DNA from: Cupriavidus sp. AU9028
GTDB lineage: Bacteria; Pseudomonadota; Gammaproteobacteria; Burkholderiales; Burkholderiaceae
NCBI RefSeq assembly: GCF_019795295.1
Contig: NZ_JAIMCG010000007.1
Span: 1-64,000 of the forward strand
DNA length: 64,000 nucleotides
Direction of reading: 5' to 3'
The translations under genes and the position numbers were made by a program. This document shows positions 1 to 64,000 of the stretch, one piece after another; positions within the stretch are counted from its first letter, which is position 1, and the number at the start of each line of letters is the position of its first letter. A model generated the notes under the pieces. The model was not told the DNA's origin and did no database searches. It saw nothing but the letters and a program-made list of their open reading frames with translations.

Positions 1-1
1 G

Positions 2-91
2 GCGTTGGTGGCAGCCATGCGAAAAGTCCTTGGCATGCTCAACGCCATGGCCAAGCACCGTTGCCCCTGGAATCCTGCTCTTTCCGCTTGA
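2..91 (+). CDS. C-terminal end of an IS110-family transposase (partial)
   Basis: The frame is open from the window edge to a TGA at 89-91, so only the last 29 residues are visible. They contain an R-K-x-L-x-x-L-N-A-M run followed by a Pro-Trp pair six residues later. That layout is typical of the extreme C-terminus of IS110/IS1111 (DEDD) transposases. The upstream part of the element lies outside the window, so intactness cannot be judged. The assignment rests on remembered family resemblance of a short stretch only. Confidence 0.5.
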   Translation, partial: ALVAAMRKVLGMLNAMAKHRCPWNPALSA

Positions 92-104
92 CCGGCAAGA
101 CGGT

Positions 105-280
105 TGCTCTCCCCCGGCCCCTCTCCCACGCGTGGGAGAGGGGAGCAAAACCGGGGCATTGCAGGCGCCGCCGGTTCGCTCCTTTCCGACCATGGGAGAA
201 GGTAGACAAACTCCGGGCATTCCAGGCGCTGCCGGTTCGCTCCCCTCTCCCGCCCTGCGGGAGAGGGGCCGGGGGAGAGG
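105..280. repeat. Cluster of palindromic BIME/REP-like repeats
   Basis: Three GC-rich palindromic units built on a CCCCTCTCCC...GGGAGAGGGG stem, at about 110-155, 175-205 and 240-280, are joined by near-identical linkers containing GCCGGTTCGCTCC. Related units recur at 33703-33816, 40829-40945 and 43438-43555, always between genes. The outer units face each other and can form one large cruciform. The stretch 92-356 holds no gene other than the leader of the next one. Confidence 0.75.
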
Positions 281-356
281 GCAATGGACCCGGAACGCAT
301 CCACCGCATCTGCTGCAACGGTCTCACATCGAACAAGAAACCAAGGAGGAGCAACC

Positions 357-1571
357 ATGCCAGTCCCCCCGCCGTCCCATCCGCATCTTCCCCTCGCGCG
401 CCGCCTGTTGCTCAGAACAGTTCTGCTGGCCGGCATCGCGGCAGCCGGCATGGCCGGCATCCCGAAGGCCGCCCACGCCCAGATCCGCATCGGCGTCGAC
501 GTCTCCACCACCGGTCCCGCCGCCTCGATCGGCATCCCATCCAAGAACACCATCCTGATGTGGCCGGAAACGCTGGGCGGGCAGAAGGCCGAGTACATCG
601 TGCTCGACGACGCCTCCGACCCCGCCGCGGCGGTGCGCAACGTGCGCAAGCTGATCGCCGAGAACAAGGTCGATGCCATCGTCGGGCCGAACATCACGCC
701 CACCGCGCTGGCCGCGCTCGACGCCGTGAACGAGGGCGAGACGCCGATGATCGCCCTGGCCGCGTCGGCCTCCATCGTCGAGCCCCAGAGCGACCCCAAG
801 CGCCGCTGGGCCTTCAAGATGCCGCAGAACGACTCGCACATGGCCACCGTGCTGACCGAGTACATGAGCAACCATGGCGTGCGCACGGTTGGCTTTATCG
901 GCTTTGCCGACGCCTATGGCGAAAGCTGGTGGCGCGAGTTCTCGAAGCTGGCGGAGGTGCGCAAGATCCGCATCGTGGCCAGCGAGCGCTTTTCGCGCAA
1001 CGACACCTCCGTCACCGGACAGGTGCTCAAGCTGATGGCCGCTAATCCCGATGCGATCCTCATTGCCGGCGCCGGCACGCCGTCGGTGCTGCCGCAGAAG
1101 ACGCTGGGCGAGCGCGGCTACAAGGGCAAGATCTACCAGACCCATGGCATCGCCACCGGGGAATTCCTGCGCATGGGCGGGCGCGATGTCGAAGGCACGC
1201 TGTTTCCGACCGGGCCGGTGGTAGTCGCAAGGCAACTGCCCGACAATCATCCGGTCAAGCCGGTCGCCGTCGACTTCGTCAAGCGCTATGAGGCGAAGTA
1301 CGGCGCCAACAGCATCACGCAGTTCGCTGGGGACGCCTGGGGGGCGTGGCAACTGCTCGACGATGCGGCGCGACGGGCGCTCAAGACCGGCGCGCAGCCC
1401 GGCACGCGCGAATTCCGCCACGCCATGCGCGACGCGCTCGAAACCACCAGCAATTTGACGGTGCCCAACGGCGTGCTGAACCTGAACCCGCGCGATCACC
1501 AGGGCTTCGACCAGCGCTCCCGCGTTATGGGGGTGATCCGCAACGGGAAATTCAGTTACGCGGGACAATAG
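357..1571 (+). CDS. ABC transporter periplasmic substrate-binding protein (type 1, Leu/Ile/Val-binding family)
   Basis: Periplasmic binding-protein-like fold I protein of 404 residues, expected to deliver a small acid or amino acid to an ABC permease. The open frame extends further upstream, but ATG 357 is chosen because AAGGAGGA lies at 343-350 with correct spacing and a signal peptide follows at once: Arg pair at 15-16, hydrophobic core about 17-35, predicted cleavage after AHA (residue 41). The mature start IRIGVDVSTTGPAASIG is the usual first strand and glycine/serine-rich turn of the LivJ family. No permease or ATPase genes are adjacent, so it is an orphan binding protein here. The next gene, a hydroxyacid dehydrogenase, starts 73 bases downstream and may be co-transcribed. 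The ligand is unknown. Confidence 0.85.
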   Translation: MPVPPPSHPHLPLARRLLLRTVLLAGIAAAGMAGIPKAAHAQIRIGVDVSTTGPAASIGIPSKNTILMWPETLGGQKAEYIVLDDASDPAAAVRNVRKLIAENKVDAIVGPNITPTALAALDAVNEGETPMIALAASASIVEPQSDPKRRWAFKMPQNDSHMATVLTEYMSNHGVRTVGFIGFADAYGESWWREFSKLAEVRKIRIVASERFSRNDTSVTGQVLKLMAANPDAILIAGAGTPSVLPQKTLGERGYKGKIYQTHGIATGEFLRMGGRDVEGTLFPTGPVVVARQLPDNHPVKPVAVDFVKRYEAKYGANSITQFAGDAWGAWQLLDDAARRALKTGAQPGTREFRHAMRDALETTSNLTVPNGVLNLNPRDHQGFDQRSRVMGVIRNGKFSYAGQ

Positions 1572-1644
1572 CGGCAAGGGCGAGCCAACGCTGCCACTGC
1601 CGGTGGCCTTGGCAGGCCCTCGACAACACCAAGGAGCAAACCAG

Positions 1645-2508
1645 ATGACGACGATCGCCTTTATCGGACTTGGCGCCATGGGCAAACCCATGGTGCGCCA
1701 TCTGCTGGCCGCCGGACACACCGTGCGCGCCTCCGTACGCCGTCCCGAGGCCGCCGACGAGGCCCGTGCGCTCGGCGCCGAGCCGTTCTTCTCGCCAGCG
1801 GAAGCGGCGCAGGGCGCGGAGATCGTCTTCACCAACGTCACCTCCTCGGAAGACGTGCGCGCGGTGCTGCTCGGCCCGGGCGGCGCGGTCGAGGGCGCTG
1901 CTGCCGGCACCATCTGCGTGGATCACAGCACCATCTCGCCGGTGGTCACGCGCGAAATCGCCAAGGCATTGGCCGCGCGCGGCATCGAAGCACTGGACTG
2001 CCCAGTGTCGGGCGGCACCGCTGCCGCGGAAGCGGGCGCTCTCACCATCATGGCGGGGGGCAAAGCCGAGGTGCTGGAACGGGTGCGGCCGCTGCTGTCG
2101 TGCTATGGCAAGTCCATCACCCATATCGGCGAGAACGGCGCCGGACAGGTCGCCAAGCTTTGCAACCAGATCGCCCAGGTCGTCAATATCCAGGGCATCG
2201 CCGAGGCCATGCGCTTTGCCAACACCCAGCAGGTTGATGCCGGCCGGGTGCTGGAGGCGATGTCCACCGGTTTCGCCGGCAGCCGGATGCTGGACCTGAT
2301 GGGCCCGAAGATGGTTAACCGCGATTTCGCCGCGGGCATCCAGGCCCGGCTGCACGACAAGGACTTCGGTCTCGCCGCGCAGGTCGCGCGCGAGGCCGGG
2401 CTGGAGCTGCCCGCGATGCAGGTAACCGCCGCCCAGCTGCACAAGCTGATGGAGAATGGCTGGGGGCGGGACGATACCTCGTCGCTGCTGCGCGTGCTGG
2501 AGGGCTGA
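1645..2508 (+). CDS. NAD(P)-dependent beta-hydroxyacid dehydrogenase (3-hydroxyisobutyrate dehydrogenase / tartronate semialdehyde reductase family)
   Basis: Protein of 287 residues; ATG 1645 follows AAGGAG at 1631-1636. The N-terminal Rossmann motif GLGAMGKPM sits at residues 7-15. The substrate-binding signature DCPVSGG lies near residue 117, and the catalytic-lysine region GAGQVAKLCNQ near residue 166 has the family spacing G-x3-K-x3-N. All parts of a full-length enzyme (usual length 285-300) are present. It oxidises or reduces a short beta-hydroxyacid with NAD(P); sequence alone does not separate 3-hydroxyisobutyrate, 2-hydroxy-3-oxopropionate and related substrates. It follows the binding-protein gene on the same strand, which suggests an uptake-plus-catabolism pair, but that is inference. 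Confidence 0.88.
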   Translation: MTTIAFIGLGAMGKPMVRHLLAAGHTVRASVRRPEAADEARALGAEPFFSPAEAAQGAEIVFTNVTSSEDVRAVLLGPGGAVEGAAAGTICVDHSTISPVVTREIAKALAARGIEALDCPVSGGTAAAEAGALTIMAGGKAEVLERVRPLLSCYGKSITHIGENGAGQVAKLCNQIAQVVNIQGIAEAMRFANTQQVDAGRVLEAMSTGFAGSRMLDLMGPKMVNRDFAAGIQARLHDKDFGLAAQVAREAGLELPAMQVTAAQLHKLMENGWGRDDTSSLLRVLEG

Positions 2509-2542
2509 CGGCTCCCGTAGTACAGCCGTCGAAGGGAGCGAG

Positions 2543-2908
2543 ATGGTCGTCAAACGCCGCCTTCGCGCCGGGCAGCTCGGCCAGCACGGGCCGCCCTCCC
2601 CGGCCGAAACCGGTGCCGGCCAGACGACCTGCCCGCTTTGCGGTCGCCCCCTGGTTGCCGGCCCCAGCGTCGATCTCCACCACCCCGTGCCGCGCAGCCG
2701 CGGAGGCAGGGAGGTGGTGCCCATGCACCGGATCTGCCACCAGAAAATCCACTCGGTCTTCACCGAAGCGGAGCTGGAGCAGCAGTACTACGACATGGAG
2801 CGGCTGCGCGGCCACCCGGCCATCGCCGACTTCATCCGCTGGATTGCCCGCAAGCCACCCGAGTATTTCGATCGCAGCCGGACCACGCGAGAGAAGCGGG
2901 GACGGTAG
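2543..2908 (+). CDS. HNH-fold endonuclease-like protein
   Basis: Protein of 121 residues. ATG 2543 is preceded by GAAGGGAG at 2531-2538; the longer open frame upstream overlaps the preceding gene and looks spurious. A CPLC zinc-knuckle half (residues 32-35) is followed by D-L-H-H-P-V-P, then R-x-G-G and P-M-H-x-x-C-H-x-x-I-H, the layout of a compact HNH (His-Asn-His-like) nuclease domain. The second cysteine pair of larger HNH proteins is reduced to one Cys. Such small HNH proteins are common in Burkholderiales chromosomes; the target is unknown. It stands immediately upstream of the tRNA-Leu used as an integration site. Confidence 0.72.
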   Translation: MVVKRRLRAGQLGQHGPPSPAETGAGQTTCPLCGRPLVAGPSVDLHHPVPRSRGGREVVPMHRICHQKIHSVFTEAELEQQYYDMERLRGHPAIADFIRWIARKPPEYFDRSRTTREKRGR

Positions 2909-3036
2909 ATCCGGGCGGTCGGGCGGCGTGGGGGCGGGGATCCAGTATTGTTGGCCCCGAGGATTTGCGGCATAATCCTCGGCTCTGTCTCGTGCTGACT
3001 GCCTCTCCGGCAGTCGCGACGGCGCGAGGGCCCCCG

Positions 3037-3121
3037 GCCCGGGTGGTGAAACAGGTAGACGCAGGGGACTCAAAATCCCCCGCCGCAAGGCGTGTCGGTT
3101 CGAGTCCGACCCCGGGCACCA
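3037..3121 (+). tRNA. tRNA-Leu, anticodon CAA
   Basis: An 85-base class II tRNA including an encoded CCA. The acceptor stem GCCCGGG (3037-3043) pairs with CCCGGGC (3111-3117), followed by discriminator A and CCA. The anticodon stem GGGGA/TCCCC encloses CTCAAAA, giving anticodon CAA, which reads UUG. A long variable arm CGCCGCAAGGCG and a T loop GGTTCGAGTCC complete the structure. Its 3' 54 bases are duplicated at 18592-18645, marking it as the attachment site of the island downstream. The gene itself stays intact. Confidence 0.96.
3068..3121 (+). other. attL: 3' end of tRNA-Leu, left boundary of the island
   Basis: These 54 bases, from the anticodon loop to the CCA end, recur identically at 18592-18645. 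Sequences diverge on both sides (GGGG before and TCAG after here; CCCA before and CGAT after at the other copy). Integration of tyrosine-recombinase elements into the 3' end of a tRNA typically leaves exactly this kind of direct repeat. Confidence 0.9.
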
Positions 3122-3205
3122 TCAGAAGATCTTCCGAAAATTCAAACAGTTGGAAGATGTCGTAGTCCATACCCCGCACCGGGGGATTTTCTTGAAATTG
3201 TGGTC

Positions 3206-3226
3206 AGGTACAGTTTCGGTACAGTG
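3206..3226. repeat. Arm-type GGTACAG repeats at left island end
   Basis: Two copies of GGTACAG at 3207-3213 and 3218-3224 lie 85-105 bases inside attL. The 13-mer TTTCGGTACAGTG (3214-3226) occurs in inverted orientation at 18438-18450 inside the right end. Short repeats of this kind next to att sites are usual binding sites for integrase arm domains or excisionase; that role is inferred. Confidence 0.5.
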
Positions 3227-3246
3227 ACGCGGCGCGAGCCTCACTT

Positions 3247-3831
3247 TTGACTGCACATGGCTACGATCGTCAAGACTCCAGGGTATCGGCAGCCTATGCG
3301 GAACCAGGCGATAGCCACTCGTCCGCCCGTAGCAGTTCAGGCGAACCCCTGATAAATCAAAGCGTTGCTCAATTTGATACGCCATCCATACCCTATCCGG
3401 AGGATATGGACAGGCGGCTGGGTAACACTACTCCTAACAGTAACTCTATCTATAACCCTACTACTACAGCCGCACCGCACCACAGTCTGCAATACCCTAG
3501 CGCGCTGGTGCCGGCGGAAAAGCTGTCGATCCAGAATCTCATTACAGGCATTCCCGCGCATGACGCCCAGGCTCTGCTGGATGAGTTGGAGGGAGCGATC
3601 AAAAAGCCCGGAACGATCAGAACATCGAAAGTCGCGTATTTCAAAGGACTTGTTGACTGGCACCGGTCGGGCGGTTTCGTGCCCGCAGCGGGCATCCAGA
3701 TCGCTACCAGAAGGAATCGTCAAGCGGCTAGCGAGGAAGGGGCACCAGCGTCAACACCACTCAGCCGGGCCGAATGCCACGTGCGACTTCAAGAAATCAA
3801 AGCCAAACTGGCGCTGAGTGGGAGGATGTAG
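3247..3831 (+). pseudogene. Remnant of an ICE replication-type protein (STY4528-like C-terminus)
   Basis: Open frame of 194 codons. Roughly residues 54-160 show a Ser/Asn/Thr-rich linker followed by a helical segment with A-Q-A-L-L-D-E-L-E-G and V-A-Y-F-K-G-L. This order resembles, from memory, the C-terminal region of the pathogenicity-island/ICE replication protein family STY4528. The first 50 residues look non-native and overlap the integrase stub in another frame, so the N-terminal two thirds of the protein are missing. It ends three bases before the ribbon-helix-helix stub, the tight spacing expected of neighbouring ICE genes. Alternatively it is an unrelated hypothetical protein. Confidence 0.4.
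3257..3352 (+). pseudogene. Integrase stub: first eight codons of a tyrosine recombinase gene, then out-of-context sequence
   Basis: ATG 3257 begins MATIVKTP, the characteristic N-terminus of many tRNA-targeting island integrases of this group. Instead of the expected continuation the frame reads unrelated residues and stops at 3350-3352 after 31 codons. Position (next to the tRNA) and strand are those expected for the integrase gene. The simplest reading is a deletion that removed almost the entire gene and joined its start to ICE replication-region sequence. Recognition rests on eight residues plus location, so it is tentative. Confidence 0.45.
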
Positions 3832-3833
3832 AA

Positions 3834-3935
3834 ATGACGCGCAAGACCACACTCAGCATCCGCCTGGATGATGATCTGAAGCAACGTTGGCAGGCACTTT
3901 GTCTTCGCCAAGGCAGCACGCCCAGCGACGGCCTG
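3834..3935 (+). pseudogene. Truncated ribbon-helix-helix (CopG-like) regulator
   Basis: ATG 3834 starts MTRKTTLSIRLDDDLKQRW, a typical ribbon-helix-helix beta strand and first helix, followed by a short helix (ALCLRQGSTPSD). After about 34 residues the frame becomes low-complexity and unlike the family, which normally runs on through the second helix and a tail. Although the frame stays open to 4439, this looks like a 5' fragment joined to foreign sequence. It follows the replication-protein remnant as in ICE gene order. Confidence 0.5.
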
Positions 3936-4068
3936 CGACTCGGACAGCAAGCTGTTCGGGGCGGAAGCTCGGCAAATTCCGATACTCCGGCCAGCACAAT
4001 CAACTGCCTCTGCATGTGTGCCACAGTGATAAACTCCCGGCCGTCTTTATCCCGCTTTCCCATCCGAG

Positions 4069-4413
4069 ATGAAACGCTGCGTCGTTGGTATCCGTCGCCC
4101 GGAGGATCGGAGCCGTCCGGCCACCGGGCGGAACCAGCCCTCGATCTGGTTTCCATCGATGGCGACGATGGCGGCGGTGCTGTCGGAGGACAACCAAGCC
4201 CTGTTGCGCCTGATCCGCGACCGGCGGCCCAAGTCGCTGACGGCGCTGGCCGAACTGACCGGGCGGCAAGTGCCCAATCTGTCGCGCTCGCTGCGGATGA
4301 TGGAAGGCTACGGCCTAGTCAAGCTCAAGCGCGACGGACACGGCGTGGAGCCGGTGGCGCTGGCGACGGAATTTCTGATCGTGCTGAACGACCCCAAGGC
4401 CGCCAAGGCGTAA
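4069..4413 (+). CDS. HVO_A0114-like winged-helix DNA-binding protein (possible antitoxin)
   Basis: Protein of 114 residues. Residues about 24-100 contain PSIWFPSMATMAAVLSEDNQ, then a helix-turn-helix segment with SLTALAELTGRQVPNLSRSL and a wing-like GYGLVKLKRDG. This matches the MarR/ArsR-like HVO_A0114 group, often the antitoxin or regulator of a two-gene module. The N-terminus is shorter than usual and no partner toxin lies upstream, where the ribbon-helix-helix stub ends, so the start may be a deletion junction. It ends 22 bases before hsdM and could control the restriction-modification operon; that is inference. No convincing ribosome-binding site precedes ATG 4069. Confidence 0.6.
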   Translation: MKRCVVGIRRPEDRSRPATGRNQPSIWFPSMATMAAVLSEDNQALLRLIRDRRPKSLTALAELTGRQVPNLSRSLRMMEGYGLVKLKRDGHGVEPVALATEFLIVLNDPKAAKA

Positions 4414-4435
4414 ATCGAACCCAGAACAACAAAGA

Positions 4436-6478
4436 ATGAAGCTCACCCAACAACAACTCGAAACCCACCTCTGGGGCGCGGCCAACATCCTGCGTGGCAA
4501 GACCGCTGGGCAGGACTACAAGAACTACATCCTGTCGCTGATGTTCTACAAGCGGCTGTGCGACCAGTGGGAGAACGAGGCCGACGTTGCTATCGCCGAG
4601 CAGGAGCGCCAGCAGGGCCGCAGCTTCACGGAAAAGGAAAAAGCCGTCTTTCGCAAACGCGGCGAGCACCGCTATTCCATCCCCGAAGGTAGCCGCTGGG
4701 GCGATGTGCTGGCCGCTTCCACCAATCTCGGCGAAAAGCTCACCCAGGCCATGAAAGCAGTGTCCAACGCCAACGACGAACTGCGCGGCGTGTTCACCGT
4801 GGACTGGGCGCAGCCCGCGCCCGACGGCAGCGGCAAACCGCTCATCCCCAATGAAGTCGTCCACGCGCTGATCCAGCACTTTAATACGCACGATCTTTCC
4901 AACGCCAGCGTGCCGCCGGACGTGCTGGGCCACGCCTACGAATACCTCATCAAGCAGTTCGCCGACGACGCGGGCGCGAAAGCCGGCGAGTTCTTTACCC
5001 CGCCGGAAGTGGTGGACACGCTGGTCCGCATCCTCGAGCCGCAGCCCGGCGACTCCGTTTACGACCCCACCTGCGGCAGCGGCGGCATGCTGGTGCATTC
5101 GGCGGATTTCCTACGCGAGAACGGCCACCACGCCACCGCTGCCCAATACTTCGGACAGGAGATGAATTGGGGCAACGCCGCCATTGGCAAGATCAACTCC
5201 GTGCTGCACGGGCTTGAGGCCGACATCAAGGCGGGCGCGAGCACCATCACCGACCCGGCGTTCAAGGACAGCGCGGGCCAGGTGCGCAAGTTCTCGCTGG
5301 CGCTGGCCAATTTCCCCTTCTCCGACGAGTTTTGGTGGCTCAAGCCCGAACAGCAGACGGACGACAAGAAGAAAAGGGACAAGCTCAAGAAAGAAATCTT
5401 CGGCAAGGAAGGTTTCAAGGATGCCTATGGCCGCTTTGGGCGCGGCACGCCGTTCAAGGCCCCGCCCGCCGGCTACGGCGATTACGCGTTCATCCTGCAC
5501 ATCCTCGCCTCGCTCAACGAGCACGGCCGCGCCGGCATCGTCTGCCCGCAGGGCGTGCTGTTTCGCGGTCAGCCGGAGGTGGAGGAGGAAACCGGCGAGT
5601 TCGACGACGACGGAAGCCCGAAATTCAAACGCCGCAAGGCCGACGACGAGCACCTGATCCGCCGCGCGCTGCTGGAATCGCGCCTGATCGACGCGGTGAT
5701 TTCACTGCCGCTCAATGTGTTCTACGGCGCGGGCGTGCCCGCCTGCCTCTTGATCCTGCGCAAGCAGCGCCCGCCAACGCGCCACGACAAGGTGCTGCTG
5801 GTCTATGCCGCGCGGCATTTCCGTGAGCTGTCCAATCAGAATGAACTGCGCCCGCAGGATGTGATGCGCATCCTGGTGCATGTTCAGGCGTATGGCGACG
5901 CGGCGAAGGTGCCCAAGCTAGTGGCGCAGCACAGCGGGCGCATCCGCGAGCAGATCAATGCACGCGAGCACGACGAGGTGGAGCGGCTGGAAGCCGAATA
6001 CGCCGACGCGGCGGCGCGGCTGGTCTGGCTGGAAACCAAACTGGCTGAGAAGCAGGCCGAACTGCCCAAGATCAGCGCCAAGACCGCGAAGGACAAGGCC
6101 GAGGCGGCCATCCAGAAATTGAAAGCCCAGCGTGACAAGGCAGCGGCAAAGATCGCCGAGCGCGACGAGAAGATCGCCGAAGCGCGCCGCCGCGCCGAAG
6201 ACGATCGCCGCGATGTGGAAGCCGTGGGCCAGGAACTGGGTGCGCTCTACGGCGATGCCGACGAACTGCTCAAGCACGCCCGCGTCGTGGACATTGCCGA
6301 GATCGAGGAAAACGAGTTCAACCTCAACATCCCGCGTTATGTGGACACCTTCGAGCCGGAGCCGAGGGTAGAGGTGAAAGATGCGCTGAAGGCGCTGGCT
6401 GATGCAGAGAGCGCCACCGCCACCGCAGAAAAGGAACTGAAACAACTGCTGGAGCGAATCGGATATGTCGCTCAGTAG
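4436..6478 (+). CDS. hsdM: Type I restriction-modification system methyltransferase subunit HsdM
   Basis: Protein of 680 residues that forms the modification core with HsdS and methylates adenine N6 using S-adenosylmethionine. The N-terminal HsdM helical domain begins at once (QLETHLWGAANILRG). SAM-binding motif I P-T-C-G-S-G-G lies at residues 211-217 and catalytic motif IV reads NFPFSD at 292-297 (an N-x-P-F variant, as is common in type I enzymes). Residues about 510-620 are a long charged coiled coil rich in Ala, Lys and Glu, which makes this protein longer than the classical 500-residue HsdM. It is the first gene of hsdM-hsdS-hsdR; hsdS overlaps its last 14 bases. Confidence 0.95.
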   Translation: MKLTQQQLETHLWGAANILRGKTAGQDYKNYILSLMFYKRLCDQWENEADVAIAEQERQQGRSFTEKEKAVFRKRGEHRYSIPEGSRWGDVLAASTNLGEKLTQAMKAVSNANDELRGVFTVDWAQPAPDGSGKPLIPNEVVHALIQHFNTHDLSNASVPPDVLGHAYEYLIKQFADDAGAKAGEFFTPPEVVDTLVRILEPQPGDSVYDPTCGSGGMLVHSADFLRENGHHATAAQYFGQEMNWGNAAIGKINSVLHGLEADIKAGASTITDPAFKDSAGQVRKFSLALANFPFSDEFWWLKPEQQTDDKKKRDKLKKEIFGKEGFKDAYGRFGRGTPFKAPPAGYGDYAFILHILASLNEHGRAGIVCPQGVLFRGQPEVEEETGEFDDDGSPKFKRRKADDEHLIRRALLESRLIDAVISLPLNVFYGAGVPACLLILRKQRPPTRHDKVLLVYAARHFRELSNQNELRPQDVMRILVHVQAYGDAAKVPKLVAQHSGRIREQINAREHDEVERLEAEYADAAARLVWLETKLAEKQAELPKISAKTAKDKAEAAIQKLKAQRDKAAAKIAERDEKIAEARRRAEDDRRDVEAVGQELGALYGDADELLKHARVVDIAEIEENEFNLNIPRYVDTFEPEPRVEVKDALKALADAESATATAEKELKQLLERIGYVAQ

Positions 6479-7709
6479 AAACCTCTCCGGCTGCCAAGTG
6501 TTCCATCCGTCGGAACTACCGACGGATTGGGACTGCGTGCCGTTGAAGGATAGGCTTGAACTGCTCTACGGGCGTGCGCTGAAAGAAGAAATCCGCAAAC
6601 CCGGCGACGTGGATGTGTTCGGATCGAATGGCAAGGTTGGCAGCCACAACGAGCATTGGCTTGACGCGCCGGGCGTACTGGTCGGTCGCAAGGGAACGGT
6701 CGGCGCTGTTCACTACACCGACAAACCGTTCTGGCCGATTGATACGACTTACTACGTCAAGCCGACAGGCGATGACAAGCTTCGATACCTGTTCTATCTG
6801 CTCGAGCAACTGCCATTGAAAAGTCTGAACGCCGCTACGGGCGTGCCGGGACTGTCGCGGCGCGACGCCTACGCGCTGCTCGGTGCGTTCCCGCCGCCGA
6901 ACGAGCAAGCCGCCATCGCCCGTGTCCTGGATGCCGTGGGTGCGGCGATTGATCGGGCGCGGGAGGCTGCGGCGCAAGCCGCCGAAGTCAAGCGCGCGCT
7001 CGCGCAGGAACTTTTCAGCAAGGGAACGCGCGGTGAACCGCAGAAGAAAACGCCGGTCGGCTTCATCCCAGCGTCGTGGGAAGTGAAACCCGTGAACGCG
7101 GTCGTCACGAATTTCGAGTATGGCCTGTCGCTGCCAATGCACCTCAAGGGCGCGACACCCATCCTACGCATGGGCAACATCCAGCAAGGCGATGTCGTGA
7201 TGGATGACTTGAAATATGTCACCCTCCCGGATGCCTTGGTTGACCGCTATCTATTGAAACGCGGCGATGTGTTGTTCAATCGCACGAACTCGCAGGAGTG
7301 GGTCGGCAAAGTCGGCATCTATCGCACGGATGCTCCCGCCGTTTTCGCGTCCTACCTGATTCGCCTGCATCCGGATGTTGCACAGGTAGACAACTACTAT
7401 CTCGGCCAGTTACTCAATTCCTACAACGCACAATGCCGCATAAAGCGGTTTGCAACGCCAGGCGTGCAGCAGGTCAACATCAACGCGAAGAATCTCGGCA
7501 AGGTGCTGATTCCCGTGCCGGTTGGTAGCACCGCGTTGGATGAACAGCGTGAAATCGCAGCAGTGCTGGAAGCCGCCGATGAGCGCAGCCGTTCTTACGC
7601 GCCAGTCATTGCGGCGTTGAGCCAACTTAAAAAATCTCTGATGCACGACCTGCTTACCGGCAGTGTCCGCTTCGATCCCGCGCTGTTCCCGCAGGAGGCC
7701 AACGTATGA
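6465..7709 (+). CDS. hsdS: Type I restriction-modification specificity subunit HsdS
   Basis: Protein of 414 residues with two target-recognition domains separated by a conserved helix. TRD1 covers about 15-145 and ends in SRRDAYALLGAFPPPNEQAAIARVLDAV. TRD2 starts near 195 (GFIPASWEVKPV) and ends in a second helix near 355-400 (ALDEQREIAAVLEAADERS). The two halves read different DNA half-sites, so the recognition sequence is bipartite and cannot be read from sequence. ATG 6465 lies inside the hsdM end after GGAGCG at 6451-6456, and the stop overlaps the hsdR start as ATGA, so translation is probably coupled. Confidence 0.94.
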   Translation: MSLSRNLSGCQVFHPSELPTDWDCVPLKDRLELLYGRALKEEIRKPGDVDVFGSNGKVGSHNEHWLDAPGVLVGRKGTVGAVHYTDKPFWPIDTTYYVKPTGDDKLRYLFYLLEQLPLKSLNAATGVPGLSRRDAYALLGAFPPPNEQAAIARVLDAVGAAIDRAREAAAQAAEVKRALAQELFSKGTRGEPQKKTPVGFIPASWEVKPVNAVVTNFEYGLSLPMHLKGATPILRMGNIQQGDVVMDDLKYVTLPDALVDRYLLKRGDVLFNRTNSQEWVGKVGIYRTDAPAVFASYLIRLHPDVAQVDNYYLGQLLNSYNAQCRIKRFATPGVQQVNINAKNLGKVLIPVPVGSTALDEQREIAAVLEAADERSRSYAPVIAALSQLKKSLMHDLLTGSVRFDPALFPQEANV

Positions 7710-10700
7710 GCGAAGCCGGTTACGTCGAATTGCCCATTCTGCAATGGCTCTCCGGACACGGTAGCGCCACGCCCGGCGACAAAGGGCTGGGCTGGACTTA
7801 CCGCGACGAGCCCGCAATGGCTGACTTCAACCGCCCGCTGGCCGACCCTCTGGTGGAGGAACTGCTGATCGCGGCCATCCTGCGCATCAACGATCACGTC
7901 ACCACGCCGGAGCAGGCGAAGCTGGCGGTGAAGGCGCTGCGCACCACGATGGACGCGCCGGACCGGCTCACCGCCAACCGCGAAACCCTCGACCGCCTGC
8001 GCGACGGCGCGAGCGTGGAACTCGTGCCCGGCGAGGGCGCGCGCACCGTCCACTTCATCGCCTTCGAGCCGGAACGCCAGCACCTCAACGACTACACCGC
8101 CACCAACCAGTACCGTGTGCAGGGCGTCAAGCAATGCAAAGCTGACACGGTGTTGTTGGTCAACGGCATCCCGCTGGTGGTGGCCGAATACAAGAGCATC
8201 ACCGCAAGTGGCGCCGAATGGCCGGAAGCGGTCCGCCAGTTGCACCGCTACCAGCGGCAGGCGCCGCAGATGCTGGTGCCCAATGTGTTCTGCGTGGCGG
8301 CGGATGAGGACACCTTCCGTTACGGCACGGTGCTGTTCCACGACGCGACGAAGGACGACATCGAGCGTCACCTCGACACCTGGGGGCCGTGGCTTTCGCG
8401 TTACCCGGACGTGAAAGGATGGTGGAACGAGCCCGAGGCCGACAACCCGGACGATCCGCTGGAAAGGCCGGTCAAGGCCCTGCTGCGCTTGAAGCCGGCA
8501 CAGGTGCTGGACTTCTTGCAGCACTTCACCGTGTTCGAGACCAAGAAGGGCAAGACCGTCAAGAAGGTGGCGCGCTACCAGCAGTTCGAGGCGGTGAACG
8601 ACATTGTGGACCGCTGCCTTGGGCTGATTGGCAAGTCGGTGAGCGCGCAGGATCGCACCGGCCTGATCTGGCACACACAGGGTTCGGGCAAATCACTGAC
8701 GATGGTGTTCGCGGCCTACAAGCTGCGGCGGCAGGCGGTGCTGACCAACCCGACGGTGTTGATCGTGGTGGATCGGCGCGACCTGAAAACGCAGATTTCC
8801 GACGACTTCGACGCCTGCGACTTCCCGAATGTGCGCAAGGCAATGGGCGTGCAGGACTTGAAGGCCATTCTCAAGCAGCGCGAGCGGGGCACCTTCGTGA
8901 CGACGGTGCAATCGTTCCAGCAGATGGGCGACCTTGCGCCGCTGGATGACGACAACATCATCACCCTGGTGGACGAGGCGCACCGCTCGCAAAAAGGGGC
9001 TACCGCCGAGAGCTACGCGATGACGATGCGGGTGAAGCTGCCCAACGCCTTCCGCTTCGGACTGACCGGCACGCCGATTGACCGCACCATGACCAACACC
9101 CACCGCGATTTCGGCCCGGTGGTGGACGGCCAGCAGGAGCGTTACCTCAGCTATTACGGCATCAAGCGCGCCATCAAGGACGGCGCGACGCTGGAGGTGC
9201 ATTACCAGCGCGACCGCGTGCCCTTCATCGTGGACGAAAAGACGCTCAATGTCGGCTTCGAGGACATGTGCAAGGAGATGGAGGTCGAGGACGAGGAAGC
9301 CAAAGACCTGATCCAGCGGCAGCGTTCGCAATGGAAGGAACTGGCACGGCATCCGGATCGCGTGGAGATTGTGGTCGGCAAGGTGCTGGAGCACTTTCTC
9401 ACCTATCCCGATCCCAACGGTTTCAAGGCGCAATTGGTTGGCGTAGATCGCACCGCCTGCGCGCGCTTCAAGGATGCGCTGGACGCCAAGCTAAAGGAGA
9501 AGGGACTGCCGCCGGACTGGTGTGATGTCATCATCTCCGAAGGCCAAAACGACGATCCTGATCTGGCGCGCTTTCACTACGGCAAGCAGAAGCAGGACGA
9601 GTTGATCGACTACTTCAAGCTGACGCCGAAGCAGTGGGAGGATTACAACCGCGAGGCTTTCGGCGAAGACACCGGCAAGTGGCGCCCCCCGCTGAAGATC
9701 CTGATCGTCTGCGACCGCCTGCTGACCGGCTTCGATGCACCCATCGAACAGGTGATGTATCTGGACAAGCCGCTGCGCGACCACAATCTGTTGCAGGCCA
9801 TCGCACGAACCAACCGCCCGCTGCCGGCGATGAACAAACGCACCGGTGTGGTGGTGGATTACTTCGGCGTGTTCAGCAATCTGGCCAAGGCGCTGAACTT
9901 CGACGAGAACATCCGCGAGGAGGCGCTCATCGACTGGGACAAACTGCGCGCCACGGTGCCGGGCGAGGTGGCGCGCTGCATGGAGAGCTTCAAGGGCATC
10001 ACGATTGCCGACACGCGCGAATGCCTGCTGGCCGCGCTGCGCGCGATCAAGGATCCGGACGCGGCCAAAATCTTCGAACACAACTTCAAGAGCCTGGAAC
10101 GGCTTTGGGAGGCGGTATCGCCCGATCCCGTGCTCTACGAGCACCGCTACACCTACAACTGGTTGTGCAGTGTGTATATCGCTCATCGCCGCCGCCAGTG
10201 TGGCGCGGCGCAGCGCACCACCTTTGGCGAGTTGTCGGTCAAGACTCGGGAACTGATCGAGCAGAACACCACGTTCATGGAGATCGCCGATTCCCTGCCG
10301 GTGTTCAAGATCGACAAGGACTACGTCAGCAAACTGGAAGAGCTGCCTACGCCTGCGGACAAGGCGGCGGCGCTGGAAGCCATCTTGACCGCCGAACTGG
10401 CCGAGGACGACGGCAGCGGATTCACCTATCGTCATTTGGGTGAACGCCTCGCGCGCCTGAAGGCGCAGAAGGACGCCGCCGACAAGGCCGCCGAAAAACG
10501 CCTGAAGGAATTGCAGGACATCGCCGACGAAAAGGCCAAAGCCGACGAAGAGCCCGCGCGGCTGGGCCTGACGCAGCCCGGTGAATATGGTGTCTTCACC
10601 GTGCTGCGCGAGTATTCGGCCAACGAGGACGAAAGCTATCTGGCCGATTGCGCGCGGCGCATGGTGGCGCATTTGCGCGGCAATCGGTTGTTGGCGGTGG

Positions 10701-10864
10701 GTTGGAGCAATTCCAGGGGTGGAAGGATGCGCGTCGAACAATCGCTGCTGGCCGAATCGTGGAACCCGGCCTATGCGGGCTTGGGCTTCGATGCGGACGA
10801 CGCCAATCCGCCCTTCCTCGCACACGCAGTGGATGAACTGGTGAACAGCGATGGCCTTGGCTGA
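7706..10864 (+). CDS. hsdR: Type I restriction endonuclease subunit HsdR
   Basis: Protein of 1052 residues that translocates and cleaves unmodified DNA. An N-terminal PD-(D/E)XK nuclease shows D-T-V-L-L-V-N-G-I-P near 148 and catalytic E161-Y-K163. The superfamily 2 motor follows: Walker A G326-S-G-K-S330 (preceded by WHTQ), DEAH box 423-426 and T-G-T-P near 455. The helicase C-terminal part contains D-R-L-L-T-G-F-D-A and Q-A-I-A-R-T-N-R. The tail from about 905 is Lys/Glu-rich coiled coil. All catalytic residues are present, so it looks functional. ATG 7706 overlaps the hsdS stop by four bases. Confidence 0.95.
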   Translation: MSEAGYVELPILQWLSGHGSATPGDKGLGWTYRDEPAMADFNRPLADPLVEELLIAAILRINDHVTTPEQAKLAVKALRTTMDAPDRLTANRETLDRLRDGASVELVPGEGARTVHFIAFEPERQHLNDYTATNQYRVQGVKQCKADTVLLVNGIPLVVAEYKSITASGAEWPEAVRQLHRYQRQAPQMLVPNVFCVAADEDTFRYGTVLFHDATKDDIERHLDTWGPWLSRYPDVKGWWNEPEADNPDDPLERPVKALLRLKPAQVLDFLQHFTVFETKKGKTVKKVARYQQFEAVNDIVDRCLGLIGKSVSAQDRTGLIWHTQGSGKSLTMVFAAYKLRRQAVLTNPTVLIVVDRRDLKTQISDDFDACDFPNVRKAMGVQDLKAILKQRERGTFVTTVQSFQQMGDLAPLDDDNIITLVDEAHRSQKGATAESYAMTMRVKLPNAFRFGLTGTPIDRTMTNTHRDFGPVVDGQQERYLSYYGIKRAIKDGATLEVHYQRDRVPFIVDEKTLNVGFEDMCKEMEVEDEEAKDLIQRQRSQWKELARHPDRVEIVVGKVLEHFLTYPDPNGFKAQLVGVDRTACARFKDALDAKLKEKGLPPDWCDVIISEGQNDDPDLARFHYGKQKQDELIDYFKLTPKQWEDYNREAFGEDTGKWRPPLKILIVCDRLLTGFDAPIEQVMYLDKPLRDHNLLQAIARTNRPLPAMNKRTGVVVDYFGVFSNLAKALNFDENIREEALIDWDKLRATVPGEVARCMESFKGITIADTRECLLAALRAIKDPDAAKIFEHNFKSLERLWEAVSPDPVLYEHRYTYNWLCSVYIAHRRRQCGAAQRTTFGELSVKTRELIEQNTTFMEIADSLPVFKIDKDYVSKLEELPTPADKAAALEAILTAELAEDDGSGFTYRHLGERLARLKAQKDAADKAAEKRLKELQDIADEKAKADEEPARLGLTQPGEYGVFTVLREYSANEDESYLADCARRMVAHLRGNRLLAVGWSNSRGGRMRVEQSLLAESWNPAYAGLGFDADDANPPFLAHAVDELVNSDGLG

Positions 10865-11618
10865 AGCGAATCGCACGGATGCGCCGCAACGCCTTCTGAT
10901 CGACGGGCAGGAGGTGGAATGGCGGCTCGTGCGCTCGGCGGCGGCCAAAAAGCTGCGGATCAAGGTCGGGCCGGATGGCGTCAAGGTCGTATTGCCGGAA
11001 GGGCGCGACAGCCGCGAAGCGGCGGCTTTCGTCGCCGACAACCGCGCTTGGGTGGCCGAACAACTGGAACGTACACGCAAATTGCAGGCGGCGCGGCGCT
11101 CCGAAAAGCGCGAGGACGGTTGCATCGCGTTTCGCGGCGAAATCGTGGCGGTGCGCGTTGTGCGCCCCGATGAATGGCGCGCGCCGAACAAGGTGATGCT
11201 GGACAACGGCGCGATCACGATCATCTGCGCGCCTGGCAGCAAAACGCCTGCGGACCGTTCGCTGGAAAACTGGCTGCGCAAGCAGGCGCGAGAACGCATC
11301 AAGCAGCACATCACCGACATCGGAAAACGCCTGAAGCGCACACCGAACCGTATTTACGTGATGGGCCAGCGTACCAAGTGGGGCAACTGTTCCGCGCTGG
11401 GCAATCTGTCGTTCAACTGGCGACTGGTCATGGCTCCCGATTCCGTGCTGCGCTACATCGTTACGCACGAGATGGTGCATCTGGCCGTACCCGACCATTC
11501 ACGCAAATTCTGGCTGGCGGTGCAGAGCCTGTGCCCCGATGCGGAACGGGCGCGCCAGTGGCTGGTAGCGAATGGAAAGCGGTTGCAGACGGTGAAGTTG
11601 GGAATTGCAAATGGATAG
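10851..11618 (+). CDS. YgjP/DUF45-type zinc metallopeptidase coupled to the restriction operon
   Basis: Protein of 255 residues. The C-terminal half carries the DUF45/WLM-like (M48-related) signature: R-T-K-W-G-N-C-S followed by S-F-N-W-R-L and the zinc motif H206-E-M-V-H210, with L-x-V-P-D-H-S-R-K-F-W after it. The N-terminal half is a beta-rich region ending in a predicted helix. The start lies 14 bases inside hsdR, so it is the fourth gene of the operon. YgjP homologues are frequently attached to type I restriction operons, but their role there is not established; processing or turnover of HsdR is one possibility. Confidence 0.85.
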   Translation: MALAEANRTDAPQRLLIDGQEVEWRLVRSAAAKKLRIKVGPDGVKVVLPEGRDSREAAAFVADNRAWVAEQLERTRKLQAARRSEKREDGCIAFRGEIVAVRVVRPDEWRAPNKVMLDNGAITIICAPGSKTPADRSLENWLRKQARERIKQHITDIGKRLKRTPNRIYVMGQRTKWGNCSALGNLSFNWRLVMAPDSVLRYIVTHEMVHLAVPDHSRKFWLAVQSLCPDAERARQWLVANGKRLQTVKLGIANG

Positions 11619-11621
11619 GCA

Positions 11622-13166
11622 ATGAGCATCACGTACACCAAACTCCCTCTCAACCTCAACGACCTGCTGCGCCAACGCACGGTCGAGGGCGAACGCATCT
11701 AGTACAAGGCCGGTTGGAACCCGGACGCGAGATCCACACCCTGTGCGCCTTCGCCAACGACTTCGAGAACCCGGGTGGCGGCTACGTGGTGATCGGGCAG
11801 GACTGCGATGCCAACGGCCAGCCCGTCTTTCCGCCGGTCGGCCTGCCCGACAACCAGCCTGACAAAATTCAGCGCGAACTGCTGGCGCACTGCCAGTTGA
11901 TCCAGCCGCCGTATTTCCCGGTGTTAAGCCTTGAAGTCGTCGAGGGCCGCAACCAGATCGTGCTGCAAGCGCCGGGCGGGCAGACGCGCCCCTACAAGGC
12001 ACGGAAGTCGTCACTGCCAACAAGAAAACCTGGCGCTACTACATCCGCCGCTACAGCAGCACGGTCGAGGCCAAGGGCGAGACCGAACAGGAACTGCTGA
12101 GTCTGGCCGCCAAGGTGCCGTTCGACGACCGCTTCAACCAGTTCGCGCGCGTCGATGATCTTTCCAAGCCCTTGATGCAGGGTTTCCCGGAGGAAGCTGG
12201 CAGCGCGCTGGCGGCGAATGCGCCGGGGCTTTCCGCCGAGGCGCTGGCGCGTCAGATGAACGTGGCGGGCGGCCCTATCGAGTCGCCCTGGCCCAAGAAC
12301 GGGGGTCTGCTGTTCTTCAACGAAACGCCGGAACGGTTCTTTCCCGGCGTGCAGATCGACGTGGTCTGGTTCCCAGAAGGTGCGGTCGGCGACCGTTTCG
12401 ACGAGAAGATTTTCAAGGGGCCGTTGGCGCGGATGACGCGCGAGGCGCTGGGCTACATCCAGCGCAACTTTCTGCGCGAGACGGTCATCAAGCACCCCGA
12501 CCGCGCCGAGGCCACGCGGATCTAGAATTTCCCGTTCGCCGCCATCGAAGAGGCCGTAGTCAACGCGGTCTATCACCGTTCCTACGAGGAGCGCGAGCCC
12601 ATCGGGGTACGCATCAGCAACGATGAACTGACTGTCAGCTTCCCCGGCCCGGATCGCTCTATCCGGATGGAAGACCTGAAGGTGGGCCGTGCGGTCAGCC
12701 GTCGCTACCGCAACCGTCGCATCGGCGAGTTCCTGAAGGAGCTGGACATGACCGAGGGGCGCTCCACCGGCATTCCGAAAATCCTGAAGGAAATGGCGGC
12801 CAACGGCTCGCCCGCGCCGCTGTTCGAGACGGATGATGACCGGCGTTCGTTCGTGATCCGGCTGCCGAGGCATCCGCTGGCGCTGACGACCGACCAAGTT
12901 ACCGATTAAGTTACCGATCAAGTTACCCCGCAAGTTGAGGCGCTGCTGGTCCGGCTCAAAGGCGAAATGACCCGGCAGGCCCTGCAGGATGCCTTGGGAG
13001 TGTAGCATCCGCCGCACTTCCGGAAGACCTATCTGGCCCCGGCGCTGGAATTGGGTGTGATCGAAATGACCAAGCCGACAAGCCCAATAGCCGCAGCCAG
13101 CGATACCGGCTGACGGATGCAGGACGGCGCTGGCTGGCGCTGCGGCCCGATGAACGTTCGGGCTAG
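11622..13166 (+). pseudogene. Decayed AlbA_2/RecG-like ATP-binding protein
   Basis: Read across frames this is a full-length homologue of the putative DNA-binding/ATPase family with an N-terminal AlbA_2 domain (G-W-N-P...H-T-L-C-A-F-A-N-D-F), a central GHKL-like ATP-binding region (A-A-I-E-E-A-V-V-N-A-V-Y-H-R-S-Y) and a C-terminal winged helix. At least seven lesions break it: TAG at 11699-11701, a frameshift near 11725, a frameshift near 12000, TAG at 12523-12525 (in place of a conserved Trp), TAA at 12907-12909 (CAA to TAA in a repeated DQVT stretch), TAG at 13003-13005 and a frameshift near 13075. It starts three bases after the metallopeptidase stop, so it was once the last gene of the operon. 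Confidence 0.85.
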
Positions 13167-13955
13167 GCCCGGGCCGTCATGCGCTGTGGCACGCCATGAC
13201 TTGGAATGCAGCGGCTCCCATCTGACCCTTGCTCACCTCCAACCCGGAGACTCCGAGTGCGGGGCGCTAAGCGTAACTTCCTGTCATACCGAAGCTTCTC
13301 AAGCCAAATCCATGGTCGGAAAAGCTTGACAGCGGACATTTTTCATATCGGCCGGCAAATACCTCCGCGCTTCGCTTGGGCAACCCCTTCGGTTTCATCC
13401 CGCGTCCGTACTTGCCGGACTGGCTGCGGGGGCAGGCCCCGGCGGCTCCGCCTCGTTCCTTCCCCCTTGGCCGACAGGCTATGTGGCTTCCAGAAGCATC
13501 AAGGGTGAAGGCTTCGCCCGGGATCCTCACCCGTTCCCTGCGCTTCGCTTCGGGCTGCGGCTTCCGGTCCCGCCCTTGACGCCTCTTCCAGCCAAACGAC
13601 GTCGGTAGCAACGCTGTCAAGCGGATGACGGGTCAAGGGGTTGGTGCGGCCCGCAGCCCGCAGGGCGAGGACACGGCCCCTTGACGCGGCAGGAGCGCCC
13701 CACGCTATGCGCCCCGGGGGCAGGAGTCCGGGCCAGAGGCCCGCAACCCCTGCCCCCGAGGCTCCCGCCGGCGAGGGTGGAGAGTCCAGAGAGGCAAAGC
13801 CTCTTTGGAAACTGACTACTAGGCAGGCGGCCAATATTGCAGCCCATCGCGGATAAAACAAGACAAATTCAGCGCACGCCTTTTGGGCTACGCGTACCTA
13901 AATCCAAATACCCCTACCTCTTGTAAAATCAAGTTACCTACAGCAAGGAGACACC
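13167..13955. other. GC-rich stretch without a credible gene, inside the island
   Basis: Open frames on both strands have compositions unlike proteins (Arg/Pro/Gly-rich, no recognisable domain). The 11-base GCTTGACAGCG at 13324-13334 recurs inverted at 13612-13622, enclosing about 280 bases. A second GC-rich block at about 13640-13800 carries several short palindromes. From memory the sequence resembles conserved non-coding segments of ICEclc/PAGI-type elements, but this is unverified. The last 100 bases turn AT-rich and probably hold the promoter of the next gene (TGTAAAAT at 13922-13929 is a possible -10). Confidence 0.5.
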
Positions 13956-14189
13956 ATGGCTGGCGATGGTAAACGCGGGTTACCGCCCCACAAGACCATA
14001 TCGGATATCGAACGCAGCCGACGCGAGGCGGCCGTTAACTACGCGCGAGCGTCCGTCGGTTTAGAGGGTTTCTCGCTCAGTGAAGCAGATGAGGCTCACG
14101 CCCAGCGGTTCATGACGGGTGAGATAAGCCTGCAAGAGTTTGTACAGCCGCGCGCTGACGCGTTAGCACTCCCAAAGTCTTCGTCATGA
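13956..14189 (+). CDS. VbhA-like antitoxin domain protein, no partner toxin
   Basis: Protein of 77 residues; ATG 13956 follows CAAGGAG at 13944-13950. Residues about 22-62 read as three short helices, with R-R-E-A-A-V-N-Y-A-R-A-S-V-G-L-E-G and later A-Q-R-F-M-T-G-E-I-S-L-Q-E-F-V. This pattern matches the VbhA/antitoxin_VbhA family, which inhibits Fic AMP-transferases. A fic gene normally follows directly, but the next 250 bases contain no Fic motif (HPFxxGNG) and no gene. It is therefore an orphan or the remnant of a module. Confidence 0.65.
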   Translation: MAGDGKRGLPPHKTISDIERSRREAAVNYARASVGLEGFSLSEADEAHAQRFMTGEISLQEFVQPRADALALPKSSS

Positions 14190-14450
14190 CGAAGAAAGCT
14201 AGGATTTGGGGACTAGTGCAGGATAGGCTGTCGCCGGGTTTTGCACTACATGCGCCTTCGGCGGCTTAAACATGGCCGATATGCTGCGAGCGACCCGGTA
14301 TCGAATGGTCGATACCAGGCGGAGGTGGATAGCGGCCACGAATCGCTAAAAATTTGCCCATAGCCTCGGGCGAAATCAAGGAATCTGCCTGAGCTCAGGA
14401 TTGGATAGCCTTTATAGTCCGGTCATCGGGAAAAATAGGGAGTGAGGAAA

Positions 14451-17400
14451 ATGAAGAAGAAGAAGAACAAGCAAAGGGGTAAGAAGCCATTTTGCTCGCC
14501 GACTATGGGCCAGCAGTTGCCGGTTGAAATTCAGCGGACTATAGAACAACGTCAGAAAGCGCTTGAACAAGAGTTCCAGGCATCCTGCGGCCGAGTGCGT
14601 ACGGTCCTCACACGTATCCATCCCAATGACGCGCTCATGGCGCTCAACATCTCTAACCTGTGGGTGCCAAATCGCGCCAGCCACGTCAAGCACCAGCTAG
14701 CCTTCAGCATGCTTGTTTCCACGCCGGCTGACAGCTTCGCCCCCACCCGCATACAGACCTACGAGCAATTCGCCGAGTTTTGCAGCGCCCTCATTGAGGT
14801 CCTGCCCGATTTCCCCTCATTGGAGGACTACGTTCCGGAGGCAGACTGGGGTGAAGTGAAGGTCCTATTCGGCCACGAGCCGGTAGCCATCCTGCACGGT
14901 GGCCCCGTGCAGCGGATCGTCGACTTCATTGATGCATTCCGCATTTGTCATCGGCACAACTCCCAGGCCATGAAGGACCTAGAGTGCGCGATCCGCTTGC
15001 AAGCTGAGTTGCTGCGACTGATACCAAACAACGGCAGTGATCCAGAGGACGGCCCGTATCCCGGACACATCGAGGTGCCGCCAGTGTCCTTTTGGGAAAT
15101 TGGCGCGGCCGCCTTAATGCAGCTCTCAGTGACGCAGCGCATCGAGGCGGGCTACATCGCGGATTTGGGACAACCTACCTCTTGGAAGGATGCGAACGGC
15201 TTTGGCGACGCCGTGATGACCGGCGCGGTGTTGCCGTGGCTGGCAGTGCGCATCGAGGAGGGGGCGCCGCGCGCCATATCCCTGCTCGATTCTGCAACGG
15301 TCGTGATCGACGCGTGGGCTAAGGTTGCACCGGAGGCTCCAGACGAGCTCGCAGTTCGACTAGGCACTTACCTGGCGAGGCGAATCCCAAACCGCTCATG
15401 CCTGACCGGGCCGTTCGTGCTGCGGTCGCGCGGCGGAATCGTACCCGTGACGATCGCGGCGGCCCTTGTTGAAGGTGCGCATTATTTCCTGGTGGTACCC
15501 ATGTCTCCCGGCCAGCTGAACCAAGCCAACAAGATCGTGGCCGCGATGCGCCGCATCGTGCAGGATGCAGATTGGGGCTTACAAGTCATTGGCACCTCCA
15601 ACGGCTTCCAGCTCCGCGATGCGCAGGGCGTAGTACCAAAACCTGCGGCAGTGGAAATCATCTTGGTGCATACGCAGGTCTCTACCGGCCCTTCGATGAT
15701 CACACCGCCAAGTGCCGGCGCCCGCCTGATGAGCCTAGTAGATGCTTGTACGATCTTTGATTCGATCGAATCAGTGGATGAACTGGCACGGTTTTGGGAC
15801 TACGTCGACGGCCTGCGCAAGTTTGACGGCAGTTGGTTCAGCGACCTGGGCGATCTCTTCGGATCCTTCCGGGACTCGCATGCCCAGATTATTGAGGGAG
15901 CGTTAGTCCCGCACATGCTCGGACTGGATCCGCATTGGGGCGCCTCTTGGCGGTACGCCCAGCTCAGGGCTTTCTGGAAGAGGGCGCCGCTTGTGTTCCC
16001 CGACGAGGCCAGTGCTTGGACGACTCATGAGCGCGAGGGCGTGAGCTCGCTAACATATATCACTGCCAAGAATGCTCCCCGACTCGCTTGGTCATCAGTG
16101 CTTGGAAGATGCACGCTGCACTTCATCCTCGACGTCAACGCGGTCGGCCTTGAGCCCGAAGATGGTTCGTTACTCGAACTTTTCGTGCATTGCGCCGCAG
16201 ACAGCATCGCCGAACGAGCTGGGATCATTGCCCCTTTCCTGCAACTTCCGCTTCGGCGGGTGAATTTGCATTGCTTCAGCGCGCCCCATCTGCTGGCATC
16301 CGCAGGGGACGAGCAGACCCAGCATGCGATGACAATGCCGATCATCACAGCCTGGGACGAGACACCGGCCGGCGACTCAGACAGCTACGAAGCACGGCTA
16401 ACTGTCAACCTCGCGACACTGGTGCGAGACCTTGAGGATGCGGAGGACGCGCGCTTCGAAGTCACCTGCGCATTGGCCATCCTCGAGCGGCTCTTCGCCG
16501 TAATGGGCACCCCGATGCCTGACGACCTGAGACAGGCGTTGGAAGAATCGGCCGGCCGCCCACCACGCTTCACTCTTAGCCGGACGCAGCGCACGGTGGA
16601 CGTCCCCGACTTTACCCTGGCGCAAGTGCCTAGGCCGGAGGACTACAAGGTGGCCCGACGTGACTTGGCCATCCTGCTCAAAACGCAGGGCGTCGCGCCG
16701 GGGACTTATACACTGGAGGCTGCTAAGGCATTAATCAATCCGGCTCGCGCGGATTACCGGGATGCAGTACATCAGCGTATTCGTGAGTTGGATCGCGAAT
16801 CCTTGCTGCGATTTTGCGTTGACCAATACGACGCGCTGATCGCTTCCTATGATCGCGAGGAGCGTCGGATCAAGCAAAGTCTGCGTCACGAGGTGGACTA
16901 TGACCGGGAACAATACCTCGCGAAAGCCCACGAGAAGTTTGTCCGCGAGAGCAGGAATTACCGGTATCTGCTGGAAAGCGCACTCGTCCTGACTTCCCCT
17001 AAGCCTACTCCTATACGTACCGAGACAGCCCTTTCTATCCAAGCCATGGTGGACTGGCTCTTCGTTCTGTACGGCGCCAGCGACGTGCTGCACAACGGCA
17101 TCGACGTAGGTGGCCTGCGGGTCGACGATCAGTACGTCCCGGAGGTTTTCTACTCTGAGGTACGCGACGCGCAAGAAGAAATCTTCGCACGCGAAATGGC
17201 GGCCCTGCGGCTTGGTGTCAACGTTGCAGAAGAGGACAGGCTCACTACGGCATTGTCGATGGAAGCGTACCTTGCGATGCTCGACACAGCTTTCGCTAAG
17301 GACGTCCAATTTACTTACTCCCAGATGCTTCAAGTACTGTCGACACTAATCCTGTGGGTGTCGGTCGGCGGTGCGCCCGAACTGGCCTGCAGCTACGTCA

Positions 17401-18278
17401 GTGACCGTCAGACCATCGCGGATAGAGCTGTGGCGGCTCACCCCGACCTGCCGGTGGACGCGGCGTTGGCGGTGATCGAGTTCCTCCTGCTGAAACCTGA
17501 TCAAGTTTGGCGCTTAATTGGCAAGAACGTTGCTGAGCAAGATGTTCCGGTCTGGGAGCATTCTAAACGCGGCAGCCGCCACACCATCCGACCGCTGATC
17601 GAGTTGCCGAACGGCCGCATACTATGGGGCGCTGCGGCAGTAGGACGGGCCAAGCGCATCTGGACCGGCTCAATCTCGGCGGGCTACCTGCCCGCCGACT
17701 TTCAGTGGCCGGCGATTCGCGCTGCAGTCGGTCAACTGAAAAAGGAACTGGAAGATCGCCTCGAAGACCGCGCATACGAAGTTTGTTCCCGCGCGATGCC
17801 TTACGCAATTAAGGGGATCGATTTCAAGGACCGGTTTCCCAAACTACAGTTTCCGGACGTCGGCGACTATGACGTACTGGCATATCGGCCGGAAGAAAAT
17901 CTATGGCTCGCGGTCGAGTGCAAGTACAACCAGCCGGCTTTTTGCCTAAAGGACACGCGCCGACTACGCGATCGAATTTTCGGTGGCGGTAGTGAGCCCG
18001 GCCAATTTCGTAAGATCGAACGTCGGCGCGACTTCCTCATCCTGAACACAGACCAGTTGCGAGCCTTACTGGGATGGCCGCCACCCGCGAACAAGCCATT
18101 CTCGTTAGTAGAGCTTTACGTGTCCAAGGACATGCATTTTTGGCTGCGTTTCCCACCGTATGAGGTGCCAACGCACTTTGTGCAGATCGACACACTAGAC
18201 GCCTGGCTGCAATCCGCTGATACGTTGCGCGGCATCACCAACGCTGGCGTACCGGCACTAGACACAGGGCCCGCCTAG
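14451..18278 (+). CDS. Very large uncharacterised protein with C-terminal PD-(D/E)XK nuclease signature; candidate defence gene
   Basis: Protein of 1275 residues; I do not recognise its family. ATG 14451 is chosen because AGGGAG lies eight bases before it; an in-frame GTG at 14442 is the alternative. The N-terminus is a basic run of Lys followed by helical sequence. Residues about 790-900 contain a charged helical stretch (DREERRIKQSLRHEVDYDREQY). Near the C-terminus G-D-Y-D-V-L-A-Y (D1141) is followed after 14 residues by V-E1156-C-K1158-Y, the spacing and beta-hairpin context of a PD-(D/E)XK nuclease active site. No ATPase motif or signal peptide is visible. It stands alone as the last gene of the island, a usual place for single-gene antiphage systems. 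Substrate and trigger are unknown. Confidence 0.7.
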   Translation: MKKKKNKQRGKKPFCSPTMGQQLPVEIQRTIEQRQKALEQEFQASCGRVRTVLTRIHPNDALMALNISNLWVPNRASHVKHQLAFSMLVSTPADSFAPTRIQTYEQFAEFCSALIEVLPDFPSLEDYVPEADWGEVKVLFGHEPVAILHGGPVQRIVDFIDAFRICHRHNSQAMKDLECAIRLQAELLRLIPNNGSDPEDGPYPGHIEVPPVSFWEIGAAALMQLSVTQRIEAGYIADLGQPTSWKDANGFGDAVMTGAVLPWLAVRIEEGAPRAISLLDSATVVIDAWAKVAPEAPDELAVRLGTYLARRIPNRSCLTGPFVLRSRGGIVPVTIAAALVEGAHYFLVVPMSPGQLNQANKIVAAMRRIVQDADWGLQVIGTSNGFQLRDAQGVVPKPAAVEIILVHTQVSTGPSMITPPSAGARLMSLVDACTIFDSIESVDELARFWDYVDGLRKFDGSWFSDLGDLFGSFRDSHAQIIEGALVPHMLGLDPHWGASWRYAQLRAFWKRAPLVFPDEASAWTTHEREGVSSLTYITAKNAPRLAWSSVLGRCTLHFILDVNAVGLEPEDGSLLELFVHCAADSIAERAGIIAPFLQLPLRRVNLHCFSAPHLLASAGDEQTQHAMTMPIITAWDETPAGDSDSYEARLTVNLATLVRDLEDAEDARFEVTCALAILERLFAVMGTPMPDDLRQALEESAGRPPRFTLSRTQRTVDVPDFTLAQVPRPEDYKVARRDLAILLKTQGVAPGTYTLEAAKALINPARADYRDAVHQRIRELDRESLLRFCVDQYDALIASYDREERRIKQSLRHEVDYDREQYLAKAHEKFVRESRNYRYLLESALVLTSPKPTPIRTETALSIQAMVDWLFVLYGASDVLHNGIDVGGLRVDDQYVPEVFYSEVRDAQEEIFAREMAALRLGVNVAEEDRLTTALSMEAYLAMLDTAFAKDVQFTYSQMLQVLSTLILWVSVGGAPELACSYVSDRQTIADRAVAAHPDLPVDAALAVIEFLLLKPDQVWRLIGKNVAEQDVPVWEHSKRGSRHTIRPLIELPNGRILWGAAAVGRAKRIWTGSISAGYLPADFQWPAIRAAVGQLKKELEDRLEDRAYEVCSRAMPYAIKGIDFKDRFPKLQFPDVGDYDVLAYRPEENLWLAVECKYNQPAFCLKDTRRLRDRIFGGGSEPGQFRKIERRRDFLILNTDQLRALLGWPPPANKPFSLVELYVSKDMHFWLRFPPYEVPTHFVQIDTLDAWLQSADTLRGITNAGVPALDTGPA

Positions 18279-18591
18279 CATGCGGCCGAATAGGTGAGCG
18301 CAACCACCGGCTCAGATTTCCGCCACGACCTTATATGCAACCGCAGCTATGTCGCCGCTTAATCGATTGTTGCTGAAAGGAGCCTGGCGCGGAGTGGGGG
18401 GATCATAGTTAATACGCGCCGGCATTTACTCACCTGACACTGTACCGAAATTTCAGTACAGCACTGGTACAGCAACCAGTTTTCACCAATTCGTCCAAGG
18501 TACGGTAAGCTACTGACTAAACTAATTTTTATCTATCTCAACCTACGCTTGACTTCGCCTCACTTCCCTGTACGAACACGGTAAATCCCCA
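18279..18591. other. Right-end non-coding region of the island
   Basis: About 310 bases without a gene between the large protein and attR. Its last 150 bases are clearly more AT-rich than the surroundings. It contains the inverted copy of the left-end 13-mer (18438-18450) and further GGTACAG-like motifs, the composition expected of an att-proximal recombinase binding region. Confidence 0.6.
18438..18473. repeat. Arm-type repeats at right island end
   Basis: CACTGTACCGAAA at 18438-18450 is the exact reverse complement of 3214-3226 near attL. A further GGTACAG stands at 18467-18473 and a degenerate copy lies between. The spacing to attR is about 120 bases. Probable integrase arm or excisionase sites, inferred from position and repetition. 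Confidence 0.5.
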
Positions 18592-18645
18592 ACTCAAAAT
18601 CCCCCGCCGCAAGGCGTGTCGGTTCGAGTCCGACCCCGGGCACCA
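18592..18645 (+). other. attR: duplicated tRNA-Leu 3' end, right boundary of the island
   Basis: Perfect 54-base copy of 3068-3121 lacking the 5' half of the tRNA, so it is not a functional tRNA gene. It marks the crossover partner left by site-specific integration. Confidence 0.9.
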
Positions 18646-18779
18646 CGATACATCGGAAAGCCGTCCAACCCCGGCCATCAGGCTGCGCAGTGTCCGGCCT
18701 TGAGCGCCATGCGTTCCCGCAAAGCGTCGGGTCGGCACGGCGATTGAATCTGTTGCCTCGGCATGGCAGCATCGGGCAC

Positions 18780-19214
18780 ATGTCCGTCCCGCCCGATCGC
18801 CTCCTCCGTGACCTCGCCCGCCTGCGCCGCGTGCGCGACCGTATTGACCGCGACTACGCCCAGCCGCTTGACGTGGAAGCCCTTGCCAGCGCCGTCAATA
18901 TGTCGGCCGGCCATCTGAGCCGCCAGTTCCGGCTCGCCTATGGCGAATCGGTCTATGCCTACCTGATGACCAGGCGCATTGAACGGGCAATGGCGCTACT
19001 GCGCCGTGGCGACCTGAGTGTCACGGAAGTGTGCTTCGCGGTGGGATGCGGGTCGCTAGGGACGTTCAGTACGCGCTTCACGGAACTGGTCGGCGTGCCG
19101 CCCAGCGCGTACAGGCGGGATCCCGAAAGCACCGAAGGGATGCCTTCCTGCGTCGCCAGACAGGTAACGCGACCGGTCTGGAATCGAGAAGCGCCGCGAA
19201 ACGCGCCGGGCTAG
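18780..19214 (+). CDS. AraC-family transcriptional regulator (DNA-binding domain only)
   Basis: Protein of 144 residues made almost entirely of a two-helix-turn-helix AraC domain. The first helix-turn-helix is near residues 25-50 (LDVEALASAVNMSAGHLSRQFRLAYGES). The second is near 75-100 (VTEVCFAVGCGSLGTFSTRFTELVGVPPSAYR). There is no ligand domain, so it acts like stand-alone AraC proteins. ATG 18780 is chosen because the domain begins soon after and the upstream extension has no family resemblance. It precedes a VOC-family gene on the same strand by 85 bases, and this regulator/glyoxalase pairing suggests it controls that gene. Confidence 0.85.
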   Translation: MSVPPDRLLRDLARLRRVRDRIDRDYAQPLDVEALASAVNMSAGHLSRQFRLAYGESVYAYLMTRRIERAMALLRRGDLSVTEVCFAVGCGSLGTFSTRFTELVGVPPSAYRRDPESTEGMPSCVARQVTRPVWNREAPRNAPG

Positions 19215-19299
19215 ACTGGCTGCCGTCGTCAGGGGTGCGGGCAACCCCTCACGTTGTTGTCTCGTGACCACTATTCGCTGTCAACCGAGGAGCCTGATC

Positions 19300-19710
19300 T
19301 TGGACATCACCATTCACTCGACCTTCCTTCCCCATAGCGATCCTGAGGCTTCGCTGTCCTTCTACCGGGATACTCTGGACTTCGAGGTGCGCAAGGACGT
19401 CGCATTTGGCGGCAACCGCTGGATCACCGTTGGCCCGAAGGGCAAGCCGGACACTTCCATCGTGCTGTACCCGCCCAATGCCACGCCCGGCGTCACCGAT
19501 GAGGAAAAGCGGATGATTGCCGAGATGATGGCCAAGGGCACTTACGCCATGCTGCTGCTTGGCACGACCGACCTGGACGCCGCGTTCCAGCGCCTGCAGG
19601 ACGGCGATGCCGACATTGCGCAGGAGCCCACTGACCAGCCCTACGGCGTGCGCGACATGGGTGTGCGCGATCCCGCCGGCAACATGATCCGTATCCAGCA
19701 ACTGGCCTGA
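19300..19710 (+). CDS. VOC (glyoxalase/bleomycin-resistance) superfamily protein
   Basis: Protein of 136 residues. The start is taken as TTG 19300 because GAGGAG at 19287-19292 is correctly spaced and the fold begins immediately (DITIHSTFLPHSDPEASLSFYRDTLDFEV); a GTG at 19264 would add a tail with no counterpart. It shows the paired beta-alpha-beta modules of the vicinal oxygen chelate fold, ending V-R-D-P-A-G-N-M-I-R-I. It likely binds a divalent metal and a small electrophilic or dioxygenated substrate, or sequesters a toxin. The linked AraC gene is the probable regulator. Confidence 0.82.
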   Translation: MDITIHSTFLPHSDPEASLSFYRDTLDFEVRKDVAFGGNRWITVGPKGKPDTSIVLYPPNATPGVTDEEKRMIAEMMAKGTYAMLLLGTTDLDAAFQRLQDGDADIAQEPTDQPYGVRDMGVRDPAGNMIRIQQLA

Positions 19711-19759
19711 GACCAGCGCCCGCCGTCCGTCCGATACGGCGGACGGCTGCCATCAGCGT

Positions 19760-21106
19760 CTACCGAGTGGTGCCGAGCGCGCCGCCATAGGTTTCCACCC
19801 GCCGCCGCGACACCAGACGCGCCGGCACCAGCAGCGTCAGCACCGCACCGGCGACCAGACAGCCCGCCAGCAGATACATCCCGGAGTTCGTGCTCTGCGT
19901 CAGGTCCTTCAGCCAGCCGACCGCATACGGGCTGATGAAGCCGGCCAGGTTGCCCAGCGAATTGATCATCGCGATGCCGGCCGCGGCGCCGGTGCCGGCG
20001 AGGAATGCAGTGGGCAGGCTCCAGAACAGCGGCAGCGTGGTCATGATGCCGATGGTGGCCAGCGTCAGGCCAACCATCGCCAGCACGGTCCGGTCGTGCC
20101 ATAGCACGGACAGCACCAGCCCGACGGCGCCAACCAGCGCCGGGATGGCGATATGCCAGCGCCGCTCGCCGGTGCGGTCGGCACTGCGCGCGACCAGCAC
20201 CATGCCGAGCACCGCGAAGCCGTAGGGGATCGCCGTCAGCAGACCGATGTCGAGCGCGCCCTTGACGCCGGTCTGCCGGATGATGGTCGGCAGCCAGAAA
20301 CTGATGCCGTACAGCCCCATCACGAAGCTGAAGTAGATCGCGCTCATCATCCACACGCGCGGTGTGGCAAACACCCGGCGCACGGGCAGATCTTCCTTGT
20401 GCACCGCCTCCGCCGCGACGTTGCGCTCGAGCACCGCTTTCTCCTCGGCGCTGAGCCACTTTGCATGGCTGATGCGGTCGTCGAGAAAGGCCAGCACCCA
20501 CAGGCCGATCAACACCGAGGGAATGCCCTCCAGCAGGAACATCCACTGCCAGCCGGCCCAGCCGTTGTTGCCATCGAAGGTTTGCATGATCCAGCCCGAC
20601 AGCGGCCCGCCGATCACGCCGGACAGGGCGACCGCGGTCATGAACCAGGTCGTCGTACGCCCGCGGCGCTCGGCCGGATACCAGTAGGTCAGGTACAGGA
20701 TGATGCCGGGAAAGAAGCCGGCCTCGGCCACGCCCAGCAGGAAGCGCAGCACGTAGAACATCGTCGGCGTGGTGACGAACATCATCGCCGCCGAGATGAT
20801 GCCCCACGTGATCATGATCCGCGCGATCCACACGCGCGCACCCACCTTGTGCAGGATCACGTTGCTGGGTACTTCGAAGAGGAAGTAGCCGATGAAGAAG
20901 ACCCCCGCGCCGAGCCCGTAGACGGTCTCGCTGAACTGCAGGTCGTTCAGCATCTGCAGCTTGGCGAAGCCGACGTTGACGCGGTCCAGATAGGCGACCA
21001 CGTAGCACAGCAACAGGAAAGGAACCAGACGCCAGCTGACCTTGCGGTAGATGGCATCTTCAAAACCGACATCCGTGGCACGCGCCGTGGTTGAGGTGCT
21101 GTTCAT
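19760..21106 (-). CDS. MFS transporter, anion:cation symporter (ACS) family
   Basis: Protein of 448 residues with 12 predicted membrane helices. The early segment RLVPFLLLCYVVAYLDRVNVGFAK carries the family signature Y-x-D-R-x-N-V-G-F-A, and R-F-L-L-G-V-A-E-A-G-F-F-P-G-I follows in helix 4, both typical of tartrate/phthalate/glucarate-type ACS carriers. ATG at 21106 is preceded on the minus strand by AGGAGA. It lies 41 bases downstream of the SDR gene on the same strand and is probably co-transcribed. Together they suggest import and oxidation of a hydroxylated organic acid; the substrate is unknown. Confidence 0.88.
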   Translation of the reverse strand: MNSTSTTARATDVGFEDAIYRKVSWRLVPFLLLCYVVAYLDRVNVGFAKLQMLNDLQFSETVYGLGAGVFFIGYFLFEVPSNVILHKVGARVWIARIMITWGIISAAMMFVTTPTMFYVLRFLLGVAEAGFFPGIILYLTYWYPAERRGRTTTWFMTAVALSGVIGGPLSGWIMQTFDGNNGWAGWQWMFLLEGIPSVLIGLWVLAFLDDRISHAKWLSAEEKAVLERNVAAEAVHKEDLPVRRVFATPRVWMMSAIYFSFVMGLYGISFWLPTIIRQTGVKGALDIGLLTAIPYGFAVLGMVLVARSADRTGERRWHIAIPALVGAVGLVLSVLWHDRTVLAMVGLTLATIGIMTTLPLFWSLPTAFLAGTGAAAGIAMINSLGNLAGFISPYAVGWLKDLTQSTNSGMYLLAGCLVAGAVLTLLVPARLVSRRRVETYGGALGTTR

Positions 21107-21147
21107 GCTGTCTCCTGTGGGATGAGGCCGAGCAATCGGACACGCAA

Positions 21148-21906
21148 TCAGACGCAGCGTCCGCCGTCCACTTCCAGGCAGGCGCCGGTGACGAACGCCG
21201 CTTCGTCGGACGCCAGGAACACGCACGCGCCGGCAATATCGGCAGGGGTGGACATCCGGCCCATCGGGATCGTGGCGAGGAAGGCGGCGCGGTTCTCGGG
21301 CGTGTCGGGCTTGCCCATGAACTGCTCCAGCAGGCCCGTGACGCCGATCACCGGATTGACGCAGTTGACCCGGATATTGTCGGGGCCAAGCTCGGCGGCC
21401 ATGCCCTTGCTCGCCGTGACCACTGCGCCCTTGCTCGCGTTGTACCAGACCAGCCCGGGCCGCGGCCGGATGGCTGCCGTCGAGGCGATATTGATGAAGA
21501 CACCGCCGCCGCGCGCGCGAAAATGCGGGATGAAATGGCGCGCGCTCCAGTAGATGCTCTTGACGTTGACCGCATGGACGCGATCGAACTCGTCCTCGGT
21601 GATCTCGAGGATCGGCTTGTTGCGATGGGTAGTGCCGGCGTTGTTGACGACGATGCCGACATCGCCGAACGCGGCCAGCGCCGCGTCCCGCATTGCGGCA
21701 ACATCTTCGCCCTTCGATACGTCGGCCCGGATGGCCCGCGCCTGTCCGCCAGTCTCGGCGATGCGCTGCACCACGCGCGTGGCGGAGGCCTCGTCGATAT
21801 CGGCCACCAGCACGCGGGCCCCTTCGCGCGCGAACGCCAGTGCAATGCCTTCGCCGAAACCGGAACCGCCGCCGGTTACCACGGCGACCTTGTCAGCCAG
21901 CCTCAT
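21148..21906 (-). CDS. Short-chain dehydrogenase/reductase (SDR), glucose/3-oxoacyl-reductase-like
   Basis: Protein of 252 residues, classical SDR length. Cofactor motif T-G-G-G-S-G-F-G lies near residue 12, N-N-A-G near 88 and the catalytic Ser...Y-N-A-S-K near 140-158. P-x-x-G-R-x-S-x-P-x-D-I-A and the C-terminal T-G-A-x-L-E-V-D-G-G close the fold. The start at 21906 puts the Rossmann strand seven residues in, as in the family; the extra upstream residues of the open frame look spurious. First gene of a two-gene unit with the ACS transporter. Confidence 0.9.
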   Translation of the reverse strand: MRLADKVAVVTGGGSGFGEGIALAFAREGARVLVADIDEASATRVVQRIAETGGQARAIRADVSKGEDVAAMRDAALAAFGDVGIVVNNAGTTHRNKPILEITEDEFDRVHAVNVKSIYWSARHFIPHFRARGGGVFINIASTAAIRPRPGLVWYNASKGAVVTASKGMAAELGPDNIRVNCVNPVIGVTGLLEQFMGKPDTPENRAAFLATIPMGRMSTPADIAGACVFLASDEAAFVTGACLEVDGGRCV

Positions 21907-22088
21907 GGGTGTGTCTCCGTTATTGTGGTTTTCGGATTCGATGGCGCGAGGCCACTGCCGGAAACGATACACCGTCCACGCGGATACACCCAAGCGGCGT
22001 TACGCCTGCTCCCCGGTCCAGCGAAGGGGGTCGGGGCGTGTCTCCTTCAGCAGATCGCGACGACAACGCCCCGCGCCTTCGCGGCTGC

Positions 22089-25000
22089 TTAATACTTCCA
22101 CCGCACCTGCACATTCCCGGCATGGGCCCGGTTGCCTTCGCCGAACTGCCCCGAATATCCCAGCCCGATGGCCATGCGCTCGCTGACGCGGGCGCTGGCG
22201 CCCAGTTCGACCAGCGCCGCGTCGCGCGCGATGGGCGTGCCGGCCACGGTGAAGACCTGGCTGCCCTGGAAGGCAAGCCGGGTCTCTGGCGTGACATCGC
22301 CGAAGGCATGACGCCAGCCCAGGGCGCCGGTGACGTCAAGATCGAGGCGGCCGACCGCGACAGTGGCCTGTCCACGTACGCCCAGTGAGGTGGTTGGCAA
22401 GCTGCTTCGCGTGGCCTGCCCCGACAGTGCGGCATTGCCTCCCGCCTCGGTGAAGCCGCGCGTGCGCTGGTCGCTCCAGGCCGCGCCGATGAACGGCTCG
22501 ACCGTGGCGCGCGCACCGAGCGGCTGGGCATAGCCGATCTCCGTGAACAGCTGGGAGGTGTTGGCGCTGTAGCCGGCCGTCAGCGTCTGGGCAAGCGAGG
22601 CAACACCCACGCGGCGCTGCGTCTCGATGTCGTGCCAGGCATAGGCGCCGCCGAGCATGATGTTCAGCTTGCCCGCCCCCGCCTCGTAGCTGGCGCCTGT
22701 AAAGAGCGCGGCGTTGTAGCTGCGGATATCGGCGCTGGAACCGACATCGTCGGCGCGCAGCCGGCCATCGGTATAGCCGAAGGACGCGCCCATTCGCCAA
22801 CGGCTCTCGCCCACCGGATGGTCCGCGCCGACGAAAATGCCGGCCGTGTTCTGGCGGATTGCCGCTGCCTCGCCGCCGCGCAGGCGGTCCCAGTTGCCGA
22901 CCACCTCGGCCCACGCCGGCATGGCCGCGGAGCGTGGCAGCACCGCCGCGCTGGTCGTCGGTGCATCGGTCATCACGGTGCGCTGCGGAGGCAGCAGGGT
23001 CTGGGCAGTGGCCGCGCCTGGCAGCAGGCCGGCGTTCAGGTTGGCGCGCAGCCGCTGCATCGGCACCGCGCGTGCAGCCATGGCGGCGTTTTGCAGCGCG
23101 GTCGCCGTGCTGGCATGCGCTTCGCCGGACAAGGCATTGAAGGCCGCTGGGGGGGCGCCCTCGGGCAGCGTCAGCACGGCCTGGTACAGCGCATGGGTCG
23201 ACGGCAGCGTCTCCAGCGCATTGGCGACGGCCCTCTGGTTGGCGCTGCGGGCAAGATCGGCGAAGCGGATCTGCGCGCCGGCGTTGTCGCGGCGCTCCAG
23301 CGTCAGCTGGATCGTCGCCGGATCGCTGTAGTCAAGCCCGGCGCTCAGATATGCGTAGTCCGAGGCGACCGTATCGAAGCGCCCCTGCACGGCCCCGGCA
23401 CGCAGGATCGTATAGCGCATGGCGGGCGCGAAGTGGCCATCCGGTCCGACGTGGATGACGGAGCCGCCTTCGATGCGCGCTGTGCCGGCTACCTCCACCC
23501 GGTCGCTGCTGCCGTCCGGCGCGGCCTCGACCCGGTATGAGGCGCCGGGCGAGAAGGTCAGGTCGCCCTGCACCCTGAGCGTACCCACGCCGGCGCCCGG
23601 CGCAAGGGTCGCGCCGCCGGCGAGCACCGTGGTGCCGACCGTGCCGGAGCCGGTCAGTGTCGCGCCGTTCCGTACGTGCAGCAGGCCGCCGAGCGCGCCA
23701 GGTCCGCCGTCCCCGACCGAAAGCGTGCCGGCCGACACCGTGGTGGTGCCCGCGAACGCGCTGCTGTCCCCGCTCAACGCAAGCGTGCCGCTGCCGGTCT
23801 TGGCGACAGCGCCGGTGCCGGACAGCACGCCGGCGAAGCGCGTATCCGCGGCATCGTCGAGGACCAGTGTTCCAGCGGCGCCAACGGCGGCGTTGCCGCG
23901 GTAGCGCTGCGCGCTGGCGACGAGCTGCCCTGCTTCGATGGACCAGTCCAGCGCGCTGGCGCCGGCCAAGGTCAGGGTCCCGCGGCCGCGCTTGACCATG
24001 CTGCCGTTGCCGCCAGCGAACCCCGAGATGGCGCCGGCATGGATTCCATCGCTCTGCTGGTCGAATACGACCGTGCCGGCGCTGGCGATATCGCCGCGCA
24101 CGGACGATGTGTCGCCGATCAGCGTGCCGGCCGCGACTTCGGTGGCGGCGTAATCGCCGGCGCCCACCAGGCGAAGCGTGCCCTGGCCGCTCTTGCGCAG
24201 CGTGCCCTGACCGGAGTTCTGGCCGCCGATACTGCCGTGCAGCGCCAGCGTGGCGCCGTCGGCGACGTCGAAACCGCCGCTACCGATCAGCGTGACCTGC
24301 CGAGCGGTGGCAACATCGGCGCTGACGGCCAGCGTGCCGCCTGCCAGCGTCAGGCCGCCCGCGCCGTCACCCAGGTTGTTGTCGCCACTGATGCGCAGCG
24401 TGCCGCCGCGGATCTGCGTGCCTCCGGTGTAGGTGTTGGCGCCGCCGAGGACCAGGGTGCCCTGCCCTTGCTTGACCAGCGCGCTGTCGCCGGTGAGTGC
24501 CGAGCTGATGGTCGCCGTCATGGCGGCACCTGCCGCAGTGCCATCGCCGACGTTGACGATGCTGTGGCCGTCCGGGCCTGCCAGCGCAAGGGAATCGCCC
24601 CGGACGCGATAGCCGTCGCGAGCGAACTGCATTCCCGTGACTGCGACATGGCCGGCACGACGATCGACCGACACGATGCCGGCAGCGCCCTGGAACACTG
24701 CGAAGCCTGGCGCCGGCTTGATCCGGCCGTTGAGTTGGCCGCTATCGTCGGTCCATGTGTTGGCGTCGGCAGTCCACGTGCCAGCGCCGCCGTCGATGAC
24801 GCCGTTGCCGTGGCGGCTGCTGTCGCCCCCATCCCAGAATTGCAGGGTGACGCCGCTGGTGTTGATCAGGTTGACCTGGTTCGCCACCGCCGTCTGCACG
24901 CGCAGGTCCGCCGCGTCCACGCCGGGAACCGCAGCGATGGCAAGGCCGGCACCGCTCAGACTGCCGGTGTAGTCGATCAGGCGATAGACCCCCGCGCCGA

Positions 25001-27221
25001 AGCCGCCGCCATCGGCAATCGACAGCGTGCCGTTCAGGTTCAGGCTACCCGTGACATCGAACAGCGGCGTCGCGCTGGGCGTGCCAAGCGTCGTGCGCAA
25101 TGTCGATCCGGCACGCAGATCCAGTCCGCCATCGATATGCAGGGTGCCCGCGTTGCTTTCCGCCGCCAGCGTGCCCCCCGCATCGACGACCGTCGCGCCG
25201 ACCGTGCCGGTGCCCGTCAGCGTCGCGCCGCTGCCGACCTCTACCGCACCACCGAGCTGGCCAGTCACCGCCAGCGTTCCCCCCTCGACCACGCTGCGGC
25301 CGCCGAAGGCGCCGCTGTCGCCCTGCAGCGTCAGCATGCCTGCGCCGCGCTTGCGCAGGACACCGGCGCCCGACAGGCGGCCGGCAAAGGCGGTGTCGGC
25401 AGTCTCGTCCAGCACGAAGGTTGCCGTCGGCGCGCCGAGGGAGACCGCACCGCTGAAGCGACGAGCGCTGCTGACCACCGCGCCTGCGTCAATCTGCCAG
25501 TCGAGGCTGTTGTTGCCGGTCAGTGTCAGGGTACCGGCACCGGTGCTGCGCATCCTGCCGGTGTTGCTGCCAGCCGTCAGCGCGGCGATGTTGCCATCAT
25601 GGGTCTGGTCGGCGCTGTCGAGAAGAACCACGACCGCGTCGCTGAAAATGTCGCCGCGAATGGACTGGAGCGTGCCGTCCAGCTGTCCGGCGGCAACGCG
25701 CGTGTTGCCGTAGCTGTTGGCTCCCGACAACCGCAGCCGTCCCGGGCCGGCCTTGATCAGGTCGCCGCCGCCGTCGATGCTGCCCGACAGCACCACCGAT
25801 GCATCCGCCACCTCGATCGACGAGCTGGCCGCGAGGGTGAGGGAGCGCGACAGGTTGACCGGTGCGGCAACGTTGACTCGCAGCGTGCCGCCTGCAAGCG
25901 TCGCGCCATACGCCGCACTGCCGAGGCTGCCTTCAGCGCCGATCTCGAGCGTGCCCTGCTCGATGCGCCATGGCGTGGCCAGGGTGGTGGTGCCGGCGAG
26001 GACCCATGTACTGTTGCCGGTCTTGGTGAAGCTGTCAAAGCCGTGGTACTGGGCGCCAAGCGCCGACACATCGAACGAGCCGCTGCCGGTCCCGCCCAGC
26101 CTGAGGTTGCCTACCATGGCCTGATTGACCACATTGCCGACGATCACGGAACCCGGCTGCAGTTCGAGGGTGGCGAGCGTGCCCCCCAGCTGGACAGCGT
26201 CTGCGCGCACCGCACCACCGAGGCCGCCCGTGATGGTGCCGCTGTTGACCAGTAGTGCCGGCATGACTCCCCCGGACAGCCGCACGCCTACTCCGCCGAC
26301 ATTGCCAGCCCCTCCGCGGATGAGGCCGGCATTGTCCAGCGTGCCGGCGGACAGATCGACGCCGAAGCCGCCGGCCCCAGCGTAACCGGTACTGGCGTCC
26401 CGGCCAGCGTCGCCGCCCGCGATGGTGCCCCGATTGCTGACAATGCCAGACTCCAGCCGCACCCCGGAGCCGCCGTTGCCCGCCACGGTTTGTCCGATGC
26501 CGCCCCGCACCCCGCCGCCCTCGCCCCCGGAGATGTTGCCCGAGTTCGTCAGCTCCATCAGGTCGCGACTGTAGACGCCATGGCCGCCGGAGCCGCCGCT
26601 GCCGTCCGGATATGCCACCGCCAGTCCGCCCCTGCCGCCGGTTCCGCCGACCAGCGTGCCGGAGGTGCTCAGCCGCAATGCGCCGCGCCCGAAGAGTCCG
26701 GCGCCACCACCGCCGCCGCCGCCGGCGCCATAGCCGACGCTGGCCGGCGACGGGTCGCTGTTGCCGCCCGCCCCGCCCGCCCCGCCCTGTGCGTTGCTGG
26801 TGACGACGACGTCGAGCATGTCCGCCGGGGCAGCGGAATTCCATACGACCACGCCTGCGCCACCGCCACCACCGCCTGTAGCCGTCGTCGCGGCGGAGCC
26901 GTCCGTACCGGCCTGGCCATCGTAGCCAACCGGCGTGCCGACCGGTCCGAACGGCGGCTGGATCAGCATGCCGGCACCGCCGCCCATCCCGCCGCTGGTG
27001 CCCCCTCCCGGCACGATCGGCCCTCCGCCGCTTCCCTGGCCCGTGACGAAGCTGGACCCCTCACCGCCGAATGCGCCGTTCCCCGACCCCGCACCGCCCG
27101 CGGACCAGCCGAATGCGTGGTGCGGCAGGGCAATGGCCATGGCGACGGCGACCGTCAGCGGATTGGGGCGAAATGGAATGCGGCGCGATTGCGCCGCCAG
27201 GGAGGGGGAGAGGGCAGGCAT
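22089..27221 (-). CDS. Autotransporter (type Va) with glycine-rich N-terminus and PATR repeats
   Basis: Protein of 1710 residues; ATG 27221 is preferred over an in-frame TTG at 27236. An unusual extended N-terminus leads to a hydrophobic segment (LTVAVAMAIALPHHAFG) that should act as a Sec signal. Residues about 40-290 are extremely Gly-rich. The passenger then carries many passenger-associated transport repeats (L-V-L-G-G-A-N-T-Y-T-G-G-T type) predicted to fold as a beta-helix. The C-terminal 280 residues form the outer-membrane beta barrel (R-M-G-A-S-F-G-Y-T-D-G-R) and end in the alternating aromatic V-R-W-K-Y. Two passenger segments of about 250 residues are near duplicates. Likely an adhesin or surface protein; no protease motif seen. 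Confidence 0.92.
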   Translation of the reverse strand: MPALSPSLAAQSRRIPFRPNPLTVAVAMAIALPHHAFGWSAGGAGSGNGAFGGEGSSFVTGQGSGGGPIVPGGGTSGGMGGGAGMLIQPPFGPVGTPVGYDGQAGTDGSAATTATGGGGGGAGVVVWNSAAPADMLDVVVTSNAQGGAGGAGGNSDPSPASVGYGAGGGGGGGAGLFGRGALRLSTSGTLVGGTGGRGGLAVAYPDGSGGSGGHGVYSRDLMELTNSGNISGGEGGGVRGGIGQTVAGNGGSGVRLESGIVSNRGTIAGGDAGRDASTGYAGAGGFGVDLSAGTLDNAGLIRGGAGNVGGVGVRLSGGVMPALLVNSGTITGGLGGAVRADAVQLGGTLATLELQPGSVIVGNVVNQAMVGNLRLGGTGSGSFDVSALGAQYHGFDSFTKTGNSTWVLAGTTTLATPWRIEQGTLEIGAEGSLGSAAYGATLAGGTLRVNVAAPVNLSRSLTLAASSSIEVADASVVLSGSIDGGGDLIKAGPGRLRLSGANSYGNTRVAAGQLDGTLQSIRGDIFSDAVVVLLDSADQTHDGNIAALTAGSNTGRMRSTGAGTLTLTGNNSLDWQIDAGAVVSSARRFSGAVSLGAPTATFVLDETADTAFAGRLSGAGVLRKRGAGMLTLQGDSGAFGGRSVVEGGTLAVTGQLGGAVEVGSGATLTGTGTVGATVVDAGGTLAAESNAGTLHIDGGLDLRAGSTLRTTLGTPSATPLFDVTGSLNLNGTLSIADGGGFGAGVYRLIDYTGSLSGAGLAIAAVPGVDAADLRVQTAVANQVNLINTSGVTLQFWDGGDSSRHGNGVIDGGAGTWTADANTWTDDSGQLNGRIKPAPGFAVFQGAAGIVSVDRRAGHVAVTGMQFARDGYRVRGDSLALAGPDGHSIVNVGDGTAAGAAMTATISSALTGDSALVKQGQGTLVLGGANTYTGGTQIRGGTLRISGDNNLGDGAGGLTLAGGTLAVSADVATARQVTLIGSGGFDVADGATLALHGSIGGQNSGQGTLRKSGQGTLRLVGAGDYAATEVAAGTLIGDTSSVRGDIASAGTVVFDQQSDGIHAGAISGFAGGNGSMVKRGRGTLTLAGASALDWSIEAGQLVASAQRYRGNAAVGAAGTLVLDDAADTRFAGVLSGTGAVAKTGSGTLALSGDSSAFAGTTTVSAGTLSVGDGGPGALGGLLHVRNGATLTGSGTVGTTVLAGGATLAPGAGVGTLRVQGDLTFSPGASYRVEAAPDGSSDRVEVAGTARIEGGSVIHVGPDGHFAPAMRYTILRAGAVQGRFDTVASDYAYLSAGLDYSDPATIQLTLERRDNAGAQIRFADLARSANQRAVANALETLPSTHALYQAVLTLPEGAPPAAFNALSGEAHASTATALQNAAMAARAVPMQRLRANLNAGLLPGAATAQTLLPPQRTVMTDAPTTSAAVLPRSAAMPAWAEVVGNWDRLRGGEAAAIRQNTAGIFVGADHPVGESRWRMGASFGYTDGRLRADDVGSSADIRSYNAALFTGASYEAGAGKLNIMLGGAYAWHDIETQRRVGVASLAQTLTAGYSANTSQLFTEIGYAQPLGARATVEPFIGAAWSDQRTRGFTEAGGNAALSGQATRSSLPTTSLGVRGQATVAVGRLDLDVTGALGWRHAFGDVTPETRLAFQGSQVFTVAGTPIARDAALVELGASARVSERMAIGLGYSGQFGEGNRAHAGNVQVRWKY

Positions 27222-27463
27222 GAGGTCCGGCTGCAAGGGCTGCCGCGGACCTGGATCGACGATGGCATGATGCCTGCGCGATGGGCACCGGCATCCGCCG
27301 CGGACTGGGTAGCGCGCGCGACCTTATAGCTTGCGGCGGACGATCGGCACAACACCCATCAAGAGGGGTGCGGATTTGCCGATAACCACCATCAGGGAGA
27401 AGGTGCGCACGGGGCAAGTCCGCTCGCGCCCGGTCTCGGCTCGATCCCCGACGCAGCCCTGGC

Positions 27464-27886
27464 TCAGCTCGGGGGCATCAGCGCCGGGTTCCAGACGACC
27501 TCCCACACATGCCCGTCCGGGTCGCGGAAATACCCGGCATAGCCGCCCCAGAAGGTGTCCTGCGCGGGCTTGAGCAAGGTCGCCCCCGCGTCGCGAGCTT
27601 GCGCCATCACCTGGTCTACCTCTTCCTTGCCGCGTACGTTGTGCCCGATGGTGAAGCCCGTCGGACATGGCGGCGTCTGCGGCAAGCCGGTGTCGTGGGC
27701 GATGTCTCGCTGCGCCCACAGGGCAAGCTTGAGCTGGGGCTGCAGATCGAAGAAAGCGACCGCGCCGTGTTCGAACTCCTTGCCGACGATGCCGTCGGTG
27801 GGCAGGCCGAGACCATCGCGATAGAACGCGACAGCGCGCTCGAGGTCCTGCACGGCCAGCGTCAGCACGGAAATATGAGGGTGCAC
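27464..27886 (-). CDS. VOC-family (glyoxalase-like) protein
   Basis: Protein of 140 residues with two VOC beta-alpha-beta modules. It begins I-S-V-L-T-L-A-V-x-D-L-E-R-A-V-A-F-Y-R-D-G-L-G and ends G-Y-F-R-D-P-D-G-H-V-W-E-V-V-W-N-P, both standard strand motifs with Glu and His positions available for metal binding. No substrate can be assigned. It lies between the autotransporter and the Rossmann-like gene, all on the minus strand; 57 bases separate it from the upstream gene, so co-transcription is possible. Confidence 0.85.
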   Translation of the reverse strand: MHPHISVLTLAVQDLERAVAFYRDGLGLPTDGIVGKEFEHGAVAFFDLQPQLKLALWAQRDIAHDTGLPQTPPCPTGFTIGHNVRGKEEVDQVMAQARDAGATLLKPAQDTFWGGYAGYFRDPDGHVWEVVWNPALMPPS

Positions 27887-27943
27887 TCCTGCTCCTTTTC
27901 CTGGATCACGATACGGACTGGAACGATGCGCGAGGGCTCGTCG

Positions 27944-28495
27944 TCAGGGCGATACCGAACGCAATTCGGTCAGCGTTCCCTGCAAGCCGATCTCCTTGTC
28001 CGCGTCGCGCCGCGCCGCCTCGGACATGCGGGCGATCAGCCTGTCGAAATCGCCGAGACTGCGGACCTCGACGAAGACCTTATTCTCGTGCAGAAAGACG
28101 ACGGACGTCTTGCCGCGACGCAGCAACTCCACCACATCGCGCAGGGTCCCGCTGCTGCGCCCGTTCCAGACCATCAGCCCCCAATCCGCAGCCTGCGCCA
28201 GCGCCGTGTCCTTGCCGGCGAAAAAGGCACGCGTGCCCGGCTCGGCATGCGTCACCTCGACGTGCTCTACCGGCCAGTCGCCCACGTTGCTGCGCGGTGG
28301 TTCGCTGCCGCTGCTATAGACGACGGCGCAGCCGGCGCCCCGCTCCTGCAGATACGCCTGCACACAGCTGTCGATGCCGGCGGACTCGCCGATGACCAGG
28401 GTGTCGCCCTGCGCGATGGCGCGATCGATGCGCGCCTTCACTTCCGGGTCCAGTTCCCGGATGTCGATCGAGCCGCCGATAAAGACGGTTGCCAT
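27944..28495 (-). CDS. Rossmann/SLOG-like protein of unknown function
   Basis: Protein of 183 residues. It opens with a beta strand and Gly-rich turn, F-I-G-G-S-I-D-I-R-E-L-D, then G-D-T-L-V-I-G-E-S-A-G-I-D near residues 30-42 and a helix containing C-V-Q-A-Y-L. This layout resembles nucleotide-binding SLOG/deoxyribosyltransferase-like Rossmann folds. The second half has A-D-W-G-L-M-V-W-N-G-R-S-S-G-T near 105-120, another nucleotide-contact-like loop. ATG at 28495 starts directly at the first strand; the longer open frame is composed of unlikely sequence. Function is unknown. Confidence 0.6.
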   Translation of the reverse strand: MATVFIGGSIDIRELDPEVKARIDRAIAQGDTLVIGESAGIDSCVQAYLQERGAGCAVVYSSGSEPPRSNVGDWPVEHVEVTHAEPGTRAFFAGKDTALAQAADWGLMVWNGRSSGTLRDVVELLRRGKTSVVFLHENKVFVEVRSLGDFDRLIARMSEAARRDADKEIGLQGTLTELRSVSP

Positions 28496-28545
28496 GTCCA
28501 CCTCCGCGCGGGCGCGGCGCACGCAGCCCTCGCCTTGCCCGCCCT

Positions 28546-29511
28546 TCAGGCGTCGCGCACGTCGCCCTGCCCGCCGCGGCTGTCGCGCCGCATCGATTGC
28601 GGCGGCACGCCAAACCCTCGCACGAACACCTCGCGCATATGCCGCCGGTCGCGGAAGCCGGTCTCGCGCGCGACGACTTCGAGCGGATGCCGGCTCTGCT
28701 CGATCATCAGCCGCGCCGCCTCCAGCCGCAGCCCCTCGATGGCCTTGGCGGGCGACTGCCCCGTCTCGGCCGTGAACACGCGGCTGAACTGCCTCGGGCT
28801 CAGATTCACCTTTTCCGCCAGTTCTTCGACAGTCAGCGTCCGGGCGAGGTTCTGCCGCGCATAGTTCAGCGCGTCCTGGATGCGGTCCGACCTGGGCGCG
28901 AGCGCCAGCATCTCGGAATGCTGCGACTGGCCGCCCGAGCGGTGTTGATGCATCACCATCTTGCGCGCCACCCCTCGCGCGATGTCCGTGCCGAGGTCCC
29001 GCTCGACCAGCGCCACCGCAAGGTCCAGACCGGCGGTCATGCCTGCCGATGTCCACACAGGACCGTCCGCGATGTAGATACGGTCCTCTTCCACCTGGAT
29101 GGCCGGAAAGCGCGTCTGCATCTCCTGCGCGAAAGCCCAATGCGTGGTGGCGCGGCGCCCCGCCAGCAGACCGGCTTCCGCCAGCGTGAAGGCGCCGGTG
29201 CAGATGGCCGCGACCCGGCGCGCCTGCTGGCTCGCCTTGCGCACAAAGGCCACTTCCCTGGCCGATGCCGGCGCCTCCAGCGGGTTCAGCACGCCGCCGA
29301 CGATCCAGGTATCCGCGCGGGACGACGGCGTCAGCTTGCGCGTGGCAACGGTCAGCCCCAGCGACGAGCGCACCTGCCCACCTTCCAGCGAGTAGTTCTC
29401 GACGGCATAGAACGGCTCACTCGCGTCCGCGTTGGCGAACTCGAAGACCGTCTGCGTTGCCAGTGCCATCACCTGGAACCCGTCCCTGAGCAGATAGCCG
29501 ATCCGATGCAT
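28546..29511 (-). CDS. GlxA-type transcriptional regulator (DJ-1/PfpI domain plus AraC domain)
   Basis: Protein of 321 residues. Residues 1-185 form a DJ-1/PfpI-like domain with the nucleophile-elbow region A-A-I-C-T-G-A-F-T-L-A-E-A-G and a T-S-A-G-M-T-A-G-L-D-L-A segment. Residues 215-315 form an AraC-type double helix-turn-helix (LTVEELAEKVNLSPRQFSRV and PLEVVARETGFRDRRHMREV). ATG at 29511 begins at the first strand (MHRIGYLL). It is divergent from the SDR gene at 29723, and a long palindrome lies between them, so it probably regulates that gene and itself. Confidence 0.9.
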   Translation of the reverse strand: MHRIGYLLRDGFQVMALATQTVFEFANADASEPFYAVENYSLEGGQVRSSLGLTVATRKLTPSSRADTWIVGGVLNPLEAPASAREVAFVRKASQQARRVAAICTGAFTLAEAGLLAGRRATTHWAFAQEMQTRFPAIQVEEDRIYIADGPVWTSAGMTAGLDLAVALVERDLGTDIARGVARKMVMHQHRSGGQSQHSEMLALAPRSDRIQDALNYARQNLARTLTVEELAEKVNLSPRQFSRVFTAETGQSPAKAIEGLRLEAARLMIEQSRHPLEVVARETGFRDRRHMREVFVRGFGVPPQSMRRDSRGGQGDVRDA

Positions 29512-29551
29512 GTTCCCTTCCCCCCGGTTCAATGTCCTGAAGACTGCCATG

Positions 29552-29583
29552 TCCGAAATCATGACTATATACGTCATTTCGGA
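29552..29583. promoter_or_regulatory. Palindromic site between the GlxA-like regulator and the divergent SDR gene
   Basis: TCCGAAAT (29552-29559) is mirrored by ATTTCGGA (29576-29583), with GAC/GTC extending the inner arms around an AT-rich TATATA centre. It lies about 40 bases upstream of the regulator start. The symmetry and position suggest an operator or overlapping promoter; which protein binds is unknown. Confidence 0.45.
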
Positions 29584-29722
29584 AATCGACGACGGTTCTT
29601 AACATTGCTCCATCGAACCTGCCGCGCCGTGCACGGACCCCGCCCACGAGTGGCGACCGTCGCCGCCCGGTCCACCAAACCCCCTGACGCATCGAGCTAC
29701 CGAACCAAACCTGGAGAACACC

Positions 29723-30481
29723 ATGAAACTCAGCGGCAATACCATCTTCATCACCGGCGGCACCTCGGGCATCGGCCGTGCATTGGCCGAGGCCTTCCAC
29801 CAGCGTGGCAACACCGTGATCGTCGGCGGACGGCGCAAGGCGCTGCTCGACGAGGTCGCCGCAGCCAATCCGGGCATCGGCGCCATCGAGTTCGACGTTG
29901 CCGACCCGGCCAGCATCGAGCGCGCCGCCGCCACGTTGATCGAGCAATATCCCGCGCTGAACGTGCTCGTCAACAACGCCGGCATCATGCCCTTCGACGA
30001 TGCGGCCGGTGCCATCGATGACGCGGTGTCGCGCCGCATTCTCGACACCAACCTGCTCGGCCCGATCCGGCTGACCTCGGCGTTGATCGAGCACCTGAAG
30101 GCGCAGCCGGAAGCCACCATCATCCACAACACGTCGGTGCTGGCGTATGTTCCGCTCGCCGCCACCGCGGTCTATTCGGCATCGAAGGCGGCCCTGCACT
30201 CTTACGCCCTGTCCCAGCGCTTCCTGCTGCGCGAGACCAATGTGCGCGTGCAGGAAATCGCCCCGCCGTGGGTCGATACCGATCTGGTCAGGAAGAGCGG
30301 CGATCCGCGCGCCATGCCGCTGGATGCGTTCATCGCCGAAACGATGGCGAAGCTGGAAGGGGACGATGAGGAAGTGATCGTCGATGCGGTGCGGCCGATG
30401 CGCGACAACCCCGGCGCGAACGAACATGCGCTGGTCAACGACTTCAATGCGGCGCTGGCGGCGAATCCCATCCCGGTCTGA
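29723..30481 (+). CDS. SDR oxidoreductase, DltE-like
   Basis: Protein of 252 residues. Cofactor motif T-G-G-T-S-G-I-G lies at 11-18, V-N-N-A-G-I-M near 86 and the active site S...Y-S-A-S-K near 137-157. The order I-F-I-T-G-G-T-S-G-I-G-R-A-L-A with G-G-R-R at the second strand suggests NADP preference. Sequence style matches DltE-type SDRs of unknown substrate. Divergent from the GlxA-like regulator (211-base gap), so it is the likely target of that protein. Confidence 0.88.
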   Translation: MKLSGNTIFITGGTSGIGRALAEAFHQRGNTVIVGGRRKALLDEVAAANPGIGAIEFDVADPASIERAAATLIEQYPALNVLVNNAGIMPFDDAAGAIDDAVSRRILDTNLLGPIRLTSALIEHLKAQPEATIIHNTSVLAYVPLAATAVYSASKAALHSYALSQRFLLRETNVRVQEIAPPWVDTDLVRKSGDPRAMPLDAFIAETMAKLEGDDEEVIVDAVRPMRDNPGANEHALVNDFNAALAANPIPV

Positions 30482-30636
30482 GCCGGCATTCATCCCCACG
30501 TTCGGCCCCGTACGGAAGGAAGCGGCTCGAGCCCTTCCGCTTCGTGCGGGGCGCTTGCGCTCGTCCTATAGTGTCTGGATCAATCGAGACAAGCGACGCC
30601 CCAACGGCGGGTGCCCCGCGACAAGGAGGAGAGCGC

Positions 30637-31551
30637 ATGACCACCGTGACGCCCGTCATACCGCATCTGTGGTTTGACCGGGAGGCTGCCGAAGCGGCCC
30701 GCTTCTACACCTCGCTGTTTCCGGACTCGGCGGTGGACTTCGTGGGCAAGATCCGCAACACCCCGTCGGGCGATTGCGATATCGTCGCATTCCGCTTGTT
30801 CGGGCAGCCGTTCCGCGCCATCGCGGCCGGCCCGATGTTCCGCTTCAATCCGTCGATCTCGCTGTCCCTGCACTTCGATGCCATGCGCGATGCCACCGCG
30901 CGCGACCGGCTGGATGCCGCGTGGGAACAACTCTCCAGCGGCGGCTCCGTGCTGATGCCGCTCGATGCCTACCCCTTCAGTCCCCGCTACGGCTGGGTGC
31001 AGGACCGCTTCGGCCTGTCCTGGCAGCTGACGCTGTCGGCGGAATCGCCCGCGCCGCCGCCGGCCATCATGCCGACGCTGATGTTCTGCGGGGAAGTCTA
31101 TGGCAATGCCGAGGAAGCCGGCCTCTTCTACCGCAAGGTCATCGGCGATTCCGAAGCGGGCCTCCTGCTGCGCTATGGCGAAGACATGCCGCCGAACCGG
31201 GCCGGCACGGTACTGGTATCCAGCTTCCGGCTGGGCGATACCTGGATCGCGGCCATGGACAACGCCTACCCCCACGGCTTCAGCTTCAACGAAGCGTTCT
31301 CCTTCATGGTGCTGTGCCGCGATCAGGCAGAAATCGACCGGCACTGGCGGACGCTGTCGGCCGTGCCGGAGGCCGAAGCCTGCGGCTGGTGCAAGGACCG
31401 CTTCGGCTTGTCATGGCAGATCGTGCCGGCCTGGCTCGATACGGCGCTGCGCAGCGGCGATCAGGAGCGCGTCGACCGCGTCATCCAGGCCTTGCTGCCG
31501 ATGAAGAAGATCGATGTCGCGGCGCTGCAGGCCGCCTTCGGGGCAGGCTGA
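30637..31551 (+). CDS. Tandem VOC-domain protein, PhnB/3-demethylubiquinone methyltransferase-like
   Basis: Protein of 304 residues; ATG 30637 follows AAGGAGGA at 30623-30630. It holds two PhnB-like VOC units. The first, about 5-130, reads P-H-L-W-F-D-R-E-A-A-E-A-A-R-F-Y-T-S-L-F and ends D-R-F-G-L-S-W-Q-L. The second, about 145-270, ends D-R-F-G-L-S-W-Q-I. The fused double-domain form is common in proteobacteria and usually annotated 3-demethylubiquinone-9 3-methyltransferase, although no SAM-binding motif is present. Real activity is unknown. Confidence 0.85.
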   Translation: MTTVTPVIPHLWFDREAAEAARFYTSLFPDSAVDFVGKIRNTPSGDCDIVAFRLFGQPFRAIAAGPMFRFNPSISLSLHFDAMRDATARDRLDAAWEQLSSGGSVLMPLDAYPFSPRYGWVQDRFGLSWQLTLSAESPAPPPAIMPTLMFCGEVYGNAEEAGLFYRKVIGDSEAGLLLRYGEDMPPNRAGTVLVSSFRLGDTWIAAMDNAYPHGFSFNEAFSFMVLCRDQAEIDRHWRTLSAVPEAEACGWCKDRFGLSWQIVPAWLDTALRSGDQERVDRVIQALLPMKKIDVAALQAAFGAG

Positions 31552-31560
31552 CCGGAGCGC

Positions 31561-32478
31561 TTACCGCAGATGGGCCAACCCCGCCGTCAACCCGGCGCAC
31601 TTGTCCTTCAGCAGCGCCTGCAGTTGCCGCACGGCGGGAGAAAACTGCTTGCGGTGCGGGCAGACGATCTGCAGCGGCGTGCTCTCGCCGGGCTGATGCG
31701 GCAGCAGCACTTCAAGCCGGCCCGCGAGTACGTCGCCGCCGACGTCCAGCCAGGATTTGTAGGCGATGCCCTCGCCCTGCACTGCCCAGCGCCGCACGAT
31801 ATCGGCATCGTCGGTGTAGAGCTGCCCCTGCACCTCGACCACCTGCCGCCCGGCCTCGGTCGGGAATGACCATTTGTCATAGGCGCGGCCGTTCACCTGG
31901 TACAGCAGGCAGCGGTGATGCGCCAGGTCCGACAGCGATGCCGGGCGTCCGTTGCGCGCCAGATAGTCCGGCGAGGCGATCAGCACCCGGCGGTTGTCCG
32001 GCGCCACTGGCAGCGCGACGAAGCTGGCATCCTCGATATGGCCATAGCGGATCGCCACGTCGACCGGGTCGCGGAAGACGTCGGTAATCTGGTCCGACAG
32101 GTACAGCCGCAAGGTCAGCGCCGGGTGGCTGCGGCGAAAGTCGGTCAGCCAGGGCAGCAGCACGTTGCGTCCGAGATCGGATGGCGCCGCCACCTGCAGC
32201 AGCCCGGACAACGCCGCGCCGTCGCCGCGCAGGCGCTCCTGCCCGGCCGCCATGGTCGCCAGCATCTCCTGCGCGTAGGGAAGATATCGCTCTCCTTCGG
32301 CGGTCAATCGCAGGCTGCGCGTGGAGCGCGCGAACAAGCGCGTATCCAGTTCGCGTTCGAGCCGCTGGATCGCCGCGCTGACCTGCCCCGGCAGCAGGTC
32401 CGCCTCGCGCGCCGCGCCGGAAAAGCTGCCCAGCGCCGCGCTGCGCACGAACAGGGTCAGGTCTTCCAGCCGGATCAT
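31561..32478 (-). CDS. LysR-family transcriptional regulator
   Basis: Protein of 305 residues. The N-terminal winged helix-turn-helix reads DLTLFVRSAALGSFSGAARE and continues L-P-G-Q-V-S-A-A-I-Q-R-L-E-R-E-L-D-T-R-L-F. The effector domain covers about 88-295. ATG at 32478 is preferred because AGGA lies at proper distance; an ATG six bases further upstream is too close to it. The gene is divergent from a zinc-type alcohol dehydrogenase gene (174-base gap), the usual LysR arrangement, so that gene is the probable target. Confidence 0.9.
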   Translation of the reverse strand: MIRLEDLTLFVRSAALGSFSGAAREADLLPGQVSAAIQRLERELDTRLFARSTRSLRLTAEGERYLPYAQEMLATMAAGQERLRGDGAALSGLLQVAAPSDLGRNVLLPWLTDFRRSHPALTLRLYLSDQITDVFRDPVDVAIRYGHIEDASFVALPVAPDNRRVLIASPDYLARNGRPASLSDLAHHRCLLYQVNGRAYDKWSFPTEAGRQVVEVQGQLYTDDADIVRRWAVQGEGIAYKSWLDVGGDVLAGRLEVLLPHQPGESTPLQIVCPHRKQFSPAVRQLQALLKDKCAGLTAGLAHLR

Positions 32479-32652
32479 TTTCATTCCTGAAGTGAAAGTG
32501 TTGGCGAATTCTACTGGTTTCCCGGCAGATCGCGAGCGGCGAAGATGCGGCCGACGACGGTGCGATACGTCCCGACAACCGGCGCCGCACCGCCATCCGA
32601 CTTCAACCATTCGACTTCAACCATTCGACTTCAGCAAGGAAGCCCTCAAGCC

Positions 32653-33672
32653 ATGAAAGCCATCGCCTACACGCAACACGGCCTGCCCATCGACGATCCC
32701 GCCGCGCTGGTCGACGTCGAGCTGCCCACGCCCGAACCGGGCCCGCGCGACCTGCTGGTCGCGGTGCGTGCCATCGCCGTCAACCCGGTCGATACCAAGG
32801 TGCGCGCCTCCTCCCCGGTGCAGGCGCCCCGCATCCTGGGCTGGGACGCGGTCGGCACGGTGACCAAGATCGGCAGCGAGGTCACGCTGTTCCAGCCTGG
32901 CGACGTGGTCTACTACGCCGGCTCGATCACCCGCCCCGGCAGCTATGCCGAATATGCGCTTGTGGACGAGCGCATCGCGGCGCGCAAGCCGGCGACGCTG
33001 TCCGACGCCGAAGCGGCGGCCCTGCCCTTGACCACCATTACCGCGTGGGAACTGCTGTTCGATCGCCTGCGGATTGCGCAGACCGAGGACCGCAACGGCG
33101 GCGCCGGCCAGCATCTGCTGGTGACCGCCGCGGCTGGCGGGGTGGGATCGATCCTGATCCAGCTGGCACGGCAGCTGACCGGCCTGACGGTGATCGGCAC
33201 CGCCTCGCGTCCCGAGACGCGCGACTGGGTGCAATCGCTGGGCGCGCATCATGTGATCGACCACAGCCGGCCGTTGAAGGACGAGCTGGCTGCCATCGGC
33301 ATCGATGCTGTCGAGCACATCGCGAGCCTGAGCCATACCGAGCAGCACTATGCGCAGCTGCTGGACGTGATCGCGCCGCAGGGACATCTGGCGGTGATCG
33401 ACGACCCCGCCACGCTGGACGTGATGCCGATGAAGCGCAAGGCGCTGTCCTTCCATTGGGAGTTCATGTTCGCCCGGCCGATGTTCGAGACCCGCGACAT
33501 GATCCGCCAGCACGAACTGTTGACGCAGGTCGCCGCGATGATCGATGCCGACACGCTGCGCACCACGCTCGGCGAGCATTTCGGCACGATCAACGCAGCC
33601 AACCTGCGCCGCGCGCATGCGCTGATCGAAAGCAACCGGGCCCGCGGCAAGATCGTGCTGGAAGGGTTCTGA
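32653..33672 (+). CDS. Zinc-binding alcohol dehydrogenase family protein (quinone oxidoreductase-like)
   Basis: Protein of 339 residues of the MDR superfamily. The GroES-like N-terminal domain shows A-V-N-P-V-D-T-K and G-W-D-A-V-G-T-V. The Rossmann motif A-A-A-G-G-V-G-S lies near 160. The structural-zinc cysteines of classical alcohol dehydrogenases are absent, so it belongs to the zinc-independent quinone-reductase branch despite the family name. It probably reduces a quinone or enone with NADPH. Divergent from the LysR gene; the nitroreductase gene follows after 182 bases containing a tandem repeat. Confidence 0.88.
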   Translation: MKAIAYTQHGLPIDDPAALVDVELPTPEPGPRDLLVAVRAIAVNPVDTKVRASSPVQAPRILGWDAVGTVTKIGSEVTLFQPGDVVYYAGSITRPGSYAEYALVDERIAARKPATLSDAEAAALPLTTITAWELLFDRLRIAQTEDRNGGAGQHLLVTAAAGGVGSILIQLARQLTGLTVIGTASRPETRDWVQSLGAHHVIDHSRPLKDELAAIGIDAVEHIASLSHTEQHYAQLLDVIAPQGHLAVIDDPATLDVMPMKRKALSFHWEFMFARPMFETRDMIRQHELLTQVAAMIDADTLRTTLGEHFGTINAANLRRAHALIESNRARGKIVLEGF

Positions 33673-33702
33673 CAGAACTGCATCGCTCGGTGCTCCCTCT
33701 GC

Positions 33703-33816
33703 CTGACGGTGTTTCCGCTCTCCCGCAAGCGGGCGAAGGAAGCAGACCGACGGTCCATCCATCCCTGACGGCGTTCCCCCTCCACCGCAAGCGGGCGAGG
33801 GCAGCAGGCCGACGGT
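33703..33816. repeat. Two tandem 52-bp imperfect repeats, REP-related
   Basis: Units 33703-33754 and 33765-33816 both run from CTGACGG to CCGACGGT and contain the palindrome CCGCAAGCGGGCGA. They are related to the palindromic units at 105-280, 40829-40945 and 43438-43555. They fill the gap between the dehydrogenase and nitroreductase genes. Confidence 0.65.
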
Positions 33817-33854
33817 GTTCCAGCTGCATCAATCATCTACCCACACCACCAACC

Positions 33855-34508
33855 ATGAAACTCTCCGACCTCGCTCTCTCCCGCCATACCGTCAAGGCCT
33901 TCGACCCCACCCGCACGGTGCCGCAGGCCGATATCGACGAACTGCTGGCGCTGCTGCGCTACAGCCCGTCGTCAGTCAACTCGCAACCCTGGCACTTCGT
34001 CGTCGCCGCCACCGATGCCGGCAAGGCGCGGCTGGCCAGCGCGGCCCAGGGCCCGTTTGCCTACAACCAGCCGAAGATCCTCAATGCCTCGCACGTGATC
34101 GTGCTGTGCGCCCGTAGCGAGATGCCGGAGTCGCAGCTGCAGGCGCTGCTCGACCAGGAAGAGCGCGACGGCCGCTTCCAGATGCCGGACGCGCGCGCCA
34201 ACCAGCACAAGGGCCGCACCTCCTTCGTCGACCTGCACCGCTACCAGCAGAAGGATCTGCAGCACTGGATGGAGAAGCAGGTCTACCTCGCGCTGGGCAC
34301 GCTGCTGCTGGGAGCGGCCACGCTCGGCGTCGAGGCCACGCCAATGGAAGGCTTCGACTTCCGCACGCTGGACGACGAGCTGGGCCTGCGCGAGAGCGGC
34401 TACACCAGCCTGGTGCTGGTGAGCCTGGGCTATCACGCGGAGGCCGACTTCAATGCGCGGCTGCCCAAGTCGCGCCTGCCGGCCGATACCGTCTTCAGCT
34501 ACGTCTGA
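33855..34508 (+). CDS. nfsB: Oxygen-insensitive NAD(P)H nitroreductase
   Basis: Protein of 217 residues, the NfsB length. The N-terminus has R-H-T-V-K-A-F-D-P, the FMN phosphate site S-P-S-S-V-N-S-Q-P-W-H-F is near 37-48, and G-V-E-A-T-P-M-E-G-F-D lies near 160. These are the standard FMN-binding motifs of the NfsB/FRase I group. It reduces nitroaromatics, quinones or flavins by two-electron transfer. It may belong with the upstream quinone reductase-like gene as a detoxification unit under LysR control; this link is inferred. Confidence 0.85.
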   Translation: MKLSDLALSRHTVKAFDPTRTVPQADIDELLALLRYSPSSVNSQPWHFVVAATDAGKARLASAAQGPFAYNQPKILNASHVIVLCARSEMPESQLQALLDQEERDGRFQMPDARANQHKGRTSFVDLHRYQQKDLQHWMEKQVYLALGTLLLGAATLGVEATPMEGFDFRTLDDELGLRESGYTSLVLVSLGYHAEADFNARLPKSRLPADTVFSYV

Positions 34509-34611
34509 CCCCACCTGGCAAGGGGCCGGGCTAGGCGCCCTTGCCGGCACCCGCCGTGTCTTCCGTTATCCTATGCGGTCTTCAAATTTGACCGGCACAG
34601 AAGGAGAAGAC

Positions 34612-35361
34612 ATGCTGCGCAAGATTCAACTCGGTTCCCTGGTTCTCGGCACGGCGCTGCTCGCCGGCTGCGCGGGCGCCAATATGCAGGGCCTGACCCA
34701 GGCCGGCGGCAGCCTGTTCACCGCTGCCACGCTGTCGGACACCCAGGTGCAGACCCTGTCCGAACAGTCGTGCGCCGAAATGGACAAGAAGAACAAGATC
34801 GCTGCCGCGGACAGCACCTATGGCCGCCGCCTCAACACCATCATGTCGGGCCTGCAGAACACCGGCCTGAACATCGACGCCAAGGTCTATGAGACCAAGG
34901 AAGTCAACGCCTGGGCCATGGCCAACGGCTGCGTGCGCATCTACAGCGGCCTGATGGACATGATGACCGACGACGAAGTGCGGGGCGTCGTGGGCCACGA
35001 AATCGGTCACGTCGCGCTGGGCCACTCCAAGGCGGCGATGCAGGTCGCCTATGCCACCAATGCCGCGCGGGGCCTGCTGGCCTCCACCGGCAGCGCGGCC
35101 CTGACGGCGCTATCCGCGTCGCAGCTGGGCGAACTGGGCGAGACGCTGATCAACGCGCAGTTCTCGCAGCGGCAGGAAACCGCCGCGGACAATTACGCCT
35201 TCGATCTGCTGACGAAGAACAACGCGAACCGGCAGGCCATGGTGACCGCGTTCCGCAAGATGGCGCAGCTCGATGGCGGCCAGACCAGCATGCTGAGCTC
35301 GCACCCCGGCTCCCTGGACCGCGCCCAGAACATCGAGGCGCGGCTGAAGAACGCGAAGTAA
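34612..35361 (+). CDS. loiP: M48-family metalloprotease lipoprotein, LoiP/YggG-type
   Basis: Protein of 249 residues; ATG 34612 follows AAGGAGA. The lipobox L-L-A-G-C20 predicts lipid attachment in the periplasm. The zinc site is H129-E-I-G-H133 with a third ligand in Q-E189-T-A-A-D. Sequence landmarks M-A-N-G-C-V-R-I-Y-S-G-L-M-D-M-M-T-D and F-S-Q-R-Q-E match E. coli LoiP closely, and length is equal. LoiP-type proteases act on outer-membrane or periplasmic proteins under low osmolarity. The gene stands alone and is closed by the terminator at 35383-35421. Confidence 0.88.
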   Translation: MLRKIQLGSLVLGTALLAGCAGANMQGLTQAGGSLFTAATLSDTQVQTLSEQSCAEMDKKNKIAAADSTYGRRLNTIMSGLQNTGLNIDAKVYETKEVNAWAMANGCVRIYSGLMDMMTDDEVRGVVGHEIGHVALGHSKAAMQVAYATNAARGLLASTGSAALTALSASQLGELGETLINAQFSQRQETAADNYAFDLLTKNNANRQAMVTAFRKMAQLDGGQTSMLSSHPGSLDRAQNIEARLKNAK

Positions 35362-35382
35362 GCGCGCTTCCCTCCCGCATGA

Positions 35383-35421
35383 AAAAAACGGCGGCCCGCC
35401 ATGCGGAGCCGCCGTTTTTTC
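35383..35421. terminator. Bidirectional rho-independent terminator between loiP and hutG
   Basis: Stem CGGCGGC (35389-35395) pairs with GCCGCCG (35408-35414), flanked by A7 on the left and T6 on the right, so it can work on both strands. It separates the convergent genes loiP and hutG. Confidence 0.88.
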
Positions 35422-35447
35422 TTGCGCTTGCGGTGCCACTGGACGCT

Positions 35448-36263
35448 TCAGCGCCGCTCCACGTAGGCCAGCACCGCTTCCAGCATCGCCCGCAGCGTGG
35501 GCTGCAACCGCGCGGCGAGCACCGTATCGTAGTCGAACGGGAACTGCTCGCTCATATAGGTGCATTGGGCCAGCTCCAGCTGGATCGCATGGATGCCCTG
35601 CTGCGGCGCGCCGTACTGCCGGGTGATATAGCCACCCTTGAAGCGGCCGTTCAGCACCGCGGTATAGCCCTGCGCTTCCTCGGCGATGGCCAGCACGCGC
35701 TGGGCCAGCGCCTCGTCACAGCTTGCGCCGTTGGCCGTGCCGAGATTGAAGTCGGGCAGCTTGCCCTCGAAGAAGCGCGGCAGTTGCGAGCGGATCGAAT
35801 GCGCATCCCACAGGCCGACGGTACCGTGCGCGTCGCGCAGCCGCGCCAGCTCGCTGGCCAGCGCGTCATGATAGGGACGCCAGACCGCGTCGCGGCGCGC
35901 GAAGATCTCCGTCTCGTCCGGCCCCGGCCCGTCGGCATAGAGCGGCGTCTTGTCGAAGGTATCGACCGGGCAAAGGCCGGTCGTATCCTGCCCCGGGTAC
36001 AGGTTCGCGTTGTCGGGCGGGCGGTTCAGGTCCACCACATAGCGCGAATGCGTGGCCATCAGGATCGATGCGCCCAGCTCGCGCGCGAAGTCGTACAGCA
36101 GGTCCATGTGCCAGTCGGTGTCGGGCACGGTGCGCGCCTCGTCAGTGAGGCGCTGCGCGACACAGGCGGGCAGATGGGTGCCCAGATGCGGCATGGAAAC
36201 CAGCAGCGGGCGGGTGCCACGATGCAGGACGAAGGCGGGCTTGTCGGTGGAGAAGGCTGTCAT
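35448..36263 (-). CDS. hutG: N-formylglutamate deformylase HutG
   Basis: Protein of 271 residues, last gene of the hut operon and last step of the five-step histidine route: N-formylglutamate to glutamate plus formate. Family motifs seen are S-M-P-H-L-G near 24, R-Y-V-V-D-L-N-R-P-P, and W-D-A-H-S-I-R-S near 152, with G-G-Y-I-T-R near 207. ATG 36263 is chosen over one five codons upstream because the typical N-terminus begins there. It lies 87 bases from the end of hutF on the same strand. Confidence 0.93.
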   Translation of the reverse strand: MTAFSTDKPAFVLHRGTRPLLVSMPHLGTHLPACVAQRLTDEARTVPDTDWHMDLLYDFARELGASILMATHSRYVVDLNRPPDNANLYPGQDTTGLCPVDTFDKTPLYADGPGPDETEIFARRDAVWRPYHDALASELARLRDAHGTVGLWDAHSIRSQLPRFFEGKLPDFNLGTANGASCDEALAQRVLAIAEEAQGYTAVLNGRFKGGYITRQYGAPQQGIHAIQLELAQCTYMSEQFPFDYDTVLAARLQPTLRAMLEAVLAYVERR

Positions 36264-36350
36264 GATTGCTGCGGGCATGCGCGCCGCGCATGCGGTTGTT
36301 GCACGGAAGATCCGATGGAGGAGACTGCCGCGGCTCGCCGAAGCGACCGG

Positions 36351-37787
36351 TTATTCGCGCAGCAGCGCGGCACGCGCCTGCACAAAGGCCGCCCCGGCGC
36401 TGTCCTGCAACGCATGCCGGCCCGCGCGGACCAGCGGCAGTCCGGCACACCGGACTTCCGCTAGTGTCTCATGACCTTGGTTGGCGAACACATGCGTGGC
36501 CAGCGCCTGCGGCGCCTGCAGCCCGGCAAGCGACGGGTGGCGGCCGTCCAGCACGACGAAATCGGCCTGCTGCCCGGCGCGCAGGCCCGCCACCGGCCGG
36601 CCCGAGGCACGCGCGCCCCCGGCGCTGGCTCCGAGGTAAAGCCGGTCCGCCACCTGCCCGTGGGCATCGGATGCCAGCACGTTGCGTCGCTGCAGCCCAA
36701 GCCGCTGGCCGTATTCGAACAGCCGCAGTTCCTCGGTGACGCTGACGCTGGCGTGACTGTCCGAGCCGATGCCCCACCAGCCGCCCTGCTCCAGATACGG
36801 CGATGCCTCGAACACCCCGTCGCCCAGATTGGCCTCGGTGGTCGGGCAGATGCCCGCCACGGCGCCGCTGGCCGCCAGCCGCCGGCGCTCGTCCCAATCC
36901 ATATGCGTGGCGTGGACCAGGCACCAGCGCGCATCCACATCGACATGGTCGAGCAGCCACGCCACCGGCCGCGTCCCGGTCCATGCCAGGCACTGGTTCA
37001 CCTCCTGCTGCTGCTCGGCGATATGGATGTGCACGGGCGCCTGCGCATCGAGGGCGGCGAGGCCGTCCAGCGCCTCGCGCAAGCTATCCAGCGGCACGGC
37101 CCGCAGCGAATGCGGCGCAAGACCCAGCCGCGCGTTGCCATGGCATTGCTTGCCCAGCCGCTGCAGCAAGGCCAGCACCGCGTCGGTCCGGTAAACGAAG
37201 CGGCGTTGCTCGTCCAGTACGCCCTTCTGGCCGAACCCCGAGGTCTGGTACAGCACCGGCAGCAGCGTGATGCCGATGCCGGTCTTCTCGGCCGCGCGCA
37301 GCAGGCGCAGCGACATCTCGCCCGGGTCCGCATAGGACTTGCCGTCGGGCTGATGGTGGACGTAGTGAAACTCGCAGACGCTGGTATAACCGGCGCGCAG
37401 CATCTCGATATAGAGATAGGTCGCAATCGCCTCCAGCGTGTCGGGCGACAGCCGCTGCGCAAAACGGTACATCAGCGCGCGCCAGCTCCAGAAGGAGTCG
37501 TCCTCGGCGCTGCGAAACTCCGTCAGGCCGGCGAAGCCGCGCTGGAAGGCGTGGGAGTGCAGGTTGACCATGCCGGGCAGCACCGGACCCGCCGCACGCG
37601 GCACCTCGGACGTCGGCATGGTGTCCGGCGTGACGGCGGTCAGCATGCCTTTCGCATCCCAGCGCAGCAGTACGTTGCGCGCCCAACCGTCGGGCAGCAA
37701 CGCATCGCCCGCGAACAGGCTGCCGGCCGCAGGGTTGCGCATGGCATCGGCGCGCATTGCATCGGCGCGCATTGCATCGGCGCTCAT
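36351..37787 (-). CDS. hutF: Formimidoylglutamate deiminase HutF
   Basis: Protein of 478 residues from an ATG overlapping the hutI stop (ATGA). It is an amidohydrolase that converts formiminoglutamate to formylglutamate and ammonia. The metal-ligand motif [10 protein letters not shown] follows the L-P-G-M-V strand, H-I-H-I-A-E-Q lies mid-protein and G-S-D-S-H-A-S-V supplies the catalytic Asp. The first 15 residues come from three 15-bp tandem repeats and give a repeated M-R-A-D-A, about 15 residues beyond the usual N-terminus, so initiation at the fourth Met is also possible. Confidence 0.92.
37741..37785. repeat. Three tandem 15-bp repeats at the hutF start
   Basis: Units 37741-37755, 37756-37770 and 37771-37785 share ATTGCATCGGCGCGC with single differences in the outer copies. 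On the minus strand each unit encodes M-R-A-D-A, giving alternative in-frame Met codons directly at the hutI/hutF junction. Confidence 0.9.
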
Positions 37788-39070
37788 TGCCGGCCCTCCC
37801 CTGACATGACAAACCCCGGCGTGGCATGGACACGCCCCTGCCGAACCGCCGCTGCCAGCGGGTTGCGGCCGACCCAGTAGGCCAGCTCCGCGGGCGACTC
37901 CACCTGCCACAGGGCGAAGTCCGCTACCCGGCCCTCGGCGATCCGCCCATGCCGGTGCTGCGCGCCGAGTGCGCGCGCGGCGTTGACCGTCACGCCGGCG
38001 AGGACTTCGGAAACGGTCATCCGGAACAGTGTGCAGGCCATGTTGAGCATCAGCAGCAGGGACGTGGCCGGCGACGTGCCCGGGTTGTGATCGGTCGCGA
38101 TGGCGATCGGCACGCCGTACTGGCGCAGCAGCGCGATCGGCGGCAGATGGGTATCGCGCAGGAAATAGTAGGCGCCCGGCAGCAGCACGGCGACGGTGCC
38201 GGCCTCGGCCATCGCGCGCACCCCGGCCTCGTCCAGATGCTCCAGATGGTCCGCCGACAGCGCGCGATGGCGCGCGGCCAGCGCCGCGCCGCCGAGATTG
38301 CTCAGCTGCTCGGCGTGCAGCTTGACGGGCAGGCCGAGCCGGATGGCGGCGTCGAACACCCGCTCGGTCTGTGCCGGCGTGAAGCCGATCCCCTCGCAGA
38401 AGGCATCGACCGCATCGACCAGGCCTTCGTCGGCGAGCGCGGGCAGCATGGTGTCGCAGACCAGGTCGATGTACTGGTCCGGCCGTCCCGCATATTCGGG
38501 CGGCAGGGCATGGGCGCCCAGGAAGGTGGTGTGAATCGCAATGCCATGGATCTGGCCCAGGCGCCGTGCCACACGCAGTTGCTTGCGCTCGGACGCCAGG
38601 TCCAGGCCGTAGCCCGACTTGATCTCGATCGCGGTGACGCCCTCGGCCAACAACGGGACGAGGCGGCTGGACGCCTGCTGCAGCAGCGTGGCCTCGTCCG
38701 CCGCCCGCGTGGCGCGCACGGTGGAAACGATGCCGCCGCCGGCCCGGGCGATCTGCTCGTAGCTGGCCCCGGCCAGCCGCATGGCAAACTCGTCGGCGCG
38801 CTGGCCGCCGTAGACCAGATGCGTATGGCAGTCGATCAGACCGGGCGTGACCCAGCATCCGTGACCGTCGTGCCGGGCCAGCTCGGCATACTGCCGCGGC
38901 AATGCCGCCTGCGGCCCCACCCAGGCAATGCTGCCGTCCAGTACCACCAGCGCACCGTCGCGGATCGGTGTCTGCGGGTCGCCATCCGGCAGCAGATGGC
39001 AGCGATGCCAGACACCGTCCGCGCTGGCGCCGGTCAGCGCCGGCGCGATTCCCTGCACTCCGGCCGCCAT
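37784..39070 (-). CDS. hutI: Imidazolonepropionase HutI
   Basis: Protein of 428 residues, third step of histidine catabolism: hydrolysis of imidazolonepropionate to formiminoglutamate. It is an amidohydrolase with metal motif [10 protein letters not shown], the G-G-G-I-V-S-T-V-R loop, [16 protein letters not shown] and the late [11 protein letters not shown] 39070 is chosen with GGGAG seven bases before it; a GTG at 39076 overlapping the hutU stop is the alternative. Two bases separate it from hutU and it overlaps hutF by four. Confidence 0.94.
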
Positions 39071-39072
39071 GG

Positions 39073-40773
39073 TCACGCTCCCTTCAGCATCGGCAGGTCC
39101 AGCCCCTTCTCGCGGGCGCAGTCGATGGCGATCTCATATCCGGCGTCGGCATGGCGCATCACGCCGGTGGCCGGATCGTTCCACAGCACCCGCTCGATAC
39201 GGCGCGCCGCCGCGTCGCTGCCGTCGCAGACGATCACCACGCCGGCATGCTGCGAGAAGCCCATGCCGACGCCGCCACCATGATGCAGGCTGACCCAGGT
39301 CGCGCCCCCCGCGGTGTTCAGCAGCGCGTTGAGCAGCGGCCAGTCCGACACCGCATCCGAACCGTCGCGCATCGCCTCGGTTTCCCGGTTGGGCGATGCC
39401 ACCGAGCCGCAGTCGAGGTGGTCGCGCCCGATCACCACCGGTGCCTTCAGCTCGCCGCTGCGCACCATCTCGTTGAAGGCAAGACCGGCGCGATGGCGCT
39501 CGTCCAGCCCGACCCAGCAGATCCGCGCCGGCAACCCCTGGAAGGCGATGCGGTCCCGCGCCATGTCGAGCCAGCGATGCAGCGGCTTGTCGTCGGGGAA
39601 CAGCTCCTTCATCTTCGCATCGGTGCGGTAGATGTCCTCCGGATCGCCGGAGAGCGCGACCCAGCGGAACGGCCCCTTGCCTCGGCAGAACAGCGGGCGG
39701 ATATAGGCCGGCACGAAGCCGGGAAAGTCGAAGGCGTTCGCGACCCCTTCGTCGAATGCCACCTGGCGGATGTTGTTGCCATAGTCCAGCGTGGGCACGC
39801 CCATCTGCTGGAAGGCGAGCATTGCCTGTACATGCTTCACGATGGAGGCGCGCGCCGCCGCTTCCACCGCCTTCGGTTCGCCGGCGCGCCGCGCTTCCCA
39901 TTCAGCGACGCTCCAGCCAGCCGGCAGGTAGCCATTGACGAGGTCGTGGGCGGAGGTCTGGTCGGTGACGATGTCCGGGCGCATGCCGCCCGCGCGGGCG
40001 CGCTCCACCAACTGCGGCAGGATATCCGCTGCATTGCCCAGCAGGCCGACCGAGATCGCCTGCCTTGCCGCAGTGGCCTCGGCGATCATCGCCAGCGCCT
40101 CGTCGACGCTCGTCGCCTTCCTGTCCAGGTAACGCGTGCGCAGCCGGAAGTCGATGCGCGACTCCTGGCATTCGATCGCCAGCACGCAGGCTCCCGCCAG
40201 CACGCCGGCAAGCGGCTGCGCCCCGCCCATGCCGCCAAGTCCGGCAGTCAGGATCCACCTCCCCGACAGGTCGCCCCCATAATGCTGGCGCCCCGCTTCG
40301 ACGAAGGTCTCGTAGGTGCCCTGCACGATGCCCTGGGTCCCGATATAGATCCAGGAGCCGGCCGTCATCTGGCCGTACATCATCAGCCCCGCGCGATCCA
40401 GTTCGTTGAACTTGTCCCAGTTGGCCCAGTGGGGCACCAGATTCGAATTGGCGATCAGCACGCGCGGTGCGTCCGCATGCGTGCGAAACACGCCGACCGG
40501 CTTGCCGGACTGCACCAGCAGCGATTCGTCCTCACCCAGCCGGCGCAGGCTTTCCAGGATGGCGTCGAAGCACTCCCAGTTGCGCGCCGCCTTGCCGATG
40601 CCGCCGTAGACCACCAGATCCTGCGGGCGCTCGGCCACTTCCGGGTCGAGGTTGTTCTGGATCATGCGGTAGGCCGCTTCGATCAGCCAGTTGCGGCAAT
40701 GCAGCTGGGTGCCGCGCGGGGCGCGCACGACGCGCGGCCCGCGCTGGAGGAATTGCTGGTCGTTGGCGTTCAT
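39073..40773 (-). CDS. hutU: Urocanate hydratase HutU
   Basis: Protein of 566 residues, second step: urocanate plus water to imidazolonepropionate, with tightly bound NAD. Family landmarks are [10 protein letters not shown] near 57, L-G-G-M-G-G-A-Q-P near 175 (NAD site), [15 protein letters not shown] and [16 protein letters not shown]. The ATG at 40773 has AGGAGA upstream; the longer open frame runs into the palindromic repeat. A 182-base gap to hutH holds the repeat, so hutU may be expressed at a level different from hutH. Confidence 0.96.
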
Positions 40774-40828
40774 GTTGGTCTCCTGTTCGTGTCTGTTTCT
40801 GGTTGAGTCGGTGCTTGTGCGAGCACTG

Positions 40829-40945
40829 TTGCCCTCTCCCCCGGCCCCTCTCCCGCGAGCGGGCGAGGGGAGCAAACCATCAGGATGGAAAGTCCGTCGG
40901 TGTTCTCCCCTCTCCCGCCTGCGGGAGAGGGGCGGGGGAGAGGGC
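40829..40945. repeat. BIME-like inverted repeat pair between hutH and hutU
   Basis: Unit one (about 40829-40876) and unit two (about 40905-40945) carry the CCCCTCTCCCGC...GCGGG core in opposite orientation with about 30 bases between them. The whole stretch can form a large hairpin in the hut mRNA, which could stabilise or limit upstream message; this is inferred. Confidence 0.75.
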
Positions 40946-40955
40946 AGCGACGCGA

Positions 40956-42539
40956 CTACCTGCGACTCGGCAGCACCCCGCGCACCGCGGCCGGCCAACC
41001 GTCCCCCGCATCGCCCTGCAGCACCCATTGCTTCATCGCCTCGATATCCGGCGCCAGATAGCGGTCCCGTTCGACGAAGTCGACCCGCGTGCGAATGCGG
41101 GCGATCTCCGCCTCCAGCAGCGGCGACGAGCGCAGCGGCCGGTGGAATTCGATGCCCTGCGCGGCGGCCATCGCCTCGATGCCAACCACCACCGCGCTGT
41201 TCTCCGCCATCGTGCCCAGCCGGCGCGCACCGTAGGTCGCCATGGAGACATGGTCTTCCTGATTGGCCGAGGTGGGCAGGCTGTCAACGCTGGACGGATG
41301 CGCCAGCGACTTGTTCTCCGACGCCAGCGCCGCCGCGGTCACCTGCGCGATCATGAAGCCCGAGTGCAGCCCGCCATCGCGCACCAGGAACGGCGGCAGG
41401 CCCGACAGGCCGGTGTCGAGCAGCAGCGCGAGGCGCCGCTCGGAGATGGCGCCGATCTCGGCCAGCGCCAGCGCGATGATGTCGGCGGCAAAGGCAACCG
41501 GCTCGGCATGGAAGTTGCCGCCGGAGATGACGTCGCCCTGCTCGGGAAACACGAGCGGATTGTCCGACGCCGCGTTCGCCTCGATCCGCAGCACGCGCGC
41601 GGCGTGGCGCAGGTTGTCCAGGCACGCGCCCATCACCTGAGGCTGGCAGCGGATCGAGTACGGGTCCTGTACGCGCCCGCAGTCGCGGTGCGAGTCCAGG
41701 ATCTCGCTGCCCTCCAGCAGGTCGCGCACTGCCTGGGCCACGTCGATCTGTCCCGCCTGCCCGCGCGCCTCGTGAATGCGGGCATCGAACGGCCGGACCG
41801 ACCCCTTGATCGCCTCCAGCGATAGCGCGCCGGCCACCAGCCCGGCCGCGAACACGTCCTCGGCGGCAAACAGCCCCGCCAGAGCAAGCGCGGTGGAGAC
41901 CTGCGTGCCGTTCAGCAGCGCCAGGCCCTCCTTGGGTTGCAGCGTGAACACGTCGAGTCCGGCATGGGCAAGCCCCTCGGCCGCCGGCAGGCGCCGGCCA
42001 TCGACCATCACCTCGCCAACGCCAATCAGCGTGCAGGACAGATGGGCCAGCGGCGCCAGGTCGCCCGAGGCGCCTACCGAGCCCTTGGCCGGAATGCACG
42101 GCGTCACGCCATGGTTGGCCAGCGCCAGCAGCGCCTCGATCAGTTCGGGGCGCACGCCGGAATGGCCACGGGCAAGGCTCACCGCCTTGGTGGCCAGGAT
42201 CAGCCGCACCGTGTCGGGGTCGAGGTCCGGTCCCGTGCCGACGCTGTGCGACAGCACCAGGTTGCGTTGCAGTTCGGCCAGCTTGTCGTGCGGAATGCGG
42301 GTCTGGGCGAGCTTGCCGAAGCCCGTGTTGATGCCATAGACCACGGCGTCGGTATCGACGATCTGCTGGACCGTCGCCTGGGCGGCGCGCACGCCTTCCC
42401 AGGCCGATTCCGCCATCTGCAGCCGTACCTCGCCGCGATGGATGCGGCGCAGATCGGCCAGCGAAACCCGGCCCGGATCGAGCGTCAGAACGGGGCGCGA
42501 GGGAAAGCCCGCGGCGCTGCGGGAAGTGTCGGTCGTCAT
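40956..42539 (-). CDS. hutH: Histidine ammonia-lyase HutH
   Basis: Protein of 527 residues, first step: histidine to urocanate and ammonia. The MIO cofactor triad Ala157-Ser158-Gly159 sits in [14 protein letters not shown], with Y-G-I-N-T-G-F-G-K near 68-76. Length fits the family (about 510). ATG 42539 is preceded by AGGAA inside an inverted repeat that resembles the HutC operator. First enzyme gene of the hut operon, 85 bases downstream of hutC. Confidence 0.96.
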
Positions 42540-42560
42540 TGTATGTTCCTGTCTATACAA
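42539..42560. promoter_or_regulatory. Probable HutC operator overlapping the hutH start
   Basis: TTGTAT (42539-42544) and ATACAA (42555-42560) form an inverted repeat, and the minus-strand TTGTATAGACAG within it is close to the perfect site CTGTATATACAG upstream of hutC. It covers the hutH ribosome-binding site and start codon. HutC repressors of other bacteria bind TGTATATACA-like palindromes and release on urocanate. Confidence 0.55.
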
Positions 42561-42624
42561 CTGTTGGCGAGCGAAGGACGGCAGAGCGCGCCGCCGCGCT
42601 CAGGGTTCGGTTGTCATGCCACGT

Positions 42625-43398
42625 CTAGCCAAAGGCCGGATTGCCGTCCGCACGGAAGCGGCTGCCCAGCCGATAGCGGTTGCCCGGATGCAGGCAGCGC
42701 ACGAACGTCACCGGCGTGCCATGCGTCCAGGTGCGCCGCGTCAGCAACAGGCAAGGCTGGCTTGCCGGCATCTCCAGCAGTCGGGCCTGCTCGTTGCTGG
42801 CCGCCACCGCATCGACCACATGCTCGACCTCATCATAGGGCACGTGGCGCAGCAGATATTCCCCGGGCATCACCGCGTCGAAGTCCTGGTCCAGGAAATC
42901 CGGGGCGACGCGCGGATTGACGTAGCGGTCCTCCAGCTGCACCGGCACGCCGTCCTCGCGATGCACGCACACGGTGTGAAAGACCGATTCACCGGTGCGC
43001 AGGTCCAGCGCCGCGGCCACCTCCATCGAGGCCGAGGCGCGCTCGACCAGCACCAGGCTGCAGGCATAGTCGTGGCCGCGCAGGCGGATTTCCTCGGGCA
43101 GGCTGACCACCGACAGCAAGGTCGACTGCGGCTTCTGCTCGGCAACAAAGGTACCGACGCCCGCCACCCGCACCACCCGGCCCTGCTCGGCCAGTTCGCG
43201 CAGCGCCCGGTTCGCGGTCATCCGCGACACCGAGAACTGGCTGACCAGCTCCTGCTCCGAGGGCACGCGGTCGCCCGGTTGCCAGGCGCCGCTCTGGATC
43301 TGCCGGGCGATATGCTCCTTGAGCTGGCGGTAGAGCGCGGATGGCACCGCAGCGGCGCTACGGTCGGCCTGGCGGGGTTGGTCGGTATCGGTCGGCAT
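42625..43398 (-). CDS. hutC: Histidine utilisation repressor HutC (GntR family)
   Basis: Protein of 257 residues. The GntR winged helix spans about 20-90 (A-L-Y-R-Q-L-K-E-H-I, then G-D-R-V-P-S-E-Q-E-L-V-S-Q-F-S-V-S-R-M-T-A-N-R-A-L). The UTRA ligand domain from about 105 ends with L-L-L-T-R-R-T-W and R-Y-R-L-G-S-R-F, typical of HutC. It represses the hut genes until urocanate binds. ATG 43398 is chosen because upstream codons lie in a palindromic repeat. It is the first gene of the hut cluster and probably autoregulated through the palindrome at 43607-43622. Confidence 0.93.
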   Translation of the reverse strand: MPTDTDQPRQADRSAAAVPSALYRQLKEHIARQIQSGAWQPGDRVPSEQELVSQFSVSRMTANRALRELAEQGRVVRVAGVGTFVAEQKPQSTLLSVVSLPEEIRLRGHDYACSLVLVERASASMEVAAALDLRTGESVFHTVCVHREDGVPVQLEDRYVNPRVAPDFLDQDFDAVMPGEYLLRHVPYDEVEHVVDAVAASNEQARLLEMPASQPCLLLTRRTWTHGTPVTFVRCLHPGNRYRLGSRFRADGNPAFG

Positions 43399-43437
43399 AT
43401 CCAGAAAGAAAACGCGATGGCATCGCCACCGCCGCAT

Positions 43438-43555
43438 GCCCTCTCCTCCGGCCCCTCTCCCGCGAGCGGGCGAGGGGAGCAAACCGGCAATGTCCGAGTG
43501 CCTGCCGGTTTTCCCCCTCTCCCTTCAAGGAGAGAGGGCCGGGGAGAGGAGTGGG
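43438..43555. repeat. BIME-like inverted repeat pair upstream of hutC
   Basis: Unit one (about 43438-43485) is nearly identical to 40829-40876; unit two (about 43510-43555) faces it. Both have the CCCCTCTCCC/GGGAGAGGG core. They lie between hutC and its proposed operator, so would be transcribed in the leader. Confidence 0.72.
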
Positions 43556-43606
43556 TCCGCAAACCACGGCGGCTTCTCCACCGCACTTGTCGACAAGAAT
43601 AGCGCT

Positions 43607-43622
43607 ACCTGTATATACAGGT
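43607..43622. promoter_or_regulatory. Perfect 16-bp palindrome, probable HutC operator
   Basis: ACCTGTATATACAGGT is fully symmetric and matches the TGTATATACA core of known HutC sites. It lies about 210 bases upstream of hutC and about 25 bases beyond the end of the neighbouring epimerase-like gene. It is the likely site of autoregulation of the hut cluster. Confidence 0.65.
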
Positions 43623-43644
43623 CAACCGAAGGGCCGCTCGTGCG

Positions 43645-44721
43645 CTACCGGCCGAGGAAGTCCGCCACGGTCGGATAGCGCAGGCGCAGGCGCAGCTCGC
43701 GCTTTAGCCGCCGGTTCTCCAGCCGCCGCGATTCGCCCATGAAGCTGAGCAGCGGCGGCTCCACCACCTCGGCGATACCCGCGCGCGTCATCCGCGGCGG
43801 ACGCGGCAAGCCATGCCGGTCCGCGACCAGATCGAAGTAGTCGCCCATGCGCAGTTCGGAATCGTCGCTGGCGTGAACAATCCGCTGCGGCAGGCCGCGC
43901 ATCAGCTTGGCGATCAGGATCCGGGCCAGATCGTCGGCATGGATATGGTTGGTAAAGACATCGTCCTGCGGCGCCAGTGCCGGCGTGCCCTTGCGCAGGC
44001 GCGCCAGCGGCAGCCGGTCCTCGGCATAGATGCCGGGGATGCGCACGATGCCGGCACGCCAGCCGCTGCGCAGCGCGAAGGCGCGGATCGCCGTTTCCGC
44101 CGCGACGCGGCGCCGCGCCCGTGCCGTGGTGGGACGAGCCGGATCGCTTTCCGCCACGCGCGCCCCACGCCGGTCGCCATAGACGCCGCTGGTGCTGCCA
44201 TAGACCAGCACCGGACGGGTGCCAGGCTCGGCCGCCTGTGCATGCCGTTGCCTGCCGACGCGGGCCGCCCACGGCTGGCTGGCCGGCCGGCTGCCAAGCC
44301 GCTCGGGTAGAATGCGAGGTTTGCGTGCGCCGGCCACGCGCGGTACCGTGCTGCCCGGGGGCAGCGCGGCGAGCCGGCCGGCGCCACGCCCGCGCAGCGC
44401 CTGCAGCAATGCAGCCGTGCGGGGATCGCCGTCGCCCTGCCCGGGCGGCGGCGCGAGATGCACCACGCGAGCGGCGAGGCCGTGCAGCCGCGCCAGCGTC
44501 GCGCCCTTGTGCGTGCGCTGCGCCACCGGCATGTCCAGATTGCCAACCAGCGGCACCGCGCCGGCGGCACGCAACTGCGCCACCCGCGACGGCTGCGAGG
44601 TCAGCGCGAACACGCGCCAGCGCCCCGCGAGCAGGCGCAGGCAGCGGGTACCGACATCGCCGCAGCCGACGATCAGCAGGCGGGGCCGGCCCAGGCGAGG
44701 TGACGACAGATCTTTGCTCAT
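43645..44721 (-). CDS. NAD(P)-binding epimerase/reductase-like protein (YeeZ-type SDR)
   Basis: Protein of 358 residues. The N-terminal Rossmann strand L-L-I-V-G-C-G-D-V-G-T-R lies near 15-26; Y-G-S-T-S-G-V-Y-G near 178 supplies the SDR Ser/Tyr region, but the usual Y-x3-K is modified, as in atypical SDRs. D-D-V-F-T-N-H-I-H-A-D-D-L-A is a standard extended-SDR motif. A Pro/Arg/Gly-rich insertion at about 100-165 makes it longer than typical. It is divergent from the ferredoxin-reductase-like gene with nine bases between start codons. Substrate unknown. Confidence 0.8.
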   Translation of the reverse strand: MSKDLSSPRLGRPRLLIVGCGDVGTRCLRLLAGRWRVFALTSQPSRVAQLRAAGAVPLVGNLDMPVAQRTHKGATLARLHGLAARVVHLAPPPGQGDGDPRTAALLQALRGRGAGRLAALPPGSTVPRVAGARKPRILPERLGSRPASQPWAARVGRQRHAQAAEPGTRPVLVYGSTSGVYGDRRGARVAESDPARPTTARARRRVAAETAIRAFALRSGWRAGIVRIPGIYAEDRLPLARLRKGTPALAPQDDVFTNHIHADDLARILIAKLMRGLPQRIVHASDDSELRMGDYFDLVADRHGLPRPPRMTRAGIAEVVEPPLLSFMGESRRLENRRLKRELRLRLRYPTVADFLGR

Positions 44722-44730
44722 CGAGAGATT

Positions 44731-45777
44731 ATGGCTTATCAAGTAACCCTGATGCCGAGCGGACGCCAGTTCGAAGCGGACGCCGACGAAACCATCCTCG
44801 CCGCCGCGCTGCGCCATGGCGTGGGCCTGCCCTATGGCTGCAAGAACGGCGCGTGCGGCTCGTGCAAGGGGCGTGTCACGGCCGGCGAATTCGTGCAGGG
44901 CGACCATGCCGCTTCGGCCCTGACGCCGCAGGAAAAGACCGAAGGCCGCGCGCTGTTCTGCTGCGCCACGGCGGCGTCGGACGTGACGATCGAATGCCGC
45001 GAGGTCCAAGGCGCGGGCGATATTCCGATCAAGAAGGTGCCCTGCCGGGTCCAGTCGATGGAACGCGTGGCCGATGATGTCATCGTCGCGCGCTTCCAGC
45101 TGCCCGCCACCGAGCGCCTGCAGTACCTGGCCGGCCAGTATGTCGAATTCCTGCTGCGCGACGGCAAGCGGCGCAGCTATTCGATCGCCACGCCGCCGCA
45201 CGAGGAAGGCCCGATCGAGCTGCATTTCCGCCATATGCCGGGCGGCGCGTTCACCGACTACGTGTTCGGCGTGCGCGAGGGCCAGCCGGCGATGAAGGAG
45301 CGCGACATCCTGCGCTTCGAAGGTCCCCTGGGCAGCTTCTTCCTGCGCGAGGACTCCGAGCGCCCGGTGATCCTGCTGGCCTCGGGCACCGGCTTCGCAC
45401 CGATCAAGGCCATCGTCGGCCACGCCGCCTTCACCGGCATCACCCGCCCGATCACGCTGTACTGGGGCGGCCGCCGTCCCCGCGACCTGTACATGCATGC
45501 GCTGTGCGAGCAATGGGCGCGCGAGCTGCCCAACTTCCGCTATGTGCCGGTGATCTCCGACGCGCAGGCCGAGGACGAGTGGGATGGCCGCACCGGCTTC
45601 GTCCATCGCGCCGTGATGGAGGACTACCCCGACATGTCCGGCCACGAGGTCTATGCCTGCGGCGCGCCGATCATGGTGCAGTCCGCCCGCGAGGACTTCG
45701 TCGCGCAGTGCGGCCTGCACGAGGACCACTTCTACGCCGATGCCTTCACCTCGGAAGCGGATCTGCACAAGGCCTGA
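44731..45777 (+). CDS. 2Fe-2S/FAD/NAD(P) oxidoreductase (CDP-6-deoxyglucoseen reductase AscD-like)
   Basis: Protein of 348 residues with three domains. A plant-type ferredoxin domain has cluster cysteines C37, C42, C45 and C77 or C78 (C-K-N-G-A-C-G-S-C). The FAD domain has R-R-S-Y-S-I-A near 147. The NAD domain has S-G-T-G-F-A-P-I-K near 225. It passes electrons from NAD(P)H through FAD to a 2Fe-2S centre and on to a partner oxygenase or dehydratase that is not visible here. The divergent partner gene starts nine bases away, so their leaders overlap. Confidence 0.88.
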   Translation: MAYQVTLMPSGRQFEADADETILAAALRHGVGLPYGCKNGACGSCKGRVTAGEFVQGDHAASALTPQEKTEGRALFCCATAASDVTIECREVQGAGDIPIKKVPCRVQSMERVADDVIVARFQLPATERLQYLAGQYVEFLLRDGKRRSYSIATPPHEEGPIELHFRHMPGGAFTDYVFGVREGQPAMKERDILRFEGPLGSFFLREDSERPVILLASGTGFAPIKAIVGHAAFTGITRPITLYWGGRRPRDLYMHALCEQWARELPNFRYVPVISDAQAEDEWDGRTGFVHRAVMEDYPDMSGHEVYACGAPIMVQSAREDFVAQCGLHEDHFYADAFTSEADLHKA

Positions 45778-45783
45778 CGGCCT

Positions 45784-45818
45784 GTCTGCCAGCCCGTCTG
45801 CCAGCCCGTCTGCCAGCG
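45784..45818. repeat. Three tandem 12-bp repeats
   Basis: GTCTGCCAGCCC is repeated at 45784-45795 and 45796-45807, with a third partial copy from 45808. It starts seven bases after the reductase stop codon. Likely a slippage-prone minisatellite without coding role. Confidence 0.75.
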
Positions 45819-45890
45819 CAGGTCGCCGCGGGCGGCGTTCCGCGGGTACAACACCCGCGGCGCCGGCCGGCCATCGGCTGCCCTTTCGTT

Positions 45891-45919
45891 TTGACAGTCG
45901 CCGGCATGCGCCTTATAGT
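45891..45919 (+). promoter_or_regulatory. Strong sigma-70 promoter upstream of the aminotransferase leader
   Basis: A perfect -35 TTGACA (45891-45896) and a -10 TATAGT (45914-45919) are separated by 17 bases. Transcription should start at or next to A45927, which is the first base of an ATG, so the encoded leader ORF would be leaderless. Confidence 0.75.
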
Positions 45920-45926
45920 TGCCCGC

Positions 45927-45992
45927 ATGAACCAAGCCATCGACCGACGCAGCTTCCGTACGTCGCATCCCGCCAGGGTGCCACGCGGCTGA
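45927..45992 (+). CDS. Short Arg-rich leader ORF (putative leaderless leader peptide)
   Basis: A 21-codon frame starting at the predicted transcription start and ending TGA 45990-45992. Five codons are Arg (residues 7, 8, 11, 17, 20), including an AGG. No ribosome-binding site can exist if transcription starts at 45927. A terminator follows 28 bases after the stop and the aminotransferase gene begins 102 bases after it. GCCACG at 45980-45985 is identical to the start of the terminator 5' arm, so the two can compete for the 3' arm. This fits a translation-controlled attenuator; expression is unproven. Confidence 0.4.
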   Translation: MNQAIDRRSFRTSHPARVPRG

Positions 45993-46020
45993 CCGTCGAC
46001 AGCGTCTGTTCAGGTCATCA

Positions 46021-46051
46021 AGCCACGGGCAACCCCCGTGGCTTTTTGTTT
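46021..46051 (+). terminator. Rho-independent terminator in the aminotransferase leader (possible attenuator)
   Basis: Stem AGCCACGGG (46021-46029) pairs with CCCGTGGCT (46035-46043), then T5 and GTTTT. It lies between the strong promoter at 45891-45919 and the gene at 46095, so it must be read through for expression of the aminotransferase from that promoter. Confidence 0.85.
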
Positions 46052-46094
46052 TGCCCGATCGCCCATCCATCCTCGCCGACCTCTGGAGTCCGCC

Positions 46095-47282
<1,188 letters not shown>

Positions 47283-47292
47283 TCACACTGGC

Positions 47293-47328
47293 AAGAAAAA
47301 ACCCGCGGTGTTTGCGCACCGCGGGCTG
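47293..47328 (-). terminator. Minus-strand terminator at the end of the liv operon
   Basis: Stem CCCGCGGTG...CACCGCGGG with A6 on the plus-strand left side, which becomes a T6 tract for minus-strand transcription. On the plus strand no T-run follows the stem. It lies after the 94-bp repeats seen from livF and probably ends liv transcripts. Confidence 0.75.
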
Positions 47329-47329
47329 T

Positions 47330-47800
47330 CGTCGTCCCCGCGAACGCGGGGACCCAGTGGCTTTCGAAAGACTCTGGATTCCCGCTTTCGCGGGAACGAC
47401 GCGTTGGTTGTTCCGGCAGTACTTCGTCGTCCCCCCGAACGCGGGGACCCAGCGACTTTCCAAGACACTGGATTCCCGCTTTCGCGGGGACGACGCGTTG
47501 GTTGTTCCGGCAGTACTTCGTCGTCCCCGCGCACGCGGGGACCCAGTGGCTTTCGAAGACGCTGGATTCCCGCTTTCGCGGGAACGACGCATTGGTTGTT
47601 CCGGCAGTACTTCGTCGTCCCCGCGCACGCGGGGACCCAGCGACTTTCCAAGACACTGGATTCCCGCTTTCGCGGGAACGACGCGTTGGTTGTTCCGGCA
47701 GTACTTCGTCGTCCCCGCGAACGCGGGGACCCAGCGACTTTGCAAGACCCCGGATTCCCGCTTTCGCCGTAACGACGCGTTGGTTGTTCCGGCACTGTCG
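47330..47800. repeat. Five tandem 94/95-bp repeats between convergent operons
   Basis: Units begin with CGTCGTCCCC at 47330, 47425, 47519, 47613 and 47707. Each contains two palindromes, CCCCGCGAACGCGGGG and TTCCCGCTTTCGCGGGAA, joined by near-constant linkers ending GTTGTTCCGGCAGTACTT. Units differ by a few substitutions and one base in length. The unit resembles interspersed intergenic palindromes common in proteobacteria whose translation reads V-P-A-K-A-G-I-Q. The stretch 47283-47808 holds no gene. Confidence 0.92.
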
Positions 47801-47808
47801 GCCCGAAC

Positions 47809-48525
<717 letters not shown>

Positions 48526-48538
48526 GTGCGGCTCCCCC

Positions 48539-49315
48539 TCAGTGCGCCGAGGTACCGAGGTAGGCCTCGATCACCGCGGGGTTGTTCTGAACTTCCTGCG
48601 GCAGGCCCTGCGCGATCACCTTGCCGTAGTCCAGCACGGTCAGGCGGTTGCACAGGCCCATCACCAGCTTCACGTCGTGCTCGATCAGCAGGATGGTCCT
48701 GCCATCGCTGCGGATCTTGTCGAGCAGGCCGCGCAGCTCCACCTTCTCGGTGGCGTTCATGCCGGCCGCCGGCTCGTCCAGCGCCAGCAGCTTGGGCTCG
48801 GTCGCCAGCGCGCGGGCGATCTCCAGCCGCCGCTGGTGGCCGTAGGACAGGTTGCGCGCGGTGAAGTTGGCGTACTTGCCGATGCCGACGTACTCCAGCA
48901 GGTCGTGCGCCATGTCCTCGACCTCTTCTTCCTCGCGCCGCACCGAAGCCGGCCGGAGGATCGCGCCGATCACGCCCGCCTTGGTCCGCACATGGCGGCC
49001 CACCATCACGTTCTCCAGCGCGGTCATGTCGCCGAACAGGCGGATGTTCTGGAAGGTTCGCGCGATGCCGGCGCGGGCCACTTCGTGCACCGCGGTCGGC
49101 TGGTATGCCGTGCCGGCCAGACGGAACTCGCCGGAATCCGGCGTGTACAGCCCGGTGATCACGTTGAAGAAGGTGGTCTTGCCCGCGCCGTTTGGCCCGA
49201 TCAGACCGTAGATTTCGCCCTTGCGGATTTCAAGCCCCACTTCGGACAGCGCCTGCAGGCCGCCGAAGCGCTTGTTGACGCCCTGCACGGACAGCAGGAT
49301 TTCGTGGTTGCTCAT
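48539..49315 (-). CDS. livG: Branched-chain amino acid ABC transporter ATPase LivG
   Basis: Protein of 258 residues. Walker A G-P-N-G-A-G-K-T-T near 42, signature L-S-Y-G-H-Q-R-R near 162, Walker B L-L-A-L-D-E-P-A-A-G-M near 183 and switch H-D-V near 215. A-R-T-F-Q-N-I-R-L-F near 87 is diagnostic for LivG. The true start (MSNHEILL) lies inside a longer open frame that runs over livM. 17 bases separate it from livM. Confidence 0.95.
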   Translation of the reverse strand: MSNHEILLSVQGVNKRFGGLQALSEVGLEIRKGEIYGLIGPNGAGKTTFFNVITGLYTPDSGEFRLAGTAYQPTAVHEVARAGIARTFQNIRLFGDMTALENVMVGRHVRTKAGVIGAILRPASVRREEEEVEDMAHDLLEYVGIGKYANFTARNLSYGHQRRLEIARALATEPKLLALDEPAAGMNATEKVELRGLLDKIRSDGRTILLIEHDVKLVMGLCNRLTVLDYGKVIAQGLPQEVQNNPAVIEAYLGTSAH

Positions 49316-49332
49316 ATCGTCGATTCCTCCGC

Positions 49333-50493
49333 TCACAGACGCGCGCCCGCGGTACCCGGCCGGCGCACCACCGGACGGTCTTCCTTGCGCGGCGACGGCC
49401 ACAGGCCCGCCGGGCGGTACAGCATCACGCCAACCAGCGCCAGGCCGAACAGCAGCTGGCGCAGCACCTCCGCGTCGACGATGGTATGGCCGAACATCAT
49501 CTGCTGGGCCGGCTCCGCCACCACGCGCAGCAGTTCCTGGAAGCCGATCAGCAGCACGCCGCCCAGGATCACGCCCGGGATATGCCCCATGCCGCCGAGC
49601 ACCACGATGGCGAGCACGTAGATCGACTCCCACAGCGTGAACGACTCGGGCGAGACGAAGCCCTGGAAGGCGCCGAACACCGCGCCGGAGACGCCGCCGA
49701 AGGAAGCGCCCATGGCGAAGGCCAGCAGCTTGATGTTGCGGGTGTTGATGCCCATCGCCTTGGCCGCGATCTCGTCCTCGCGGATCGCCACCCAGGCACG
49801 GCCGATGCGCGAATTCTGCAGCCTCAGGCAGATGAACACGATGATGACGACCAGCACCACCAGCAGGTAGTAGTACATGAACACCGGCGTGAACTTCAGC
49901 CCGATGATCTCGTGCGACTTGGAGAAGTCGAAGCCGAACAGCCGGATCGGATCCACCGCGGTGATGCCCTTCGGGCCGTTGGTGATGTTCACCGGCCGGT
50001 CCAGGTTGTTCATGAAGATGCGGATGATCTCGCCGAAGCCCAGCGTCACGATGGCCAGGTAGTCGCCACGCAGCTTCAGCGTCGGCGCGCCCAGCAGCAT
50101 GCCGAAGATACCCGCCACCAGCGCGGCGAGCGGCAGGACCCACCAGACGCTGACATGAAAGCCATTGGGGAACAGCTGCGCGATGATCTCGAACTGGTTC
50201 GCCAGGTGCGGCGAGCCCAGCAGCGCCATCAGGTAGGCGCCTACCGCATAGAAGGCGATATATCCCAGGTCCAGCAGGCCGGCGAAGCCGACCACGATGT
50301 TCAGGCCCAGCGCCAGCATGATGTACAGCATGGCGAAGTCCAGCACGCGAACCCAGTAGTTGCCGCCGAAGGCGTGCACGATGAACGGTGCGCACAGGCC
50401 CACGACCAGGAAGGCGACCAGCGCCACCATGGTCTTGGCCGGCGTCTTGGTCAGCGGCGCGGCCTGCGCCGGAGTGGAAATTGGAGTCGTCAT
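49333..50493 (-). CDS. livM: Branched-chain amino acid ABC transporter permease LivM
   Basis: Protein of 386 residues with about nine hydrophobic helices beginning near residue 28 (VALVAFLVVGLCAPFIV). L-N-I-V-V-G-F-A-G-L-L-D-L-G and the ATPase-contact loop A-I-R-E-D-E-I-A-A-K-A-M-G are LivM signatures. ATG 50493 lies 13 bases after the livH stop. Forms the membrane channel with LivH. Confidence 0.94.
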   Translation of the reverse strand: MTTPISTPAQAAPLTKTPAKTMVALVAFLVVGLCAPFIVHAFGGNYWVRVLDFAMLYIMLALGLNIVVGFAGLLDLGYIAFYAVGAYLMALLGSPHLANQFEIIAQLFPNGFHVSVWWVLPLAALVAGIFGMLLGAPTLKLRGDYLAIVTLGFGEIIRIFMNNLDRPVNITNGPKGITAVDPIRLFGFDFSKSHEIIGLKFTPVFMYYYLLVVLVVIIVFICLRLQNSRIGRAWVAIREDEIAAKAMGINTRNIKLLAFAMGASFGGVSGAVFGAFQGFVSPESFTLWESIYVLAIVVLGGMGHIPGVILGGVLLIGFQELLRVVAEPAQQMMFGHTIVDAEVLRQLLFGLALVGVMLYRPAGLWPSPRKEDRPVVRRPGTAGARL

Positions 50494-50506
50494 GGTTCTG
50501 TCTCCC

Positions 50507-51442
50507 TCAGGCACGGTCCGCGACGCGTTCGCCCATGATGCCGGACGGACGGAACACCAGCACGGTGATCAGCACGATGAAGGCAAACACGTCCTGGTAG
50601 TTCGAGCCGAACACGCCGTTGGTCAGGTCGCCGATATAGCCGGCGCCCAGCGCCTCGATCAGCCCGAGCAGCATGCCGCCCAGCATCGCGCCGGCCAGGT
50701 TGCCGATGCCGCCCAGCACCGCAGCGGTGAACGCCTTCAGGCCCGGGATGAAGCCCATGTAGAAGTGCGCGTTGCCGTAGTTGGTCGCCATCATCACGCC
50801 GGCCAGCGCGGCCAGCGTCGCGCCGATCATGAAGGTCGCCGAGATGACGAAGTTCGGGTTCACGCCCATCAGCCCGGCCACGCGCGGGTTCTCGGCGGTC
50901 GCGCGCATCGCGCGGCCCAGCTTGGTCCGATTGACCAGCGCCAGCAGGCCGGCCATCACCATCACGGCCATGCCGATGATCACCATCTCCTTGCCGGTGA
51001 TGGTGGCGCCGGTGGTACCGATATCGATCGGGGTCGACGGCAGCAGCTGCGGGAAGGTCAGCGGGTTGCGCGACCAGATCATCATCGCCACGGTCTGCAG
51101 CACGATCGACACGCCGATCGCGGTGATCAGCGGTGCCAGGCGGGGCGCATTGCGCAGCGGCCGGTAGGCAACCTTCTCGATCGAATAGGAAAGCATGGCG
51201 CAAACGGGCATCGCGACCAGCGTCGCGATCACCAGCGTCAGCCATTCGGGAAGATCGGGCGCGAGCGCCTGCAGGCCGAGGATGGCCGAGAGCGCGGTCA
51301 ACGCGCCGATCATCAGCACATCGCCGTGGGCGAAGTTGATGATGCCGAGAATGCCGTAGACCATGGTGTAGCCGAGTGCAATCAGCGCATAGATGCTGCC
51401 GAGCACCAGACCATTCACGATCTGCTGGATAAGGATATCCAT
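50507..51442 (-). CDS. livH: Branched-chain amino acid ABC transporter permease LivH
   Basis: Protein of 311 residues with about eight membrane helices. N-G-L-V-L-G-S-I-Y-A-L-I-A-L-G-Y-T-M-V-Y-G near 10-30 and A-T-A-E-N-P-R-V-A-G-L-M-G-V-N near 180 are LivH signatures, the latter contacting the ATPases. It starts 206 bases downstream of the binding-protein gene, with a terminator-like hairpin between, so permease expression is probably lower than that of the binding protein. Confidence 0.94.
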   Translation of the reverse strand: MDILIQQIVNGLVLGSIYALIALGYTMVYGILGIINFAHGDVLMIGALTALSAILGLQALAPDLPEWLTLVIATLVAMPVCAMLSYSIEKVAYRPLRNAPRLAPLITAIGVSIVLQTVAMMIWSRNPLTFPQLLPSTPIDIGTTGATITGKEMVIIGMAVMVMAGLLALVNRTKLGRAMRATAENPRVAGLMGVNPNFVISATFMIGATLAALAGVMMATNYGNAHFYMGFIPGLKAFTAAVLGGIGNLAGAMLGGMLLGLIEALGAGYIGDLTNGVFGSNYQDVFAFIVLITVLVFRPSGIMGERVADRA

Positions 51443-51589
51443 GAATACTCCTGGCTGCCGCCGCGTACCGCGCCCGGATGAGACGCAGGCAAACGACGGT
51501 GTGTGAGTGGTTTGGTAAGAGATATGTGCTGGTAAGCGGCCTGCCTTGCCCGCCCATGGTCAGGGCGTCGTCTTGATGGCGAGGCTGAA

Positions 51590-51629
51590 AAAGAACGGCA
51601 CCGTTCCAACATCTGACGGTGCCGTTCTG
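51590..51629 (-). terminator. Intra-operon terminator/attenuator between livJ and livH
   Basis: Plus-strand AGAACGGCACCGT (51591-51603) pairs with ACGGTGCCGTTCT (51616-51628), preceded by A5. On the minus strand the stem is followed by CTTTTTC. It should end part of the livJ transcripts, or protect the livJ message, before livH. Confidence 0.8.
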
Positions 51630-51648
51630 GGGACCGGATAGGTCCGGA

Positions 51649-52848
51649 TTACATCTTCACGACGTCGAGCACGGACTTCTTCTTGTCCTTGTAGTCGTAC
51701 AGCGTGATGGTGCCTTCCTTCATGTCGCCCTTCTCGTCGAAGGCGATCGTGCCGATCACGCCCTGATAGTTGGTCTTCGGCATTTCGGCCAGGATCGCGG
51801 CAGGCTCTGCGGAGCCGGCGCGCTTCATGGCGTCGACGATGACCATCACGGCGTCATAGGTGAACGGAGCATAGATCTGCACCGGCGCATTGAAGCGGTC
51901 CTGATAGCGCTTCTGGAACTCCGCGCCCTTCTCCATCTTCGACAGCGCCAGACCGGCTTCGGAGCAGATGATGTTGTCGACCGCGTCGCCGGCCAGCTCG
52001 GCCACCTTGTCGGTACAGACCCCATCGCCGCCGACGATCTTGGCGGCAATGCCCAGTTCCTTGGCCTGCTTGGCGAACGGACCGCCGGTGGCATCCATGC
52101 CGCCGTACATGATCACGTCCGGCTTCTTGCCCTTGATCTTGGTCAGGATCGCCTTGAAGTCGGTCGCCTTGTCGTTGGTGAACTCGCGCGCCACCACGGT
52201 CACGCCCGCCGCCTTCGCGGTCTTTTCGAACTCGTCGGCCAGGCCCTTGCCGTAGGCGGTCGCATCGTCGACGATGGCCACGCTCTTGGCGTTCAGGCTC
52301 TTGCTGGCATAGTTCGCCAGCGCCGGGCCCTGCTGGGCGTCGGTCGCCACCACACGGTAGGTGGTCTTGAAGCCCTGCTTGGTGTAGTCGGGGTTGGTCG
52401 ACGAGGGCGACACCTGGACGATGCCGGCATCGCTGTAGATCTTCGAGGCGGGGATCGACACCCCCGAGTTCAGGTGGCCGACCACCGCGACGACCCGGTT
52501 GTCGACCAGCTTCTGCGCGACCGCGGTGCCAGTCTTCGGGTCGGCGGCGTCATCTTCGCCTACCAGTTCCAGACGGATCTTCTTGCCGCCCAGTTCGAGG
52601 CCGGCCTTGTTGACCTCCTCGACGGCCAGCCTGGCGCCGTTCTCGTTGTCCTTGCCGAGGTGCGCGATGCCGCCAGTCAGCGGAGCGACGTGGCCGATCT
52701 TGACGACCAGCGCGTCGCCACCGGCGGCCGGCGCGGCTGCGGCCGGCGCGGAAGCGGCGTCAGCGGGCGCCTCTTCCTTCTTGCCGCAGGCAGTAACCAG
52801 CGCCACCGCCGCAGCAATCGGCAGGATCCTGGCAAACGTGATTTGCAT
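51649..52848 (-). CDS. livJ: Branched-chain amino acid binding protein LivJ/LivK-type
   Basis: Protein of 399 residues, type 1 periplasmic binding protein. The signal peptide core ALVTAC ends in a lipobox-like V-T-A-C28 -like site followed by G-K-K-E-E and an Ala/Pro linker, suggesting a lipid-anchored rather than free periplasmic protein. The mature part starts V-V-K-I-G-H-V-A-P-L-T-G-G, and G-H-L-N-S-G-V-S-I-P-A-S near 130 binds the amino acid carboxylate. ATG 52848 follows AGGAGA on the minus strand. First gene of the liv operon; the 700-base region upstream should hold its promoter. Confidence 0.93.
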   Translation of the reverse strand: MQITFARILPIAAAVALVTACGKKEEAPADAASAPAAAAPAAGGDALVVKIGHVAPLTGGIAHLGKDNENGARLAVEEVNKAGLELGGKKIRLELVGEDDAADPKTGTAVAQKLVDNRVVAVVGHLNSGVSIPASKIYSDAGIVQVSPSSTNPDYTKQGFKTTYRVVATDAQQGPALANYASKSLNAKSVAIVDDATAYGKGLADEFEKTAKAAGVTVVAREFTNDKATDFKAILTKIKGKKPDVIMYGGMDATGGPFAKQAKELGIAAKIVGGDGVCTDKVAELAGDAVDNIICSEAGLALSKMEKGAEFQKRYQDRFNAPVQIYAPFTYDAVMVIVDAMKRAGSAEPAAILAEMPKTNYQGVIGTIAFDEKGDMKEGTITLYDYKDKKKSVLDVVKM

Positions 52849-52921
52849 GAGTGATCTCCTAGGATTCACATGGCAGGGTATCGCAACGCCTCCCGTTCGT
52901 TACCCTGGACCGCTTTCTGTA

Positions 52922-52936
52922 GTTTCAATTTGAAAC
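52922..52936. promoter_or_regulatory. GTTTCAATTTGAAAC palindrome upstream of livJ
   Basis: Seven-base arms GTTTCAA/TTGAAAC around a single central base, about 75 bases upstream of the livJ start. Position suits an operator or promoter-overlapping site for the liv operon. The binding protein is unknown. Confidence 0.4.
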
Positions 52937-53497
52937 GCGCGAATTGTATCCCCTTTTTTTGGCGATGCAATACGCGACGCAACAACCCGAGCCTTTTACC
53001 CGTCAAATGCGCTAGGTAATTTCCCCAATGCCGGGATTGAGGCAATTCCCGACTGCAGGAGCAGCGCACCGCGGGATATAACAAGAAGTGTGCCCGGCAT
53101 CATGCGGAAGCGGCGCAAGGTGCCCCGCAATACGCCGCCAGCCACGCAGGCAGGCGGGATGGCGGCGTCCGGACCGGCGTTGGCGCATGACGATCGAGGA
53201 AGCGCAGGAATTGGTATGTTTCCTCTAATTAATCAGGCGCTTCATAACCTCCCGTTTGCACCAATTTAGTAACAGCACAGAAACGTGCCGCACCAATTCA
53301 GGGAAAACCCGGATTATTCAGTTTCGGCCTCGCTATTAATCCGGCGCGCCGCAATTCGCCATAGGGCCTTGCCATAGGGATTAGCCACAGGCAGCTTGCC
53401 GTTGGACTTCCACCGCAATCCACCCGGGTTTTGAAGGTGTTACTTAATAATCACGAAAACCCGGCTGCCCAACCTGGTCATCCATCGCGACAGCCAA

Positions 53498-53531
53498 AAG
53501 ATAACGCCCCGCTGCGGGCGGGGCGTTTCTT
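53498..53531 (-). terminator. Terminator downstream of ispH
   Basis: AACGCCCCGC...GCGGGGCGTT stem (about 53503-53526) with TTATCTTTT following on the minus strand and TTCTT on the plus strand. It ends the fkpB-ispH transcript. Confidence 0.8.
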
Positions 53532-53566
53532 CTGGACGACACCGGCATTGCCGGCGGCAGGCGCGC

Positions 53567-54526
53567 TCAGTTCGCGCTGGCCTGCAGCCCCTTGGGCAGG
53601 GGGAAGGACATGTTCTCCTCCACCCCGCCAAGCGGCCGGACCTGACGGGCACCCAACGCCCGCAATTGCTCGACGATCGACTGCGCCAGCGCCTCGGGCG
53701 CCGACGCCCCGGCGGTCAAGCCGATGCGCCGCTTGCCGGCAATCCACTCCGGCCGGATCTGCTCCGGGGCGTCGACCATATAGGCCGGCACGCCCAGGCG
53801 CTCCGCCAGCTCGCGCAGCCGGTTGGAGTTCGAGCTGTTGGGACTGCCGACCACGATCACCACTTCCACCTGCGGCGCCATGAACTTGACGGCGTCCTGG
53901 CGATTCTGCGTCGCGTAGCAGATGTCCTGCTTCTTCGGCTCGCGGATGGCGGGAAAGCGGGCCTTCAGCGCCGCCACGATGGCGCGGGTCTCGTCCACCG
54001 ACAGCGTCGTCTGCGTGACATAGGCGAGGCGCTCCGGGTCGGCCACCTGCAGGCCGGCGACGTCGTCCACCGACTCGACCAGCAGCATGCCGCCATCGGC
54101 CTGGCCCATCGTGCCCTCGACTTCGGGATGCCCGCGATGGCCGATCATCACCACCTCGCACCCTTCCGCACGCATCTTGCCGACCTCCACATGCACCTTG
54201 GTCACCAGCGGACAGGTCGCATCGAACACGTTCAGCCCCAGCGCCTCGGCACGCGCCCGGACTTCGCGGGACACGCCGTGCGCACTGAAGATGACGGTCG
54301 CGCCAGGCGGCACCTCGTCCAGTTCCTGCACGAAGACCGCGCCCTTGCTCTTCAGGTCCGCGACGACATAGGCGTTGTGCACGATCTCGTGGCGCACGTA
54401 GATCGGCGCGCCGAAGCGCGTGAGCGCGCGCTCGACGATCTCGATTGCGCGATCGACGCCCGCGCAGAAGCCGCGCGGCTGCGCCAGCAGGATCTCGGCC
54501 TCGGGGGCGGTGGTGATATCGGACAT
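53567..54526 (-). CDS. ispH: 4-hydroxy-3-methylbut-2-enyl diphosphate reductase IspH
   Basis: Protein of 319 residues, last step of the MEP isoprenoid pathway, giving IPP and DMAPP. The three iron-sulfur cysteines are C21 (R-G-F-C-A-G-V), C105 (D-A-T-C-P-L-V) and C203 (D-I-C-Y-A-T-Q). Substrate His residues are in V-R-H-E-I-V-H-N and [11 protein letters not shown] 54526 is used; a TTG two codons earlier touches the fkpB stop. Co-transcribed with fkpB upstream, a common betaproteobacterial pair. Confidence 0.97.
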
Positions 54527-54532
54527 GGGCAA

Positions 54533-55015
54533 TCAGAGAATGCCGATCAGCTGCACGTCGAACAGGATGGTCTGCCCGGCCAGCGGATGATTGAAGTCGA
54601 ACAGGGCCGAGGTCTCGCCCAGTTCCTTCAGCACGCCGGCGTACTTGCCACCGCCGGGGGCGTTGAACTCGACCAGGTCGCCCGGGCTGTAGTCTTCCTC
54701 GAACGAGCTGTTCTCGCGCAGCATGGTCAGCGAGACGCGCTGCAGCAGATCCGGGTTGCGCGGACCGAAGGCCTGCTCGGGCGCGAGACGATAGCTGGCG
54801 CTCTCGCCCTCGCCCATGCCGAGCAGGGCCTGCTCCAGCGTGGGCGCGAACTGTCCCTGGCCCAGCAGCAGCGTCGCCGGCTTGTCGTCGAACGTGCTGA
54901 CGATCTCGGTGCCGTTTTCCAGCGAGAGACGGTAGTGCAGCGTCAGGAAGGAGTCGGTCTGAACGGTCTTGCGCGCCGCGCTGCCGCTGTCCGACGCAAA
55001 AGTTTGCGAAGTCAT
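54533..55015 (-). CDS. fkpB: FKBP-type peptidyl-prolyl isomerase FkpB/SlpA
   Basis: Protein of 160 residues. After a 20-residue tail it reads L-H-Y-R-L-S-L-E-N-G-T-E-I-V-S-T-F, then L-G-Q-G-Q-F-A-P-T-L-E-Q-A-L-L-G-M-G-E-G-E and F-D-F-N-H-P-L-A-G, the SlyD/SlpA-type FKBP pattern with an inserted flap domain between. Catalyses proline isomerisation and assists folding. It lacks the His-rich tail of SlyD. First gene of the fkpB-ispH unit, divergent from radC. Confidence 0.92.
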   Translation of the reverse strand: MTSQTFASDSGSAARKTVQTDSFLTLHYRLSLENGTEIVSTFDDKPATLLLGQGQFAPTLEQALLGMGEGESASYRLAPEQAFGPRNPDLLQRVSLTMLRENSSFEEDYSPGDLVEFNAPGGGKYAGVLKELGETSALFDFNHPLAGQTILFDVQLIGIL

Positions 55016-55104
55016 GAATTTCCAGCCAGTGAACAGGCGATATTCTAAACGACTGGGACCCGGCCCGCCGGACCGCGGCCCGGCCACCGACGAGGACCCG
55101 ACCC

Positions 55105-55911
55105 ATGCCAGCCAGCGCCTGCGTTTCCGCCGTCGTTTCTCCCTTCGATGCCCTCGCCAGGCCGCTTTCACCCTCGCTGCCGCATTCCTCGGCCGCCACG
55201 CAACAGGAAGCCCGCCGAGACACCGCCCGTGCATACTGGCCCATCGCCGAATGGCCGATCAACGACCGTCCGCGCGAAAAGCTGCTGAACACGGGCGCGG
55301 CCGCGCTGTCCGATTCGGAGCTGCTCGCCGTGTTCCTGAGGACGGGCCTGCCGGGCAAGAGCGCGGTCGAGCTGGCGCGCGAACTGCTCGCCAGCTTCGG
55401 CTCCCTGAGCCGGCTGCTCGCCGCAACGCCCCAGGAGCTTGCCGCGGTACGTGGCGTCGGCAACGCAAAATCGGCCCAGCTGATGGCCATCGTCGAGCTG
55501 ACGCGCCGCTCGCTGGCGGAAAAGCTGGCGGTGCCGCACAATCTCGGCTCGCCCGGCATGGTGCGCGACTACCTGCGGCTCACCGTCGCGCATCTGCCCT
55601 ACGAAGTGTTCGTCTGCCTGTTCCTCGATGCCCGCAACGGCCTGCTGGCGGCCGACCAGCTGTTTCGCGGCTCGCTGACCCGAGCCACGGTGTTCCCTCG
55701 GGAAGTGGCCCGGCAGGCGCTGCACCGCAACGCCGCCGCGGTGATCCTTGCCCACAACCATCCATCCGGCAACCCCGAGCCCAGCCAGGCGGACGTGGAA
55801 CTGACGGTGGCGCTATCCAGAGCGCTGGCACTGATCGATGTCCAGGTGCTGGATCACTTCGTGGTGGGCAGGGACTGCGCCTACTCGATGGCCGAGCACC
55901 GCCAGTTGTGA
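55105..55911 (+). CDS. radC: RadC-family JAMM/MPN protein
   Basis: Protein of 268 residues. A helix-hairpin-helix segment [12 protein letters not shown] lies at 115-126, and the JAMM metal motif H217-N-H219-P-S-G...D230 is complete. [14 protein letters not shown] near 188 is a RadC hallmark. It is about 40 residues longer than usual; the first 40 residues are low-complexity, so a later start near W-P-I-x-E-W is possible although no better start codon is evident. Despite the name, a repair role is not established for the family. Chromosomal context beside fkpB and rpmB is typical. Confidence 0.93.
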
Positions 55912-55970
55912 GGCTGGCGCCACAAACGCGTCCGACGGACACGGCCTGTGGCGGCATCGCACCGAAAGCA

Positions 55971-56000
55971 TTGATTCGATGGCGCTTTCCGGTCTATAAT
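55971..56000 (+). promoter_or_regulatory. Promoter of rpmB-rpmG
   Basis: TTGATT (55971-55976) and a perfect TATAAT (55995-56000) with an 18-base spacer, about 100 bases upstream of rpmB. A strong promoter is expected for ribosomal protein genes. Confidence 0.75.
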
Positions 56001-56101
56001 GCCCGTTTTGCTGAAGTCTCAACCGCTGCAGTCCGGGCCAGCGCGCCTTTTGTTGATCTGTTGCGAACATTGTCCACGAATAGAAGAGTTAGGAGTGCTT
56101 C

Positions 56102-56335
56102 ATGGCACGCGTCTGTCAAGTGACCGGGAAAGCGCCGATGGTCGGCAACAACGTTTCCCACGCAAACAACAAGACCAAGCGCCGCTTTCTGCCCAACCTG
56201 CAGAATCGTCGTTTCTTCGTTGAATCGGAAAACCGCTGGGTGAGCCTGCGCGTCTCGAACGCCGGTCTGCGCCTGATCGATAAGAAAGGCATCGACTCCG
56301 TGCTCGCCGACCTGCGCGCACGCGGCGAAGTCTGA
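56102..56335 (+). CDS. rpmB: 50S ribosomal protein L28
   Basis: Protein of 77 residues, the standard length. [10 protein letters not shown] and the conserved [14 protein letters not shown]-x-P-N-L are present. Ribosome-binding site TTAGGAG precedes ATG 56102. Forms an operon with rpmG 14 bases downstream. Confidence 0.98.
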
Positions 56336-56349
56336 GTTAGGAGTACACC

Positions 56350-56520
56350 ATGGCCAGCAAAGGCGGACGCGACAAGATCAAACTGGAATCCACCGCGGGT
56401 ACCGGTCACTTCTACACCACGACCAAGAACAAGCGCACCATGCCCGAAAAGATGGCGATCATGAAGTTCGATCCCGTCGCTCGCAAGCATGTGGAATACA
56501 AGGAAACCAAGATCAAGTAA
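56350..56520 (+). CDS. rpmG: 50S ribosomal protein L33
   Basis: Protein of 56 residues, from ATG 56350 after TTAGGAG. It reads [23 protein letters not shown] and ends K-E-T-K-I-K, as in L33. The zinc-binding cysteines of C+ L33 forms are absent, so this is the zinc-independent C- type. Follows rpmB and is closed by the terminator at 56559-56584. Confidence 0.97.
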
Positions 56521-56558
56521 CGATCCGGTTTCGGCCGAGTCGCTTCGGCCACGCATCA

Positions 56559-56584
56559 AACCCCGCCTCGGCGGGGTTTTTTGT
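56559..56584 (+). terminator. Terminator of rpmB-rpmG
   Basis: CCCCGC (56561-56566) pairs with GCGGGG (56571-56576) around CTCG, preceded by AAA and followed by T6. Classic rho-independent terminator 40 bases after rpmG. Confidence 0.92.
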
Positions 56585-56733
56585 TGCCTGTGCGGAATGA
56601 CGTCTGACGAGGGCACGAGAAGCGCGACTCTTCGCGCCACGTTGAGCCGGGGGACACGTCCGCGGGCCACGCCCATGTACACTTGCATTCTTCATCCGCA
56701 CCAGCCGGCGCACTGCCCCCGCCGGAACGCCTC

Positions 56734-58338
56734 ATGAATTTCGACGTTGCCATCGTCGGCAGCGGGCTGGCCGGCCTGACGGTCGCCCTGCAGCTGGCCG
56801 ACACCCATCGTGTCGTCATCGTCAGCAAGCGCGCCATGACGCAGGGCGCGAGCGACTGGGCGCAAGGCGGCATTGCCGCCGTGCTCGATTCGGCCGACAG
56901 CCATGATGCGCATATCCGGGACACGCTGGTAGCGGGCGCAGGCCTGTGCGATGAAGGGGCAACGCGCCATATCGTCGAGAACGGCCGCGCGGCGATCCAG
57001 TGGCTGATCGACAAGGGCGTGCCCTTCACCCGGGACGAGCAGGCCGAACTCGGCTTCCACCTGACGCGCGAGGGTGGACACAGCCACCGCCGCATCATCC
57101 ACGCGGCCGATGCGACCGGCCACGCGGTGGTCAGCACGCTGGCAGACCAGGTGCGCCGCCATCCCAACATCACGCTGCTGGAAGACCATTTCGCCATCGA
57201 CCTGATCACCTCGCGCAAGCTCGGCGTGGACGGCAACTGCTGCCTGGGTCTCTACGTGCTGGATGATCGGGATGGCAAGGTGGTGACCATCACGGCGACC
57301 CATACGGTGCTCGCAGCAGGCGGTGCCGGCAAGGTCTACCTCTACACCACCAACCCGGACACCGCGACCGGCGACGGCATCGCGATGGCCTGGCGCGCCG
57401 GCTGCCGTGTCGCCAACATGGAATTCATCCAGTTCCATCCGACCTGTCTGTACCACCCCTATGCCAAGTCCTTCCTGATCTCGGAAGCCGTGCGCGGCGA
57501 AGGCGGACGGCTGGTCCTGCCGGACGGCACCCGCTTCATGCCGGAGCATGATCCACGGGCGGAACTGGCGCCGCGCGACGTGGTGGCGCGCGCGATCGAC
57601 TTCGAGATGAAGAAGCGCGGCCTGGACTGCGTGTACCTGGACATCTCGCACCAGCCCGAATCCTTCCTGCGCGAGCACTTTCCCACCATCCACGCGCGCT
57701 GCCTGGAGCTGGGCATCGATATCACCGGCGAGCCCATTCCGGTGGTGCCTGCCGCGCATTACACCTGCGGCGGCGTGGTGACCGACACCAGCGGTCGCAC
57801 CGACGTGGTCAACCTGTACGCCGTCGGCGAGACCGGTTGCACCGGGCTGCACGGCGCCAATCGCCTCGCTTCGAATTCGCTGCTGGAGTGCATCGTCATC
57901 GGCCAGGCGGCGGCGGCCGACATCGCGTCGAAGGACCGGGCCGACTGCCCCGACCTGCCCCTGCCGCCCTGGGACGAAAGCCGCGTCAGCGATGCCGACG
58001 AAGAGGTGGTGGTGTCCCACAACTGGGACGAACTGCGCCGGATGATGTGGAACTACGTCGGCATCGTGCGCACCAGCAAGCGGCTGGAACGGGCCCAGCA
58101 TCGGATCCGGCTGCTGCGCGAGGAGATCGCAGAGTACTACGCGCACTTCCGCGTGAGCCGCGATCTGCTCGAGCTGCGCAATCTGGTCGAGGTAGCGGCG
58201 ATGATCGTCGACAGCGCCTACGCCCGTCACGAAAGCCGCGGCCTGCATTTCAGCCGAGACTACCCGCAGACGCTGCCCAAGGCCCTGCCGACGGTGCTGC
58301 AGCCGGCCGACCACCGCCGTCAGCCGGGCCGCGGCTGA
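56734..58338 (+). CDS. nadB: L-aspartate oxidase NadB
   Basis: Protein of 534 residues, FAD enzyme that turns aspartate into iminoaspartate for NAD synthesis. FAD site V-G-S-G-L-A-G-L at 8-15; S-x-x-A-Q-G-G-I-A-A near 43-52; H-T-R-E-type substrate region G-x-S-H-R-R-I-I-H; Y-x-C-G-G-V near 347 and T-G-L-H-G-A-N-R-L-A-S-N-S-L-L-E near 370. ATG 56734 starts directly at the Rossmann strand. Convergent with nadC: five bases separate the two stop codons. Confidence 0.96.
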   Translation: MNFDVAIVGSGLAGLTVALQLADTHRVVIVSKRAMTQGASDWAQGGIAAVLDSADSHDAHIRDTLVAGAGLCDEGATRHIVENGRAAIQWLIDKGVPFTRDEQAELGFHLTREGGHSHRRIIHAADATGHAVVSTLADQVRRHPNITLLEDHFAIDLITSRKLGVDGNCCLGLYVLDDRDGKVVTITATHTVLAAGGAGKVYLYTTNPDTATGDGIAMAWRAGCRVANMEFIQFHPTCLYHPYAKSFLISEAVRGEGGRLVLPDGTRFMPEHDPRAELAPRDVVARAIDFEMKKRGLDCVYLDISHQPESFLREHFPTIHARCLELGIDITGEPIPVVPAAHYTCGGVVTDTSGRTDVVNLYAVGETGCTGLHGANRLASNSLLECIVIGQAAAADIASKDRADCPDLPLPPWDESRVSDADEEVVVSHNWDELRRMMWNYVGIVRTSKRLERAQHRIRLLREEIAEYYAHFRVSRDLLELRNLVEVAAMIVDSAYARHESRGLHFSRDYPQTLPKALPTVLQPADHRRQPGRG

Positions 58339-58343
58339 CGGCG

Positions 58344-59207
58344 TCAGCCGACGATCCGCAGCGAATAGTCGGTGGCGCGCACGTCCTTGGTCAGCGCGCC
58401 GACCGAGATGCGATCGACGCCAGTTTCGGCGAAGCGGCGAATGGTGTTGGCATTGACGCCGCCCGACACTTCCAGCACCGCCCTGCCCGCGTTGACGCGC
58501 ACCGCCTCGAGCATCATCGGCTCGGTGAAATTGTCCAGCAGTACCGACACCGCACCGGCGTCGAGCGCTTCCTGCAGTTCCGTCAGCGACTCGACTTCGA
58601 CCTGCACCGGCGCGCCGTTGCCCAGCGCCTGGGCCGCGCGCAGCGCCGCCGTGATGCCCCCTGCAGCGGCGATATGATTTTCCTTGATCAGGATGCCGTC
58701 GTAGAGCGCGAGCCGCTGGTTCTCGCCACCGCCCACGCGCACCGCGTACTTCTGCGCCAGCCGCAAGCCCGGCAGCGTCTTGCGGGTATCGAGCACGCGC
58801 GCGCGGGTGCCCTCGACCAGATCGGCATAGCGGCGCGTCGCCGTGGCGACGCCCGACAGCAGCTGCAGGAAATTCAGCGACGGCCGCTCCGCCGTCAGCA
58901 GCGACCGGGCCGGTCCGTCGATCTCGCACACCACCGAATCCGGCGCCATGCGCGCGCCCTCTTGCTGCCGCCAATGCACCTGCAGCGAAGGATCGACGGC
59001 ATGCATGCAGGCCTCGAACCACGGCTGGCCGCACAGCACCGCTTCCTCGCGCACGATCACGCGGGCATGCGCGGTCTTGTCGGCCGGCACCAGCAGGCCG
59101 GTCAGGTCGCCGCTGCCAACGTCCTCGGCAATCGCGGCACTGACGTTCTGCTGCAGCGCGTTCACCAGCGCCGGGCCATAGCTGTCGAAGATGGGATTGA
59201 CGCTCAT
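58344..59207 (-). CDS. nadC: Nicotinate-nucleotide diphosphorylase (carboxylating) NadC
   Basis: Protein of 287 residues that converts quinolinate and PRPP to nicotinate mononucleotide. D-x-x-S-G-D-L-T near 31-37, [10 protein letters not shown] near 140 and L-I-K-E-N-H near 174 are the active-site signatures; V-S-G-G-V-N near 248 binds phosphate. It starts at the ATGA overlap with nadA, so nadA-nadC are translated from one message. Confidence 0.96.
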
Positions 59208-60349
59208 GCCGGTCCGATTCCCTGGAACAGTGCCTGCTCTGCCGCCAGATCGGCCACCGGACGCACCCTCGCCTTCTCGCGTGCGGCGAAGTCGAGCATC
59301 CGGTCGATGCAGGTATAGGCGCGCTGCCCGATCCGCGCATCGACATGGATCTCGTTGCGGCCCGTCTCCAGCACCTCGGCGAGATTGGTCAGTGCGTTCA
59401 TCGCCATCCAGGGGCAATGCGCGCAGCTCTTGCAGGTGGCGCTGTTGCCGGCCGTCGGCGCCTCGATGAAGCGCTTGCCCGGGGCGGCCATCCGCATCTT
59501 GTGCAGGATGCCGTTGTCGGTGGCGACGATGAACTCGTCGGCATCCAGCTGCTGCGCGGCGGCGATCAGCTGCGAGGTCGAGCCGACCACATCGGCCAGC
59601 GCCACCACGTTGGCCGGCGATTCCGGATGCACGAGGATCTTCGCGCGCGGATGCTCCTCGCGCAGCAGATCGAGCTCGACACCCTTGAACTCGTCATGCA
59701 CCAGGCACGAGCCCTGCCACAGCAGCATGTCGGCCCCGGTCTGGCGCTGGATATAGCTGCCCAAATGCTTGTCCGGCGCCCACAGGATCTTCTCGCCCCG
59801 CGCATGCAGGTGCTCGACGATCTTCAGGCCGATGCTGGAAGTCACCATCCAGTCCGCGCGCGCCTTCACCGCGGCGCTGGTATTGGCATAGACCACCACG
59901 GTACGGTCGGGATGCGCATCGCAGAACGCGTTGAATTCGTCCGCCGGGCAACCCAGATCGAGCGAGCAGGTGGCATCCAGGTCCGGCATCAGGATGGTCT
60001 TCTCGGGGCTCAGGATCTTGGCGGTTTCGCCCATGAAGCGCACGCCCGCCACCACCAGCGTCTGCGCCGGATGGTCGCGGCCGAAACGGGCCATTTCGAG
60101 CGAATCCGACACGCAGCCGCCGGTTTCCTCGGCCAGGTCCTGCAGGTCGGCATCGACGTAATAGTGGGCCACCAGCACGGCGTTGCGCGCCTTGAGCAGC
60201 GCGCGGATGCGCTCCTTCAGCGCGGCCCGCTCGTCTGGCGTCAGCGCAGGCGGCACCTTGGCCCAGGCATGCGCGACGCAGCTTGCGCCGGCCTGTGCGG
60301 TCGCGCCCGGCTTCTCGAACTCGACGGTCTTGATCGTTTGTGGGGTCAT
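59204..60349 (-). CDS. nadA: Quinolinate synthase NadA
   Basis: Protein of 381 residues that condenses iminoaspartate with dihydroxyacetone phosphate. Y-Y-V-D-A-D-L-Q near 62 and cluster-ligand cysteines in A-T-C-S-L-D-L-G-C and [10 protein letters not shown] are present, as expected for the 4Fe-4S dehydratase-like enzyme. First gene of nadA-nadC. With nadB converging from the other side, the whole aspartate-to-NaMN branch lies in 3.6 kb. Confidence 0.96.
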
Positions 60350-60439
60350 CTCTTGGTACTCCGTGCCGCGCTATCGAGGGGTCAGGCTGGGCAGCGGCGC
60401 TGCCGGGCATGGCCATGCACGGTCATCCAGCAGTGTAAC

Positions 60440-60481
60440 CAAAAGAAAAGCCCCGCCAAGGTACTTGGCGGGGCTTCGTGT
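60440..60481 (-). terminator. Terminator of the desaturase gene
   Basis: AAGCCCCGCCAAG (60451-60463) pairs with CTTGGCGGGGCTT (60467-60479); the minus strand continues TTCTTTTGG. It ends the desaturase transcript just upstream of nadA. Confidence 0.85.
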
Positions 60482-60495
60482 CAGCCTTCCGGCTA

Positions 60496-61686
60496 TCAGG
60501 CGTAGCGGCGCAGGCGCAGCGAGAACTCCTGCAGGGCCTGGATGCCGCTGGCTTCGGCACGCTGGCACCATGCCTGCAGCTGCTGCAGCAGCTGCTCGCG
60601 GGTCAGGTTGGAACGGCCCCAGATCGCGGCCAGTTCACGGCGCATTTCCACGAACGTGTTCAGCGCGGCGCTGCTGCTGACGATGGTGGCCAGCTGCTGA
60701 CGCTGCGGCTCGGCCAGCTTGGCCTCGTCGCGATGCAGCCACTTGCGCGCCAGCTTGACCGTGCGGTAGTCGGCGATGCGGGTTTCCTTCAGCGTCGCCA
60801 GCTCCTGCTTGTACGCATTGCGCAGTGCCTTGCCGTAGCGGGCCATCACGTCGTAGCGGTTGGCGATGATCGCCTCCAGCGTGTTGTGGTCCACCGGACG
60901 CGCTTCCACCAGCCGCGCCTTGGGCGGGGTCTTCTTGACCTTTGCCAGGCCCACGGCCTGCATCGCCCGGATGTAGCCCCAGCCGATATCGAACTCGTAC
61001 CACTTGATCGAGAACTTGGCGGAGGTCGGGTAGGTATGGTGGTTGTTGTGCAGCTCTTCACCGCCGATGATGATGCCCCACGGCGACACGTTGGTCGACG
61101 CATCCTCGCACTCGTAGTTGCGATAGCCCCACCAGTGGCCCAGGCCGTTGATGATGCCGGCGGCATGGATCGGAATCCACAGCATCTGCACGCCCCAGAC
61201 GCTCAGGCCGACCACGCCGAACAGCGCCACATCGATGATCAGCATCAGGCCGACGCCCTGCCAGGTGAAACGCGAATACAGGTTGCGCTCGATCCAGTCG
61301 TTGGGCGTGCCGTGGCCGAACTTGGTGATGGTCTCCTTGTTCTTGGCCTCGGCGCGGTACAACTCCGCCCCCTCGAGCAGCACCTTGCGGATGCCGCGCG
61401 TCTGCGGGCTGTGGGGATCGTCTTCGGTTTCACACTTCGCATGGTGCTTGCGGTGGATCGCGGTCCATTCCTTGGTCACCATGCCGGTGGTCAGCCAAAG
61501 CCAGAAGCGGAAGAAGTGCGAGGCGATGGGATGCAGGTCAAGCGACCGGTGCGCCATGCAGCGATGCAGGAAGATGGTGACGCCCGCAATGGTGATGTGG
61601 GTCATCACCAGCGTGAAGATGACGATCTCCCACCAGGACCAGTTGAGGAGGCCGTTGGCGGCCCATCCAAGAATGGTGTCGAACAA
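60496..61686 (-). CDS. Acyl-CoA/fatty acid delta-9 desaturase
   Basis: Protein of 396 residues, membrane di-iron desaturase. The three histidine boxes are H-R-C-M-A-H, H-R-K-H-H and H-N-N-H-H-T-Y-P, with hydrophobic segments W-W-E-I-V-I-F-T-L-V-M-T-H-I-T near 15-35 and two further helices around 165-200. Residues 290-396 form a soluble helical extension. TTG 61686 is chosen as start because GGAGA lies seven bases before it and the family begins there; an ATG 15 codons upstream (61731) lacks a ribosome-binding site. Introduces a double bond in membrane fatty acids. Confidence 0.9.
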   Translation of the reverse strand: MFDTILGWAANGLLNWSWWEIVIFTLVMTHITIAGVTIFLHRCMAHRSLDLHPIASHFFRFWLWLTTGMVTKEWTAIHRKHHAKCETEDDPHSPQTRGIRKVLLEGAELYRAEAKNKETITKFGHGTPNDWIERNLYSRFTWQGVGLMLIIDVALFGVVGLSVWGVQMLWIPIHAAGIINGLGHWWGYRNYECEDASTNVSPWGIIIGGEELHNNHHTYPTSAKFSIKWYEFDIGWGYIRAMQAVGLAKVKKTPPKARLVEARPVDHNTLEAIIANRYDVMARYGKALRNAYKQELATLKETRIADYRTVKLARKWLHRDEAKLAEPQRQQLATIVSSSAALNTFVEMRRELAAIWGRSNLTREQLLQQLQAWCQRAEASGIQALQEFSLRLRRYA

Positions 61687-62065
61687 ACTGTTCTCCGTGC
61701 TAAGCAAAGATGTGGCTGAGGCTGCACGCATCGGGCGGCAGCACTAAACGCAGAAAAAAGACTGCAAATGGAGGATTGCGTCTGGAAGCGTCAGCCAAGG
61801 CGCGCCTTGCGCCTCTTGCGAAAGGGAGCACGACCGTCACGGTGTGCGGCTGGCTGGGCGGCCGGTGATCCCGATTCCGCAACAGCCCGCGATTCTACCG
61901 GATCGGTTCCCCGTCGGCATCCGCTTTTACCCGCTCTGCTTTCCCCTGCTGCTTTTCCCTTAAGGCAATTCTTTTCAAACCCACCCGCTGTTTTTCGCGA
62001 GTTCGAGTGTTGGACGGTTCCGGCGTGACTTCGTTCCATCACACCGCCCAATTTCCCCTATTGGA
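61687..62065. other. Intergenic region between desaturase and MscS-type channel gene
   Basis: About 380 bases with no credible gene. It must hold the desaturase promoter on the minus strand, but I see no clear -10/-35 pair. A less GC-rich patch lies at about 61950-62000. Confidence 0.5.
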
Positions 62066-63439
62066 TCAGGGGTTTGCGTCCGCTTGCACTGGTGTGGCGA
62101 GTTGGCCTGCGGCGACGCTCGGCTGGACCGGTTTCGTGCTCTGCAGGTCGCTTGTCGGGTAAGGCGTGGCGATTCCGTGTGCCTTCAACGCCTTCCAGAT
62201 GGCGCGGTTCATGGCGGACTGCACGCCAAGCTTGCCGTTCTGCGGATCCGCGATGTGGCCGGCGACTTCGTATTCGATGCCCTTCTCCACGAACGCCACC
62301 AGGAATGCCGAAGGCTCCGGGTCCGAAAGCAGGCGTGGCAATCCTGCCACAGCTTCGGCCAGCACGCGCAGCACCGTTTCCGGATCGGTGCCGTAGTCGG
62401 CAATTACACGTGTCGCCACGCGCACATTGGTTTTCGAGAACGACTGGTTCTGCACCGCCTGGGCCACCAGTTGCTCGTTGGGCACCAGCGTCTCGCCGTC
62501 GCTGTTTCGCACCACCGTATAGCGCGTCCGGATCTGCGAGACGATGCCGCTGTATTTGTCGACGGTAATCTGGTCGCCCAGCTTGACCGAATGGTCCAGC
62601 AGGATGATGAAGCCGGACACGTAGTTGCTGGCGATCTTCTGCAGGCCAAGGCCCAGGCCGACGCCGAGCGCCCCGCCGAACACGGACAGTACCGTCAGGT
62701 CGATCCCGACCAGGGACAGGCTGAACAGCAGCGAGATCAGCAACAGCAGCGCCTTGGACAGCCGCGTCAGCACCACGCGCAGGTTGCTGTCGATGGACGC
62801 CGAGCGCATCAGCCGCTCCTCCAGCCACGAGCCGAACCAGAGCGCCGCGAGCACCGTCAGCAGGATCCACAGGCACGCCATCATCAGGTTGGCCACGCTG
62901 ACGCTCTGCTTGCCCAGCGAGAAGCGGATGGAGTCGAGCCAGCCGACCACGTCCCCGAGCAGGCCCAGCACGTACAGCCCCATGCAGACCCACACGGCCG
63001 TGGTCAGCACCTTCTCGACCAGCACCAGCATCCCGTGCAGCTGGCCATTGCCCGACAGCACGCGCCGCAGCACATAGAACGCCATGTAGAGGAAGGCGAT
63101 GCCGAACAGCGGCACCAGCGCCAGCCGCAGCACGCTGACCGACATCCAGGCTTCGAGTGCGAAGCGCGCCAGCAGCACCAGCAGCCAGCCGAACAGCGGG
63201 AACATGGCCCGTTCCAGGCTGCTCGCGGCGAAGCGCAGGGCAAAGCTGGAGCCGGCATAGCGCGCCTCCAGCCGGCGGGCGACATGGCGCGCCAGCGGCC
63301 AGGCGAGCGCGACGCACAGCGCCAGGACCGCCAGCTGCCAGAAGAAGCCGGGGCCGCCAGCATCGCGTAGCAGGTCGGCGACCATGCGGCCGAACATGGC
63401 ACGGGTGGGATTCAGATCGGTGATGGGTTCACCTTGCAT
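62066..63439 (-). CDS. Mechanosensitive ion channel, MscS family
   Basis: Protein of 457 residues. Five to six hydrophobic helices fill residues 30-255. The pore helix and hinge follow as G-G-A-L-G-V-G-L-G-L-G-L-Q near 260, leading to N-Y-V-S-G-F-I-I-L-L-D and the beta domain K-L-G-D-Q-I. The C-terminal soluble domain resembles the MscS vestibule and ends in a Pro/Gln tail. ATG 63439 is preferred over an in-frame TTG at 63448. Opens on membrane tension to release solutes. It may be co-transcribed with the methyltransferase gene upstream, 137 bases away. Confidence 0.92.
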   Translation of the reverse strand: MQGEPITDLNPTRAMFGRMVADLLRDAGGPGFFWQLAVLALCVALAWPLARHVARRLEARYAGSSFALRFAASSLERAMFPLFGWLLVLLARFALEAWMSVSVLRLALVPLFGIAFLYMAFYVLRRVLSGNGQLHGMLVLVEKVLTTAVWVCMGLYVLGLLGDVVGWLDSIRFSLGKQSVSVANLMMACLWILLTVLAALWFGSWLEERLMRSASIDSNLRVVLTRLSKALLLLISLLFSLSLVGIDLTVLSVFGGALGVGLGLGLQKIASNYVSGFIILLDHSVKLGDQITVDKYSGIVSQIRTRYTVVRNSDGETLVPNEQLVAQAVQNQSFSKTNVRVATRVIADYGTDPETVLRVLAEAVAGLPRLLSDPEPSAFLVAFVEKGIEYEVAGHIADPQNGKLGVQSAMNRAIWKALKAHGIATPYPTSDLQSTKPVQPSVAAGQLATPVQADANP

Positions 63440-63576
63440 GGCGTGCAATCGTCAGCTGTTGCGCGAGCGCCCTCCCGCAGGGACGCGCGTGGAGTCATCG
63501 CTCGGCTGCAGCAGTTGAACAGAACGGGCGGTGGAGCGGATGAGCCCCGGATGCAAGGCACCCGGGGCATCGAGGA

Positions 63577-64000
63577 TCAGACTGCTTCGTCGGACTCGGA
63601 CGCGGGAGCCGGCGCGGGCTGGGCAACCCGCTCGAGCACCGCTGCGAAAAAGCCGTCGGTCTGGTGCAGGTGCGGATACAGCGCGAGCATCTGCCCGTCT
63701 CCGGGCAGATTGTCGATGCTGACCTTCTGCTCGGCCAGCACCGCGGAGGCCGGCACCAGCTGGAACGACGGATTGCGCGAGAGGAAGTCCCGCACGATCG
63801 CCTCGTTCTCCGCCTCCAGTACGCTGCAGGTCGCGTAAACCACGCGACCGCCCGGCTTGACCAGCCGCGCCGCCGATTCGAGGATCGCACTTTGCTTGGC
63901 GGTCAGCTCCAGCACGCTCTCCGGCGTCTGGCGCCACTTCAGGTCGGGATTGCGACGCAACGTGCCCAGGCCGCTACATGGCGCATCGACCAGTACCCGG
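63577..64000 (-). CDS. RsmB/NOP2/Sun-family RNA (cytosine-C5) methyltransferase, C-terminal part (cut by window edge)
   Basis: Only the last 140 residues are visible; the gene continues beyond 64000. Catalytic motifs are present: D-A-P-C-S-G-L-G-T-L-R-R-N-P-D (motif IV Pro-Cys) and V-Y-A-T-C-S-V-L (motif VI Thr-Cys nucleophile). The region ends with Q-T-D-G-F-F-A-A-V-L as in the family, then an Ala/Pro/Glu tail. It methylates cytosine in rRNA with SAM. RsmB itself and the RsmF-like branch cannot be told apart without the N-terminus. Confidence 0.93.
   Translation of the reverse strand, partial: RVLVDAPCSGLGTLRRNPDLKWRQTPESVLELTAKQSAILESAARLVKPGGRVVYATCSVLEAENEAIVRDFLSRNPSFQLVPASAVLAEQKVSIDNLPGDGQMLALYPHLHQTDGFFAAVLERVAQPAPAPASESDEAV

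Follow-up and report, generated by a model that had tools for sequence, protein, structure and literature searches.

Among the cargo of a genomic island in Cupriavidus sp. AU9028, the gene at positions 14451..18278 of the window (the whole stretch of 64,000 nucleotides that was analysed) most probably, at roughly 0.78, codes for a distant representative of the Upx superfamily, that is, a single-protein antiphage system that probably acts as a sensor-nuclease. What the sequences themselves establish is a collinear homology to Upx, a conserved D-E-K triad and a mobile context. Together with its relatives the protein forms a divergent clade that is without description in the libraries searched and that scores far below the Upx models of PADLOC and NCBIfam. 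An earlier note on this DNA had put the gene forward as the best candidate for an undescribed defence system in the window. This view has to be given up, since residues 422-1215 align with Upx, which is named in both PADLOC and NCBIfam and has a solved structure.

The gene and its island

The features referred to in the following are listed here with their positions in the window.

3037-3121: tRNA-Leu(CAA) gene, located by ARAGORN
3068..3121, + strand: left island end, the 3' end of tRNA-Leu(CAA) (ARAGORN), a perfect 54-bp match to 18592-18645
4436..10864, + strand: type I restriction-modification system with hsdM (4436-6478), hsdS (6465-7709) and hsdR (7706-10864), given for context only
13956-14186: VbhA antitoxin gene, which precedes the gene for the 1275-aa protein
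14451..18278, + strand: Upx-type protein of 1275 aa, an open frame with relatives of 32-72% identity over nearly its whole length and a match to the Upx profile
14451..16430, + strand: N-terminal region, residues 1-660, the least conserved part, with a putative sensor or regulatory role
16431..17705, + strand: middle region, residues 661-1085, for which hhalign shows homology to the corresponding part of Upx
17706..18275, + strand: C-terminal region, residues 1086-1275, a probable PD-(D/E)XK nuclease with a match to the Upx C-terminus and the conserved triad
17871..17873, + strand: codon of D1141, the D of the motif
17916..17924, + strand: codons of E1156-C1157-K1158, the ExK of the motif
18592..18645, + strand: right island end, the 54-bp repeat of the tRNA-Leu 3' end

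The reported frame of 1275 residues at 14451-18278 is borne out as an open reading frame. A GTG at 14442 offers an alternative start and would yield 1278 aa, while the ATG at 14451 gives 1275 aa; the stop codon occupies 18276-18278. We favour the ATG because of a GAGG stretch just upstream of it.

The island measures 15.5 kb between perfect 54-bp repeats, which represent the last 54 bases of the tRNA-Leu without any change. These repeats and the hsdMSR genes confirm the earlier placement of the gene at the distal end of an island that also carries a type I restriction system. Further cargo comprises a YgjP-like metallopeptidase, a Schlafen/AlbA_2 frame and the VbhA antitoxin gene. On the island no other sizeable frame follows the gene. 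Its description as solitary cargo holds in that no frame of at least 80 aa lies between it and the island end; on the other side it is preceded by the VbhA antitoxin gene. Its G+C content is 59.0% versus 68.6% at 19249-30000 beyond the island. Such a low value does not characterise the gene in general, as a G+C below that of the flanks by at least 0.05 is seen in three of seven other loci (L004, L015, L017).

In at least three of 60 genomes of the genus (G014, G030, G052) the tRNA end recurs as a further, partial copy about 6 to 25 kb away, which suggests that the tRNA-Leu site has been used repeatedly. Queries with the island flanks returned some match in all 60 of these genomes, often to parts of the query, and in the one genome compared (G001) the two flanks are located on different contigs and thus reveal no empty site.

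Homology to Upx and the nuclease motif

Tests of the link to Upx that start from single sequences or thin profiles gave weak or mixed results. The PADLOC Upx model (E 0.015) and the NCBIfam Upx model (NF042954; E 0.032) match the window protein weakly and collinearly, in an equivalent relative position; the 11.4 bits of the latter stand against a cut-off of 1900 bits and leave the protein outside Upx in the strict sense. By BLAST the best E-value of the window protein against Upx-type proteins is 0.004, and its best single-sequence match in the PDB is 9wuf_A at E 0.23. Up to E 0.1, the PADLOC model matched the family members L013 (E 2.2e-4) and L002 (E 6.8e-4) and did not match L014. Of the seven family proteins, a Upx profile built from two sequences picked up L013 alone, and a family profile built from six sequences recovered one out of two Upx proteins. 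When 398 genomes were searched for Upx, L008 came out over the cut-off and L009 as a clear relative with 463 bits, with weak scores for L013 (in G278; E 1.2e-6) and L015 (in G528; E 7.9e-4). BLAST aligned L013 with the Upx protein L008 at 23.6% identity over 450 aa (E 1.2e-7 in a set of 10 proteins).

The relationship becomes clear when profiles of both groups are compared. Using hhalign, seven family members were aligned with six Upx-type proteins, of which only L008 exceeds the NCBIfam cut-off; L009 remains below it, and the four plasmid proteins are called Upx-type from their similarity to L008. The alignment covers 764 columns with a probability of 99.6 and E 4.8e-24, and runs collinearly through family residues 422-1215 and Upx residues 415-1237. 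As controls, a reversed profile gave E 0.89 and the best of 20 shuffles E 0.16. An earlier comparison of six family members with L008 and L009 had already yielded a probability of 97.7 and E 1.7e-12. The structural database leads to the same protein: the seven-member profile matches 9wuf_A alone up to E 1, at E 2.4e-6, and an earlier family profile matched it at E 2.3e-5 and, up to E 5, one unrelated chain at 0.3. We regard 9wuf as a solved Upx because it matches L008, which is over the NCBIfam Upx cut-off, along its full length (residues 1-1272, 2797 bits). Both results, the hhalign match (E 4.8e-24) and the 9wuf match (E 2.4e-6), rule out that the protein has no known relative. Because its frame is split, L005 does not enter the full-length family profiles from the second one onwards, nor the joint alignment or the tree. 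The Sinorhizobium Upx is annotated as two frames and is represented here by the second, which does not count towards the Upx identity means.

It had been proposed to search the nuclease end and the preceding part of the protein separately. In slices, the middle region matches the Upx middle region (probability 98.8, E 6.2e-17) and the C-terminal region the Upx C-terminal region (probability 96.8, E 2.2e-10), while crossed slices gave E 0.52 and 0.34. Since the middle slice is significant alone, the match to Upx reflects more than a shared nuclease fold. The N-terminal slices place residues 422-558 in register with Upx at E 0.009 and a probability of 4.5, which is not significant alone, and before residue 422 hhalign gives no alignment to Upx. 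The protein has no match in Pfam up to E 1 and none in PHROGs up to E 0.1; from residue 661 on it is significantly Upx-like, with an alignment that begins at 422.

The motif residues named in the earlier note, G1138, D1139, D1141, E1156, C1157 and K1158, are all in place. A strict pattern, GDxD-x(10-20)-ExK, occurs once, whereas 1000 shuffles contain it 0.007 times on average; a loose one, D-x(8-20)-[DE]-x-K, is uninformative, with 8 found, 4.3 expected and the count reached in 9.8% of shuffles. Better evidence than any pattern count is the conservation of the triad: D1141, E1156 and K1158 are identical in all 14 proteins of the joint alignment, and D1139 is kept in 12 of the 14. The full conservation of the triad and the rarity of the strict pattern in shuffles rule out a chance motif. 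By homology and motif, the C-terminal region is probably a PD-(D/E)XK nuclease. That a large protein of antiphage type ends in such a nuclease is well supported by the homology to Upx and, less strongly, by the gene neighbourhoods.

Upx (PADLOC PDLC02221, NCBIfam NF042954, PDB 9wuf) was reportedly first described by Gao et al. in 2020. Like the family it is a single large protein of about 1200-1280 aa, collinear with it over the 764 columns, and it shares the D...ExK triad and its position close to the C-terminus. Unlike it, the family has an N-terminal half without a significant match, forms a separate group in the tree and is only about 14-18% identical to Upx-type proteins (by region in the joint alignment; the partial Sinorhizobium row reaches 10% over 161 columns). 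A midpoint-rooted tree of the shared part sets the seven family members, at a support of 91/99 that falls below the tool's star, apart from the six Upx-type proteins (100/99); the Lactococcus row forms a long branch whose placement is unsure. The searches made of an open-licence library turned up no paper on the trigger or mechanism of Upx. A clade that keeps the triad at about 14-18% identity shows which parts are under constraint and provides a comparison for locating the sensor. Such members escape the PADLOC and NCBIfam models applied in this analysis.

A possible mode of action

How might such a protein work? It may rest in an inactive state until its fast-diverging N-terminal half senses a signal of infection, which could be a structure or modification of phage DNA or a phage protein. 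The middle region would relay this signal, and the C-terminal PD-(D/E)XK domain would then cut DNA, using metal ions bound at D1141, E1156 and K1158. The phage would be stopped either by the cleavage of its DNA or by killing of the cell. That the protein senses infection and cuts DNA, and what this means for the cell, we infer from the listing of Upx as a defence system and from the nuclease motif. ATP is probably not needed, because the window protein lacks a Walker A motif, and a partner would not be needed either, because the neighbours change between loci.

Sequence divergence is distributed unevenly along the chain. Within the family the mean pairwise identity rises from 34.9% (residues 1-660) through 43.3% (661-1085) to 52.1% (1086-1275), and the N-terminal value is below the C-terminal one in all 21 pairs; 175 columns are invariant across the seven members. 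The Upx group shows a weak trend of the same kind (20.6, 21.0 and 25.1% for the N-terminal, middle and C-terminal regions; N below C in 9 of 10 pairs). A fast-changing sensor joined to a constrained enzyme would give such a gradient, which fits this idea and is no proof of it.

Avs proteins are large NACHT/STAND ATPase sensor-nucleases, in which the sensor is joined to the effector in one chain. Their outline of sensor and effector is similar, and Avs-type genes are among the neighbours at two loci (L006, L018). The window protein differs in that a Pfam scan finds no ATPase domain and a motif search no Walker A motif in it (the other six family members have one match among them, in L004), and no homology to Avs was found.

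Does the N-terminal half belong to Upx at all? The clade could be a defence system of its own with its own trigger, in which the middle and nuclease regions of Upx are combined with a different N-terminal half, a reading that we consider unlikely. It would agree with the separate tree groups and with the N-terminal slices that lack a significant match. A protein on the Lactococcus plasmid pFI430, the one record among 72,556 plasmid records to carry a distant relative, also points this way. Annotated as 'hypothetical protein' and without a match to the PADLOC Upx model, this protein (WP_014735040.1, 892 aa) is related to the family over about 480 residues towards the C-terminus, with the triad among them (21% identity, E 8e-9; profile E 1.5e-12), but only about 360 residues precede the shared part as compared to about 730 in the family, so that the C-terminal module may pair with other N-termini. 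Yet the full alignment keeps in register with Upx from as early as residue 422, total lengths are similar (1237-1279 aa in the family and 1206-1272 aa in Upx-type proteins, the partial 787-aa Sinorhizobium frame excluded), and a missing match is unsurprising where the N-terminal region of Upx itself averages 20.6% identity. Its more specific form, a single-protein system in which a shared nuclease module carries an unrelated, new N-terminal sensor and the Lactococcus protein is a third combination, appears slightly more doubtful still.

Relatives and gene neighbourhoods

Returning to the reading as a divergent Upx, its family is rare. Close relatives with 65-72% identity occur in Sedimenticola (L004), Pseudomonas yangonensis (L006) and Pantoea (L005, where the frame is split in two), and more distant ones of 32-36% identity, again over the whole length, are L002, L013, L014 and L015. 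In overlapping genome sets, and with the window's own genome included each time, full-length matches were found in 2 of 198 relative genomes (plus a remnant with a stop in G056), 3 of 369 genomes of the class, 3 of 398 of the phylum (plus a 21-bit fragment with stops in G215) and 3 of 399 of the order. Searches of phage records (tblastn with the window protein and L013), of PHROGs and two viral-contig scans that started from short peptide patterns gave no match, and a phage-borne gene is not supported. A DNA search of E. coli genomes had no match either, a nucleotide search being blind to relatives this distant.

The neighbourhoods of eight loci, the window included, were compared by classifying selected neighbours (a single one for L015, four for L017). 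As a raw count, clear defence genes are nearby in four of them. Besides the window these are L004, with a ThsB TIR gene (E 2.7e-119) next to a restriction-like gene in the list, one that combines ResIII and RE_endonuc domains; L006, with a full-length Avs3a, DUF4917/PDC-S21 and TniQ/TnsD; and L018, with an Avs1b/LmuA-like NACHT gene, whose Cap4 match stays below the Pfam cut-off. Weaker candidates are FRG/PDC-S15 at L005 and SEC-C/PDC-S12 at L016, where there is also an IS66 transposase. The neighbour examined at L015 is not a defence gene, and the four at L017 are housekeeping genes only, with inositol monophosphatase on one side and mutS on the other. Neighbours thus vary between loci, and NACHT-type genes appear among those selected in two of the eight. 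At L004 the Upx-type gene sits between TraC and DUF1525/TraU genes in an ICE transfer region. The earlier note had reasoned that recurrent defence neighbours would speak for its reading, and homologues that are consistently housekeeping genes outside mobile islands against it. With clear defence genes near half of the loci and relatives in several mobile elements, the latter pattern did not come up.

The shared island with hsdMSR and the deposition of 9wuf as 'Restriction endonuclease' could be taken to mean that the protein is a restriction enzyme partnering the type I system, or else a nuclease of DNA repair without a role in defence. This is improbable: no type I system is among the selected neighbours classified in the seven other loci, which makes a functional link to it unlikely, and a housekeeping repair gene would not be confined, as the relatives are, to 3 of the 399 genomes searched in the order (the window's own among them). 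Similarly improbable is island baggage without present function, to which the damaged copies elsewhere (the G056 remnant and the split L005 frame) and the left island end, where the scanned frames include no recognisable integrase, might hint, but which is at odds with a fully open frame of 1275 codons, an intact triad and an identity of 65-72% along its length to gammaproteobacterial copies.

Genes ahead of the Upx-type gene

On the island of the window, the type I restriction system is followed by the YgjP-like metallopeptidase gene and then by the Schlafen/AlbA_2 frame. Further on, the Upx-type gene lies immediately downstream of a VbhA antitoxin gene, behind which there is also a short frame.

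10851-11618, YgjP-like metallopeptidase gene
11630-12097, + strand, frame with a Schlafen/AlbA_2 domain (PF04326, E 2.9e-6)
13956-14186, + strand, VbhA antitoxin gene (PF18495, E 1.2e-8)

A scan of frames at the left end of the island (3247-4439, + strand) recognised no integrase, so that the island possibly cannot move on its own.

Upx-type genes at other loci

In the Sedimenticola locus L004 the Upx-type gene is placed between a TraC gene on one side and DUF1525/TraU genes on the other, and its position is a cargo site within the conjugation genes of an ICE transfer region. At L018, the Upx-type gene is directly adjoined by the gene of a large NACHT protein, which is followed by a 481-residue protein without a match in Pfam or PADLOC.

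L004 6846-18993, stretch of the ICE transfer region with the Upx-type gene
L018 2462-8433, - strand, large NACHT protein, Avs1b/LmuA-like

A genome of the same genus as that of the window retains a short remnant with an internal stop, matching residues 919-984 of the window protein at 44% identity.

A distant relative on a Lactococcus plasmid

L007 10897-13572, 892-residue protein of plasmid pFI430

This protein shares the C-terminal module and the triad with the Upx-type protein, but its N-terminal part is shorter. Its gene is possibly an unnamed phage-resistance gene.
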